Shown here: positions 1-64,000 of the stretch, piece after piece | How the letters are laid out: each line of letters starts with the position of its first letter | Position numbering within the stretch: the stretch's first letter is position 1 | The notes under the pieces: generated by a model | What the model was told of the DNA's origin: nothing | Seen by the model: the letters and a program-made list of their open reading frames with translations, nothing else | The model's database searches: none | Position numbers and translations under genes: made by a program | Source: Cubamyces lactineus | Taxonomy: Eukaryota; Basidiomycota; Agaricomycetes; Polyporales; Polyporaceae | Assembly (NCBI GenBank): GCA_022376465.1 | Contig: JACDTU010000027.1 | Location: forward strand, 186,001-250,000 | Direction of reading: 5' to 3' | Length of the DNA stretch: 64,000 bases

Positions 1-94
1 CGGCATCGAGACAGGTGAACATCCGCGTTGCTGGAGTTTCGAGTCTTTCGACTGGACAGCTGACCATTGAGCAGCTGTAATCCCATACCACACA

Positions 95-1208
95 CTAAAG
101 CAATGCAGCCAGCTCTTCGAGGGAGTCCACGACGACGTCGACTTCGCCTCCTTCCTCCTTACATCTGATCCCATCTCGCACCTCCAGATCCTCTGTAGGC
201 CGACGGACGTATACAGTCTTCATCCCGTGGCTCCCCGCGGCGCGGAGATCATACATGTGCGCGGCGACCAGGGCGCATCGCTCGGGCGACACGGAAAGGT
301 GTTGAATCGCCTTCAAATACACCTGCGGATTCCTGCTACAGCTGAGCGCGGGGGAGACAAACGCACATGGGGTTATGGGAACACTGACGGTTTGTACGAG
401 CCAAGGAGCTCGCCGGAGAATACGACATCCCAGGGGAGATCGGCGAACTTGGCCTACCACACGCAGGGATGGTAACTCGTTCTATGCCTTATTCATTGTG
501 CGACACGGATACCCACCATATCGACCAGGAGACGGACGTTCCCGTTAGACAATGTCCCTATCACCGCCTTCTCTTTTATGCGATGCAAGCCTCTACTGCT
601 ATCTGGCCAGCCTGGGGGTGCCAGAGATGAGATATCGTGATATCGTGTCCCATCGCCGTTGAAAACGAAGAGGCCTTGCTTACCATGCAGTTTGTGCCAA
701 AACAGCACAATCTCCTCCCTCTTGGAGTTATCCCATAGCGGAGCGAGGTGCTTCCACTGCGGTGATTCCAGTAAGCCGTCTAGAACCTGTAGGCATGATC
801 AGAACCACCGGCTGGTTTCGTATGCAGCCTGCGCTCTTGCCTCGCGGTGCATAACATCTGCATTTGTGGAGCCCGGCCCGCCTTTGGCCACTCGAGCCCT
901 GATAACACGGCTTATATATGAGCAAGTCCAAATCATATCAATAGCAGAACACATACGTATATTCCGCGTATCCGCTGCGCCATGCCTTGACGAGTGAACC
1001 CCAATCTGAATGTGCGCATCTTAGCGCGCAAAGATACGCAAGTTTGACTTGTCGCACATCTGAGCCAGCGAAATTGCATACCTTCTTCGATTCCTGGCCC
1101 CGCGAAGTCGGCGAGCGCTTTAGAGACACTCCCGTACCAGTCTACGACGGTACCGAACACATCGAACACATATGCCTCAACTCCTTGCAGAGGTCCTGGC
1201 GCAGCCAT
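95..1208 (-). CDS. (S)-2-haloacid dehalogenase, type II (HAD superfamily)
   Basis: Multi-exon gene on the minus strand from ATG 1208-1206 to TAG 97-95. Exon 1 carries the HAD motif I nucleophile (VFDVFGTVVDW) and ends at a GTATGC donor near 1083; the next exon starts after CATTCAG near 1005. Later pieces contain LESPQWKHLAPLWD, EEIVLFWHKLHG, then KEKAVIGTLSNGNVRLLVDM (motif II region) and FADLPWDVVFSGELLGSYKP (motif III Lys). The last exon has the motif IV region and ends in EELAALL. Known members hydrolyse S-2-haloacids to R-2-hydroxyacids in the cytosol; in fungi the true substrate is usually unknown. About five to six short introns are needed; the middle boundaries were not all fixed. The order and spacing of all blocks match the type II family, so the call is firm although the substrate is not. 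Confidence 0.85.
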
Positions 1209-1452
1209 CGCGAGGCGTTATCAAGACTGGAGTCGACGTCGTTGCCTGGGACAAGCCTCGAGGCTTTGGCTCGAAGCCCGGGACTCCACAAGGGCTTCCG
1301 GGTATATGACAGCCGGGCCTCTGTTGAGTCATGTTTACCGCACTTTATATTTTTGTAGATGGCAGTCTACATGCTATAGCGACAGACACGAAGGAGAGGT
1401 ATTCAGTACAAATCTATCGGTCCCAAGAGAGCGTACACCAGAGCAAATGAGA

Positions 1453-3519
1453 TCATGGGGCAGGCACCGTCGCGACGGTCTTCTCGCCCTTCCCTGACGC
1501 ACCGACCTCGCACGCGCTGACCTCCAGCGCGCCATCCTCGCCGATCTTCAGCGTGACCTGTATCCTCGTCGTCGACCGGCCGTTCTTCTGCTTGGCCTGC
1601 TGCGCAGCGAAGGATAGCGACGTGAGGAGGGTCTCCTTCTCGACCGTCTTCTCCTTCACCTCCTCCTCTTCCTCTTCTTCCTCCTCATCCGCAGCACCCT
1701 CCTCGTCCTCCAACTTCGGCAGCTTGATCTTCTCGATCTTGACGCCCTCCTTCGCCTCCCATACCTCAAAGCCAACCTTCTTCTCACCCTCGCCCTCGCC
1801 GAGGTCGACGTCAAACGCGACGATACGACGCGCAGGAAGGGGCGTCTCCTTGAGGATAATGGGGACCCACTGTCCGCCGAGCGAGCCCTCGCCAGCGTTC
1901 TCCTCGGGGAACAAGAGGCCAATGGTCTTGGACGTCGCCTTTACTTGCGTGTACTGGTGACCGTGGGTGAACGAGGCCTTGACCTCGCGCTCCTCTTCGG
2001 TGCTCTCGCCGAGCTGCGCGAGGATCTTGGCTTGCAGCGCCGCGCCACGAGAGAGGATCGTCGTCGGGTCACCGACACCACCGCCAACAACGGTGCCCTG
2101 CTTGAAGGGCGTGACAACAGACGCGGTGAAGCCAATCGAGAGCGTCTCGTCAAGACCTGGAAGGCTTGCAGAACCACCGACGTATACGATCTCGTCGACG
2201 TCGTACAGGTCGAGGCCGGCAGCCTCGACGAGTTCCTTGACCTTCGAATAGATGTGGTCGTAGATCGAGCGGACCTCCATGTCGAAGCGAAGACGCGTGA
2301 TCGTCGCAGTGAAATCGAGACCATCCTTCAGCGACTCAACGGAGCAGGTGGCTGCACCAGGTGAGGCAGAGATAGTGCGCTTAGTGTGCTCGAGCGCAAG
2401 ACGAAGCTTGGCCTCGGCACGGCGATCCTGCACATCCGTCGCGGGGCAGACCGTCAACGGCGTCTTCGTCTTCTTGGTGAACTCCTTCGCGAAGAACTTT
2501 ACGAGCTTGTCGTCAATCGCATCGCCGCCAACAGTGTGGTCCGACAATGTCGCGAGCGAGTGCGCGAGGCCGTCACGGATGGAAAGCAACGAAAGGGAGA
2601 GCGCGGAGGCGCCGAGGTCAACAAGGAGCTGGTTGCGATCGATGCTGAGACCCTCGGGCAAAGGACCAGAGGTCGTGCAGATAGCAGCAGCACCAGCCTC
2701 CTCGAGCAGCTGGAGGACGGTGATGCCGGCATCGTTGGCAGCCTTTTCGAGGGCGTCCTTCTGCACCTGCTCGAACCAAGTGGGGATGGTGATGACCGCA
2801 CCCTGGACCTTCTTACCGAGGAAATCTTCCGCAGACTTGATGAGCGACTTGAGGAAGATGGTGGTGACCTCGGACACGGTCAGGACGCGCTCGGCGGGGA
2901 TAGGCTCGGAGCGGGGAGTAGCGGCATTTGACGCGGCGGGGGTGTTTGTAGCAGTGGTGGGGAGAGGGGTAGGGGCGGGTTGGAGAATCTTGACCTTGTA
3001 AGCGGGCTCATCGGGGATTTCAGGATGTTGGATGACGGGGGCAGACACGGGGGAGGCGTTAGCAGGGATTTCAGAGAACCTTAACCGCCGAGTTTAGTAT
3101 TCAGGCGATCTTGTATGGGCATAGGACTCACTTCTTGCCAAGGAGGTTGCGGAAACCCGTGATGGTGTTTTGGGAGTTCTTGACGAGTTGGTGTTTGGCT
3201 TGGTTGCCGATGTACTGCACCCTTCGTTCTCAATGAAATGGATCCTGCATGCAAAGAAAGAGCACTTACCATTTCCTCGCCATGGAAAGCGATGGCACAC
3301 GCGATCTGGCGCTCGCCATCCTCGTTCGCAATGCAGTCCGCGCCGCCCTCCTGCAATTGGATTGTCAGTACTTCCGCGGTACGATCGCGTAAAAGTCGTA
3401 CTAACCTGAGTGAGGACAGCGATCGAGGCGTACGAGTTGCCAAAGTTGATGCCGACAACGGTCGGGAGGGCAGAGACCTCGATGGGGGCCTCCGCAGTTC
3501 CGTTAGGCTGAGTGGCCAT
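1453..3519 (-). CDS. SSZ1: Ssz1-type Hsp70, ribosome-associated complex subunit
   Basis: Four exons on the minus strand: 3519-3406, 3350-3270, 3214-3132, 3079-1453, all with GT-AG borders and consistent phase, giving 634 aa. The N-terminus has the Hsp70 phosphate-loop region in its divergent Ssz1 form (VVGINFGNSYASIAVL, without the usual DLGTT). Later come GAVITIPTWFEQVQKDAL, LLEEAGAAAI, a VDLGASALSLSLLS phosphate-2 region and IVYVGGSASLPGL (adenosine region). The substrate-binding part is short and ends in an acidic stretch plus a beta-rich tail, as in Ssz1 and unlike canonical Hsp70. In yeast Ssz1 pairs with zuotin at the ribosome exit tunnel and stimulates Ssb. A proline/threonine-rich insert at about residues 105-150 makes it longer than yeast Ssz1. 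It lies 427 bp head to head from UBP14, so the two may share a promoter region. Confidence 0.9.
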
Positions 3520-3946
3520 TTTTGATGAAAGAGGTAGGACGGAAGATGTGGAGAGGGAGAAGGAAAGGTGGAAGAGGTCGTCGTCTGCGTCGCGCACGCT
3601 GAACTTGGGGCCAAATTTTGGAAAAACCCAGATTAGATAGACGCCCAATTGTATCAAGACGCGTACTAATGAGCGCCTACACGTTCTGTCCTCATCTTAC
3701 CCCGCTCCTACCATCATCTCCGTCTGTCAGGAGAGAACGCGACAATTACGGGTTATACATCTGATTTCTGACACGGAAAAATACCTGAATCCTTGCGTAT
3801 ATTCTGAACTATCCAAGGTATGATCGATCACCGTCATCGAAGCCATCATGGCTAGCTGCGGCAGTCGCCCTGAGCTGAGCCACAAGCCGACTAGTGAGTA
3901 TACGAGCTAACATCCAGCGATTGCAGAAAGAAAGGAGACTGCAAAA
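3520..3946. promoter_or_regulatory. Shared upstream region of SSZ1 and UBP14
   Basis: A 427-bp gap separates the two divergent start codons (3519 on minus, 3947 on plus). No ORF with recognisable protein content lies here. It must hold the 5' UTRs and promoters of both genes; I see no clear TATA box. Confidence 0.55.
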
Positions 3947-6900
3947 ATGTCGTGCACTCACATAGGAGACATCGCCCGCCTTCAGCCCCCAAGGCTGTCG
4001 CAGTCCGTACATCGAGAGGAGTGTACCCAGTGTTTTGACAACCAGGTACGTAGTCTTTAATGTGGGACGGCCTTCCATTCTGAACGAAAGTACAGGATAG
4101 TCCTCTCGGTATCGATGTATGCTTGACATGTTTCAATGGAGGCTGTCTCGACAAAGACAGACACCATGCACGATCTCACGTCGCGAAAACTGGACACGCA
4201 TTCACCCTGAATGTCAAGCGAAAGCTGAGACCCTCTGCGAACCGCGTGAGTGCTCGTATGGGTCACAGGCAAAGTCGAGTTAATCAACGGAAGGGTCTTA
4301 GTCGGATGAGGAGGAACCTCCCGCCAAGATGAAGAAGCTTGCGATCGTTGAAGAACGTGAGGAGGACAAGTACGAGTTCAAGACCGTGCTGAAGTGCTGG
4401 AAATGCGACGCCGAGAATGGATTGGAGATCGCGGAGGCGTCCAATGATCCGCATGTGAAGTCCCTCATCGATGGGGTCATGACGTCCATGTCTTCTGCGC
4501 GCCAGTCCGAAGTCAAGGCATGGGAGGAAGAAATCACTGCGTGCGAGCATACGCTCATGCTCGAGCAACTTGCTACCGGTCCACTCGCAGCCTCAGGTTG
4601 GTCGCTCCTGGAATCACCTTCTAGCATATCTAATCCTACGGCGTAGGCCTCGCCCATTGCACCAAGTGCGACCTCAAGGAGAACCTCTGGCTCTGTCTCA
4701 CGTGCGGTTCTCTCGGATGTGGCCGGCAACAATTCGGTGGCCTTGGGGGTAATGGACATGGCTTGCAACACTACGAAGAGACACATCACCCTGTCAGCGT
4801 CAAGCTCGGTACAATTACGCCAGAAGGCAGTGCAGGTGTGTATCTCTAGTCGTGGTGTTCTTTGGTGGATCCATACCGAAACCCCATAGATGTCTACTGC
4901 TATGTCTGCAACGACTCCAAGGTCGACCCTGACCTTTCGAGACATCTCGCTACGTTTGGCATCAATGTGCAGACACAAACGAAGACAGAGAAATCCATAA
5001 CAGAGCTGGTTTGTTGCCCTTGTGCACACATTGTTGACTTATCACTCACATCGTGGAATAGCAAATCGAGCAAAACTTGAAATTCGACTTTTCCCTCACT
5101 GGTGAAGACGGCAAAGCGCTTGAGCCAGTATTCGGTCCCGGCTTAACTGGTCTGTCCAACCTCGGTAACAGGTGGGAATATCATTGACTTTATAACTGGG
5201 TGACTTACACGTTCTGCTGCAGCTGCTACATGGCGTCTGTCGTGCAGACAATATTTTCCTTGCCCGCATTCCGTCAGCGCTACTACCCCACGGCACAAGC
5301 GCACTGGGAAACATGCCGCGAGACACTGCCTGCAGATTGCATCGACTGCCAAATGCACAAGCTCGCAGACGGCCTGCTATCCGGCCGCTACTCCCACCCA
5401 CGCCCGCATGCATCAGGCTCCCCGTCCGCCCCCAAAGAGACGAACCCTCTCGCGCACGACTCGCCAACGCCCGTCTTCCAAGAAGGCGTGCGCCCGGCCG
5501 GGTTCAAGGCGCTCGTGGGCAAGGGGCATGAGGAGTTCGCAACGATGCGACAGCAAGATGCAGAGGAATTCTTCACCCACCTCGTCACCGTCCTCCGCCG
5601 ACACGCGAAGAAGGTCGGCGCGGACGAGAAGCGCGAGCCGACCGAAATATTCGCGTTTGGGATGGAGCAGAGGCTCGAGTGCGGGGAGTGCAAGCGGGTG
5701 AGGTACCGGGTCGACGCGACGGACACCGTCAGCGTGCCTGTGCCTGCGCGGGAGAAGGGCAAGGACGCGGATGGGAAGACGCTGTATGAGGACGTGCAGT
5801 TCAAGGAGTGTCTGGATATTGTCACTGGAACGGAGGCGCTCGAGTACCAATGTCCGGCGTGTCACAAGAAGGTTATTGCGGCGAAGTTAGTTTCACTAGG
5901 AACATCTCGAGTCTGGTATATGCTAACCGAGATATTCGTGGATAGACGGACGAGGTTCGCGACGTACCCCCAGGTGCTCGTCGTTCATGCGAAGAAGTTC
6001 CAGCTTGTCAACTGGGTGCCTGCCAAGCTCGGTACGACGTTCCAAATTCCATGCCTGGATAGTGCGCTCACTTGATTCGCAGATATCCCTGTCATCCTCC
6101 CAGAGTCAGACGAGCTCCAGCTAGACGAATATCTCGGACGCGGCCTCCAACCTGGTGAGACCGAGCTTCCGAATGATGAAGCAGGTGAGTGCAACACTTC
6201 ACTAAACGCGGATGATTCCGACGGCGACACTATAGCGGCGCCTGGTCTGCCGCAGTTCAACGAAGCAGCAATGGCCCAATTGGAGGCCATGGGTTTCCCC
6301 ACCATCCGCTGCCAAAAAGCGCTCCTAGCGACAGGCAACAATGACGCCGAGGCCGCCATGGAGTGGCTCTTTGCGCACATGGAGGATCCCGGTCAGTCCC
6401 AGCACAGAGCCATCACGCATGACGGCCCGCGATAGCTGAGCGCACGATTTCGCAGATATCGACGCGCCTATCCAGCTCGCATCCTCCGGTGGCGGCGGCG
6501 CGCCCGAGCCCTCCGCGGAACAGATCAGCATGCTGTCGGAGATGGGCTTCACCCCAGCGCAAGCCCGGAAGGCCCTCCGAGAGACGGTGCGTGCCCGCTT
6601 CCACTCCCCGACTCATAGCTTCCGTGTATCTGACTATCTGACTATCGCGTCCATTCAGGGCGGCAACGCCGAGCGCGCGGTCGAGTGGCTCTTCTCGCAT
6701 CCCGATGACACCGGGGAGGATGCGTCCGCAGGCGCAGGAGCCGCGGGTGCGGGGAATCAAGCGAAGGCAAGTGGGGGACCGGGAGGGTCGTCCGAGCTGC
6801 CGGCGCGCTTCCGCCTGAAGGCGTTCATCTCGCACAAGGGTCCGTCGGTCCACTCTGGCCATTACATCGCCCACGTTCGGACGGAGGAGGGGTGGGTAAT

Positions 6901-6991
6901 GTTCAATGACGAGAAGGTGGTGAAGGCGGACGCGGAGAGCGTGCGTGAGCTCAAGAAGCTCGCGTATTTGTACGTCTTTGAGCGGGTGTAG
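3947..6991 (+). CDS. UBP14: Ubiquitin C-terminal hydrolase Ubp14/USP5-type
   Basis: Gene of many short exons; the first is 3947-4045 (MSCTHIGDIARLQPP...), the second 4096-4245, the third starts at 4302. The product has the UBP14/USP5 order: a cryptic N-terminal zinc finger (HREECTQCFDNQ, VCLTCFNGGC), the zf-UBP finger that binds the free Gly-Gly end of ubiquitin (CTKCDLKENLWLCLTCGSLG), the catalytic Cys box (GLSNLGNSCYM at about 5150-5235), the QQDAEEFF block, a Zn-binding CxxC pair (LECGECKRV, QCPACHKK), two UBA domains (EAMGF... about 6270; SEMGF... about 6535) and the His box (HSGHYIAHV) near 6850. Catalytic Cys and His are present. Known members cut unanchored polyubiquitin chains back to monomers and so support proteasome function. 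Start chosen because it gives the family-typical N-terminus. Confidence 0.93.
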
Positions 6992-7536
6992 ACGTTTGAG
7001 GACCTTCTCCCAAATCTTGTACCGAATGTCATTATCGATGAGATCGAGAGGCTGGTTCCAAGCGTTCAACGTCGAGGATGGTGAACCTGTGTCGTATATG
7101 GGCGTCCAGTTGTATTATGACTGTTCGATGCCCCGAAGCTTGAAGCCAGAAGCTTGTAGGCCAATTAACGAAGCGCCCAGCGACGATACCGAGTATCTTG
7201 CCGGCGTTCGAGCGTGTAGGGAACCCCGGATGCAGGCTACGCGATTTGATCAGTACCCTCACAGCCATCGGGCGATGTTGCTGATTTTTTTGGATATCCA
7301 TAGTAGACAGCTATGTCGAGAAAAACAGGCTGGGGTGACAGTAAAGGACAGAGCCGCTAGTCGAGACCGCATGTCCGTCGCGGCTAGGCGCGCGATATAC
7401 ACGGTGCGGGATTGGAACTCCGACAGGCAGCTTTTTCTAAGACTTGCGCTGCAGACTTGCTTTCCGCGATCTTTGTCGTCCACCACCCTCTCCCCCATCC
7501 TCACTCCCTCCCTCGCCGTCGCCCGCACCATCGACA

Positions 7537-9505
7537 ATGTCTTCGCACATCCCCATCAACCAGGTCGACCCCACCGCGCCGACGCCGCAAAACACGCCCC
7601 TGACGCACGCCCCCATCGCCGCCGGCCTCTCGCGCCCGACCGTGCCCGACATCACTGAGGATAACGAGGCCGAGGAGGAGGAGACCTCCGGCACGATCCA
7701 GCAGGCCATGCTTGGCCTCGTCCACGGCAAGCTCTCGGGGCTCGTGGGCAAGAGCTCCGGCTATGTCGAGAGCCTCCCCGTCGAGGTCAAGAAGAACATC
7801 GAGGCGCTCAAGGGCGTGCAGGTGAAGCAGATCGAGCTGCAGAACCAGTACAAGCGCGAGTGCCTCGAGCTCGAGAAGAAGGTGTGTGTGTGCGATCTGC
7901 TTGTCCTGCTTCCTGTCCGAGTCTCTTTGTCTCTGGGAGAGGATTGCCTTTTTCCACGGAGGATTGGTGGCTTTGCGCGCCCGAATTTGAAGATCGCGTA
8001 GTCCTTGCGCGTGCAGGTTCCGACTCTCATCTTGCGGGGATCGCGCGGTGCTGGTACAGCCAGAGCTTTTGCTCATTTCTTCAGGTACAATGTTGATATG
8101 TGAGGGGACTCAGCCACCCGCACTGTCACCGGAGGAGAGTGTTTAGACTCGCTTCGCAGGATGTCCCATTCATCGGTCGGACATCCTCCGTGGGCGGATC
8201 TTCGGTGTTTATGGGCCCCTTCTGTGGCCTATCTGAGGAACCGCGATGACCAACCGATTGCGTACTAAGTCCATCTTCATCACGGCACGGCTGGTCTCAG
8301 AATAGGGGCGATTGACGCGTATACGAGGCAATCGCAGGCAGGAGGAGACTGTATATCCGTCGCATCCACATTGTGTTTCACCATCGCTCACCAGATTCAC
8401 TGACCACCGCACCCTACCCAGTATCTCGAACTCCAAAAGCCGCTGTATGACCGCCGAGAGGCGATCATCAATGGTGCGGCACCCCCCACCCAGGAGGAGG
8501 TAGAGGCTGGCGAGCAGCAAAGCGTCAAGGAAGATCCCGACTACACACCCCTTCCCAAAGACGTTGCACCTGCAAGCACTGGTATCCCCGAGTTCTGGTT
8601 GACCGCACTTCGGACGCACGTTGGCTTTGCCGATATCATCACTGAGCGCGATGCGGACGCCCTCAAGGCACTCAAGGATATCCGGATTGAATACCTCCCC
8701 ACAACGGAGTCGAAGCCCGGCTTCAAGCTGCGCTTCTTCTTCGCGCCCAACGACTTCTTTGAGAACGACGTGCTTGAGAAGACGTACCTCTACCAAGAGG
8801 AAGTTGGTTACACTGGTGACTTCATGTACGACCACGCGATTGGCACGGAGATCAAGTGGAAGGAGGACAAGGACTTAACGAAGGAGTTCGAGGTCAAGAA
8901 GCAGCGTAACAAGAGTAAGAAGCATCTTGTCATTACGGGTGACTGATTCGGGCTAAAACATTCGTTACATAGACACGAACCGCACGCGTCTCGTCAGGAA
9001 AGCGCGTCCGACCGCGTCGTTCTTCAACTTCTTCAACCCCCCTCAGCCACCCTCAGACGATGCGATTGAGAACGGTGATATCGATGAGGACGAGCTTGAG
9101 GAGCTCGAGGAGAAGCTCGAGATGGACTACCAGCTCGGCGAGGACCTGAAGGAGAAGGTGCGTTAGGCTTCGTTTCGCAAGTGTGATGATGCGGCTGAAC
9201 TTTACCTGGGTGCAGATCATCCCCCGCGCGATCGACTACTTCACCGGCAAAGCTCTCGAGTATGAGGACTTTGACGATGAGGACGACTTCGAGGACATCG
9301 ATGACGAGGACGATGAGGACGAGGAGTTTGACGAGGATGTATGTTTGTATCTGGTCTACTTTATCCGACGTTCCCGTCTGATCGCTGTTGTTCGCAGGAT
9401 TCTGACTCTGAAGACGAGACTCCCGCTAGGAGACGTGGTCCGCCGAAGGGTCGTGGTGCGGGTGCCAACGCGAGCACGAATCCTGAGGAATGCAAGCAGC
9501 AGTGA
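7537..9505 (+). CDS. NAP1: Nucleosome assembly protein 1
   Basis: Five exons: 7537-7881, 8422-8914, 8973-9157, 9216-9338, 9398-9505, in-frame at every junction, giving 417 aa. The NAP fold is clear: KNIEALKGVQVKQIELQNQY (long dimerisation helix), YLELQKPLYDRREAIINGA, GIPEFWLTALRTH, EYLPTTESKPGFKLRFFF, KKQRNKNTNRTR and SFFNFFNPP. The C-terminus is the usual acidic tail (about residues 355-395) followed by a short basic piece. Nap1 chaperones H2A-H2B, shuttles them to the nucleus and assists chromatin assembly. Intron 1 is 540 bp, about ten times the length of the other introns in this window. The start matches the common fungal N-terminus and follows a pyrimidine-rich leader. Confidence 0.94.
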
Positions 9506-10208
9506 TTTGTCCCGGTCTTCGTCCCCAACCTTCCTGATGCATAGCACTTCTCATGCTCTCACAATCTCCTGCCGACCACGTTACACAACGGTTCTTGATC
9601 CTCCACGATCACGTACATCCTCATGCCCACGATCCGGCCTCAAATCATCCCTGATTTCCCTCTCTTTCTCTCCCTTGTTGCTGGCACGTAAAGCGAAGCT
9701 CCTCTTCTAATTACCGTCTCGTTCGTTTACCAATCCCAACTGTATTACCCCCTCTGTCGAACTTGGTTGTGCGCGTTGCTGTTGTTACTTCCAGAATCAC
9801 GCCCGTTTGTTCTCTCCTATATCTGTCATCGATCCCCACGCTCCCTCCGCTGGAGCCTATGGTCAAGTAGTGCTGCTGTTTTCCCTAGTCAATATCGTGT
9901 CTTATACGCGGTCGAGGCTCGTGCATACAATTCCCCTGGACAAATGAATGTTGTTGTCAATACTCTCCTCTTCTTGCATACATAGCTGACCATAAGTTCA
10001 AGAGTGTATGCATGCGCAGTCTGCTAGCCATGAGGTTTTTCGCGGATACGCGCAACAAGCGCCCGTATCATGAGTCGCGTCGCGCTCCGCGGCAGCGTGC
10101 TCCTCTCTCTTCGCAGCCACATCCTCTCACTCTCCGCCTTCCATCCGCGCAACCTGTTCAACCCTCTACTACACTTACACGCTGCTTGACCACGATATCG
10201 ATGAACAT
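9506..10208. other. Intergenic region, NAP1 3' to CDCA7-like 5'
   Basis: About 700 bp with no convincing coding content. It should contain the NAP1 3' UTR (pyrimidine-rich, 9,600-9,760) and the promoter and leader of the following gene. I see no repeat or RNA gene. Confidence 0.5.
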
Positions 10209-13200
10209 ATGTCTGGCATAGCCTACTCGACCCTCGCGAATTGGGACGGCAGCCTCTCCGTGTCTGGTTCTCAGGCCGGCGGCGGCAATACTACACGCGA
10301 GCCAACTGCGACCCCGTCCTCTGTTGCGGGCTCGCCTAGGCCCCGCCCACGCCCAAGCTCGGTTGTGAGGTCACCTGCGGGGAATGTTACAGCGTCCACA
10401 AGCGGCAGCGTCTCTCGCTCTACACTTGTCTCTGCACCTCACGCTTCTGGGTCTAGTACTAGCGCTGCTGATCACTCGGACGTCTACGCTCTGGGTATGA
10501 ACGACCGAAGTATGGCAGCGCCTTCCTCTTCGTACAGAGCTGCGGATCGTGGTCGCAGGAGTGAAGAGAGTCGTGTGCAGGATGCCTGTAAGGTAAGTCC
10601 GCGCGAGCGAGTGGAAGGTGGGTCGGTAGATGTGGGAAATTGACTTGCTCTCTCTGGTGCATCGCGTCGCGTGCCGTGGGTACGTCTTCTCTCAGCTGGC
10701 CCCTTCGCGGAATACAGCGCGCGAAAATCCTCCCGCTGCCACGGCATCTGCCATCGTGAGGCTCTTTGGCTACGATCTCTGCGTCGTCGGATTCGCTCAA
10801 GGCTGTATGTTACTAGGTGGCTGAACGATATCCCGCTGCGTCGAAAGATGCACAGCCGAACATGCGTCGCGATACCTCCCCGGTCCAGCCTCCGGCGTCC
10901 GCGCACAATTCCAATGCGAAACACGCTGATATCTCAATAAGGGCGTCCCATAACTTCCATCCAGAACATTTCGTACCACATACTAGCAAGAACACGACCA
11001 GCGTGAGTAGCCGCCCTCGGCTGATCGCATGATGCGCCTTGGTGACTTTGCTCCTGTTGTCACTTCTCATGGCGCTGATACCGCGTTGCAGTCGTCTTTA
11101 CCCTCAGGGAGCACTCACCAGAATGCTATTCGTCCAGTACAAGAGAAATGGGCACACTCTCGTGATGTAGTCATTGAAGAGGATACTGGTTCTCTACTCG
11201 ATGCTGATGGCGAGACCGACCATGAGAGTGCGGCCTCCGTCTACGCCCTCCCCAAAGCACCAAATACTGCACGCCCCACGCAGAGACCAGATGCAACTGT
11301 CAGTACCCCTCGTGAGCAGGCTGATTCTCGGCTGATATCATCCTTCGCAGGTTGAGCCAAGAGACTCTACAGATACGACAGCAGTATCGCGTAGCCGGGG
11401 TACTAGTTGGGAACGTGCGGCACAACGCTCGAAAGGCTCCTACTCCAGTGAGTTCCTTGAAGCGGCTCAGCAGTACTACGTTTCGCGCTCGGTGAGTGAC
11501 ATCATCTCAGATCCGAACATACTCTTACATGCCGACTTGGGGAAGCCCTCCGTTCAGATCCTGGACAACCCCCCTGCAGATCGCTACCTTCCTCGCGATG
11601 GGACACGCTCGCACCAGCAAGTTCCTCATCGACCGTCTGTTGCCCATGAAGGACGACAGAGCGTAAGTCTGAGCTCTGTGAGTACATGTCTAACATACTG
11701 ACATAAAACCAGACTTTGCTGGATCCCGAACATATCTTCTCGTTGAGCCCACTGTCTACACCTAGCCCCTCACCCGTGTCAACACGGGGCGCGCGTGGCA
11801 AGCGGAGGCGACTGGAGCGACCCTACGTCCAAGTCCCACCGTTGCCGCCACATCGCTCGCGGGAGGCATATCGCCCTGCATCAGAGATTCCTGCGCTGAA
11901 AGACGAGCCCGTCGAGATGGACTACGCTGATCAGCTCCGTCTCGCGCTCCATCAGGCCTCTCTCAACAACGCCGAGTTGATGGACCATGCGATATCTCCC
12001 TCGACAGCCTCCCCCGAACGACGACGCCTGCGCCGCATCACAAGCGTATCTCCGACGAAGAAATCGACCCAGGCACCCTCGAAGTCGGTCTCTACAGTGT
12101 CCAAGAAGCACGGACGGCCCCTTGGCTCTCGGAATAAACCCAAGGAGCCAAGGCCAGAGAAACCTCGGTCGCCCTCGCCAGAGCCCATTGAATTTGAAGA
12201 GCCCTATGTCCATACTCCTGCCGACGAGCTGGAGCCGTATTTCCCCTCCGTGCGTGTTGAGATTGAAGACCGGCCGATGCCGTCTGCCGCGCTGTTCCTC
12301 GTGGCGTTTCGCGCGTTTTTTAAGGATCAGGTCAAGCACCTCCCACACCAAGCAACTGCTCGGACAGCCACCTTGACTAAGGTTCCGGAATCGCGCAAAA
12401 GCAAGACTCCTATTCCGCTCCCGAGGCGGTCTCTCTTCAGGCGGAAACAGGCGGAGGCCCAAGCATCCACTTCCACGAGCCCAAACCCTCCGACCGCTAC
12501 GCATACGCAAGCTGCGCGATCTCGCCCACCATCCCCTGCACTTCCTCCGTCCACGTCACCTTCAGAGCCGGTCCTGCCCCCAATTGAGATACCTCTAGAT
12601 GTGGACCCACCTCCGCCGCCGCCGCTCGTCTCGTCCACCTCTGGCCCCAGCCACAGTACCGCACTCATCGGGCTTGATATGCTAGCGGAATACGGGAGCT
12701 CCCCGCCTCCCGAGGAGGCCTCAGATTCGAACAGGACAAGCGACAACGACCCCAGCGCACCGCGTTCTCCCGCTCAGCAGACAGATGCATTCAATGCCGA
12801 CCCGGCCGTCCTACATGACGTTTCTCAAGATGGAATGATGGAGTTCCAGCATGCATCGCAATATGCACTCGCGGGACCGTCGGGCGTAGCAGATATGTTC
12901 GCTGCCGAGAAAGCGCTGCGGGATGCCCAAGGCGGGTCGTATCGGTTTCACGACGACGCCTCTGCGCCGCCAGGCGATCTGGGCCATGATGAATCATATT
13001 TCCAACCGATCGATATTGACATGCACTTCGCGGGCGCGGTGCCTGACCATACATGGATGCTGGAGGACCCTCCTGCGACGGAATCGCAGTCTACGCATGC
13101 GAATGGTACGATCGACCCGTCGTTACTCGGTGGTGCTGCGTTTGGTCATGCACCCGAGCTTCATGCGGATACGCCCTCTCCTCCCGAAACACCAATGGCC

Positions 13201-14777
13201 GGACCATCGAAAGTCCAAGTCCATCCGACAGCCATGCACGAGCCGCCTTACGCATCCACTCATACGCCCTCGGTGTTGAGCTCGCAAGTCGTACCAGCGC
13301 ATACGGCTTCAACGCCCTCGACCGACCCGGGCTCCGACGAAGACCAGCCACTCTCTGCCAAGCGGAAGCGCGCGCAAGCAGAGCAGCCGCAGTTACCCAT
13401 CAGACTGCCGTGCGAGGTGGAGCAGGAGAGCACGAAGCGCCCCCGTCGTCTGACTGAGCGTGCGCTCGCTACGTACTACGAGACGGACACCTCCGACGAC
13501 CTTCGGCCTGCGAAGAAGGCGAAGGGTGCTGGCAATGGCAAGGGCGCAGGGAAGGGGAAAGGCAAAGGGACGGGCAAGGGGAAGGGGAAAGAACGGGCGA
13601 CGTCGGACTCCTCGATCGTCGAACCGCGCTCTTTCCGCGAGCTAGCGGAGGAGCTGACCTACTGCCACCAGTGCCGCAACAAGAACACGTACGAGAAGAT
13701 GCGCTGCACGGCGACGAGGGATTCCGGCGAGCAGTGCCGCCTGCGATTCTGCGAGCGCTGCATCAATAATAGGTACGCCCTCCCCACTCGCTGCGAAGGT
13801 AGGTGGACGGCACACTTACGAACCACTACGCATGCAGGTACCCAGAGATCACGTTCAATGCGTACGCCGTGCGCTTCGTCTGCCCGCGCTGTCAGAACAC
13901 ATGCAATTGCACTTCGTGCAGTGCCCGCCGCGGCGAGACCTACATTTCCGCGCGCATCGGGAAGCTGCCTCCTGCCGGGTCCGCAGAGGCCCTTGCGCTC
14001 GCACACGAAGTCGCCACGGCTAAGCTCAGCCATTCGGCGAAGGTCAGCTGTGGCGATGGAGCGCTGCCGCCGAAGATGGACCTCGTGGGGGGACAGTACT
14101 TTGGTGTCATATACGGCGTGGCGGGCGGCGAGCGTATGGGCCAGGGCTTCGTGGGTGAGGACAACAGGGGGATCGTCATGCGGAACCTGCGGCGGGTTCC
14201 GAAGGTCGTTGCGTACATTGGCAAACCAAGGCGGCGTACCGCTCGGCCCGTCCAATCAGTTCCACCAGTTGTGGAGACCAATCAACCTATTCCAGTCGAC
14301 ATTTCAGTTCCCGTCGAGGGGAGCATCCCGGTGTTGAGACCACCAAGTCCTTCCTCACATCTACTTAGCAATATTCTTCCCAACGGCTTGGAGGGCAGTT
14401 CCGCAGTCGCTGCTAGCAATGTCCCTTCTCCCGCCGAGGCTGTACCTGATCCAAGACAGGCACCGTCGATGGACATCCCCCTACCGCCGTCTCCGCCTCG
14501 AAAGTCGTATATTGGCAACCGCTCAGTGCTTAGGAACAGCGCGTACGTCTCGATCGACGTGCTGGTTGCCCGGATGGAGCTGGAGGACGCGCAAGACCGC
14601 GCGCAAGAGTTGACTGCACCTTCCTCCGATCCTATCTCTGTATCCTCGACCGGCGGAGATGAGAACCGGCCCTCGGACGGCGCGACGGGGCCTGCATCGC
14701 AGCCACAGACCGAGGATGTCCAGTGGGCGATCGCACTGGCGCTCCATGCACTTGAGGTCGATGCGGTGAAGAGCTGA
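10209..14777 (+). CDS. CDCA7-like zf-4CXXC_R1 zinc-finger protein
   Basis: Long, mostly disordered protein encoded by about eight exons. Exon 1 is 10,209-10,592; short exons start near 10,820, 11,092 and 11,351 and near 11,560; a large exon begins after CCAG at about 11,713 and ends near 13,771; the last exon starts near 13,837. Long Ser/Pro-rich stretches precede an AT-hook-like motif (HGRPLGSRNKPK, about 12,105) and a Lys/Gly-rich basic run (about 13,525-13,595). The cysteine domain starts YCHQCRNKNTYEKMRC, continues LRFCERCINNRY across the last intron and ends CPRCQNTCNCTSC, the zf-4CXXC_R1 pattern of CDCA7. In animals and plants CDCA7 recruits the remodeller HELLS/DDM1 for DNA methylation upkeep. 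Here the Gly that follows the RNRY block in vertebrate CDCA7 is replaced by Pro, pointing to the divergent class. Function in this fungus is inferred. Confidence 0.8.
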
Positions 14778-15477
14778 GAGGACCTATATTGTACGCCGGG
14801 GTAGCTTGGGTTGGGGCCGCGGTTCTCTTGGCATTATACGTAGCGACTGTGCTTCTTGCAGGTCTGTTCCAGCGTTCGTTATGTACACACTTACATGTGT
14901 AATATTATAGCCGTTGTATATCTATTTCCACCAGTACGCGTACCGACTGCAGTCATACTTTGGCGATTGGTATGCGCCTCGTCACCTGTGACTGACAGAT
15001 TCCCATGCTTTACCGGCCCCTAGCTGCCTGCGAGGGGCTCGTAATGGTTCTCCTATAAGAGATCACGATATTGTCCATGTCGGGTGATCTGAGTCCGCAA
15101 CGTCGTTGTTCAGGCATTGACTGAACAGCTCCCGTCGCGATGGAGCCTGAGCTTGAAGTGGGCTCGAAGTGCACTTGCATGAAGGTGGTCTGCCCGCGGA
15201 GACTTCGGCCATGGGCGACGAAGGAAGCGGTTGAATGTATGAAGACGGAGCATGCTCGACGCGATCCGGACTGGATATATGGCAGATATCGTGCGCAGCG
15301 ACATACAATTGGATAGAAAGAGACTAGACAGCTTCTATGGCACCGAGCCCTACGCGTACGTGCACGTCCTACTCGGTATACAAGATCCATCACAGCCAAC
15401 GTAACTCGCGTGGACAAGCTCCACGCGTTGCATGCAGGATACACTGCAACGCTGAATAACAGAGGCGAAGGAGTGTC
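14778..15477. other. Intergenic region
   Basis: Convergent 3' ends of the CDCA7-like gene and the first FunK1 gene. From about 15,350 the sequence resembles the 3' flank of the second FunK1 copy (about 20,830-20,966), so the tandem duplication reaches into this gap. No gene seen. Confidence 0.5.
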
Positions 15478-18400
15478 CTAGTCTCCTCGCCTGGTCTTCT
15501 TGGTAAGGGGCGACGACGGGGGCGACGAAAGAGGGGACGAGTACTGATACAGTGTCTTCTTCTCGGGGGTAGTCATATCGGAAAGCGGGCTAGTCGGACG
15601 GGAGGCCTGCGATCTGGAGAATGCCCAGGTGACTTTGCGCAAGTGGTTGATCCTCTTCTCCACTGCTTTCTGGGATTTTTCTTTGTCCTCCGTATCCTCA
15701 GTCTGCTGAGAGTCGTCCAGCGAAGCGAGATCACGGGCGGCCATGTCGAGGAGCTCGATGACAAAGGCGTGGATGTTGTGGTATTCATACCCCTCGAAAG
15801 TGTACGCCAGCACGAGAAGGTCCCACCACCGACAGAGTGTAGGCTTCAGCACTTCGAAGTAGGGATGGATGTGGCGAAGAATTTCCGTCTCGAATTCCTG
15901 AGGGTTCTGGAAGAGGTGCTCCTTGTAATATGCAATAGTCGCCACATCCCCGTCGAAGAGGTTGCGAACAGCGTTGCGCAACCGCGCCACTTGGTCTTGC
16001 CGTTCTTTCGGGAAGTCAGTGAGCTCACCAGCGAAGTCCTCGCGCCGTTCACCGCCTGGCCCTGCACGTGTGATGCACAGGAAGAGCAAGACCCAGAATA
16101 ACGATTCCATGTCGTGGATCGCATCATGGACCACACGTGATGGTGTGAATGTAACGTCGCGCCAGCGGACGGTAAGCTGGCGCGAGGTGTGGAGTATCTT
16201 GACACTGATGTATGGAAGAGTGCCCTAGCACAGGCGTTATATAGGCAGTTTCGAATGAGTCAGACGCACTCACCGAGCGAACCTTTCCTCTCCGTTCCGG
16301 GTCATGTCGACGTATTGGTTCGGGAGGAAGCTAGATCATGAATCAACATAAGCACTCAATCCGTGACAAACCGTAGAGACACGACAACAAACCAGAAGGG
16401 GTCCGTCCCAACCAAGTGCTTCAGGGGTGTATACATTACCCGGAGGTGGTGCTCTGCCTGAAAGCTTGTAGTACTCCAACGCGGCTTCGATATACCATAC
16501 GGCGTCTTGTGTGATCTTGTTGGGGCGGGATTCTTTAGGGTAGTGGTGCTTGACGAGATGAACGGCACGAGAAACAACCTCATCGGTGACTTGCTCTGCC
16601 CACTCTTCAGTGTAGTCATGGTAGAGTTTCATGTTTGTCAGTCGGCGGATTTCATCCGCATCATACGTGATTTTGCGCTCTTCCACCGTCCGTGTTCTCT
16701 TCGCATGGTCGAAATCGATGAGGCAGCCACGAACGTCTTGTGGCCCAGAATGAGCAGAAGGAGAAATATCATGACCCCTGAGCGCAATAAGCAGGTTCCC
16801 AGCGCTGATGTCCCGATGAACAACGCCGTGCTCGTAGGCGAACCGATGGCCTGGCCTCTATTCAGCGTCGCCACTAGGAATCATAGAGGGCATCGCGAGC
16901 TTACCGCGAACGCAATCCAATAGCAACGAGACCAGCTCTTGCCTACTCGAGAAGAACTTGATTGTGCACCCGAACACCCCAAGCACGATGCGCACGCGAG
17001 TGCGCTTCGGTGGCTTCGTCTCCTGTTGCCGCCCAGCGAAGAAGCGCGAGATGAGCTGCATGCCCTCGACGTCGACGCATTGGAAATGAAGCCATTCATC
17101 CAGTTCGGGATCTGTGACTCGCGTACGCTTGAGAGATTGTTGTCGTTCTTCCATCTGCACTTTTACTGGCTCCAAGCCTCCCCGTATCAAACTGGCGGTA
17201 TTGTCAATTTCACCTCCAATCTTCACGACCTCGTGGAACTCAAATTTCCCGATATACTGAGCATCTGAGTCGCCGGTGACGTTCTTCAGGTGCTCGTATA
17301 AAGTACCTTCGTCCACCCGTCCATCGGAGTTCCAAAATTGTTTGAGCACGAAGACCTGCCAAGCGTCGTGAGCCTCGAGCCAATCACGCCAGTAGCTGGA
17401 AAACGCACCTTGCGCACATCCGGATCTATTGCACGATCCTCGTATCGGATCGCCGCCCATACTATACAGCCACTTCCGCTCACCACCTCAGTGCGAAGGA
17501 GGCTAAGGGCCCTCAACGTAATGAAAACACCTTGCTCTGTGGTGATCACCCATTGCGTTCCAAAGTTGGTCTTCTTGTACTCCTCGAGGTTGAAACGATC
17601 ATTCCCCCAAGAGGTAATACGATACGTGTGGATGGGCGGCAACGTCCCGCGCGCCAGCTTCATGGTAGGATCAAAGCCGAGGCGGTGCGCGGGTAGGATC
17701 GCGAACGCGGCGATGACTTGAATGAAGTCCCTCGGATTCTACCAACCGCGGTCAGTTCTTTGTACGCGTTCTGTGTCTCGTCTCCGAGGACGCACCTCGT
17801 GTATATTGATCGGTTCGTCCATGCCCAGGACCCCAGATCTGTCTTGCAGCCAGACCGATACTTGCATGTTACTCAAGAAGAGACCAAGCGCGAACCGCCG
17901 ATCCTTCTGCTCGACCATCATGACGCGCAGATAAGTCAAGAGCTGGGAGATGAGCTCCTTGTCCTTCTGTTCATAGTCGCGCTTGGCCTCCACTGCAGCG
18001 ACAAACTGTAACCAGCGCAGCTTGTCGCTTTTCTCTGACTGCGCGTCACGCATCAGTAGCTATCCAGCGATGCTTCATGAACTGCTTACCGGTGCTTCGG
18101 AGGGATCTGCGAAAGCCATGGCGAGGGCGCAATCAGGTCGGATGAGGGTAGCACCTTCCTCGAGCGTCTGTGGGACTTTCGAATGGTAGTCCACCCAGAT
18201 AGCCTCGCGGACTTGATCCTCGTGCTCTCCCACTACGTCTCTAGCCACCTTCGCTATGGCATTCGCCGTTTTGGTGAACGCCGGGTAGAGGTCCAGCTCC
18301 TTGTACTTTGCCTCAGGTCGAGGGAACCCTTTCCAGCGCGTGGAAGCGTATAGCTTGTCCTTGGATTGAATGAGAGCGTCGTAGATTCGATCGAGTGCAT

Positions 18401-18626
18401 CGGAGTCAACGGGGATGATCTTGTCCAGAAAATCCTTAGTAGACACGAAGCGGGTGCTTCGGGCCTCTTCCATGGCGTGTTTCCGTAATGTGTCCGCCTG
18501 GACAACCCGAGTGCCAAGCGTGAGGCCCTGGCTAGCAGTCGGACGGAATGACACAGGGGTATCTATTGAGTCCTTCGGAGGCTCGTCTGGGAATGTAACC
18601 GACTTCTGAGCTCGAGAGTGCGCCAT
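15478..18626 (-). CDS. FunK1-like fungal protein kinase, copy 1
   Basis: Minus-strand gene from ATG 18,626 (MAHSRAQKSV...; an in-frame ATG 54 bp upstream is possible) to TAG at 15,478. The N-terminal part (about 18,620-17,740) is the helical region typical of FunK1 proteins. The kinase core has a Gly-loop-like GSGCIVW, a VLKQFW block with the presumed VAIK-like Lys, YEHGVVHRDISAGNLLI (catalytic loop HRD) and CLIDFDHAKR (DFG replaced by DFD, usual here). C-lobe blocks are SGTLPYISVKIL, HDAIHDMESLFWVLL and a Ser-rich tail. A 54-bp GTAAGC...CAG intron at about 16,845-16,900 removes an apparent stop just before the catalytic loop. Near 17,401-17,415 the frame changes with no good intron, and copy 2 shows the same break. 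FunK1 kinases are expanded in mushrooms; substrates are unknown. Confidence 0.75.
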
Positions 18627-18945
18627 GAATGTTGGTGTGACGAGGAGATGGAGGAAGGGAAAGCAAGCCGAGCTACACACCTTGCTCTATCGCTCTTTTT
18701 CTATAGCTATCGCGCTATCGATGGCAGCAGACTCAGCGATTCCAAACAGATGACCAGCACTAAACCGGGAAGGCTGGGAGGAACACGCGGAGTACACGTA
18801 GCACGTATCTTGAGTTAGGCGCTTGAGGCTGAGATAGCTGGAGAAAGATGGCTTCGTTGATATCTCAGGTCGACCATAACAGTGGCCGCTGCGACGTGAA
18901 TCAAGGACTCACCCGCTGTTCTTCAACACAATCAGGATCTGCAAT
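18627..18945. other. Upstream region of FunK1 copy 1
   Basis: The first about 200 bp match the flank of FunK1 copy 2 (24,010-24,230), including GCTATCGCGCTATCG and the GGAGGAACACGCG/GGGAGGACACGCG block, so the promoter was duplicated with the gene. No ORF. Confidence 0.5.
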
Positions 18946-19309
18946 AGGGGTGCTCAATTCTTGTCGGTCGGTCGGTCGGTCGTTCGCAAGGCTGTCTTGA
19001 TGGCGCGGTTTGCATGAAGCGACAGGAAGCGACGAGCTTTCTCTGCAAGCGCCAGGCTAGATTTCTCTTCCGGAAATTAGTTGACTTTTCAAAACCCGCT
19101 AACGTTCAAGTAAGCACGCGCAAACTCCGCAAGAGCACGTAAATGTCTTGCCTCTTTTCGGGGCTGAAAGAATGCTTAGGGTTAACGTAGACGCGTCGTA
19201 GGGTTGCATCATTGTCGTCTCACAACGAGGGCTCGCTAAAGGCGTCTCTAGCCATCGAAGTGTCCTTGTGAACGACCGACCGACCGACCCACAAGAATTG
19301 AGCACCCCT
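18946..19309. mobile_element. MITE, 364 bp, 46-bp terminal inverted repeats
   Basis: The ends AGGGGTGCTCAATTCTTGT... (18,946-18,991) and its inverse (19,264-19,309) match over 46 positions with two mismatches by eye. Each inverted repeat holds a GGTC tetramer run. The flanks carry a 3-bp direct duplication AAT (18,943-18,945 and 19,310-19,312); a TA duplication with ends starting GGGG is an equally possible reading. No ORF of note is inside. This is a non-autonomous DNA transposon, Tc1/mariner- or PIF/Harbinger-like; the family cannot be fixed from this window. Confidence 0.85.
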
Positions 19310-19312
19310 AAT

Positions 19313-20039
19313 GGCCTGAGTGCTAGTCATCGCAGAGTCCTCCGGTGAGCATGAGGCCGAAACATGGGGCAAGAATCTCAGGCGGTACCAAACATGGCAC
19401 AACGTTCGGTTCCTTGCAAGCGTCTCGCGTCTATTACGACCGTCTTGTCAACTCCTCACGGGCTAGTAGTCCAATTCTATTACCTTGTGTTTATATTACA
19501 CTCGTCCTGCCAGCTATAGGTTCAGAGTCCATCGGCGCGGCGAAGCCAAGACTCGGATGAGCACCCCATTCAGAACATCCAACGTGGCGGCCGTAGTTGG
19601 CCCCGGCGGGGGTTCAATCTTGTCCTGCGTGGACTCGCCGTCCATTGTTTTGCATTTGGGAATCGTCGTAAGCAACACGATAGTTGACATTGACTTGCTG
19701 ACTGCGCCTAGTTGAGCCCACCTGAGTCACCATGCGCCTCGGCGTCCAAGTCCAAGCTCTCCGTATTTCGCAAGACACTGCTCAGATTGACAAGAAAGGC
19801 TACGTCCTCGCCGTGATACTACGCTATTGGCGACAAGCACTCCAATCACGGCTGACATCAAGAGCTGTCATCATCCACAACATCTACATGAACTTGAAGA
19901 GCCCTATTGACGTGTGCGAACCGTACCGGGTCCAAATTCTTTGTAATAGGCGAAGAACGGTAGGTCATTGCCTCGGGATATCAATGGCACTAGCTGTAAA
20001 TCTTAATCGTTCGTTTCTCTTGTTCACGTTCTGAGCCAT
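19313..20039. other. Intergenic DNA in the FunK1 cluster
   Basis: No convincing gene. The stretch from about 19,790 has patchy similarity to the 3' flank of FunK1 copy 2 (for example AATCACGGCTGACATCAAG), consistent with the decayed fragment that follows. Confidence 0.4.
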
Positions 20040-20640
20040 ATGCTTGTACGGCGTTTTCTTCGACTTGAATGTAGTTGTATGGAGAAGGTCGCTGGTGGGC
20101 TAGAGGGAGGACTAGCGGATCGATCGCGTAATGCGACGATGGCATGTGTAATACCGTCCAGGTATATGGCCCTCTTCCTCTAGTCGCTCGCCGAGCGTCG
20201 TCCAAAGAAACGAGGGTGCTAGCGGCCTCGTCCAGGATCTTGATGTCCAAAGCGTGGATATTGGGGTATCCATACTACCCCTCGAATGCGTATGCCAGCA
20301 CCAGGAGTCCCACCATCGACGGAGCATACTTGGGCTTGAGGGGCTCGAAATATATAGGGGTGGACGCAAAGAAGGACGTGCACATTAAAGTCCTCAGGTT
20401 GCCCGAAGAGTTCTATCTCGTTGACGGCGATGGTTTCCTTATTTTATCCTACGACGCAGCAGTTAATGCAGCGAATCCTCTGAACTTTCTCCTGGTTGTC
20501 TGCTACAGGGTGGGTGTTGAGCTCGCCTACAAGTTTCGTTCACCCTTCGCCGCCTGGCCTTGCGAGCGCGCAGTGCACAAGAAAAGCAGGACCCAGAAGA
20601 ACGACTGCATGTCGTGGATCACATCATGAACGTGAACCGT
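20040..20640 (-). pseudogene. FunK1 kinase relic, C-terminal fragment
   Basis: Read on minus, this stretch contains HDVIHDMQSFFWVLLFLC, close to HDAIHDMESLFWVLL of copies 1 and 2, followed after a short distance by a stop. Further on come pieces matching LLVLAYAFEG and NIHA...ILDEAAS but in shifted frames with stops. Only the C-lobe survives. It lies between the two larger copies in the same orientation, so it is a remnant of a third unit of the array. Confidence 0.75.
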
Positions 20641-20966
20641 AGCTGATGGCGAGTACGAGAGTTTTTGCCAATTCATGACTGCAGATTGACCGGGGCCGTG
20701 TTACCGTTATTTTGAGCATGTGGTGATCATCCAACGTCTGGCCGGCAGTGCTCGCAGACATACGTGGCATGCTACCGAGCACAGCGACATCCAATTGAGA
20801 TGGCGGAGACAGGACAATCTCTATAGCACTGAAGCCTACGCGTACGTGCACTCCCCACTCAGTATGCAGACTGACCACGGCTGACGTCAACCACATGAAC
20901 AATCTCCACGCGCTGCTAGCGTGCAGGATATATTGCGACGCTGGATAGCGGAGGTGAAGGAGGGTC

Positions 20967-23900
20967 CTAGTGACCCACTTTGAGTCTCTTTGCCGGGGGC
21001 GATTGCGGGGGCGACGATAGAGGCGAGGAGTGCTGATGCGGTGTCTTCTTCGTCTCGAGGATATTGATGTCGGGCAACGGGCTAGACGGACGAGAGGCCT
21101 GCGATGCGGCGACTGCATGAGTGATCGTACGCAAGAAGTTGACCCTCTTCTCTACTGCATTCTGCGAGTCTTCTTTGCACTTCGCAGATGAAACCAGATT
21201 GCGGGCAGCGTCGTCGAGCAGCTCTATGACCAAGGCGTGGATGTTGTGGTATTCATACCCCTCGAAAGCGTACGCCAGCACGAGGAGATTCCACCACCGA
21301 CAGAGTGCAGGCTTGAGCGCTTCGAAGTAGGGGTGGATGTGACAGAGAATTTTCGTCTCGAAGTCCTGGGGTTTCGAAAAGAGATGGTGCTTGTAAGATG
21401 CGATTGTCGCTATATCACCTTCGAACAGGCAATCGACAACTTCGCGCAGCTGGTTCACCTGCTCTTGGCGTTCGTTCGCGAAGTCCCTCAGTTCGCCTGT
21501 GAGCTCATTGCGTCTTTCGTCGCCTGGTCCCGCGTGCGTGATGCACAGGGAGAGCAACACCCAGAAGAACGATTCCATGTCGTGGATCGCATCGTGGACC
21601 ACATCCGATGGTCGAAATGAGCAGTAACCTTTCCAGGGAACACTTACTTCACCCGGGGCGTGAAGTATCTTGACACTGATGTATGGACGAGTGCCCTAGC
21701 AGTAGTGTTAAAGAGGCAGGTTTCCATGAGGCAGACGCGCTTACATAGAAGCTCTCTTTTATCGGCTGTACGGTAGATCCTATAGCGTGGGGAGGACACT
21801 AGATTCCGGGTCAACATGAACATTCAGCCTGTGGCAAACCGTAGAGACACGACAACAAACCAGGAGGGGTCCATCCCAACCAAGTGCTTCAGGGGTATAT
21901 ACATTACCCGGAGGTGGTGCTCTGCCTGAAAGCTTGTAGTATTCCAACGCGGCTTCGATGTACCATACGGCGTCTATTGTGATCATGTAGGGGCGGGATT
22001 CGTTGGGGTAGTGGTGCTTGACGAGATGAACGGCACGAGAAACAACCTCATCGGTGACTTGCTCTGCCAACTCTTTAGTGTTGACACGGAAGACATCCAT
22101 GTCTATGAGTTGACGAACGTCTTCGACAACATATTGAATTGTACGCTCTTCCACCGTCCGTGTTCTCTTCGCGTGGTCGAAATCGATGAGGCAGCCACGA
22201 ACGTCTTGTGGCTCAGAATGAGCAGAAGGAGGAATATCGTGACCCCTGAGCGCAATAAGCAGGTTCCCAGCGCTGATGTCCCGATGAACAACGCCGTGCT
22301 CGTAGGCGAACCGATGGCCTGGCCTCTGTTCAGCGTTGCCACTAGGATTCGTAGAGAGCATCGCGAGCTTACCGCGAACGCAGTCCAACAGTAACGAGAC
22401 CAGCTCCCGTACGCTCGAGAACAACTCGATTGGGCACCCGAGCATCCCAAAAACGATGCGCACGCGAGTGCGGTTCACCGGTGCCTTCATTTTCCGCCGC
22501 CGCCGCCTGGCGACAGCGCGCGACGTTACCTGCATGCTTCGTTCTTCCGCCTCCACTCGTGCTGGCTCCAAACCTCTTCGTATCAGACCGGCGGTGCTGT
22601 CAATCTCACCTCCAATCTTCACGACCTCATGGAACTCAAAATCTCCAATGTACTGAGCATCTGGGTCCCCGCTCGCGCTCTTCAGATGCTCGTGAATAGC
22701 ACCTTCGTCCACCAGCCCATCGGACCTCCACAGTTGTTTGAGCACGAAGACCTGCCAAGCGTCGTGAGCCTCGAGCCGATCACTCCAGCAGCTGGGAACC
22801 CCACCTTGCGCACATCCGGGTCTACTGCGCGATCCTCGTACCGGATCACCGCCCATATTATACAGCCACTTCCGCTCGCCATGTCGGTGCGGAGGCTGAT
22901 GGTCCTCAAAGTCATAAAGTCACCGTGCTCCGTGGTGATCACCCATTGCATGATGCGATTGGTCGTCTTGCACTCCTCGCGACTGGAGCCATCCGGCCCC
23001 TGAGAGGTAAAACGATATATGTGGATGGGCGGCAACGGCTCGCGCGCCAGCTTTATGGTAGGATCGAAGCCGAGGCGGTGCGCGGGTAGGATCGCGAACG
23101 CGGCGATGACTTGAATGAAGTCCCTCGGATTCTACCAATCGCGGTCAGTTCATTGTATGCGTTCTGTGTCTCGTCTCTGAGGACGCACCTCGTGTATATC
23201 AATGGGCACGTCCATGCCCAGCGCTCCGGATCTGTCTTGCAGCCAGACCGATACCTGCGTGTTACTCAAGAAGAGGCCAAGCGCGAACCGCCGAACCCGC
23301 TGCTCGACCATCATGACACCGAGACAGGCCAAGAGCTGGGAGATGAGCTCCTTGTCCTTCTGGTCAGAGTCGCGCTTGGCCTCCACTGCAGCTACGAACT
23401 GTAACCAATGCACCTTGTTGCTTTTCTGCGACTGCGAGTTGCGCGTCAGTAGCTGCCCTGCGGTGCTTCATGGGCTGCTTACCGGTGCTTTGGAGGCATC
23501 CGCGGAAGCCATGGCGAGGGCGCAACGAGGTCGGGTGAGAGCGGCATCTTTCTCGTGCGTCTGTGGGACGTTCGCGTGGGAGTGCACCCAGGTAGCCTCA
23601 CGGACTTGATCCTCGTGCTCTCCCACTACCTCTCTGGCCACCTTCGCTATGGCATTCGCTGTTTCGGTGAACGCCGGGTAGATGTCTAGGTCTTCGTACT
23701 GTACCTCAGCTTGAGGGAACGTTTGCCAACATTTGCCAGAGTAGAGCTTGTCCTTGTGCTGCATGACAGCGTCGTAGATTAGATCGAGTTCGCCGGAGTC
23801 AATGGACATGATCTTGGCGAGGAAATCCCTAGTGGGCACGTAGCGAATATGTTGGCTTTCCTCCATGACTTCCCTCCGTGCTACTGCCGCCTTTATGATC

Positions 23901-24006
23901 TCACGTGTAGGGCTCTTGAAAGCACGCTGACGGGCTGTCACAGGAGTATCTGCAGGATCGACGGGGGCTCGTTTGGGGATGCAACCGGTCTCTGTGCTCG
24001 AGACAT
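20967..24006 (-). pseudogene. FunK1-like protein kinase, copy 2, probably degraded
   Basis: A tandem duplicate of copy 1 along its full length. The kinase core is readable in one open stretch (22,856-21,780): VFVLKQLW, VVHRDISAGNLLI, CLIDFDHAKR. The 54-bp intron of copy 1 is present with the same borders, but here it stays in frame. The C-lobe is at 21,602-20,967 (HDAIHDMESFFWVLL). Two faults stand out. The natural start (MSRAQRPVAS at 24,006) runs into a stop after about 22 codons because of an indel near 23,950-23,965, so only an internal start (about 23,941) reaches the conserved part. The frame break near 22,795-22,808 is shared with copy 1. Whether any product is made is open. Confidence 0.7.
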
Positions 24007-24239
24007 GAACGCTAGTATGGCGAGGAGAAGGAGAAAGAGAAAGTAGGTCGAGCTACATACCTTGCTCTCTTGTCCTTGTTGTATCGGTATCGCGCTATCG
24101 TTCGGAACTGATGATGAAAGCCTTAGCTAGGCCAGAAAGACGTCACTTCTAGGCCCGGAGGGGCCGGGAGGACACGCGCAGCACGCGTCGTAGTTCGGGA
24201 TCTTGAGTGAAGCGCGTCGGGCTGGAAATATGGCTTGTT

Positions 24240-24763
24240 TGAAAACTCAGCATGATGGTACTGACCTCTGCGTTGTGAAGCCGACCTCACTCGCTTCGAA
24301 TTAAGACTTCGAACATACGATAGTAGACGCAAGTAAACGGCTGCTGGCAACAACAGCGTAATGAGCAGTCAAGATGTGCGGGAAACCCACGTGGGTGCGT
24401 TCATCAGCACGTGATTCGCTTTCTGGTACACCTCCACGAAATCTTGAACTTGGATTGCGTCCGTGACGACTTAGACGCAGCCATATCCCCATGCACCGTG
24501 CTCCCAGACGCCTTTCGATGCAAAGGGATTGGCCATGGACAGTTGCATGGCGCTGGTCGTTATGAGCCGCCGAGTGCGCGCTCACAGTCACCGCACTAGG
24601 AAACCTTGTTTACCGAATCACCCCCACAGCATTCCTGCATCCGCCTGTCGCGGATGATCGCAGCGCCTTCATCTGGATTCTACAGTGCTTCTCGGCCGGC
24701 TTAAGGCCGCTTTCACGCTCTCTTAAATCCCGCCGCACACACTGCTGTGCGATCCGCCTCACG
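24240..24763. promoter_or_regulatory. Upstream region of the GMC oxidoreductase gene
   Basis: No gene. Two E-box-like CACGTG sites lie 20 bp apart (24,388-24,393 and 24,408-24,413), about 360 bp before the start codon. No clear TATA box. Confidence 0.35.
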
Positions 24764-27363
24764 ATGCTCCTCCACCTTCCTCGGGCGTGGCTCGCCGTCT
24801 TCGCAGCGCTTGTCCTACAGCGTACTGCAGCAACACGCTCTGGAGAGCAGAAACGTGTGTCCTCGGGAATTACAAATGATCCTACCTCGGTCAATGGGCA
24901 GACGTACGACTACATCGTTGTCGGAGGTGGTTTGACCGGGACGGCTGTCGCGGCGCGCCTCGCAGAAGACTCGACCTATACCGTCCTCCTCATCGAGGCC
25001 GGCGGGGATGACAGGACGGACCCCACAGTATACGACATCTACAAATTCAGTGATGCGTTTGGTGGCCCGTTGGATTGGGCCTGGAAAGCCGATCAAGGGA
25101 AGATAATCCGAGGGTAGGCTAATTACATCAACATACGGCCTTGTACTAATCACCCATGCTGATCCTTAGGGGAAAAACACTGGGTGGAAGTAGCTCCATC
25201 AACGGAGCTGCCTGGACGCGTGGTCTGAACGCTCAATACGATTCGTGGTCGATGCTCCTCGAGCCCGACGAGGCGAACGTGGGCTGGAACTGGGACGGAC
25301 TATTTTCATACATGAAGAAGGTATACGTCCGCCTCTTTGACAATTTGCGTGTGCGTGCTAACATACTCGTCAGGCGGAGACGTTCTCACCCCCAAATGCT
25401 CAACAAAGCGCAAAGGGCGCCCAATACATTGCATCCTACCACGGTACGGCAGGGCCGGTACAGGCGACGTACCCAGACGCGATGTACGGGGGGCCCCAGA
25501 TGAAGGCATTTGTGGACACCGTGGTAAACGTCACCGGAATGCCCCATTACAAAGACCTCAACGGCGGGACGCCAAATTGCGTCTCCATCACGCCTCTCGT
25601 ACGTCCCTCAATCATACGCACGTCTGCAAGCAATCGCGCGAGGCTGCCTTTTATGTCTGGTCTGACCCACGTCTAGAGCCTGAATTGGCATGCGGACGAC
25701 CACCGCTCGTCTTCCATTGAGGCATACTATACCCCGTTGAGAACCAGCGCAAGACGTGGACGCTTCTGATCAAGCACCTCGTCACAGAAGTGCTCTTCAG
25801 CGGCTCAGACATACCTTTGACAGCGTCTGGCGTCGCATTCTCCTCAGCCGATGGCAGCTCCGGTCAGTACAAGGCATTTGCGCGCAAAGAAGTCATCCTC
25901 GCTGCCGGCGCCATTCAGGTCGGTGCTCGGTTCATCGGCTGAAGAAGTCCAGGATGATGCTAACGCATCTTGCTCGTTATAGACGCCTGCATTACTCCAG
26001 CTTTCAGGAATCGGCGACCCCGATGTGCTTGGGCCCCTCGGCATCCCGGTACGCAACGGGCTAAAGACCGTCGGGAAGAACCTTCAAGAGCAGGTCAGTA
26101 CCCCCTGCAATCTTCACGTCACAGAGAAGCGTCGTCAGCTGACCAACATGCATCAATGGCATAGACACAGAACTCGCTGGGGGCGAAAGGAAACGGCTTC
26201 AACCCTGGGGGACGGGGCCCTACGGACGCCATTGCATTCCCGAATGTGTACCAGCTCTTCGGCGACCAGGCGAGCGCTGCCGTACAGACCATGCAGTCCT
26301 CCATTCAGGCCTGGGCGCAGTCCCAGGCGGGCTCAGCGCTCTCCGCGGACGCGCTAGCCACGATCTTCAAACTCCAAACCGACCTTATCGTGAACAACAA
26401 TGGTACGCCGATCACGCCTTCTTTCCTTACTAGCGAGTGAGAGACTGACGGTGTGCGGCGTGCATGTATGATCCATAGCTCCGATGGTCGAGCTGTTCTT
26501 CAACTATGGTTACCCCGAGTACGATTCTGTTCTATCACTACCTTGAGCTTTAGACTGATCTTGGGGGCTGTTCAAAGTGATATAGGTATTGTCATGTGGT
26601 CGCTGCTGCCTTTCAGCCGGGGCAACGTCACCATCACTGTGCGTCCATCATACACCAACACTTGCATATCTCACTCACGATCATTCATTCTACAGTCAAA
26701 AGACCCCTTTACATCGCCCTCTGTATACGTGAACTACTTCAGCATCGACTTTGATCTCTCCGTGCAGGTCGCCGGCGCGCGTCTCTCCCGCAAAATCTTC
26801 GCGAACCCTCCCCTCAGGTCAGTCTTCATTCCTAATCAAGTTTTGCGTGTCCCTCCTTTGTGTTGTACCCTCCCCTCATCACACGTCTGCACGCCCTGCA
26901 CAATCCGACACTGATGCTTCACCCCATCCAGCTCGCTGTCTCTCGGAGAGACCGTCCCCGGCTTCCAGACCGTGCCGGACAATGGCAATGGCGGCTCGGA
27001 CGCGGACTGGAGAAGGTGGATCGACCAGCCGGGCGGGGCAGGCTTCAGCTCCGTCGCGCACCCCATCGGCACCGCGGCCATGATGCGGCGCGACCTCGGC
27101 GGTACGTCTCCTTCCATCCGTCTACTTATTTGGCCATAAAATATAAGACGAAACCGGCTTGTCTGAGCGGTGTTGATACTCACATGCTAACGCCAACGCG
27201 CGTCGTTGTAGGTGTGGTCGACGCACAGCTGAGGGTGTATGACACGACGAACCTCCGCATTGTCGGCGCATCCATCATGCCCCTCCAGATCAGCGCGCAC
27301 CTCTCAAGTACGCTATACGGTGTTGCGGAGAAGGCAGCTGACCTCATCAAGGCGGCTCAATGA
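24764..27363 (+). CDS. Secreted GMC oxidoreductase (glucose-oxidase-like, AA3)
   Basis: Starts with a hydrophobic signal peptide (about residues 1-24, [19 protein letters not shown]) and is split by about ten short introns. Landmarks: the dinucleotide fold [20 protein letters not shown] with the distal LLIEAGG, GMC signature 1 [18 protein letters not shown], signature 2 [15 protein letters not shown], and the C-terminal HPIGTAAMM and [18 protein letters not shown], each with a catalytic-type His, as in glucose oxidase. These enzymes oxidise sugars or alcohols with FAD and pass electrons to oxygen or quinones; in wood-decay fungi they supply peroxide outside the cell. One fault: after EAYYTP (about 25,735) the frame must shift by one base to reach [15 protein letters not shown], with no intron possible. 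It is a frameshift allele, a young pseudogene or a sequence error. Confidence 0.85.
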
Positions 27364-27710
27364 GCGCTGTCCTTGTTCACAGTAGGGTTTGCTGAGTTTA
27401 GCGGCAGGAGTTAGCATGTTGTAATATCGCTTCTCGGACTTGGACGATGCCTGATGCACAGTCTTGATGCCGAGACTGGTGCAACTCGACTCAATCGTGT
27501 CTGCTCTTCCTCATGAAACATAGTGGATGCTCGTAGGAAAACCTGTAAGTACAAGACGACGAAATTGAGCCATGCTAGTAGTATAATGGACGATATCATC
27601 TCATCTACAAGAGTCAACCAATCGCCGCTGTGCTGATGTTCCTCAGCGCTGCAGCCACTCGTCCTGCAGCAATGCCAATGCTGAGGGTCCTTCTGCTGGC
27701 TCAAATGCAA
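27364..27710. other. Intergenic region
   Basis: GMC gene 3' end and spacer before the tRNA gene. No ORF or repeat recognised. Confidence 0.45.
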
Positions 27711-27781
27711 ACACTGATGGTGAAACGGTATCATGCTTGCCTTCCAAGCAAGCGGCGTGGGTTCGACTCCCGCTCAGTGTA
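27711..27781 (+). tRNA. tRNA-Gly (anticodon TCC)
   Basis: A 71-nt cloverleaf folds by hand: acceptor ACACTGA/TCAGTGT, D-stem GTGA/TCAT, anticodon stem CTTGC/GCAAG with loop CTTCCAA (anticodon TCC, reads GGA), four-base variable loop, T-stem GTGGG/CCCGC with loop TTCGACT, discriminator A. No intron. A TTTTT pol III terminator follows at about 27,785. The first base pair is A-T, unusual for tRNA-Gly. Confidence 0.9.
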
Positions 27782-27789
27782 CACTTTTT

Positions 27790-28178
27790 GAACTACGGTC
27801 AGGCTCCTACCTACCGCCTGCATCGAGGTGAGGGGGTGATATCCTGACAGTAGTATAGATGTTTTATACAAAAGATGGTTAAGTGCTTAGTCTTGAATAA
27901 TGGTTAACTGAATCTAGAGCTGGTGGGGCTCTGAACCATAATGTCCGATGCACCTAGTGCTAGAATTTGGAGTTTTGCACAGATCCCCTTCTCCCAACAC
28001 CTGCTTATCACTGCAGCTCACTCATTTGCTGTGTCTCCCCATCTTATGGTCTTCTATCTATTGGACTCAGGCAACAAATACAAATCTGAGCTGCAAGAGA
28101 TTGCTCTGAGAGCATCAGCTGCTATCATCATCATGGCTGGCATTGAAGGCCTTCATAAGGACCTCCCTGCCTTACACC
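27790..28178. other. Unassigned DNA before the retrotransposon cluster
   Basis: An open stretch with an ATG at 27,941 runs into the copia LTR fragment at 28,179. I recognise no domain in it. Base composition is AT-richer than the host genes; it may be transposon debris. Confidence 0.3.
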
Positions 28179-28323
28179 TGTTGAACTACCAGGTTATCGG
28201 CTGTGCCGGACTGAGAATGTGGACTTTGTGGCTGTGGCACCTACAACGTGCACAGCATGGACTTTGTTCCTTCCTTTTACAGACTGCTTAGCATACATAC
28301 TGTAGTTGAACATTTTTACATTC
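28179..28323 (+). repeat. 5' fragment of a copia LTR (family of element C)
   Basis: TGTTGAACTACCAGGTTATC... matches the first about 145 bp of the element C LTR (40,760 and 54,866) with changes mostly CG to TG/CA. It is cut at a CATTC by the start of element B at 28,324. Confidence 0.85.
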
Positions 28324-28441
28324 TGTTACACTTTCAAGTGTGACTCTTAAACTATCAAGCCTTAAGACGTTAATGAATAGAGAGCTTGTATCTATTTGAT
28401 TACTAGCCTTAGCTTGTCGAAGATAAGCGCATAGTAATTTG

Positions 28442-28858
28442 TGTTACGACGCTCAGTACGTCACGGTCACCCAGTTTCCTTTTCCTCTCTCTCCCTCGTG
28501 TCTCCGTTATGCCACGTCATCCTTTCCCATGCCACGTCACCCTTTCCCACCGGTTCACACGGCTGTTGTATTACTACCCTATCACCTTCCGCCACGTCAT
28601 CGCCACATCATCTGTATTCCCAGCCCTGACTCTACGTAGTTATACTGGACTCTCACGGTACGTGGCGCCTACGTGGCGCTGACGTGTCCATGTCTCTCTT
28701 CCTGTATTTAAGACCAGAGGATCCACTCGGGATCCTCAGCTCGACCTGGTTATCCATTGCCTATTCCTCTGAACCTCTACTCGACTCGAACTACTGGAGA
28801 CCTCTGGTCCGATCCCTAGGACGTCGCTTGCTGTGACCGATCTAGGCTCGTCGTAACA
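28442..28858 (+). repeat. 5' LTR of element A
   Basis: TGTTACGACGC...TCGTAACA, 417 bp. The U3 part is rich in CCACGTCA/ACGTCA-like repeats (28,530-28,680). TATA-like TATTTAAG lies at 28,705-28,712. Confidence 0.93.
28705..28712 (+). promoter_or_regulatory. TATA-like box of element A LTR
   Basis: TATTTAAG about 30 bp before AGCTCGACCT (28,738-28,747), the segment complementary to the primer-binding site. This places the RNA 5' end near 28,735. Confidence 0.6.
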
Positions 28859-28860
28859 TT

Positions 28861-28870
28861 AGGTCGAGCT
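28861..28870 (+). other. Self-primer binding site of element A
   Basis: AGGTCGAGCT, two bases after the LTR end, is the exact reverse complement of AGCTCGACCT at 28,738-28,747 near the predicted RNA 5' end. There is no TGG-starting tRNA match. This is the arrangement of Tf1-type self-primed elements. Confidence 0.65.
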
Positions 28871-29390
28871 CACCAGAACCCGTTGATCTACCCAGATCTC
28901 GACACACGACACCCGCTCAAGACAGAGCGGCCCTGAACCGAACAACACGGCGTCGATACCGAAAGAATTTGCGGTTGACAAGGAAGCCAAGCTAGTCTAC
29001 TACGAAGGGCAACAAGTCTTCTGGAAGAACAAGTCCTGGCACTTCACCGAAGTCCCTCTCACCTGGCGGAACTGCCTTGACATCGACCCCGACTACCGAA
29101 GACGCTACCGCGAAATATCACTTGGAGACGAACTTCCGGAGGAACCAGCGGCCACCCCGGAACCGAGAACAGAACCAGAACAACCTTCCCCGGTAGACTT
29201 CACTACTCCCAGACCAGCTCAGGCGGAGATACTCGAGGAGAGTGAACCAGAAAGCGAGAACGCTACAAGAACTTCGAACGACGACCACGACCCGGAGGGA
29301 AGCGAAGCCGCACCAGAACCCGTAGGGAAGACCCCTCAAGAAGAATCGAACCGAACTGCAAACGAACCCGAAGGACGAACCGAAGCCACG

Positions 29391-30392
29391 ATGGCTGAAG
29401 AAAAGACGAACGAGATCAAGCTCAAGATGCCCCCAGAGTTCTCAGGGAAGCGGGGCGAAGTAGTGGAGTGGTTGCAGAAATGCTCCCTCTACCTCACGAT
29501 GAACAAGAAGACCTACGCCACCGACGAAATGAAGATCGTCTTCTGCCTTATGCTGATGAACGGGGGCACCGCCGGAACCTGGGCCCGCACCTTCATTGAA
29601 GACGTAGAACGGCAGGCAGCCGACCAGAACAAGAACCGAAGACCAGGCGAAGAACGTATCGAACCCAACTACGGAACATGGGACGACTTCAAGAAGCAAC
29701 TACTGGAAGCATTCGACGACATCGACCAGAAGGCCAGCGCCCGTGTGCTGCTGCGAAACCTGAAGCAAGGAAGCAAGAAAGTCGAAGACTACATCGCCGA
29801 GTTCAAGTCGATCATCTCGCGATGCGGAATCACAGAGTTCGAGGTCATTGCTGACTTCTTCTATGCTGGACTCAACCGTCCCCTTCGAGAGAAGATCTTT
29901 GGGATGTACCCCCTACCGAAGGACGCCAGCGAACTCTACCTCCGAGCCTCCACTCTCGAACAGCAGTATCACCTGGGAAGAGCATACGACGGGAAGACCT
30001 CGACCTTCCGACCTACGTACAAGCCGTACAGACCCCGACCCCAAGAACGCGACCCTGACGCCATGGAGGTCGACAAGATGACGACCGAAGAACGTGAGAA
30101 GCACTACCGAGAAGGACGATGCTTCAATTGCCACCAGATAGGGCATCTAGCGTGGCAGTGCCCCAACAGAAGAACCAATGACCGTAAGAAGACGAAGCCA
30201 GCTGCCAAGGCCCGCATCACCGAGGTCGAAGAAGACGAGAGCGACGATGATGAAGACATCAAATCCATCGACGGCCAAGCGGCTGACAAGAAGCAGCTTA
30301 TCGCAGCAAGGATCCGTACCGCTCTGAAGGGGCTAGAAGAAGACCAAGACGCGAAGAAAATCCTCACAAGCTTCTCCAACGAGGGTTTTTGA
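29391..30392 (+). CDS. gag: Element A gag (capsid/nucleocapsid)
   Basis: 333 aa from the first ATG. Retrotransposon gag core (about residues 15-190: PPEFSGKRGEVVEWLQKCSL, ...RVLLRNLKQGSKKVEDYIAEF) and a CCHC zinc knuckle CFNCHQIGHLAWQC (about residue 243), then an acidic tail. The reading frame stays open upstream of this ATG for about 168 more codons with protein-like content (LVYYEGQQVFWKNKSWHF), yet has no ATG, so the true start may be non-AUG or in a spliced leader. It ends in TGA directly after a GGGTTTT heptamer that leads to the PR frame. Confidence 0.9.
   Translation: MAEEKTNEIKLKMPPEFSGKRGEVVEWLQKCSLYLTMNKKTYATDEMKIVFCLMLMNGGTAGTWARTFIEDVERQAADQNKNRRPGEERIEPNYGTWDDFKKQLLEAFDDIDQKASARVLLRNLKQGSKKVEDYIAEFKSIISRCGITEFEVIADFFYAGLNRPLREKIFGMYPLPKDASELYLRASTLEQQYHLGRAYDGKTSTFRPTYKPYRPRPQERDPDAMEVDKMTTEEREKHYREGRCFNCHQIGHLAWQCPNRRTNDRKKTKPAAKARITEVEEDESDDDEDIKSIDGQAADKKQLIAARIRTALKGLEEDQDAKKILTSFSNEGF
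30383..30389 (+). other. -1 frameshift heptamer G_GGT_TTT, element A
   Basis: Canonical X_XXY_YYZ heptamer in the gag frame, followed at once by the gag stop TGA (30,390-30,392). A -1 slip enters the PR frame exactly. Confidence 0.7.
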
Positions 30393-31207
30393 AGAACCGG
30401 CGTGCCTCGACGTCACGACCGCGTACTAAGGTCCGCCGTGTAATAGTAGCGCAGACTTCTCGACAGTCTATGAGAATTCCGTTATCTATCCACGCGGACC
30501 TAAGCGTCGAAACGAAAGCCCTCATCGACACGGGAGCGGGAGAAGTATTCATGGACCACAGGTTTGCGAAAGAGCACAACTTCCCGCTCAAATCGCTGAA
30601 AGCCCCGATCCGAGTATACAACGCTGACGGAACCAGGAATGAAGCAGGCGATATCAAGAAATGCGCAGTCCTTGAAATTGAAGCTGGGCGCCACCGACAC
30701 ATTGCGCGGTTCCTGATTACATCGCTAGGAAAGGAACCAATCATCCTGGGCCTGCCATGGCTGCAGCGCGTCAATGCCAACATCGACTTCACGAAAGGGA
30801 CCCTCGATATCGACCCCGCCCGGGTGAACCGAACAATTGTGGAACATCTGCGTGCAATGTGGTTCCCAGATCAAGACCCCTTCACCGGAAGACCCAAGCC
30901 AGTTGAAGAAGAACCAGACGAAGACACAGACGAAGAAGACGAAGACGCGACCGAGGAAGCATCGACCCAAGAACCAATCTACGAGAACATCGAACGAGTT
31001 ACCCTCTCCGACGTGCACCCGGAAGAAGAACCCAACGACCAAGATCTGCTGATAGCTTATCTTCACGGAGAACACGAAGCCATGATAGCATCGCATGCGA
31101 CAGAATGGCACGGAGATATGCCTCGACCCGGATCCCCCCTCACCACGGAACACGACTACGAACCCACGAAGATTGGACCCGGACCCACCATCGGAAGAAT
31201 CCGATGA
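30389..31207 (+). CDS. Element A aspartic protease domain ORF
   Basis: Open frame in -1 to gag; it has no ATG at its start and so depends on frameshifting. A retropepsin core is seen: ALIDTGAGEVFMDHRFA (catalytic DTG) and IILGLPWLQ. An acidic linker follows. The frame ends at TGA (31,205-31,207); the same frame then continues open into RT. Confidence 0.85.
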   Translation: MKNRRASTSRPRTKVRRVIVAQTSRQSMRIPLSIHADLSVETKALIDTGAGEVFMDHRFAKEHNFPLKSLKAPIRVYNADGTRNEAGDIKKCAVLEIEAGRHRHIARFLITSLGKEPIILGLPWLQRVNANIDFTKGTLDIDPARVNRTIVEHLRAMWFPDQDPFTGRPKPVEEEPDEDTDEEDEDATEEASTQEPIYENIERVTLSDVHPEEEPNDQDLLIAYLHGEHEAMIASHATEWHGDMPRPGSPLTTEHDYEPTKIGPGPTIGRIR

Positions 31208-31273
31208 GCCCCACAAGGACTTCGATTTGCAATTGCAGCCAACGTCTGGATCCGAGCAAAGGTCAACCCCGCA

Positions 31274-34237
31274 ATGGCACTCGCACAACAGCACCAAGCA
31301 CAGGAAGAGAAGAAGACTTTCGAAGAGATGCTCCCCGAACCGTACCGAGGATATGCCGCCATCTTTGAAAAGAAGGTGTCTGAACGATTCCCACCATCGC
31401 GACCCTGGGACCTGGCCATTGAACTCAAGGAAGGCTTTACCCCGAAAGACTTCAAACGATATCAACTCACGCCCAAGGAACTCGAAGCCGAGGAAGAATT
31501 CATCCGGGAGAACCTACGAAAAGGCTACATCCGACCCTCGAACTCGCCGATGGCATCCCCATTCTTCTTCGTCGGCAAGAAGGACGGAACACTACGACCC
31601 TGCCAAGATTATCGATACCTCAACGAAGGAACCGTCCCCAACAAGTACCCACTACCGCTCATATCGGAACTGGTCGACAAGCTGCGCGGAGCGAAGGTTT
31701 TCTCCAAACTGGACCTCCGATCGGGATACAACAACGTCCGTATCAAGGACGGTGATCAATGGAAGGCCGCCTTCAGAACCAGCAAAGGGCTATACGAACC
31801 AATGGTCATGTTCTTTGGACTGCGGAACTTCCCCTCGGCTTTCCAAGCTATGATGAACGCGATCTTCGCAGACATGATCGACGAAGGATGGGTAGTGATT
31901 TACATGGACGACATACTGATCTTTTCGGCAGACCTGGACGAACACCGAAGAAGGACCTTACGTGTCCTGGAACGACTCAAAGAACACGACCTCTACCTCA
32001 AGCTAGAGAAGTGCATATTCGACGCACCGGAAGTGGAGTATCTTGGAATGATCATCAGCGAGAACCGGATCTCCATGGACCCTATCAAGATAAAGGGAAT
32101 ACTCGACTGGCCAGAACCGACAACCGTCAAGGACGTTCGATCATTCCTTGGATTCGGCAACTTTTACCGACGATTCATCGACCACTTCTCGGAGATCGCG
32201 CGACCGCTCAACACGCTCACCAAGAAAGACGCCAAATGGGAATGGACAACGGAATGCCAGAAGGCCTTCGACATGCTGAAGCAACGATTCGCGACGGCCC
32301 CCGTGCTGCAAATGCCCGACGTTAGCAAACCCTTTGTCGTCGAATCCGACGCTTCGCAATGGGCCACAGGGGCAGTACTCCGGCAACGAGATGCCAACGG
32401 CGACCTGCACCCATGCGCGTATCTATCCGAAGGATTCACCGAAGCGGAACGGAACTACGAAATCTATGACCGAGAACTACTTGGCATCATTCGAGCCTTG
32501 AAGGCCTGGCGACACTACCTCGAAGGATCAGGGCACCCGGTCACGATCCTATCCGACCACAAGAACCTCACCTACTGGCGCAACCCGCAACAACTGAACA
32601 GACGACAAGCACGATGGGCCCTCTTTCTCTCCCAGTTCGACATCCAACTCGTACACACCCCCGGCACGGCAACGGTACAATCGGATGCGCTATCCCGAAG
32701 ACCCGATCACCGACAAGGATCAGAAGACGACAATACTGAACGAACCATGTTACCTGACAACCTCTTCGTACGACTAGTGGACACCCGACTGGCACCGAGG
32801 TTCCGACACTTGGCCACGCAAGACAGACTCTTTTGCGACGCACTTGCTGCCATCCAACACGACGGACCACCCCCGATCAGAAGTGCACTCACCGATTGGC
32901 AAGAACGAGATGGCTTAATCTTCTACAAGAACCGATGCTACGTGCCGGCCGACGAAGCACTGCGACGAGACCTGATCAGTCAACACCACGACTCCCCGGC
33001 AGCCGGACACCCTGGGAAATTCAAGACTCTAGAACTGATACGACGGTCATACTGGTGGCCTGCCATGTATGCCATGGTATCCCGATACGTCGAAGGCTGT
33101 GCCACATGCCAGCAGAACAAGCCAAACACACACCCGACCACCCCGCCCCCACAACCAATCCCCGCTGACGATGTTACTCGGCCATTCCAGAACGTCACGA
33201 TGGATCTCATCACCGATCTCCCCGACCCCCATGGCTACGATAGTATTCTGGTCGTGGTCGACCATGGCCTTACGAAGGGGGTGATTTTCGCACCATGCAA
33301 GAAGACGATCGACGCAATCGGCACAGCGGCGCTTTACCACCGGCATGTCTACCGACACTTTGGACTACCCAGCAAGATCATATCCGACCGAGGGCCACAA
33401 TTCATATCCAACGTCACTCGCGAACTAGGAAGGCTCTTAGGCATCACCCTTTCCCCGTCTACCGCACATCACCCGCAGACCGACGGACAAACTGAACGAG
33501 TGAATCAAGAACTGGAAGTCTACCTCAGGATATTCTGCGAGGGCCGACCAGACGAATGGGCGGAACACCTTGTTGACGCAGAAGTCGCACACAATCAACG
33601 GACCCACTCAGCACGGAACGCATTACCATTCTACCTCATGATGGGGTACGAACCGACACTGATTCCTATCGCATACCCCAAGACCAACACCCCGACAGTA
33701 CAAGAACGGCTAGTGAACCTCCAGAAGGCCCGAGACGAAGCCCTAGCAGCCCACGAGCTAGCCCGACACGTCATACGCGACAGGTTCAAGGGAAAGTTCG
33801 TCCAATTCAAGAAAGGACAGAAGGTCTGGCTCGAAGGGAAGAACCTCAAGCTCGCTTACGCATCCCGGAAACTCGCACCAAAACGGGAAGGCCCCTTTGT
33901 CATCACCGAAGTACTTGGACCCGTGACCTATCGGCTGGAGCTGCCGAAACACTGGAAGGTACACCCCGTGTTCCACGCATGCTTCCTCACCCCATACAAG
34001 GAAAACGACACCCACGGACCGAACTACACGAGGCCACCACCTGACCTTATCGACGGAGAAGAAGAATATGAGGTCGAAGCGATCATTGGACACAAGACCA
34101 CACGAGGCGGAATCCGCTACCAAATCAAGTGGAAAGGCTACTCCAGCGCCGAGAACACATGGGAACCCGAGTCCGCTCTAATTCCGAACACCAAGGAAAT
34201 CCTCCAACGGTATAAAAGGGCGAAGAAGCTGCTGTAA
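31274..34237 (+). CDS. pol: Element A pol: RT, RNase H, integrase, chromodomain
   Basis: 987 aa from the first ATG, but the frame is open from the PR stop (31,208), so the enzyme part probably belongs to one polyprotein. [35 protein letters not shown], catalytic [10 protein letters not shown] near residue 209. RNase [16 protein letters not shown]. Integrase: zinc finger [16 protein letters not shown]...CATC, DDE core with [15 protein letters not shown] and the Glu in QELEVYLRI. The C-terminus is a chromodomain ([10 protein letters not shown]...[19 protein letters not shown]), which in chromoviruses steers integration to heterochromatin. No disabling stop inside. Confidence 0.95.
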
Positions 34238-34243
34238 TCTGCA

Positions 34244-34402
34244 ATGCTCTCTCTCGCCATCCTCTTCGCCATCTACTGCCTCACCCTCCTCGCTATCACC
34301 CTCCTCTTTCTCTGGTATATCCTCCGCGACCTCTTCAACCGCATCATCGAGCACACTCTCCACAGCCGTGACTACCCATCTCGATCAGCGTGGGGATCGT
34401 GA
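34244..34402 (+). CDS. Element A ORF-X: 52-aa single-pass membrane peptide
   Basis: ATG lies 6 nt after the pol stop, in the same frame as pol. The 52-aa product is almost all one hydrophobic segment (LAILFAIYCLTLLAITLLFL, residues 4-23) followed by a basic/polar tail. I know of no homologue. Its place in a tight row with ORF-Y and ORF-Z argues that it is a real cistron of the element. Confidence 0.6.
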   Translation: MLSLAILFAIYCLTLLAITLLFLWYILRDLFNRIIEHTLHSRDYPSRSAWGS

Positions 34403-34407
34403 AGCCC

Positions 34408-34596
34408 ATGATCATCGCGCTCTTCACCTGCATGACCCTCGGCTACCTCCTTGCCCTTGCCTTCATCGCCACTCACCTGCGCCTCTCCATCAACATCCTC
34501 GAAATTGCTCTCGAACACCGTGACCCTCTCGACCCCGTAAACGACAAGCTTGACCAGGCCGACCGCACCCTCAATAACTCCAGCTGGGACGAGTAG
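34408..34596 (+). CDS. Element A ORF-Y: 62-aa single-pass membrane peptide
   Basis: ATG 5 nt after the ORF-X stop. An N-terminal hydrophobic helix (residues 1-21, MIIALFTCMTLGYLLALAFI) is followed by an amphipathic, acidic helix (NILEIALEHRDPLDPVNDKL). It ends TAG, with the next ATG one base later. Unknown family; a small membrane-anchored protein. Confidence 0.6.
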   Translation: MIIALFTCMTLGYLLALAFIATHLRLSINILEIALEHRDPLDPVNDKLDQADRTLNNSSWDE

Positions 34597-34597
34597 A

Positions 34598-35632
34598 ATG
34601 GGCCGCCCCCTCTATAGCACCCAAGTCGCCGACGACAATGCAAGCGACCAGGAAAACCAACAGCCACTACCCATTCCTCCCCCACTCGCCAGACGCCTCT
34701 CGTCGCCTCCACCGGAATACACCTCTAGGTCACCATCACCCGCCTCCTCGACGTCGGACCTCAGCACGGTTGGTGTCGAAGACTCTCATCTGGTAGACCA
34801 CTCCCGGCACCCCGACGTCAACCAGTTGCTCCGTGCACTCCTCACCAACCCTATCCCAGTCGTCAATGCCACCGAGCGAGGCTTGCAGTACTTCCTTAGA
34901 GAGTATCGATGCCTCTACAACGAACAACGGGAACTGGACGCACTGGAAGGGAACCTTGTTGACGCAGCTGACATCGCAGAGGACGCTCTAGACGCTCTTC
35001 ATGAGGCGTTTGGTGAAGAAGAGGAGCAACGGCAAGTCTCGGACTACGACATCGCAGAACGGCAGGCGCGCGCCCTCGAAAACGTCGGGCACCATGCCCA
35101 CGAGTTACGGAGGTTGGCAAGACACTCTTTGAACACCACTCGACGGCTCGCCTGGACCACACGCACGTGGAGGAACTTCCTCATACAAACATTTGAACTC
35201 CCCGCATTCCGTGCAAGGATGGCGCCACTGGCCTCGGTCATCAACGACGCGGCCCCGCCTCCCGGAGAACTCCCAGCTGCGGCAAGAAGAGTGCCTGGCG
35301 AAGCCCGACGCCAAGGGACCTATCTGCCCTTGTTCCACACCAGAGTCTCCGCAGGAAGCCGCCGGCCCCGTGATCCATCCCCCGACGAGCGTAACGTAAG
35401 AGCTCGAAGAGACACCTCGCCCGCCCCAATGGACGCTTCGCCAGCCCGACCTGAGTCCCCGCCGTCCCTCCACCCTATTGGCCGCAGCTGCCTAGTCTGT
35501 GGGTCGCCCGATCACGAGTACCTGCGGTGCAGAGACTGGCGATGTGTCTGGTGTCGCGCCACCGCTCCTGGCCATCACCCGTGGGAGTGCCCTCTGCGCC
35601 CAGAAGACATGGACGAGTGGTTTACGAGTTGA
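34598..35632 (+). CDS. Element A ORF-Z: 344-aa cysteine-rich protein
   Basis: Starts one base after the ORF-Y stop (TAGAATG). The N-terminal 60 residues are disordered and Pro/Ser-rich. A central helical region follows (about 70-220; LREYRCLYNEQRELDALEGN), then an Arg/Pro/Ser linker, and a C-terminal double zinc-knuckle-like cluster: CLVCGSPDHEYLRCRDW, then CVWCRATAPGHHPWEC. The cluster suggests nucleic-acid binding. It is intact and ends 49 bp before the 3' LTR. Not a known gypsy product to my knowledge. Confidence 0.7.
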   Translation: MGRPLYSTQVADDNASDQENQQPLPIPPPLARRLSSPPPEYTSRSPSPASSTSDLSTVGVEDSHLVDHSRHPDVNQLLRALLTNPIPVVNATERGLQYFLREYRCLYNEQRELDALEGNLVDAADIAEDALDALHEAFGEEEEQRQVSDYDIAERQARALENVGHHAHELRRLARHSLNTTRRLAWTTRTWRNFLIQTFELPAFRARMAPLASVINDAAPPPGELPAAARRVPGEARRQGTYLPLFHTRVSAGSRRPRDPSPDERNVRARRDTSPAPMDASPARPESPPSLHPIGRSCLVCGSPDHEYLRCRDWRCVWCRATAPGHHPWECPLRPEDMDEWFTS

Positions 35633-35681
35633 GCTAGATATTCCGCTGATGGAACAGCGTAGAAGCATACGAAGGGGGTAA

Positions 35682-36098
35682 TGTTACGACGCTCAGTACG
35701 TCACGGTCACCCAGTTTCCTTTTCCTCTCTCTCCCTCGTGTCTCCGTTATGCCACGTCATCCTTTCCCATGCCACGTCACCCTTTCCCACCGGTTCACAC
35801 GGCTGTTGTATTACTACCCTATCACCTTCCGCCACGTCATCGCCACATCATCTGTATTCCCAGCCCTGACTCTACGTAGTTATACTGGACTCTCACGGTA
35901 CGTGGCGCCTACGTGGCGCTGACGTGTCCATGTCTCTCTTCCTGTATTTAAGACCAGAGGATCCACTCGGGATCCTCAGCTCGACCTGGTTATCCATTGC
36001 CTATTCCTCTGAACCTCTACTCGACTCGAACTACTGGAGACCTCTGGTCCGATCCCTAGGACGTCGCTTGCTGTGACCGATCTAGGCTCGTCGTAACA
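35682..36098 (+). repeat. 3' LTR of element A
   Basis: Same 417 bp as the 5' LTR by eye; preceded by the purine tract GAAGGGGGTAA. Confidence 0.93.
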
Positions 36099-36630
36099 AT
36101 TTGTTCAATGAAAGCGAGTTGACGAGCAAGTCGAGTTCGTGATTCACAAAGAGACTGAAAGCTGAGGGTCTCTCTGTGGTGTTGTCTCTTATATACATGT
36201 ACAGAGCCCAAAGAGAGGAATGTTCTAGCATATTCAAGGACTTTCTGGTATGTCATAGTCAGTGCTAGTTGAACCTAGTACCACTATGGCAGTGCTGCTG
36301 TGCACTGCAGGTGGCTGCGCAGAAGCGACTGTGCACCCCTAAATAGTAAGTATAGAGTAAGTGCTAGAAAGTCCTAGCTAAGACAAGAATGTTCCTGTCC
36401 AAAAGAACCATAGCTACAATCCTAGAGTCTGCCATATCTGTATAATACAGAGAACGTAGCACAAGTCCATAACAAATCATAAAGTCCGTAAACCACTATT
36501 GTACAATCATAACATCAGCTCCCCTCTGCTGAAGGTCATCCTCGACCTTAGAGATCCAATATAGCATTAGGGTTTCTCTCAACAACCTCTGGGCGATAAA
36601 CGCTTTGTTACCCACCACCTGAATATGGTC

Positions 36631-37725
36631 TCACAGCGTACACTCCGGTGTCAACATACCTATAGCTTGGCGGTAAGTTGTCGGAATGTGTTCTGCTTCG
36701 ACCTTGAAGGTAGGAAAATTCCCCCTTCGAGCGATGACATCGTCGATAAGAAGAGAAGCTGCCTTGGTTGTCTTAACTGAAGCCTCCGGCCACCGAAGAT
36801 GGTAGAAAGCCATGATTTGGGTGACTGAAGTGCCGAAGTGTTCGTTAGGGACCATGAAGATGTTGCCATTGTAATTGATGTAACCAAGTAGATCTTCTCT
36901 GGTTCCTCGAAAGAAAATGCATCGTCCATGAGGACCCTCGACATTCTTGAGGAGAGTCGTCAGAGGAGGGGGAGGAGGAGAGGGAGCCCTAACAGCAACC
37001 TTTGAGGGCATCATGGAACTCCTCTTCCAAAAGTTCATCGACGGTGCTGAGCTCAAGATGATCAAGCTCCGGGAGTAAGTCGAAAGACTCGACCTCAGAG
37101 CAAGGTGAGTCGGAACAAGAAGAGACAAGGGAGGGAGTGGACTCCTCAACCGGAGTCAGACCCCACTTGATAGCCTCCTCCTTAGGGTCGGGGGTGGAGA
37201 CCTTCCAAGGGTGTGTCGAGGGAGTGGACCATCCTCCAGAGTGCTCCTCATCCTTGTCTTCATCCTCATCCAAGGAATCCGCTCCAAAAGGCTTCTGGTA
37301 GTCGTCAAGACGCATAGGCCAGAAAACATGTCCTCAGTTCTGGGTACTATGCTGGTTGCGAAGCGGCATGACATCCGAGAGAATGAGAGAACCCCTGTGA
37401 TTTGGGGGTTAGCAAGCATAGACATGACTTTCTCTGCCGCATGGATCACCACTTGGTAGGCCTTGCTCATGACCTGAACTACCTTTTTCTCGAACTTGGG
37501 CACTGGCGTTCTCTTGTTGTACTTGAGGAGAACAGCATATGAGGGAGTAGCCCTAGTCAGAGCGCGGTAGACATCAATGAGGTCCTTGACCTCAGGGAGA
37601 TGGGAGACCCTAGCCTCGACATGGCTGTAGAGGTTGGGATGGACGATAACCCAGCCAGTACGATCAGCGAGGGTACCTTCATCGTGAATAGAGACCATGT
37701 GTTGGGAAAGATGATTGTAGAACAC
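36631..37725 (-). pseudogene. Element B internal ORFs, unknown retroelement protein
   Basis: Three overlapping minus-strand open stretches (37,725-37,156; 37,315-36,989; 37,149-36,631) read as one protein split by frame changes or introns. Visible features are a basic helical N-terminal part (KFEKKVVQVMSKAYQVV), an acidic Ser/Pro-rich middle (SCSDSPCSEVESFDLL) and a C-terminal part with GPHGRCIFFRGTREDLLGYI. No protease, RT or integrase motif. It resembles the cargo of a non-autonomous LTR element; I do not recognise the family. Confidence 0.4.
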
Positions 37726-37756
37726 TGTTCGCCATTCACAAATGAAGTTGGGGGGA

Positions 37757-38287
37757 TGTTACGCTTTCGAGGCTGACTCTTAAACTATCAAGCCTTAAGA
37801 CGTCAATGAATAGAGAGCTTGTATCTATTCGATTACTAGCCCTAGCTTGTCGAAGATAAGCGCGTAGTAATTTGTTCAGTGAAAGCGAGTTTAACGAGCA
37901 ATCTGAGTTTGTATTTCGCGAAGAGACTGAAAGCTGAGGGTCGCTCTGTGGCGTCGCCTCTTATATACATGTACAGAGAGTAAAGAGAGGAATGTTCTAG
38001 CGTATTCAAGGACTTTCTGGTATGTCGTAGTCAGTGCTAGATGAACCTAGTACCACTGTGGCAGTGCTGCTGTGCACTGCGGGCGGCTGCGCAGAAGCGA
38101 CTGTGCATCCCTATATGGTAAGTGTAGAGTAAGTGCTAGAAAGTCCTAGCTGAGACGAGAACATTCCTGGACTAAAGAACCATAGCTACAGTCCTAGAGT
38201 CCGCCATATTTGTATCGTACAGGGAACGAAGCACAAGTCCATAACAAATCGTAAAGTTCATGACCCACCAATTGTACGTTTGTAACA
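37757..38287. repeat. Right LTR of element B (531 bp)
   Basis: TGTTACGCTTTCGAGGC...GTTTGTAACA. It aligns along its length with the split left LTR; most differences are C/T or G/A at CpG. A TATATACA stretch lies near 37,972. Confidence 0.85.
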
Positions 38288-38426
38288 GGGGACGTGGAAT
38301 ACTGCACCATGAGCTGTGATTAAAGCAGTGGTCGGTGAGACAAGTCTGAGTGTAGACCATAGTGAAGTTGTGAAAATTGTTGAGAAAAGTTGTGAAAATA
38401 TTTGGGAGGGGAGTGCATTGAATCTT

Positions 38427-38660
38427 TCACTGCAACTTGTGCCTCTTCTTACAGTTACGCAGGACCGTTTGCACATTCTTGGGATGCTTTTCTGGCTCCC
38501 AAGAATTTTCCGACACAGGCCAACCCTTCCAAGCCACAAGATACTGCTTTTGGGTACCTCTAGTGCAGTGACTTAGGATCGCCTCTGCCTCCCATTTTTC
38601 CCCTTCAGTTGACTTGGGTTGGAGCTGGTGGAGGTTGGTGAAGTGTCAAACCCACCCGTA
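38427..38660 (-). pseudogene. Gypsy pol relic: chromodomain C-terminus
   Basis: Read on minus: EGEKWEAEAILSHCTRG, then QYLVAWKGWPVSENSWEPEK, then a basic tail ending in TGA (38,427-38,429). This is the end of a chromovirus pol in opposite orientation to elements A and D. Nothing upstream of about 38,660 was recognised as the rest of pol. Confidence 0.85.
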
Positions 38661-38934
38661 AGGGAAGGATACTATCCAGGCCGAGAGCCTTTGTAGGTCG
38701 AGGCCTGCTGGCAGGGGAGAGGGGAAAGGACACGGAGGAGAGGGGAGGTTGGAGTTAGGTGCCATGTGACTGGTGCAAACCGTAGTAAAGCCTAGGACCA
38801 AAGGGAGTGGGTAGAGGGGGTTGGCTGGCCTTTGTGAAGGATGCGACGCTGGGCAAGAGTGCGGGGAAAGGGTTTGTGTATATGCTGGGGGGGGAGAAGG
38901 AAGGAAGGGGATGAGGGGAGAGGAGCGCGGGCTG
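38661..38934. other. Unassigned purine-rich DNA
   Basis: G/A-rich on plus (many GGGGAGAGG-like runs). No ORF or repeat family recognised. Confidence 0.35.
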
Positions 38935-39640
38935 TTGATTTCACAGATTTTGCAGAGTTTCGCAGATTTTCACAACATGCCATTTCACAAACTTTTCGCG
39001 GAGTCTGTCCTCATGGCTTTGCACCATTTCGCAGCCAAGTGGTTTCGCAGATTTTCGCAAGGTCGTCGCGAGAGTTTGCAGTTTGCAGTTTGCAGTTTGC
39101 AGATTTCGCAAGAGTTCGCAAGTTCGCAGATTTCGCAGGTCATAAATATCACAAGTGAGAGACCGTAAGGGTATGGGGGGGAAGGGAATCTGTATTGTCC
39201 GACCTCACAAAGGGTACAGAGATGGGAGAGGATGGGAGAGGATGTTGCAGGTTTGCTGGATGGAAAGGGAAGGAGGGGAGCACTGCTAGCCTTGCAATTT
39301 ACAGGTTTCGCGAATTCACAGACTTCGCAATTGCAAGCTTTGCAGGTTCGTGGTTGGCAGGTTCGTGGTTGGCAGGTTCGTGGTTGGCAGGTTCGCAGCA
39401 GTCGCAGAGTATATGAAGGAAAGGAGGGGAACGCAGCTAGCTTTTACACAAACAACTCCCACAATCCTGCAGACGTAGCACTCGCAACTTCACACTCTGA
39501 ACTCGCCGGGTTTCGCGGGTTTCGCAGGGTTTGGAGGTTCACTGTCTTCGCAGTTCGCAGTTTGCAGTTTCACAGAATACGCTAGGTCTGCAGTCGCAGG
39601 GTTCGCAGTCGCAGGCAAAAGATTTATAAGGTGTCAAGTT
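38935..39640 (+). repeat. Degenerate TTCGCAG-type low-complexity repeat
   Basis: Variants of TTCGCAG, TTTGCAG and TTCGCAAG recur dozens of times, including a TTTGCAG run near 39,073-39,101 and a perfect triple of the 15-mer GTTCGTGGTTGGCAG at 39,346-39,390. No coding sense on either strand. Confidence 0.75.
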
Positions 39641-40759
39641 ATAGATTAGCAGAGGACGTGTTTACAGAAGAAGGATTGCAGCTGAAAGACTCTAGCAGTA
39701 GTGAAGGGGAGTAGGCATGTGTGGTATGGTGGGGGAAGGGACGAAGTTCTCTGTCTGCCAGTCCCAGGAGGGAGGAGCATATGGTACTCGACTCTGGAGG
39801 GGGGAGATGCTGTGCTACAGTCCATCAGGTCTTGGCGAGGCTGCCTGGCCTTGTCGCGAGGCCCGGCTCGCCGCGTGGCCTCTCCGCAGCCTCCTATAGG
39901 CTCTGCTCTACCTCTTGCGCCATATGGCGCCATCCCGCATTGTTTCCGTCGGCCAATACAGTCCGTAGCTGGGCACAACAGATCCGCGAGGGCAGGGGGA
40001 GGGGAGTGGAGATCCACAGGAGTCCAAGAGCGCAGGCGCGAGCGCTCCAGGTGTGTGCAAAGGGTCCTGCGGACGTGCAAAGAGTTGCGCGAGGTCGCAA
40101 CTGGCAAAGGTGTAGATAAGACTGCCACGGAAAGGAGGGGAGACACCGCAGCCATAGCCCTCTGCTCTGACTCTGGACCGGCACCATGCGCATCACCGCG
40201 TGAGTGCACCGAGTGCACCGCGAGGCTAGCAACTGTGCCACTCTCTAGCACATCCCTGTCGGCTTGAGGGTGGCTCGCAAATGATGTAGCGCCATCTTCG
40301 CTGACTTTCGCTGGCTTGCTATAGCCTGTCAAGGAGGGTAGGCAGCTCGCAAGTGATGCAGAGTGTTCACGGGAGAGGTGGTGGCTTCGCAGGAGGAGCA
40401 GTGTCTTTGCGGGAGGAGTAGTGTGCTCGCAAGGGAATAGGATGTGTTCGCGTGATGCGCCAGACCAGGATGGAAGAGAGATGCAAAGGGGAAGTCACTG
40501 AGGGGAGTTGCAGAGTCGCATGGGAGGGAGCAGGGGCTTCGCCAGACAGTACATTAGAGGGAGAGCCTTTGCGCAAGGGCTGCTAGCACAAGAGGCAGCT
40601 GGAGGGCGCAGTTAGCGGAGGTGCAAGTTTGTTCTTCTGAGCCTAGGCAGGCAACATGCGCATCACCGCATGCCCTTATCACAAGGTTGCCTCACTGCGC
40701 GGCCTCTCCACGACCTCCTATAGGCTCTGTGCTATCTCTTGCGCCATATAGCACCATTC
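39641..40759. repeat. Diverged duplicated segment flanking element C
   Basis: Two related copies of a block are present: about 39,860-39,990 (GGCCTCTCCGCAGCCTCC...GCGCCATATGGCGCCAT) and about 40,690-40,759 (GGCCTCTCCACGACCTCC...GCGCCATATAGCACCATTC). The second is cut by element C and resumes at 55,805. The block looks like part of an unclassified repeat; I see no gene. Confidence 0.6.
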
Positions 40760-40951
40760 TGTTGAACTTCCAGGTTATCGGCTGTGCCGGACCGGGAATG
40801 TGGACCTTGTGGCTGTGGCGCCTACAACGCGCACAGCATGGACTTTATTCCTTTTATGGACTGCTCAGTGTACGTACTGTAGTTGGACATTCTTTCATTC
40901 CCTCCATCTTTCCGTTGTGTTCTACACTGCTACGGATCCTTCCAGAGGGTT
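40760..40951 (+). repeat. Element C 5' LTR, first part
   Basis: TGTTGAACTTCCAGG... up to the GGGTT target site of element D. The rest is at 49,269-49,616. Confidence 0.9.
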
Positions 40952-41644
40952 TGTTACGCTCCGTGCTGTAACCCCGAAGCCCGATCCCCGAACCCCCGTA
41001 CCCCGCTCCTTACTCCGCGTTACGTACTCCGTTCCTCCGTACTCCGCTCTTCCGTACCCCGTACCCCCGACTCCGTTCTCCGTACTCCGCACTTCGTACT
41101 CCGTACTTCGGACTTCCCCCGACCCCATGACTTACATGTCTCAGATAACCCCTCATGGCGCTACCTACATGAGGCTTTTGCTTACTGAGCTATCTACGTT
41201 ATCTTACCCTTGGCAAGTTACTTCGTACTTTCGTTCTACTCCTTCCTATCACGTACATCTCTTATTGTTTCTATCGGGTTTCTGACTTAGTATAAATACT
41301 GCCCCGGAATGTAGTAGCTACTCAGTTCGGAAATCTCGTTATACCCATTACAGGTTCAACTCGTAGTCCTACACTCAACCCCGACCCTCTAGTCCGACCA
41401 ACCTTCGTTCCCTTCCTACCAACCCCTTCAACCCAACCCCGTTCCCAAGTCCGACCTTCGTCCCGTCAAGTCCGTACTCCGAAGTCCGCAAATAGAGGAC
41501 ACCGAGTCGGAACCCGTGCGTTACTAATAGTTTCGCGAAAGTCCTCACCCCAGTGCTAGTCCGACCTCCGGTCGTACTCCGACCCCGAACTCCGTCCAAG
41601 TCCCGACCACCGGAGTTGTACCCCCGGACGGCACGGTCCTAACA
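40952..41644 (+). repeat. 5' LTR of element D (693 bp)
   Basis: TGTTACGCTCCGTGC...GGTCCTAACA. By hand count about 17 CCG triplets lie in 40,970-41,125, nearly all on one strand, many as CCG-N4-CCG (CCGTACTCCG). Confidence 0.95.
41291..41298 (+). promoter_or_regulatory. TATA box of element D LTR
   Basis: TATAAATA, 33 bp before AGTTCGGAAAT (41,324-41,334), which matches the primer-binding site in complement. The RNA 5' end is predicted at about 41,323. Confidence 0.7.
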
Positions 41645-41646
41645 GT

Positions 41647-41657
41647 ATTTCCGAACT
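41647..41657 (+). other. Self-primer binding site of element D
   Basis: ATTTCCGAACT, two bases after the LTR end, is the exact 11-nt reverse complement of AGTTCGGAAAT at 41,324-41,334, just where the transcript should begin. Confidence 0.75.
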
Positions 41658-41675
41658 CACCGGGTTTCACTCAAT

Positions 41676-43145
41676 ATGTCCACTCGAACCGTAGTCCGCA
41701 CTCAGACGCAATCTCGCGCCCTAGAGCAAGAAGACCCCGCCGAGAACTGGAGTGGCTGGACAGCTCGCCGAGGCGACTCAGCGACGCAAGAAGAAGCTAC
41801 TCCGAGCCGCCGCGGGCAGTTCGCTCGAACAATCGTCGAAGCGTCCTCCGATGGGGACGACGAAGGTGACCCGCCTCAGCCTCTGGTCATCTCTACCGCG
41901 ACTGCCTCGCAGGTACCCCGCGAGCCATCTCCGGGGAACCCGTTCTCCGAGGGTCAGCCTTCAGGTCCGAGCCGCGGGCCTCCAGGTCCGCCTAGTCCTC
42001 CAGGTCCGCCGGGCCCTCCAGGACCGCCAGGTCCTCCGGACAACGACCCACAAGGGCCGGGAGACGACGACACTAGCTCAAGCTCGGACTCCTCCGACTC
42101 CGAAGACCGGGTTCAGTCGCAACTAGCGACCGCGATCTCTCTCATCGCGCGTACCCTCGAACGTACTACCGCTCCAACTCCGGCGGTTACCCAACCTTCG
42201 AACAACGAGCGGCACAACGTCCGCGAGCCGGACCAGTTCGACGGGTCCGACCCCAACAAACTCCGGTCTTTCTTCACGCAGTTGGAACTTGTCTTCAAGG
42301 CCCGACCCCGAACCTTCGACTCCGATGAGAAGAAGGTGACCTACGCCATCTCCTTCCTCAAGGGCACCGCGCTACAGTGGTTCGAGCCCTACCTCCTCGA
42401 AGGCGACTCGGACAACCCCCCCATCTTCCTTACATCCTACGACCACTTCCAGGAGGAACTCCGAGTGAACTTCGGTCCTTACGACGCCTCCGGAGCTGCG
42501 GAGCATGAGCTGATGAACCTCCGGATGGGCGACAACCAGCGGATAGCTAAGTACATCACTCAGTTCACCCGCCTCGCTACTCAAGTCCGTTGGGGTAATG
42601 CTCCGCTCCGGTACCGGTTCTACGACGGACTTCCGAACCGTCTCAAGGACCGCATCTCCGAGGTCGGCAAGCCCGAGACCCTGGTGGCCCTTCGCGACCT
42701 CGCGCAGTCGATCGACAACCGCTACTGGGAGCGCAAGGCCGAGGTCTCGCGCGAGTCCGGACCTTCGAAGTCCGGTAACAAGTCGACCTCCGACTCCAAG
42801 TCCTCCAACTCCGGCAACAAGTCCGGAGGTAACAACTCCGGACAGGCCTCCTCGTCTACCCCGTCCAAGTCCGGCAATTCCGGTACTTCGTCGAAGTCTC
42901 CTAAGACTCCGAAGACCCCGGCCAAGACGTACACCGACAAGCTCGGTAAGGACGGAAAACTCACCCCCGAGGAGCGTCAACGCCGTTTCGCCAACAATCT
43001 CTGTCTCTTCTGCGGTGGAGCTGGTCATACCGCGAGTGCTTGTCCGAAGAAGACCTCGTCCGCGACTAAGGGTCGCGCCGCTCAAGCCAACCCCGCTCCC
43101 GCTGCGCCCGCTCCGGCTGCAGCCCCGAAGGAGACAAAAAATTAG
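41676..43145 (+). CDS. gag: Element D gag
   Basis: 489 aa; ATG 31 bp after the LTR. N-terminal disordered part with a collagen-like Gly-Pro-Pro run (about residues 105-130), the gag core (about 170-330: REPDQFDGSDPNKLRSFFTQ, AEHELMNLRMGDNQRIAKYI), a Ser/Lys-rich linker and a zinc knuckle CLFCGGAGHTASAC (about residue 447). Ends ACA AAA AAT TAG; the A_AAA_AAT heptamer sits directly before the stop. Confidence 0.93.
   Translation: MSTRTVVRTQTQSRALEQEDPAENWSGWTARRGDSATQEEATPSRRGQFARTIVEASSDGDDEGDPPQPLVISTATASQVPREPSPGNPFSEGQPSGPSRGPPGPPSPPGPPGPPGPPGPPDNDPQGPGDDDTSSSSDSSDSEDRVQSQLATAISLIARTLERTTAPTPAVTQPSNNERHNVREPDQFDGSDPNKLRSFFTQLELVFKARPRTFDSDEKKVTYAISFLKGTALQWFEPYLLEGDSDNPPIFLTSYDHFQEELRVNFGPYDASGAAEHELMNLRMGDNQRIAKYITQFTRLATQVRWGNAPLRYRFYDGLPNRLKDRISEVGKPETLVALRDLAQSIDNRYWERKAEVSRESGPSKSGNKSTSDSKSSNSGNKSGGNNSGQASSSTPSKSGNSGTSSKSPKTPKTPAKTYTDKLGKDGKLTPEERQRRFANNLCLFCGGAGHTASACPKKTSSATKGRAAQANPAPAAPAPAAAPKETKN
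43136..43142 (+). other. -1 frameshift heptamer A_AAA_AAT, element D
   Basis: Six A and one T in the gag frame followed by TAG (43,143-43,145). A -1 slip leads into the pol frame, open from here to 46,867. Confidence 0.65.
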
Positions 43146-46100
43146 TCCGCGGTCCTCCGAACTCCGTACCCCGTGAGGACCGCGTTGACTCCTCCGGTAC
43201 GGAGATCCTCAGGCTCAACGCGTCCGCTCTTTCCGACCCCCATGCACTCTTCCTCGACTTGTACTCCGATCCTATCCCAACTCCGTTCCGCGCCCTTATC
43301 GACTCCGGTTCCTCCCATTGTTTCATCGACTCCGATTTCGCGACTATGTATCAACTCCCAACTACCGCCGTAACCCCGCTCCGTCTACAGCTTTTTGACG
43401 GTACTTCTAACCACCTGATTACTTTGTTTACCACTCTGCCCGTACATTTCCCGTCTGGAGAAGTCCTCAATATAGATTTCTATGTTACTCCGCTCGACAA
43501 GTCCGTGTCTGCCGTTCTGGGATACAGCTGGCTCTCCGCCTACAATCCGTTGATTGACTGGAAGAAGCGCAGCATCCAATTCCGTTCCGCACCCCCGCCG
43601 CGTCCTGTTTCTGACACCATGGTACCCCCGCCAGCTCCGGCTGAGCGTACTCCGTCTACTCCGTCTACTCCGGCTACTCCGGAACTACCGACTTCTCCTA
43701 CTCCGACCTCCGTACCCCGGATCTCCCTTGTGAACGCTGCTGCTTTCGCTCGGGCTTGCAAACTCCCGGGGTCCGCGAGCTATACCCTGAACCTGTCTAC
43801 CCCGGACTTGGCTACTGCGCGGAGTTCGTCCATCCCCGACTCTCCCCCGGACCTCACCGGAGTTCCGGAGGAGTACCACGAGTTTGCGGACGTCTTCAGC
43901 AAGACCAAGGCCGACATCCTACCGGAGCATCGCCCCTACGACTTAAAGATCGACCTGGAAGAAGGGGCTACTCCGCCACTCGGACCTATTTACTCCCTCT
44001 CAAAACTCGAGCTCGACACGCTTCGGGAGTATATTGACGAGAACCTCCGATCGGGGTTCATACGTCCGTCCAACTCTCCCTGCGGAGCTCCCGTCCTCTT
44101 CGTCAAAAAGAAGGACGGATCTCTTCGCCTTTGCGTGGACTACCGGGGCTTGAATAAGATCACCCGGAAGGACCGCTACCCCCTTCCTCTCGTCTCGGAC
44201 TTGCTGGACGCGCCTCGGAAGGCCCGGATCTATACCAAAATCGACCTCCGTCACGCCTACAACCTAGTCCGCATAGCTCCCGGAGATGAGTGGAAGACCG
44301 CGTTTCGGACCCGCTATGGGTCTTTCGAATGGTTAGTCATGCCGTTCGGACTTTCTAACGCGCCCGCTGCTTTCCAGCGGTTCGTCAATGACATCTTCGC
44401 GGACATGCTCGATGTGTGCGTCATCGTCTACCTGGACGACATCCTCATCTACTCCGACAACCTCGAGCAACACCGCAAGCACGTCAAAGAGGTACTCCGG
44501 CGACTCCGCAAGCACCGGCTTTATGCCCGCGCTGACAAGTGCGAGTTCCACACCGACTCCGTCGAGTACCTCGGTTACATCCTCTCTCCCACCGGACTCA
44601 CCATGGCGGAGTCGAAGGTTAAGGCGATCTTGGATTGGCCCGAACCCCGGAAGGTCCGCGACATACAGTCGTTCCTGGGGTTCGCGAACTTCTATCGACG
44701 GTTTATTCCAAACTACTCCGAGATCGTACTACCGCTGACCCGCTTAACCCGCAAGTCCGTGCCTTGGCACTTCTCCGAGGAATGTCGGAGTTCGTTTAAC
44801 GCTCTCAAGAAGGCGTTCACGACAGCTCCGGTACTACACCACTGGATGCCCGACCGACCCCTCACCGTCGAGACTGACGCCTCGGACTACGCCATCGCCG
44901 GCATTCTCTCCCTTACCACCGAGTCCGGTGAACTCCACCCCATTGCCTTCCACTCCCGCACCTTGACCGGCGCGGAGTTGAACTACGACACCCACGACAA
45001 GGAACTCCTCGCGATCTTCGAATGTTTCAAGACCTGGCGGCACTACCTCGAAGGTTCGGCAACCCCGATCGACGTTGTCACGGACCACAAGAATTTGGTA
45101 TACTTCGCGACTACGAAGTTACTGACCCGCCGTCAAGCCCGATGGTCGGAGTTCCTCTCGCAGTTCAACCTCGTAGTCCGGTTCCGGCCAGGTAAGCTTG
45201 GAGCGAAGCCCGACGCACTGACACGCCGTTGGGACGTCTACCCAAAAGAGGGGGGCAGTGACTACTCCGTCGTCAACCCACACAACTACCGACCGGTTTT
45301 CACCCAGGAGCAGCTCGCCGCGTCCCTCCGGGCTACCTACCTCCGACCCCCCGTACTCCGAGCTTCCTTCGTCCTCGACTCCGAACAACTCCTCTCGGAC
45401 ATCAAGTCCGCTCAAGCAACCCCGACTCCTGACCCCGAACTATCTGCTGCACTCAAGCTCGCCTCCGAAGGTAACTCCCGATGGTCCCGCGATGAAGACG
45501 GGCTACTCCGACTCTCAGGTCGAGTCTATGTCCCGAACTCCGGCGACCTCCGCCTTCGCGTACTCCGAGCTTGTCACGACCACCCTACTGCCGGACACTG
45601 GGGACAGAACAAGACGCAAGCCCTGGTCCTGCGGGACTACGCCTGGCCCGGACTTCGACTCTTCGTCCGGGACTATTGTAAGTCCTGTACTACCTGTGCG
45701 CGAGCTAAAGTCCCCCGGCATCTCCCCTACGGTACTTTGAAGCAACTCCCGATCCCCGAGCGACCCTGGAACTCCATCTCCATGGACCTCATCGAGCAAC
45801 TCCCGAACTCCGCTGGCTACACCGCGATCTTGGTGGTAGTCGACAGGCTCACTAAGCAAGGTATATTCATCCCTACCCACGACACGCTTACAGCCTCGGA
45901 GTTAGCGGACTTGTTCGTACTCCATGTGTTCTCCAAGCACGGAGTTCCCTCGCACGTTACCTCCGACCGGGGCTCGGAGTTCGTCTCTCACTTCTTCCGC
46001 TCCCTCGGTAAGGCCCTCGACATGCGCCTTCACTTCACCTCCGGTTACCACCCGGAAGGCGACGGTCAAACCGAGCGGGTTAACCAGACCCTCGAGCAGT

Positions 46101-46867
46101 ACCTCCGGATCTATTCGAACTACCAGCAGGACAACTGGTCCCAACTCCTTCCCTTGGCGGAGTTCGCGTACAACAATGCTCCGTCCGCAACTACCGGTAT
46201 ATCCCCGTTCTTCGCGAACAAGGGCTACAACCCCGCCATCTCCGTCTACCCCGAGCGGGACCTCACCTCCGCTCGAGCTCGCGACTACGCTGTCGACCTC
46301 GACGAACTTCACACCCAACTCCGACAGCAGATCGCCGAAGCCCAGGCCCGGTACCAAGTACAGGCGGACAAACACCGTCTACCCGCGCCGGACTTCAAGG
46401 TCGGAGATCAGGTCTATGTCCGAGCTCAGCACATCCGGACTACTCGTCCCTCCAAAAAGTTGTCCGAGAAGTTCTTAGGTCCGTTCACTATCATCGCGCA
46501 GGTCGGAACTCACTCCTTCACCCTCCGACTACCGGACTCTATGCGCGCGGTACACCCCGTTTTCCATGTCTCACAACTCGAGCCTGCAACTCCGAACACC
46601 ATCCCCGGCCGCGTCCAAACTCCGCCACCTCCGATCCTGGTGGACGGAGAACCGGAGTACGAGATTTCGGAGATCCTCGACTCCAAGATTGACCGCCGGC
46701 GTCGGAGTTGTCAACTCCTGTACCTAGTCCGATGGGCAGGCTACGAAGGTACGGACGAAGAAACTTCGTGGATCTTGGCCACGGAGCTCGGACATGCCCA
46801 GGAGCTAGTTTCGGACTTCCACGCAGCTTACCCGGACAAGCCCGGACCTCTTGCTAAATTGTCTTGA
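43145..46867 (+). CDS. pol: Element D pol: PR, RT, RNase H, integrase, chromodomain
   Basis: Open frame in -1 to gag; first in-frame ATG is doubtful (43,259 or a frameshift product). About 1,240 aa. Protease ALIDSGSSHCFIDSDFA, VLGYSWL. RT PSNSPCGAPVLFVKKKDG, VIVYLDDILIYSDN. RNase H VETDASDYAIAGIL. Integrase zinc finger (CHDHPTAGHWGQNKT...CTTC), core MDLIEQLP, SDRGSEF, QTLEQYLRI. Chromodomain-like end EISEILDSKIDRRRR...YLVRWAGYEG. No stop or frameshift inside. Ends 107 bp before the convergent antisense gene. Confidence 0.95.
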   Translation, partial: VRGPPNSVPREDRVDSSGTEILRLNASALSDPHALFLDLYSDPIPTPFRALIDSGSSHCFIDSDFATMYQLPTTAVTPLRLQLFDGTSNHLITLFTTLPVHFPSGEVLNIDFYVTPLDKSVSAVLGYSWLSAYNPLIDWKKRSIQFRSAPPPRPVSDTMVPPPAPAERTPSTPSTPATPELPTSPTPTSVPRISLVNAAAFARACKLPGSASYTLNLSTPDLATARSSSIPDSPPDLTGVPEEYHEFADVFSKTKADILPEHRPYDLKIDLEEGATPPLGPIYSLSKLELDTLREYIDENLRSGFIRPSNSPCGAPVLFVKKKDGSLRLCVDYRGLNKITRKDRYPLPLVSDLLDAPRKARIYTKIDLRHAYNLVRIAPGDEWKTAFRTRYGSFEWLVMPFGLSNAPAAFQRFVNDIFADMLDVCVIVYLDDILIYSDNLEQHRKHVKEVLRRLRKHRLYARADKCEFHTDSVEYLGYILSPTGLTMAESKVKAILDWPEPRKVRDIQSFLGFANFYRRFIPNYSEIVLPLTRLTRKSVPWHFSEECRSSFNALKKAFTTAPVLHHWMPDRPLTVETDASDYAIAGILSLTTESGELHPIAFHSRTLTGAELNYDTHDKELLAIFECFKTWRHYLEGSATPIDVVTDHKNLVYFATTKLLTRRQARWSEFLSQFNLVVRFRPGKLGAKPDALTRRWDVYPKEGGSDYSVVNPHNYRPVFTQEQLAASLRATYLRPPVLRASFVLDSEQLLSDIKSAQATPTPDPELSAALKLASEGNSRWSRDEDGLLRLSGRVYVPNSGDLRLRVLRACHDHPTAGHWGQNKTQALVLRDYAWPGLRLFVRDYCKSCTTCARAKVPRHLPYGTLKQLPIPERPWNSISMDLIEQLPNSAGYTAILVVVDRLTKQGIFIPTHDTLTASELADLFVLHVFSKHGVPSHVTSDRGSEFVSHFFRSLGKALDMRLHFTSGYHPEGDGQTERVNQTLEQYLRIYSNYQQDNWSQLLPLAEFAYNNAPSATTGISPFFANKGYNPAISVYPERDLTSARARDYAVDLDELHTQLRQQIAEAQARYQVQADKHRLPAPDFKVGDQVYVRAQHIRTTRPSKKLSEKFLGPFTIIAQVGTHSFTLRLPDSMRAVHPVFHVSQLEPATPNTIPGRVQTPPPPILVDGEPEYEISEILDSKIDRRRRSCQLLYLVRWAGYEGTDEETSWILATELGHAQELVSDFHAAYPDKPGPLAKLS

Positions 46868-46974
46868 AGTTCACACGCGGAGTTCTCACCAGCAGATTTC
46901 TTTCTATACTCCTCCGCACTCGGACTACAAGATACTAGCTACGAAGTCCGAGGTCCGAAGTCCGTACTACCGCC

Positions 46975-48368
46975 CTACTCCGCCATGTCCATGTCCGCCG
47001 GGTCCTCCGGCCCCTTCCCCTCCTTCGCGCCCTCGCCCTGCTCCTCCTCCTCCTCACCGGACTTGCCCCGCGCGGACTTGTCCAACCCCGACCCATTCTC
47101 CTCCTCCCAGTCCGACCCAGCAACCCCCGCCCGCTCCAGCGCGTCCGCGATCGCGTCCTCCTTGTCCTGCGAGGTGATCTCAAGGATCTCCCGCAGCATA
47201 GTCCCGAACTCCGTCGCGAGTTCGGACTTCACCGCCTCGCGGACGGCCTCGCCGATGACGGCCTTCAACTCCTTCCGCACGATCTTGGCGATGGCATCGC
47301 CAAGACCCCGGACCTCCTCCCGCATCATCTCCTCCCGCTGCTCCTCCTCGTCGACCAGCAGGTCGATGACCCGCCCCGCGGTGCGCCGGTTGCGCTGCAC
47401 CGCGACGAGCAGGTGCTCGAGGAGCTCCCGGTCGGAGAGCTTCTCCGGGTCGTCGGACCACCGGAGGTCGGACTTCCCAACCTCTGGAAGTCCGGAGCTG
47501 GCGGACATCCGAGGGCCCGTCGACGAGCCTGCGATGCTCGGGCCTCGGGCGACGACTGTTCGTGCTGGGGGGTTAATTCCGGGTGGCGCGACAAAGGTCC
47601 ATCGGACCTCACCTGGCTGCAGCGGCTTCTCCGCCGCCTTCTCCACCGTCTTCTCCTTCTCCTTCTCCTTCCCCTTGCCCTTCTCCGCCCGCACCTTCTC
47701 CGAACTCCGAACTCCGGTGGGCGCGGGGGTCTCAAACCCGTCGTCGTCGACGACGATGGGGGCGGACTTGACCTTCTTGCGCTGCGGGCTTGGGGCCTCC
47801 TCCTTGCGCGCGATCCGGGCTTGGATGTCCGTGGGAAGTCCGCGGGCCCCGACGCACGCGCGCGACCGAGCTTTCTGGCATTGGACGCAACTCGACGTCC
47901 GTTTGCCCGCGCGGAACCGGCACGCGATTTGCTTCGCGGCGCACCGGTCGCACCTCGTCCTGTGGAACTCCGTTAGTCCGACCCCCGTACTCCGTACCCC
48001 GACCGGACTTACCGCGGGACGAGCAACTCCGCGTCGTCCTCTTCCTCCTCCGACTCCGGCTCCTCGTCCTCCGCGGGACGCTTGCTTCCCCGCGCGGAAG
48101 CCCCGGCCTTCGCGAGGGCAGCCTGGCGGATCAGCGCTGCTGCCTTCTGCGCGGCCTCGTACTCCGCGCGCTCTTTCTCCTCCCGTGCTCGCTCCTCCTC
48201 CGCTTTTCGCGCCCTGTAAACCACCGTTAGCCCGAACTCCGTACTCCGCAACCCCGGCAACCCCGGTACTTACGCTTCGGCTGCTGCGGCCTCCTCCGCC
48301 GCTGCCTTCATCCGGAGCTGCGCAAGGTGCGCCTCCAAAGCCTGAATGTTGTCGAGGGTTGAGGACAT
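46975..48368 (-). CDS. Antisense Zn(II)2Cys6 protein gene inside element D
   Basis: Three exons on the strand opposite to gag-pol: 48,368-48,274, 48,213-48,013, 47,959-46,975, joined by 60- and 53-bp introns with GTAAGT donors, CTAAC branch sites and CAG acceptors; 426 aa, in frame throughout. A TATATAAG box precedes the ATG by about 63 bp. The N-terminus is an Ala/Glu/Lys coiled coil (exons 1-2) and an acidic stretch. Exon 3 opens with C-x2-C-x6-C-x10-C-x2-C-x7-C (TRCDRCAAKQIAC...), exactly the fungal zinc-cluster spacing, with Lys/Arg inside. Then a basic KGKGKEKEKEK run, a helical region (LLEHLLVAVQRNRRTAGRVI) and an acidic C-terminus follow. Likely a DNA-binding regulator carried by the element; function inferred. 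Confidence 0.8.
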
Positions 48369-48430
48369 AGTGCTGGTGGTGGTGGTGGGAGACAAAGAGC
48401 GAGGACGAACCGGCTAAGTCTCACCCCCGT

Positions 48431-48438
48431 CTTATATA
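48431..48438 (-). promoter_or_regulatory. TATA box of the antisense gene
   Basis: TATATAAG on minus, between the gene start (48,368) and the 3' LTR, giving room for a short leader. It supports transcription independent of the LTR promoter. Confidence 0.65.
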
Positions 48439-48575
48439 CACCTTTCTTCATCGATTCTGACCCTGCCCCGATTCTTGATCTCCGTTCCCTGGACTTATCG
48501 GATTACCTTTTTTGGACAGACTTCCATTTCCCTTCACTATAGGCCCTCAAGGGTTCGGGCCTAGGGGGGAGGCAC

Positions 48576-49268
48576 TGTTACGCTCCGTGCTGTAACCCCG
48601 AAGCCCGATCCCCGAACCCCCGTACCCCGCTCCTTACTCCGCGTTACGTACTCCGTTCCTCCGTACTCCGCTCTTCCGTACCCCGTACCCCCGACTCCGT
48701 TCTCCGTACTCCGCACTTCGTACTCCGTACTTCGGACTTCCCCCGACCCCATGACTTACATGTCTCAGATAACCCCTCATGGCGCTACCTACATGAGGCT
48801 TTTGCTTACTGAGCTATCTACGTTATCTTACCCTTGGCAAGTTACTTCGTACTTTCGTTCTACTCCTTCCTATCACGTACATCTCTTATTGTTTCTATCG
48901 GGTTTCTGACTTAGTATAAATACTGCCCCGGAATGTAGTAGCTACTCAGTTCGGAAATCTCGTTATACCCATTACAGGTTCAACTCGTAGTCCTACACTC
49001 AACCCCGACCCTCTAGTCCGACCAACCTTCGTTCCCTTCCTACCAACCCCTTCAACCCAACCCCGTTCCCAAGTCCGACCTTCGTCCCGTCAAGTCCGTA
49101 CTCCGAAGTCCGCAAATAGAGGACACCGAGTCGGAACCCGTGCGTTACTAATAGTTTCGCGAAAGTCCTCACCCCAGTGCTAGTCCGACCTCCGGTCGTA
49201 CTCCGACCCCGAACTCCGTCCAAGTCCCGACCACCGGAGTTGTACCCCCGGACGGCACGGTCCTAACA
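48576..49268 (+). repeat. 3' LTR of element D (693 bp)
   Basis: Same length and, by eye, the same sequence as the 5' LTR. Preceded by the PPT-like AGGGGGGAGGCAC. Confidence 0.95.
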
Positions 49269-49616
49269 GGGTTCTATACCTATGACACCATATGTCGCGA
49301 TACTCGCACCATGGTCTTACTCATCGTACATAGGGATCACATGCCTCCTTTCTTCGCTTACTCATGGCACTCCTCTCTCAGTATATAAGGAGGACATTCT
49401 TCGCCCCTACTCTTCAGTCGTTCGCTCACAGACTGAAGAGTAAGTTCCTTCATTACCTATGCCTTTATATGCAGTTACTTACCAAGTACTTGTAGCTCTC
49501 TTTGTGTCGCTTACAGGTACTTGTATTATGCAATATAGTTGTTCGCTCACAGACTGAAGACTCTCTTTGTGTCGCTTACAGGTCGCTCCCAGCCTTCTAG
49601 GTTCAGAAGTTCATCA
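49269..49616 (+). repeat. Element C 5' LTR, second part
   Basis: Continues GGGTTCTATACC... to TTCATCA. It holds TATATAAG near 49,382 and an extra about 65-bp partly duplicated segment (49,516-49,582) that the 54,866 LTR lacks. Confidence 0.9.
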
Positions 49617-49635
49617 GGTTATGAGCCCTGCGCTC
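49617..49635 (+). other. Primer-binding site of element C: half tRNA-iMet
   Basis: GGTTATGAGCCCTGCGCTC immediately after the 5' LTR is complementary to the anticodon stem-loop of initiator tRNA-Met (GGGCTCATAACC core), the internal-priming mode known for Drosophila copia and yeast Ty5. Confidence 0.8.
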
Positions 49636-50588
49636 TAACTTGTTGCTGCTTCTGTCGACATCTCTGCGCGCACCCTCCCTTCGTCGACATTGCTGTTGTG
49701 CACCCTCCCCTCCATAATTCCTTAACTCTTGACTGTTGCCCGCCGACACTGCTACCAGGGGGACATTTCTGCGCTCGTGACGCAGCCCTGAGTGCTTTTA
49801 CTATAGCCCTAGTACTCAGTAGGCTGTACAGCTCTTTGTAGCGAGCTCTTTCTAGTATCCCTGGGTCAGGCCTCGCACTTGCGACAGCCAGCCCTTGTAT
49901 CCGGGTTCTTTAGGGACTTAGGACCGGAGGACAACTGTCTGGACCCTCCTTACGATACTCTTTTTGTCGGATAGCAGTACATAGTTTTTCTTGGGCACAG
50001 TTGGCAACTTCTACCCAGATTTTCGGGCATTTCGGCTGTCTGGATCTCTGGTTCTCCTGAACAGGTGTTCCCATCTACCAGGACTTCTCGGTGCACACAG
50101 CAAGTCAATCATCGCGCTTTTTCTGAACCGTTTTGGAGCCGACCACAGCGGAACCTCTTGCCATAGACTCTGAGGAGGAAGTCGACGCCACTCTCGACAA
50201 CCCTTCAGAATCATCTGCCTTTGATTGTTCTGGGCTTATCCACTTCTTCGACGTTGACGAGAACCTCGACCGTTACTACGACCCAGAAGACGACAGCTAC
50301 TTTGCTTGCGATAGCTTCCCCTGTCCTAATCGCTACCAGAACCTTCAAGAGCCTCCACCCGGTAACCTCTGGGCTGTAGTCCCAGAACCTTGGCAAGTTA
50401 CTCCGCTTCCTCCTTCTTCGACAGAAGAAGAAGACGACCTAGAATCAGTCTACGAGCTTTCACCTCTCCTTGCTCCCACACCCCTTCCTCCGGACGCGCC
50501 TCTCCAATTCGCGCCTCCACAATCTCCACCTCCTACACTCGATCTAACTGAAAATCTCGTCGATTCGCCCCAATTCTTTCTCCTCACT
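49636..50588 (+). other. Leader of element C with an ATG-less open frame
   Basis: Leader sequence to about 50,126. From there the polyprotein frame is open for about 150 codons up to the first ATG (50,589), with acidic, protein-like content (DSEEEVDATLDNPSESSAFD). Confidence 0.6.
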
Positions 50589-53500
50589 ATGGGCGACATC
50601 AAACCTAAATCTGTCCCTCTCCTTTCTTCGGCCAGCCAGTACGCCGACTGGGCTGCGAAGATGAAGGGTCTTCTCATGTTCATGAACTGCTGGGATGTAG
50701 TCTCTTCAGAGATGACTGAACCTTCCGACGCTGAAGAGCGCAAGGAGTATAGGAAGAAGAATGCTCAGGCATGGGGTCTGCTCTTCATGCGGACTGGGCC
50801 TAGCTTCCACTATCTCCTCGAGACGAAGACGACCAACGGCACCTCCTCTCCGGCCAATCTCACTGCCAAAGAGATGTGGGATGCGCTGAAAGACAAGTTT
50901 GGGAAACCGAACTCTGCGCACGTTTGGGGTCTCTTCGAGTCGCTCATCAGCGAGTCTCGCATGTCAGACCAGCGTTCGCTTCAGGATCAGATGAGTCGGA
51001 TTGTCACGCGTATCCGCGAGATCTCGACCAACGGCCTGAAGTTAGAGGACAACATCCAGGCCCTCATCCTTCTCTCCAAGGTCCCGGAGTCCTACCGACC
51101 TATGATCTCTGCGCTCATGGCCACTATGGACCTCGACAAGATCACCGTCGACGTCATCCTCGAGAAGTCTCTCTCTGAGGAAGCCATGCGCAAGACCGGT
51201 CAGTCCGCTGCTCGGATCTCCAAGACCAAGCCCAAGCTGTCCGGCCCCTGCGACTTCTGTGGCAGTCAGACCCATCATGAGTCGACTTGCTACAAGAAGC
51301 ACCCCGAGCTTCGCCCCAAGGGCAACAAGGGTAAGGGCAACGGTGGCAAGAAGAAGGACAAGGACAAGGAGAAGGACAAAGGGAAGGGAAAGGACAATTC
51401 TCATGACCATGCGCACGTCTCGGCCAATGTACTTGTAGCTGAATCCGGCTCTAACATGCACGCTTCTTTCTATGATGCGGCGAAAGCTGCTGCTGGTGTG
51501 CGGTATACTCGTTGGCTGATGGACTCTGGCGCATCTCAGCACGTCACTTGGTGCTTTGACGACTTCACCGAGTATGAACCCTTCGACAAACCGCTGACCT
51601 TCAATACCGCCTCATCTGGTGAAGGTTCGGTTATTCAGGGACTCGGTCAAGGCACTGTTAAAGCTGAGACTCTTGTTGATGGTCAACGGTGGACTATCAC
51701 TCTTCCGAACGTCTGCTATGTGCCTCAGGCCTCTGCACGACTGTTCTCCACCGATACCATTGAGAAGAATGGTTATTCTCTCTTCCAAGGAGCGAGAAAG
51801 ATGATGATCTTCGACAAGCAGCCGGAAGGCGCTGTCGACTCAGGCTCGACGATTCGCATCAAGGGTCGAAAGATCCTTGAGGCACCGTACAATCCTGCGA
51901 GCAATCTCTATGATTTGACTCTGGAGATTATCCTGAACAGGCATGTCCACCTAAACGTTCGCAGTTACAAGACTTGGCATCGTCGCTTTGGTCATGCAGG
52001 CAAGGAGCCTCTTCGCCACCTGCCTAAGAACGTAAAGGGTGTTGACCAGCTTGATCCCGCGGATGACGAACCGTGTGAGGGTTGTGCCTTTGGCAAATCC
52101 CACAGACTCCCTTTCCTGCCATCAGAAAAGCGTGCGACTGAGCCCCTTGAGCTCGTCCACACTGATCTTGATGGGCCAATGCGCACTGCGTCAGTTGGCA
52201 GCGGATTCAAGTACTTCGCTAGCTTCATTGATGATTACTCCGGTCTCGCCCGTGCTTACTTCCTGAAGTACAAGTTGGATGCCTTCAAAGCGTTCAAGGA
52301 CTTCAAGGCTTGGGCCGAGAATCAAACCGGGAGGAAAATCAAGCGAGTCCGCTCTGATCGTGGTGGGGAGTACACGTCAAATGAGTTCTCCGAGCTTCTC
52401 TGCAGTTTAGGGATTGAGCACCACAAAACCATGCCTGATTCGCCTCAGCAGAATGGACGCGCTGAACGCTGGAACCGTACAATCACTGAAAAGGCTCTGT
52501 CTATGCTTCATCATGCTGGACTTAGTCACGGTTTCTGGCAACTCACTATTGAGGCAGCCGTTCATATCTATAATCGTCAGCCTATGCGTCGCCTGAAATG
52601 GCGATGTCCCATCACTCTGTGGGATGGGACCATCCCTGATGTGTCCTATTTCCGCGTTTTTGGCTGCAAAGCCTATGTTCACGTGCAAAAGGACAAGCGC
52701 AAAGGGAAACTTGACAAGAAGGCTGTCGAGATGATCTTTGTCGGGTATGAGCAGGGTTCCAAGGGGTATAAATTTTGGAACACAGCTACCCACTCTATTA
52801 TTGTATCTCGCGATGTGATCTTTGACGAAGAGTCTTTTCCTGCACATAAGATTCCTGGCAATCATCCTGTTACCCCAGACGATAGTCTGTTCTCAGATCA
52901 AGAAGTCCCTTCAGACGACGCCTCCAATGCTGAGCCTGAAAACTTCGAGATTGATATCCCTCTTCTTATTTCTCTCCCAGAGGTCGCGCCTCCTGCACCT
53001 CCTGCACCTACAGAGCAACCTGCTCCCCCTCCTCCGCAACAACCTGATCCACCACCTGCTGTTCCTCCACCGCGACCTAACCATCAGCGGAATCGTCATG
53101 AGCCAGTGGGAGGTCCTAGCATAGCGCGTGATCGCCCTCGTCGCGAGAACATTCCTAGACCTCAGCGCTACAGGGACAGCGTGTACGGTGATGAGCCACC
53201 TGCAAAGGTTGATGCTCGTACTGATGCGGAAGGGAACTTGGAGGACGATGAACAAGTTGTACAGTCTATCATTGCAATGCTCGCCGCCGCAACCCATAAG
53301 CCTGGCATTCCTAACTCTCATCGACAAGCCATGGCATCTCCAGATGCGGAGAAGTGGCGTGCAGCTGAGAAGGCAGAGTACGACTCACTCATTGAGAACA
53401 AGACCTGGCTTCTTGTGCCTAGGCCAAAGAACCGACAAGTCGTCGCCAATCGTTGGGTGTATGACATCAAGCATGATGGTCGGTACAAGGCTCGTCTTGT

Positions 53501-54854
53501 GGCCAAGGGTTTTACTCAGGTCTGGGGGGAGGATTACAATGAAACCTTTTCGCCTGTTGCGCGTTTTGAGTCGATTCGTTACCTCCTCGCGCACGCTGCG
53601 CTTGAGGACTGGGACATCGAGTCGATGGATGTCAAAACTGCGTTCTTGAACGGCGACTTGGAGGAGGAGATCTACATGGAACAGCCTGAGGGCTGGGTTG
53701 TTCCTGGCAAGGAAAACTTCGTGTGTCTATTGCTGAAAGCTATCTACGGCTTGAAGCAGGCGTCTCGTCAATGGAACGCCAAGATACACCAAATCTTGCT
53801 AGATCTGGGATTCATACGGACATACTCTGATGCCGGAGTCTACGTATATCGGCGACATAGGGGGGATTCCGTCACGATCATTGTTCTGTATGTTGACGAT
53901 CTACTCCTCATGGGTGACAAGCCTGGCCATATCAAGGCTACCAAGGAGGCCTTGATGCAGCGGTTCAAGATGACAGATCTGGGTCCTGTCTCGCGTTTTC
54001 TCGGTCTGAACATTGTTCGCGATCGTAAAGCTCGAACGATCGACATCGACCAGATAGACTACATCCAGTCCGTTCTCGAACGTTTTGACATGGCCGACTG
54101 CAAGCCGGCTCGCACTCCTCTCCCTGCTGGTGCTGTACTGGAGAAATCTAGTCACACCGCCGCCGATCACTCCCGGAAACGGTACCAGAGCCTAATTGGC
54201 AGTCTGCTCTATGCGACTTTGGGTACACGTTCGGATATCTCCTTCGCGGTCCAGAAGTTGTCTCAGTACAACTCTAATCCTAGTGACGCACACTGGAACT
54301 ATGCCAAGTATGTTCTGCGGTACCTGCAAGGGACCAAAGACTACCGGTTGCGTTACTTTGGTTCCTCGAATGACGGTCTTTTGGGTTATTCAGACTCGGA
54401 CTGGGCTGAGGACCGTGATGACCGCAGGTCCACTGGAGCTTACGTCTTCTTGATGGCGGGCGGCGCTATTTCCTGGCAGTCTAGGAAACAGCCGACTGTT
54501 TCACTCTCCTCGACCGAGGCGGAATACAAGGCTGCATCAGACGCTTGTCGTCAAGTTGTATGGCTTCGCACGTTTGGTGAAGAGTTGGGGGACGACATCT
54601 CTCGTCCTACACCTTTGTGTCTCGACAACCAAGGGTCCATCTTCTTATCGGTTAATCCCGTCACCGAGCGTCGCACGAAGCACGTCGACGTCCAGTACCA
54701 CTACACTCGCAAACAAGCTGAGTTAGGGACGATCGACATCTTCTACGTAGCGACAGAGGATCAACTAGCTGATTCCTTGACGAAGAATGTCTCCTTCTCT
54801 ATATTGGAGCGCTTCAGAAAGGCGATTGGTCTAGTCTCTCCCTCCGCAGTTTGA
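50589..54854 (+). CDS. Element C gag-pol polyprotein (Ty1/copia)
   Basis: One open frame of 1,421 aa from the first ATG (the frame is open from about 50,127). Order is copia-type: gag (MWDALKDKFGKPNSAHVWGL), zinc knuckle CDFCGSQTHHESTC, protease WLMDSGASQHVTW, integrase zinc finger (HRRFGH...CEGCAFGK) and core (DLDGPMRT, DRGGEY, NGRAERWNRT), RT (AFLNGDLEEEIYMEQPEGW, YVDDLLLMGD), RNase H (SDSDWAEDRDDRRSTGAYVF, SLSSTEAEYKA). All catalytic acids are visible and no stop interrupts. Integrase before RT separates it from the gypsy elements. Confidence 0.95.
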   Translation: MGDIKPKSVPLLSSASQYADWAAKMKGLLMFMNCWDVVSSEMTEPSDAEERKEYRKKNAQAWGLLFMRTGPSFHYLLETKTTNGTSSPANLTAKEMWDALKDKFGKPNSAHVWGLFESLISESRMSDQRSLQDQMSRIVTRIREISTNGLKLEDNIQALILLSKVPESYRPMISALMATMDLDKITVDVILEKSLSEEAMRKTGQSAARISKTKPKLSGPCDFCGSQTHHESTCYKKHPELRPKGNKGKGNGGKKKDKDKEKDKGKGKDNSHDHAHVSANVLVAESGSNMHASFYDAAKAAAGVRYTRWLMDSGASQHVTWCFDDFTEYEPFDKPLTFNTASSGEGSVIQGLGQGTVKAETLVDGQRWTITLPNVCYVPQASARLFSTDTIEKNGYSLFQGARKMMIFDKQPEGAVDSGSTIRIKGRKILEAPYNPASNLYDLTLEIILNRHVHLNVRSYKTWHRRFGHAGKEPLRHLPKNVKGVDQLDPADDEPCEGCAFGKSHRLPFLPSEKRATEPLELVHTDLDGPMRTASVGSGFKYFASFIDDYSGLARAYFLKYKLDAFKAFKDFKAWAENQTGRKIKRVRSDRGGEYTSNEFSELLCSLGIEHHKTMPDSPQQNGRAERWNRTITEKALSMLHHAGLSHGFWQLTIEAAVHIYNRQPMRRLKWRCPITLWDGTIPDVSYFRVFGCKAYVHVQKDKRKGKLDKKAVEMIFVGYEQGSKGYKFWNTATHSIIVSRDVIFDEESFPAHKIPGNHPVTPDDSLFSDQEVPSDDASNAEPENFEIDIPLLISLPEVAPPAPPAPTEQPAPPPPQQPDPPPAVPPPRPNHQRNRHEPVGGPSIARDRPRRENIPRPQRYRDSVYGDEPPAKVDARTDAEGNLEDDEQVVQSIIAMLAAATHKPGIPNSHRQAMASPDAEKWRAAEKAEYDSLIENKTWLLVPRPKNRQVVANRWVYDIKHDGRYKARLVAKGFTQVWGEDYNETFSPVARFESIRYLLAHAALEDWDIESMDVKTAFLNGDLEEEIYMEQPEGWVVPGKENFVCLLLKAIYGLKQASRQWNAKIHQILLDLGFIRTYSDAGVYVYRRHRGDSVTIIVLYVDDLLLMGDKPGHIKATKEALMQRFKMTDLGPVSRFLGLNIVRDRKARTIDIDQIDYIQSVLERFDMADCKPARTPLPAGAVLEKSSHTAADHSRKRYQSLIGSLLYATLGTRSDISFAVQKLSQYNSNPSDAHWNYAKYVLRYLQGTKDYRLRYFGSSNDGLLGYSDSDWAEDRDDRRSTGAYVFLMAGGAISWQSRKQPTVSLSSTEAEYKAASDACRQVVWLRTFGEELGDDISRPTPLCLDNQGSIFLSVNPVTERRTKHVDVQYHYTRKQAELGTIDIFYVATEDQLADSLTKNVSFSILERFRKAIGLVSPSAV

Positions 54855-54865
54855 ACGAGTGGGAG

Positions 54866-55335
54866 TGTTGAACTTCCAGGTTATCGGCTGTGCCGGACCG
54901 GGAATGTGGACCTTGTGGCTGTGGCGCCTACAACGCGCACAGCATGGACTTTATTCCTTTTATGGACTGCTCAGTGTACGTACTGTAGTTGGACATTCTT
55001 TCATTCCCTCCATCTTTCCGTTGTGTTCTACACTGCTACGGATCCTTCCAGAGGGTTCTATACCTATGACACCATATGTCGCGATACTCGCACCATGCTC
55101 TTACTCATCGTACATAGGGATCACATGCCTCCTTTCTTTGCTTATTCATGGCACTCCTCTCTCAGTATATAAGGAGGACATTCTTCGCCCCTACTCTTCA
55201 GTCGTTCGCTCACAGACTGAAGAGTAAGTTCCTTCATTACCTATGCCTTTATATGCAGTTACTTACCAAGTACTTGTAGCTCTCTTTGTGTCGCTTACAG
55301 GTCGCTCCCAGCCTTCTAGGTTCAGAAGTTCGTCA
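54866..55335 (+). repeat. Element C LTR after the polyprotein (470 bp)
   Basis: TGTTGAACTTCC...AGAAGTTCGTCA, preceded by the purine-rich GAGTGGGAG. Confidence 0.9.
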
Positions 55336-55804
55336 ACGCGCACAGCATGGACTTTGTTCTTTCCTTTTACGGATTTCTTAGCATACGTACTGTAGTTGGA
55401 CATTCTTTCATTCCCTCCATCTTTCCGTTGCGTTCTACACTGCTACGGATCCTTCCAGAGGGTTCTATACCTATGACACCATATGTCGCGATACTCGCAC
55501 CATGGTCTTACTCATCGTACATAGGGATCACATGCCTCCTTTCTTCGCTTACTCATGGCACTCCTCACTCAGTATATAAGGAGGACATTCTTCGCCCCTG
55601 CTCTTCAGTCGTTCGCTCACAGACTGAAGAGTAAGTTTCCTTATTACCTATGGTTTATATGCAGTTACTTACTGAGTACTTGTAGCTTCTTTGTGTCGCT
55701 TACAGGTACTTATACTATGCAATATAGTTGTTCGCTCACAGACTGAAGACTTCTTTGTGTCGCTTACAGGTCGCTCCCAGCCTTCTAGGTTCAGAAGTTC
55801 GTCA
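55336..55804 (+). repeat. Second, 5'-truncated copia LTR in tandem
   Basis: Starts inside the LTR at ACGCGCACAGCATGGAC and runs to TTCGTCA. Its sequence (TTGTTCTTTCC..., CTTAGCATACG) is closer to the 28,179 fragment than to the adjacent LTR, and it carries the extra 65-bp segment. Confidence 0.85.
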
Positions 55805-56179
55805 CATTCCACATCATTTCCGTCAGCAGACGCAGTCTGTAAACTGGTGCAACATGTCTGCAAGGTCAAGGCAATGAACGTGAAGATCTGCGTGAACCCA
55901 TACTGTCCGACATCATAGGAATCGGGCAGAGGAAGACCTTACGATCCTCCTGTCAACGCCGCTTAGTCTCCGGTACTGGGCGGAGATAGATATGCACGCG
56001 GCCGTGATGGTGGACGTTGGGACGCAGACGGATCCGGTCGACTTGGAGGATGCCGATGAAGGATCCATGGTGGAGACCGAGATGGACAACATCGAGCAAG
56101 GCGACAGCATTCAAGACCTATTGGAATTGTTGGAACCAGGAACAACTCACGGCGCTCTTGTCATGCAGTAGGAAGTTAA
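55805..56179 (+). other. Right flank of element C; short unassigned ORF
   Basis: Starts with the CATTC duplication and continues the repeat cut by element C (TTTCCGTCAGCAGACGCAGTC, compare 39,945). A 59-codon acidic ORF from 55,991 (MHAAVMVDVGTQTDPVDLED) to TAG is seen; no family recognised. It may be the end of an older repeat protein. Confidence 0.45.
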
Positions 56180-56717
56180 TGTAAAATCTCTTTTAAAGAA
56201 CCAATTGGTGGAACAACGAAACACGTGTTGGCTAATTGTGCGAAGGCGTTATTGTTCTGATTCCCTTTTGTTAGTCACTTTGGTCAAAGAGTTTATTGTT
56301 CGCTAGTTCTATTGTGTGACTTGTTATTGTTCATGTCTTTTTGTTTCCCTTTTATGTCCAACCAAAGACATTCATTGTTGTTAGGGATTCTATTGTTCCA
56401 ACATTTTCCCACGATACATATATATAAGTAGTGGTAGTCCCATAGAATGAAAGAAGCTTTTTCCCACCTGAGCTTTAGCCTCTCATAAGTGCAGAGGTAG
56501 TGAAGTCCTGTGAGAACTTGTCGACGTCGTCAATTCAGCCTTAGTCGTTGTCATCAGACCTATACCGAGGTCTTCGTAAACTACCTGAGGACAATCTAAG
56601 TCCTATCCAAGTCACTTTTGTTCTACAAACGAACTCGTGGAGTGTTCTCGATCTAACGTCTGATCCAGTCACTTCAGTCGGAGGTTGGTTTTATTTGATC
56701 AACTTTCGTGCACGTCA
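56180..56717 (+). repeat. 5' LTR of element E (limits approximate)
   Basis: From TGTAAAATCTC to about CACGTCA. ATATATATAAG near 56,416 is the TATA box. The partner LTR is not in the window, so the ends are inferred from TG/CA and the PBS. Confidence 0.55.
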
Positions 56718-56720
56718 AAT

Positions 56721-56739
56721 TGGAGCCCACCGCGAGGGG
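56721..56739 (+). other. tRNA primer-binding site of element E
   Basis: TGGAGCCCACCGCGAGGGG, three bases after the LTR, starts with TGG as expected for pairing to a tRNA 3' CCA end. The tRNA is not identified. It differs from the self-priming of A and D. Confidence 0.5.
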
Positions 56740-56959
56740 TAGTGTTTAACAACAAACTACTATCTCTCAACCCCTTCCTTGGATAGGTTTATTCAATCTG
56801 TCCTCAGATATTAATCAGGAGCAGAGCCCTCTGTCCACCAGTAATCCATTGGTCATTGAGGAGGTCTCATCATTCTCGGAAATTGTACCGACACCTTCAT
56901 CCTCCATTCTGAACACATCAGATCACTCAGTATCAAACGACCAATTACAAGTGGACAAC

Positions 56960-59815
56960 ATGTCTACCCGTACTAAATATGATATGCCAGTCAAAGGCTC
57001 AAAACACGCACCCAAAACCTTCAAAGGACAACCACACCATGTTAAGGAATTCTTGGAGCAGTACGAGGAGTTGATCGAGTGGAATAACATTACCGATGAT
57101 CAAAGCAAGTGCAAGTATCTTCAGCGGTACTGCAACCGTGAGGTGCGGGAACTGTTGGAGACCCTCATAGAATCAAACACTACATGGCAAAATCTGAAGA
57201 AGAAGTTTGAAGAATTGTTCGACTCAGATCAGAATGAGAAGCGGTACAAGAAGTCAGATCTCAAGCGTTTTGTGGAAGAACATAGGGAGCGGCGGATTAC
57301 TTCACTCGCTCAAGCACGATCATATTATCGAAAGTTCCAACGTATTGCAGGTTGGCTGAAGATCAAAGGCACCATTGATACTAAAGAATATAACAAAGCA
57401 TTCTGGAAAGGAATCAATCGCAGCCTCAGAAACAAACTCGAGGTGCGGTATTTAAGAGCAAAGCCGAACCATGATTTAAAGGAACCATTTGAAGTGGAGA
57501 CATTGGTTCAGATATTCAATGAGCTATTTGGACGTGACCGATTTGACAATGATGACTCAGACTTTGAAGAAACAGATTCATCAGGAGATGAAAGTGATAC
57601 GGACACTTCAAATTCTGACACGGACTCAGACTCAGACTCTGATGACTCAGACTCAGAAGCAGGATCCAAGAAGCGGAAGTCTGCAAAACACAAGAAGAGT
57701 AAGAAGAGTAAGACCATGAGCAAGAGATCCAAGGTCAAGAAAAATGATAACAATACCTCTGGAGAGAAGTCAGCTAGAAGTAATGACAGTGAAGATATGG
57801 AATCCATTATCCAGAAGCTTCAAAAGCTGTCCATTGATGACCCCTCATATGGGTTCTTGTACTATAAAGCCTTCAAGATGGACAAAGATATTACTCAATT
57901 CATTTCTCAGCCAAAGATGGGTCTGTCAACAGGTGGCAATACAACCAATCAGTCCTCAGGAATTGGTCGTGGTCAACCAACCAATAACCGAGGAGACATA
58001 AGATGTTATGGTTGTGGTGAACAAGGTCACTCGCTGAATAACTGCCCTAAGATCAAAGAACTATTGTTAAATGGCATCATCAAACAAGATGATAATAACA
58101 AATACGTCATGGCAGATGGGTCGTTCATTCAGCGAAGAAGGGATGAACCAATTGCTTCAGCCGTACAGCGCCACCGGTCTACAGCCCAGGCGAACTTCAT
58201 CTCATTCGGACCTGTCGTCTCAGAATCTGAAGATGAAACTGACTCAGACGACGAGAAAGAGGATGAAGCATTTGCATTTCCAGTCGAGAGATCAGACAAG
58301 GTCATTAAGGATGCACGGAAGACAAGATTTGAAGGTGTATTCCCTCCAGCAAAACCAGAATGGGCTAAGGACAAATCCACTGACAAAAATAAGGGCAAGA
58401 CTAGGGCTAAATCGGTAGAGAGACCATCTGGAATGCAACCAGTGGAGATACATCAGCCTACTTTTGACCCTTCAAAGGATGAGGATATTATCATGGAGGA
58501 CAGTATCAAGCCCACGACAGGACAGGAGAAGTTGTCGGGTAAGAAATCATCGGAGTCAGCTCCAAAACGGCAGCCGATGCAATCAAAAGTCTCTCAACAT
58601 GTACAACCAATGAACATATTGGACCGCATTTTAAATACACCGTTGACGATGTCGGTTGGCGAAGTCATTGGAACATCACGAGAGATCACTCAGTGTCTTC
58701 AGGATGTCATTAAGAACAGAAGACAGACTGCTACGGAGACTACCCCGAAGTCACTTAATGTGCCTGAAAATATATCGGCAGCCATGGTTCATCTTCAATC
58801 AAAGAGGCCGCTCATAGAGATAATGATGCACTGCGACGGAATGCCGATTAAGGCCATAGTTGACACTGGTTCAATGATGAACATAGTCAGTGAAGAGACA
58901 TACAGAAATTACATACCAAGACCATGTGATAGGTCAGAGACAATAGGTCTCCTTGCAGCCAACAATAGTACGGGACAACTCAAAGGCCTGGTCAGCAATG
59001 TGGAACTGAGGTGTGGAGCAGCCCGGACATGGGCTAATCTCTATGTCATTGAAAAAGCTCCCTTCCAGCTCCTTCTAGGCAGGCCCTGGCAGAGGGACAA
59101 TCATATCTCCATAGAGGAGAGAGAGGATGGGACATATCTATTGTTCAGGAATCCATTTATAAAAGGATCAGAGTATGAGCTCTTAGTTGAACCAGACACC
59201 TCCCATTCCAGCTTTCTTTGTACTCAACAACTTCCCACATTTTCCCTCATGTCGTACTCAGACTCGCACCCGGGCTATGGCAGTCAAGAATCCTTTTATT
59301 CCGCTGAGATACATGCTGAGACGGTCTTCCCTACTACATTTGGATACGCTGATGGCTATCGTTTCGAAGACTGGTACCTAGCGTCCGGAACGTTCATCCG
59401 TAACGTCTTCTCGGATCCGCAATCGCCTCCAGTCGTGGACGTGCGCCACGGTCAACTCTATGTTCGCTTCTTTCCTACCGAGCATCTGAACACGCCGTTC
59501 GGTCAGTATTATCCTCATACGCAGCCGATGGGGACAGACTTACGATTTCCGAACGGTCTCTTCAATGACCGTTCGGAGGACGCGCCAGTCGTAGTTGTGC
59601 CGAGCGAGGTCTTGCTCGAATCCCCGCCGATGCCGTCATTGGATACACCGCCCGTAGAGCGCACTGAGCGCGAGGACTCTGAGCCAGATTTCGTACCGCC
59701 GCGCCCAGAGGATCTTGATGATGGACCAGAAGCGCGTTTTGACAATGCGCGTGACGATTCCGAGGCGCGCGCGAGGGGCCGACCGATGAGGAGTTCGCGC
59801 GAGCCCTGCGCATGA
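56960..59815 (+). CDS. gag: Element E gag-protease
   Basis: 951 aa from the first ATG (frame open from before 56,849). Gag core about residues 15-190 (TFKGQPHHVKEFLEQYEELI), Ser/Asp-run (about 200-235), Lys-rich stretch, zinc knuckle CYGCGEQGHSLNNC (about residue 350), and a retropepsin AIVDTGSMMNIVSEETY with LLLGRPWQRDN near residue 640-710. The last 150 residues are GC-rich in coding and Pro/Glu-rich. Ends at TGA (59,813-59,815), overlapping the next ATG (ATGA). Confidence 0.9.
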   Translation: MSTRTKYDMPVKGSKHAPKTFKGQPHHVKEFLEQYEELIEWNNITDDQSKCKYLQRYCNREVRELLETLIESNTTWQNLKKKFEELFDSDQNEKRYKKSDLKRFVEEHRERRITSLAQARSYYRKFQRIAGWLKIKGTIDTKEYNKAFWKGINRSLRNKLEVRYLRAKPNHDLKEPFEVETLVQIFNELFGRDRFDNDDSDFEETDSSGDESDTDTSNSDTDSDSDSDDSDSEAGSKKRKSAKHKKSKKSKTMSKRSKVKKNDNNTSGEKSARSNDSEDMESIIQKLQKLSIDDPSYGFLYYKAFKMDKDITQFISQPKMGLSTGGNTTNQSSGIGRGQPTNNRGDIRCYGCGEQGHSLNNCPKIKELLLNGIIKQDDNNKYVMADGSFIQRRRDEPIASAVQRHRSTAQANFISFGPVVSESEDETDSDDEKEDEAFAFPVERSDKVIKDARKTRFEGVFPPAKPEWAKDKSTDKNKGKTRAKSVERPSGMQPVEIHQPTFDPSKDEDIIMEDSIKPTTGQEKLSGKKSSESAPKRQPMQSKVSQHVQPMNILDRILNTPLTMSVGEVIGTSREITQCLQDVIKNRRQTATETTPKSLNVPENISAAMVHLQSKRPLIEIMMHCDGMPIKAIVDTGSMMNIVSEETYRNYIPRPCDRSETIGLLAANNSTGQLKGLVSNVELRCGAARTWANLYVIEKAPFQLLLGRPWQRDNHISIEEREDGTYLLFRNPFIKGSEYELLVEPDTSHSSFLCTQQLPTFSLMSYSDSHPGYGSQESFYSAEIHAETVFPTTFGYADGYRFEDWYLASGTFIRNVFSDPQSPPVVDVRHGQLYVRFFPTEHLNTPFGQYYPHTQPMGTDLRFPNGLFNDRSEDAPVVVVPSEVLLESPPMPSLDTPPVERTEREDSEPDFVPPRPEDLDDGPEARFDNARDDSEARARGRPMRSSREPCA

Positions 59816-60921
59816 TCGTAGAGGATCTTGCGCAGGGCGAGGACGTCGACGAAATGTGTCGAGAGCTACGCAAACAGAAGGAGAGCAAAGAACAAATGAA
59901 AGGTCAGCGACATTCACGAATAAAAGAGGAAATAGTTACTTACCGTGCGCGAGGATCAGTCTTGATACAAGACCCACGAGCCCGGCACAATGCACAGGCT
60001 CGTGCGGGGAGCCTGTCAAAGCGTGCGGACGCGGACGCGCGTGTGGAGTCCGAGTGCGTGCACGCGAAGGAACCAGAATCTTCTGAAAATACGCACAAAG
60101 GTCAGTTCAAGGTCTCAGTTACGAAAGCGCATGTCACTTACGAGGAAAACAAAGAAGGTCTTGGTGAGGTCCGGGGGTCGTGCGACGAACACGATCCCGA
60201 GTTGTATTGCGATTGCGGGATGACGTTTGAGCGCGCCGTCGCGTTCCAGCGCGAGTGCGAACGCGCGTGGGCAGATGAAGAGGACGCGGACGTCGCTGAG
60301 GACGTCCGCGCGGAAGGATCTCCATGCCCGGAGTCCGAAAGGGATAGGCTTGAGGGGTGTAATGGGTCCCCTGGTACGGCATTCAACAGGGAGGTTAGTG
60401 CGCGCCTTACGTACCTAGGCGAGTCGTGCCTCGCGTACCGTCGTGGTCGTCGTGCAACTCCCTTCCCTAGCGTCTCCGAAGCCGGGTTTGAAGAGGCCGG
60501 AAGCCCGTATGGCGCCGATGTCGAAAGCGAGGCCAGCGATGTGGAGATGACCGAGACTGAAAGCGAGCACGAGCAAGAGGAGAACCAAGACCAGTACGAG
60601 AAGCTGAAAAGCTCCCAGGAGATCGTAGAGCCGATGGAGGTAGAAGGCGACGACCAGGGCGACACGTCCAGCGCTACCGCAGCAAGCGAGGACGAAGGCG
60701 CTAAGGACAAGCGCTCTTCGAGCAGCTCTAGCGCTCAAGCTTCCCGTTTGGGAACGCCTACGACTTTCGGACCCTCGACGATCGAATCCTACGAACACGA
60801 CCGTCAGAAACTCGGTGAATTCGAAGGGTTCCTCCACAACCTCCTGGGTGAGGCCTTTCATGAGGTTTACGAAGAAATGTGCGAGTTTTTTCAGGAGCGC
60901 CTCCGAGAGGCACACTCGTAA
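59812..60921 (+). CDS. Element E ORF2: acidic protein of unknown function
   Basis: 369 aa if unspliced, overlapping gag by ATGA. Much GC-richer than its neighbours. Acidic and Ser-rich, with a short Cys motif (YCDCGMTFERAVAFQRECER) near residue 135 and a C-terminal amphipathic helix (EGFLHNLLGEAFHEVYEEMC). Two AT-rich islands have splice-like ends (GTCAGC...GATCAG 57 bp at about 59,902; GTCAGT...AAAG 54 bp at about 60,102), both multiples of three. A third likely intron (60,918-60,984, GTAAGG...CTAAT...TACAG, 67 bp) removes the stop and joins ORF2 in frame to pol. Function unknown. Confidence 0.6.
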   Translation: MIVEDLAQGEDVDEMCRELRKQKESKEQMKGQRHSRIKEEIVTYRARGSVLIQDPRARHNAQARAGSLSKRADADARVESECVHAKEPESSENTHKGQFKVSVTKAHVTYEENKEGLGEVRGSCDEHDPELYCDCGMTFERAVAFQRECERAWADEEDADVAEDVRAEGSPCPESERDRLEGCNGSPGTAFNREVSARLTYLGESCLAYRRGRRATPFPSVSEAGFEEAGSPYGADVESEASDVEMTETESEHEQEENQDQYEKLKSSQEIVEPMEVEGDDQGDTSSATAASEDEGAKDKRSSSSSSAQASRLGTPTTFGPSTIESYEHDRQKLGEFEGFLHNLLGEAFHEVYEEMCEFFQERLREAHS

Positions 60922-60984
60922 GGCAAGCACGCCTACAAAGGAAATCAATTACTGCGCTAATCGACTCGGGACGTGTGATTACAG

Positions 60985-63900
60985 GTACACGATGCTATTG
61001 AGCCGGCACGAGCCGCTCATACGCCAACCACCCGGACGTGACACGCGGTCCGTCCTACATCCTCTCCAGTTACTGTGTACTCTTCCATTATCGCGTCCGT
61101 ACCCTGTATCACCATCAACCGTCCATAACCCACGTTCTGGTCTACTCAATGCGACTTCTTTACCCCTTCCCCTCGTCTTTGCTGTCCTGACAAGTGTACT
61201 TATGTATGTTTTGATCCTGTACGTTTCCCCTGTCCGCCGACATCGAATAAAACAACGTTGTTGTTATTTGACCGAGATCCCCGAGATAGGCGCCCTGGAG
61301 ATAAGATATGGACGATCAGCAATGATGTCACCTACTTCCCCGGACGTGCCTTACCCCGCATTAGGTACGGTACCTGGCGCCCACACAATGACGTCTATAG
61401 GCACAGAAGTCCGATACGTTCGGAATTCACCTTTGAGCGTGTCCGTGCCATCATTTCCAGTGCAAATACCTTCCGAATGTCATTCTTTCGACTACGCAGG
61501 CAAAAACAAAATGAATATATGTACTTCAAAGTCAGATATGATGCCTTCTGGACGTCTATACCCTGTATTATTCTTGTCGACTAGTAGTACTGCAGAAAAT
61601 GCGGAAAAACCGGAGAAAATCAAAGACAAAATAGGGGAATCCGGCAGTGAATCGGATAAGGAACCGAGGCATATGTCGGGGACCATGTATAAACGAATTG
61701 ACCGGAAAGTGAAGCCCGTCCCGGGTATAGTGCCAGAAGAGGTTCGAGTAGCCCGTCGGTTCCCTGAAAATCCATTAGATACCCTACCTATACTTTCGCT
61801 ACATATTCCGGAGTTTACCCCGACACCCAAACTGACGGTTGATCGGGTCAAGAAGATTAACATCAATAAGGAAGGATTCTTATGGCCCGAGGAAGAGAAA
61901 CTGTTTCTTCATATTTTGAAAATCAATGAACGGAGCATAGCCTTTACAGATTCTGAACGAGGTACAATGCATGACTCATATTTTACCCCGTACGTGATAC
62001 CTGTTGTTCCCCACATCCCATGGAAGCATAAAAATATTCCCATACCTCCCGGAGTCAAAGATAAAGTCATTGACTTACTCCGAGAGAAGATTGCAGCAGG
62101 TGTCTACGAGCCAAGTCAGTCATCATACTGATCAAGATGGTTTACAGTTGTTAAGAAGAATGGCGAACCACGGATTGTTCATGACCTTCAAGATTTAAAT
62201 CGAGTATCTATCCGGGATACTGGGAGTCCGCCTATTATGGAAGACTTCATCGAGCCATTTGTAGGATATCAATGCTATACAGTGTTCGATCTGTATTCAG
62301 GCTATGATGCGCGTCGTCTACACCCTCAGAGCCGGGATTTGACTGCGTTCTACACTCCATTGGGTTTGTTAAGAAATACAACAATGCCTCAAGGATTCAC
62401 AAATTCACCAGCGGAATTCCAAAATAGCATTTCATTTATTCTTCAGGATGAGATACCTCGTACAGCCAATGGATTTATTGATGATCTACCAATAAAAGGT
62501 CCGAAGACGCAATATCTTGACCAAAATGGAGAGCCAGAGGTACTTAAAGAAAACACAGGAATACGTCGATTCATATGGGAACATGCTGTGGATGTACACC
62601 GCATTCTACACCGTTTGGGACATGCGGGTGCAACAGTGTCAGGAAAGAAATTGCAATTGTGTAGGCCCGAAGTGATCATATTAGGACAAAAATGTAGTAA
62701 AAATGGTCGGGTGCCCGAGGAAGCCAAAATTGAAAAAGTCTTAAAGTGGCCAATACCAAGGACCGTGAAAGATGTTCGTGGATTCCTAGGATTATGTGGT
62801 ACAATGCGCATCTGGATCAGGAATTATTCAGCAATAGCTCGACCCTTGACAGAGCTAGTGCGCAAGGATGCAGAATTGATTTGGGATGATAGAAGAGACG
62901 AAGCCTTTGCGCGACTAAAGAAGTTGATTACAACTGCCCCGGCCTTAATAGCAATTGACTATTCATCGGATAGACCTGTATATATGTCAGTAGACTCAAG
63001 CCAGACAGCTGTCGGATTTATATTATCACAAGATGATGAACAAGGCCGGCGACATCCAGCACGGTATGGCTCACTTCCATTCAATGAAAGAGAAGCGAGA
63101 TATAGTCAACCTAAACTAGAACTATACGGATGTTTCCGAGCATTGCGACATTGGAGATTATACTTGTATGGAGTTAAAAAACTGGTTCTTGAGGTGGATG
63201 CCAAATATATTAAAGACATGCTCAATAATCCAGATCTACAACCAAATGCAACTATTAACAGATGGATTCAAGGAATTCTACTTTTTGATTTTGAGCTACG
63301 ACATGTACCCGCTGAAAAGCATAAAGGTCCAGATGCATTATCGCGAAGACGACCAACAGAGGAGGAAATAAAAGAAACAAATGAAATGGAGGAATGGCTT
63401 GAGGAGATCTCCCTGTATTTGCAAGAAGTAACAATGACCATATATCCAGCTGAAAAGCATGTATATTCCTTACCCTCTTTCACTTCCAAGGAAGATCGTT
63501 TGTCAAGAACACTTGGAGAGATTCGATGGTTTCTTCTTACGCTCAAGACGCCTGAATTCCAATCGACTCAGGAGAAGCGACGCTTCCTCCAAAAGGCGGC
63601 ACACTATTTTGTGAATGGTTCAGAAATGTATAGGAAAAGAAAACATGGTGTTCCAGTACTGGTAATACTAGGCCACGAGCGGAGATTGCGAGTTATGGAG
63701 CAGGCACATGAAGAACTTGGACATCGTGGCAGTTATGGAGTTTTCAATCATCTTAGGGATCGATTCTATTGGCCGCACATGTACCAGGATATACGACATC
63801 ACATCAGCACTTGTCATCAATGTCAGTTATGGAGTACAGTGAAAGTCGAGATACCCCCAACGATTCGCACACCTGTGTCAATTTTTACCCAAGTATACAT

Positions 63901-64000
63901 AGATGTGATGTTCATGCCAGACGCACATGGATACAAATATTTGGTTGCAGCCCGAGATGACCTAACACATGTAGCGGAAGGACGCGCATTGCGTAGAATT
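60985..64000 (+). pseudogene. pol: Element E pol (RT, RNase H, integrase), one stop, incomplete
   Basis: Conserved from about 61,690 (PEEVRVARRFPENPLDTLPI). RT: VVKKNGEPRIVHDLQDLNRV, YTVFDLYSGYDARRLHPQSR, GFIDDLPIKGP. RNase H: MSVDSSQTAVGFILS, ARYSQPKLELYGCFRALRHW. Integrase zinc finger: HEELGHRGSYGVFNHLRDRF...CHQC, then the start of the core at the window end. One in-frame TGA (62,129-62,131) lies between EPSQSSY and SRWFTVVKKNG, where relatives have Arg, so CGA to TGA is likely. After it the frame is open for 1.87 kb to the edge. Confidence 0.8.

Follow-up and report, generated by a model that had tools for sequence, protein, structure and literature searches.

A spliced antisense gene for a Zn2Cys6-like protein and an element-wide motif field in a gypsy chromovirus of Cubamyces lactineus

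The element and its antisense gene

The window, that is the whole stretch of 64,000 nucleotides of Cubamyces lactineus DNA that was analysed, contains at 40952-49268 a Ty3/gypsy chromovirus element, in which gag, pol, an antisense gene and a polypurine-like tract lie between two LTRs (Table 1). As expected for this class, the LTRs have TG...CA ends, the target-site duplication is short, RT and RNase H precede the integrase and a chromodomain stands at the C-terminus of pol. Specifically, protease, RT, RNase H, integrase and chromodomain are each recognised by at least one Pfam model above cut-off, including RVT_1 (282-442), RT_RNaseH (531-636), rve (835-932) and Chromo (1134-1188). In conclusion, the element carrying the antisense gene is a young Ty3/gypsy chromovirus. 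The window also holds an intact-looking copia-type gag-pol ORF of 1573 aa (50133-54854), which served as a control, and two direct-repeat pairs, 36119-36418/37891-38190 (89 %) and 39867-39933/40691-40757 (84 %), possibly representing LTRs of other insertions.

Table 1. Features of the element and of its antisense gene (positions in the window)
Feature	Position	Strand	Remarks
5' target-site duplication, GGGTT	40947..40951	.	flank reading; same 5 bp after 3' LTR
5' LTR, 693 bp, TGTTA...TAACA	40952..41644	+	identical to 3' LTR over 694 bp
Motif field, 132 sites of [AT]A[CG][TC]CCG / CGG[AG][CG]T[AT]	40952..48575	.	
gag ORF, 489 aa	41676..43145	+	matched in related copies
pol ORF, 1202 aa: protease, RT, RNase H, integrase, chromodomain	43259..46867	+	Pfam
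Antisense gene, 426 aa, Zn2Cys6-like	46975..48368	-	ATG at 48368, TAG at 46977-46975
Exon 3, 985 nt	46975..47959	-	
Long C-terminal helix, residues about 290-375 (predicted)	47131..47388	-	AlphaFold2 model of P0009, helix 191-276, block pLDDT 78-97
Six-cysteine cluster C-x2-C-x6-C-x10-C-x2-C-x7-C, residues 102-134	47854..47952	-	
Intron 2, 53 bp	47960..48012	-	53-55 bp among 33 copies; 5 motif sites
Exon 2, 201 nt	48013..48213	-	
Intron 1, 60 bp	48214..48273	-	51-61 bp among 33 copies; 5 motif sites
Exon 1, 95 nt	48274..48368	-	
Motif-free stretch, 302 bp: exon 1, antisense promoter, PPT side	48274..48575	.	0 sites; neighbouring gene parts 10-94 per kb
TATATAAG box of antisense gene	48431..48438	-	70 bp upstream of ATG; 32/33 copies
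Polypurine tract-like AGGGGGGAGGCAC	48563..48575	+	direct reading; role inferred from position
3' LTR, 693 bp	48576..49268	+	LTR comparison
3' target-site duplication, GGGTT	49269..49273	.	flank reading

The minus-strand gene (48368-46975) consists of three exons with a spliced frame of 1281 nt, 426 codons followed by TAG, and both of its introns have the form GTAAGT...CTAAC...CAG. An earlier note on this DNA had described such a gene, and a new reading of the sequence returned the same coordinates, introns (48273-48214 and 48012-47960), number of codons and cysteine spacing; the upstream box that it had reported, TATATAAG at 48438-48431, recurs in all but one of the 33 aligned copies. In addition, a plus-strand ORF of 461 aa (46985-48370), absent from that note, overlaps the same DNA.

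The cysteines of the cluster are the sole six of the antisense protein, and they fit the spacing of Zn2Cys6 regulators, CX2CX6CX5-12CX2CX6-8C. Fifteen protein relatives (P0001-P0008 and P0010-P0016) come from Cubamyces sp., Trametes cubensis, T. sanguinea, T. coccinea, T. cinnabarina, Pilatotrama ljubarskyi and one ENA record; the six-cysteine pattern is complete in six of them (P0002, P0003, P0004, P0006, P0010 and P0011), the remaining nine being short, partial or having lost cysteines. All six cysteines are invariant in a seven-row alignment whose rows were chosen for having the pattern, and the first two vary in a ten-row alignment including others. Pfam Zn_clus gave no match to the antisense protein of the window, and P0004 scored 13.4 against a cut-off of 21 bits; searched up to E = 1, Pfam returned for the antisense protein no other regulator domain, no bZIP and no DUF1985/DUF287 match. 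When the cluster model was compared with the PDB, four of the five rows, all weak matches, were Zn2Cys6 DNA-binding domains (Gal4 once and three chains of one Leu3 entry), and the likewise weak VIA entries were PPR1, HAP1 (two) and 1cld. The antisense protein shares the six-cysteine spacing of the fungal regulators Gal4, Leu3, PPR1 and HAP1, which are its best though weak fold matches, and differs from them in lacking a Zn_clus match and in being encoded in a retroelement. Since the Pfam Zn_clus cut-off is not reached, we call the protein Zn2Cys6-like only; the Zn(II)2Cys6 identity is thus weaker than the earlier note had stated, being based on the cysteine spacing, its presence in six of the 15 homologues and the weak fold matches. 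As to the remainder of the protein, the modelled C-terminal helix suggests a dimer-forming coiled coil.

Residence in the element, splicing and selection

A search with the RT yielded 46 matches of at least 94 % identity, which constitute the family of the element, set apart by a clean gap from the 50-57 % of other gypsy elements; the search scored 150 of 280 candidates, and 20 of the 46 loci were read at length. Searching the 36.3-Mb genome at the DNA level with the gene gave 42 matches (40 scored of 64 candidates), and among the matches listed 17 showed 100 % identity or close to it along the entire gene and the remainder 84-94 %. In agreement with the earlier note, which had placed the gene in a gypsy element between pol and the 3' LTR, it lies between pol and an LTR in 20 of 20 long stretches, the window's own included, with both LTRs seen in 17. 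The flanks of copies L023 and L024 match, and the two may represent a single insertion site present on two contigs. Moreover, all 40 scored pol 3' ends (of 58 candidates) have the antisense gene adjoining on the opposite strand, whole or partial. For this comparison the main gene pieces were used, many exon-1 and overlapping-frame pieces being left out; the gene-piece search scored 98 of 138 candidates, and 20 pieces given to the comparison, partly examined, had no scored pol end adjoining.

At seven hand-picked loci of other gypsy elements (RT about 51-57 %), which may represent fewer than seven families, and at one in the window, no ORF of at least 120 codons with such a cluster was found after pol. 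Some of these other elements (L046, L047, L048 and window about 34540-35630; RT about 51-53 %) have, after pol, a sense ORF that measures some 360-490 codons between stops, and similar pieces are seen by eye on the minus strand at 36631-37725.

In conclusion, the antisense gene is a resident, element-borne gene. That it is a captured host regulator, or a plain passenger without a role in the element, appears very unlikely to us. Zn2Cys6 genes are common in fungi, the homologues carry the annotation 'hypothetical protein' in Trametes, Cubamyces and Pilatotrama and are known here as protein records alone, and a free-standing host copy may be among the 20 pieces without a scored pol end; nevertheless, the gene stands at every scored pol end and is under selection as strong as that on gag and pol, as reported below.

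The copies also record events within the family. A young copy has inserted within the antisense gene of an older one (L024 8917-9794 and 292-600; L023 8750-9058), and the common context on the two contigs may go back to a duplication or to double assembly of one site. L028 is a mosaic, with a gag-pol 99.4-100 % identical to that of the window copy and an antisense gene of just 90-93 % identity; here a young gag-pol is joined, near the pol/gene junction, to the antisense gene of another subfamily. L011 is a mosaic copy too. From these two copies we infer that template switching may swap the antisense cassette among subfamilies.

Splicing signals are kept throughout the 33 aligned copies. The donor is GTAAGT in all of them for intron 1 and in 32 for intron 2, CTAA is present for each intron in all 33, and AG closes intron 1 in 32 and intron 2 in 33. 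The frame is intact in 22 of the 33 copies, including 7 of the 16 diverged ones, and in intact copies the exon lengths differ in steps of three (exon 2: +3, +15, +18 or +36; exon 3: -12 to +12), with intron 1 measuring 51, 52, 60 or 61 bp, out of threes (59 also occurs in others). Annotated proteins of other species span both splice junctions; the alignment is loose around the first, and the second is crossed in register (LLVP-R|TRCDRC in the window, SLVVP-TKKCNRC in P0002), so that intron 2 is independently, though indirectly, supported.

The dN/dS comparison across copies that the earlier note had proposed was carried out on seven intact copies (L009, L026, L028, L029, L032, L033 and L034), leaving out 14 intact near-identical copies, the intact L027 and 11 non-intact ones. 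Omega of the antisense gene was 0.06-0.18 in 20 of 21 pairs, with third positions dominating the changes; the outlier, 0.44, comes from L028-L032, the two copies least diverged from each other (dS 0.044). Residues 98-145, the cluster region, are the most constrained (pN/pS 0.045). For comparison, omega was 0.04 (L026), 0.08 (L027) and 0.11 (L049) for pol, 0.05 (L026) and 0.08 (L027) for gag, and 0.22-0.23 in the gag/pol comparison of the mosaic L011; the values of L028 (0.33 and 1.00, from a handful of changes) were set aside because its gag and pol are nearly identical to the window's. Therefore, the antisense gene is under purifying selection as strong as that on gag and pol of the same copies. 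Absence or random breakage of the frame in other copies, which the earlier note had said would speak against its claim, is thus not what the family displays.

Two further readings bear on these data. The plus-strand ORF of 461 aa could be a real env-like gene with the antisense frame as its shadow, and this frame still reaches about codon 460 in 4 of the 16 diverged copies; however, a stop occurs by codon 330 in nine of the 16, including L028, L032 and L034 with their intact antisense frames, and the start is GTG in six. The early stops contradict a conserved plus-strand gene, and we give the env-like reading next to no credence. Alternatively, the antisense RNA alone might matter, through dsRNA or siRNA regulation, the protein being incidental; antisense transcripts are indeed proposed as regulators of several retroelements in the consulted part of PMC7264820, but the purifying selection acts at the protein level, the splice sites are preserved and the same cysteine pattern exists in other species, and we regard an RNA-only role as highly improbable.

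A field of CGG-containing sites across the element

CGG is the classic Zn2Cys6 half-site. When CGG half-sites were sought, A[CG]TCCG and its complement were found to saturate the whole element, coding parts included, and this element-wide motif, the most informative feature of all, is absent from the earlier note. In the element the context around CGG is CGG-A-(G/C)-T-(T/A), a preference without counterpart in 36 kb of control DNA. Per 1-kb bin, A[CG]TCCG occurs 13-18 times in bins 41001-48001, 9 times in the 3'-LTR bin 49001 and 0-3 times elsewhere in the window. Sites of the longer form (Table 1) number 30 per kb in the LTR (21 in the 5' LTR, 40952-41645), 11 in gag, 17 in pol (62 sites), 37 in the pol-gene gap, 14 in exon 3 and 10 in exon 2, and the introns, with 83 and 94 per kb, are among the densest parts. 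From -119 to 0 of the antisense gene there are no sites in any of the 33 copies, and exon 1 has none or one. Outside the element, seven longer-form sites lie in bin 61001-62000.

To quantify this density, synonymous codons were shuffled: pol has 56 sites against 14.7 in the shuffles (sd 3.2, maximum 23 of 300), gag 17 against 7.3 and exon 3 12 against 4.2, compared with 9 against 5.3 in the copia control. Because the shuffles give far fewer sites, neither the protein sequence nor codon usage can explain the density; the pol sites occupy all three frames and both strands. At the seven loci of other gypsy elements the count is 0-4 sites per 1.5 kb, so one short motif, rare elsewhere, is densely carried by this element family. 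Genome-wide, 1989 close site pairs were counted, compared with 172 when the pattern was written backwards (among the pair places listed, all on contig 1, four were isolated by eye and the others clustered), and 81 tandem doubles of the motif against 35. The strongest 7-mers reach z 11.4-12.8 in the window blocks holding most of the element, against 5.1-7.9 in blocks without element body; a counterexample is the gypsy locus L048, where TGCACAG, in 9 copies mostly within two local arrays, has z 13. The TGCACAG arrays (L048 1987-2043 and 3637-3693; L047 1991-2046) are perhaps an LTR element of another gypsy family.

The fate of the sites in diverged copies was assessed by simulation, re-dealing the substitutions to positions matched for base change, codon position, CpG class and synonymy. 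Diverged copies hold more longer-form sites than simulated in 21 of 22 comparisons, with z values of 2.1-3.9 for exon 3, 2.0-2.6 for the LTR, 0.2-1.8 for pol and -0.2 to 1.5 for gag. At four-fold sites, 12 of 140 changed inside motifs against 212 of 1209 outside, summed over six non-independent copies; the change is lower inside motifs in all six, with a difference that is clear in L026, L029, L033 and L034, small in L032 and barely visible in L028. Site density is 4.5 per kb in a decayed relative, compared with 15.4-22.5 in 13 diverged copies. In conclusion, diverged copies tend to keep the motif sites, in tests which are not independent because the copies are related.

The motif might have nothing to do with the antisense protein, being a code for RNA packaging, export or folding, or the legacy of a heptamer repeat expansion, with the protein doing another job. 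The strand bias in the LTR (19:2) and gag (15:1), the peaks in the distance between sites of one strand, which at 7 and 14 bp match tandem repeats of TACTCCG, and the short heptamer arrays of L048 agree with this explanation. It sits less well with the occurrence of both orientations in pol (38:24) and exon 3 (7:7), with the involvement of three pol frames under the codon-shuffle control, with the density in the introns of the antisense gene and with the tendency of diverged copies to retain sites. All together, we consider an unrelated motif rather unlikely.

Candidate self-recognition and related systems

The data presented above are compatible with the following scenario. Transcription of the mRNA would start from the TATATAAG promoter, immediately internal to the 3' LTR, and run against the direction of the genomic RNA; because of this opposite direction the antisense introns would survive retrotransposition, a reasoning of the earlier note that we judge sound. 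The zinc-cluster protein, dimerised via its long C-terminal helix, would return to the nucleus and bind many CGG-containing sites across the element, LTR and introns being among the densest and the promoter of its own gene being without sites. Such dense binding would mark and control the element's own copies. Its most likely effect would be to keep them open against host silencing and to support LTR transcription, in a VANC-like manner; alternatively, the same binding might restrain sense transcription, in an HBZ-like manner. In the anti-silencing case, the opposing force would be the CpG methylation of basidiomycetes. Precedent for transposon-borne epigenetic countermeasures is provided by fungal DNA transposons encoding a TET/JBP dioxygenase, according to the part of PMC12730594 consulted.

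By analogy with VANC of VANDAL21 and HBZ of HTLV-1, we give about an even chance to the proposal that the zinc-cluster protein of the resident antisense gene recognises its own element via the CGG sites and controls its copies, most likely by anti-silencing. With less confidence, and leaning slightly to doubt, we propose an LTR retrotransposon with a self-recognition of its own, probably serving anti-silencing, in which a spliced antisense factor and about 130 sites, including those within the gag, pol and factor frames, would allow copies to be told from host DNA. To our knowledge, such self-recognition would be the first outside the plant VANDALs and the first in a retroelement.

VANDAL21 of Arabidopsis is a Mutator-like DNA transposon. 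As described in the consulted parts of PMC5735166 and PMC10398659, the motif of its own sequence-specific DNA-binding protein VANC21 is highly enriched in its own element, in one orientation and also in the VANC21 introns, and, in PMC5735166, is dense in its own family, rare in other TEs and partly tandem. VANC21 differs in that it does not belong to a retroelement. Its sites are mainly non-coding, it carries DUF1985/DUF287, and binding and methylation loss have been shown experimentally. In the element described here, the carrier is a retroelement and the sites fill coding DNA too; since the antisense protein has no DUF1985/DUF287 match, we do not file it as a VANC homologue.

In contrast to anti-silencing, the antisense protein (and RNA) could act as a brake, binding LTR sites or partners, damping gag-pol and limiting copy number. 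The LTR sites are dense, at 30 per kb, and this reading does not account for the sites spread over gag, pol and the coding exons of the antisense gene. We know of no element-wide site field for HBZ or HTLV-1. The layout resembles that of HTLV-1 hbz, a spliced antisense gene on the 3' side encoding a nuclear factor with feedback on LTR transcription (PMC10186651, consulted in part), but HBZ, on the same partial source, is a bZIP protein of a retrovirus with its promoter inside the 3' LTR, and no bZIP match was obtained here. We consider such a brake unlikely.

The earlier note took a retroelement with its own fungal-type transcription factor in antisense to be, to its author's knowledge, undescribed among gypsy elements, a novelty that is not supported. 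Antisense genes between pol and the 3' LTR have been described in plant Retand, Grande and RIRE2 (PMC7264820, PMC11963269, both consulted in part), and another antisense gene is brtn of Botrytis. Specifically, the plant aORF-3R genes (Retand TRP28, maize Grande gene23 and rice RIRE2) occupy the same position and are kept in most copies, with an own promoter in Grande and a nuclear or DNA-binding product proposed, in the same parts of the two papers; the gene described here agrees in position, on the opposite strand between pol and the 3' LTR, in every long stretch and at every scored pol end. The differences, as far as these parts go, are that the carriers are plant elements, that Retand is a non-chromovirus and that TRP28 stands against the six-cysteine cluster found here. 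The texts consulted also contain no match for 'intron', whereas introns are present here, and PMC7264820, in its consulted part, calls the functions of plant gypsy antisense genes unknown. Among fungi, the Boty-like elements of Botrytis cinerea are retroelements with a chromodomain and an 'additional antisense gene brtn', according to the title of Zhao 2011 and the part of PMC4227169 consulted; they belong to an ascomycete host, and brtn is likened here by description only.

In conclusion, the architecture is of a known kind, an antisense aORF; new are the type of product, the introns and the element-wide field of putative targets. Should the protein bind the motif, the codons of a whole retroelement would have been shaped by one short DNA word, and control or anti-silencing of an autonomous, family-specific kind, otherwise known to us only from the Arabidopsis VANDALs, would have evolved in a retroelement. 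In addition, the proposal, if true, would give the antisense genes of gypsy elements a testable role and would supply a compact DNA-binding module whose natural target array counts about 130 sites.
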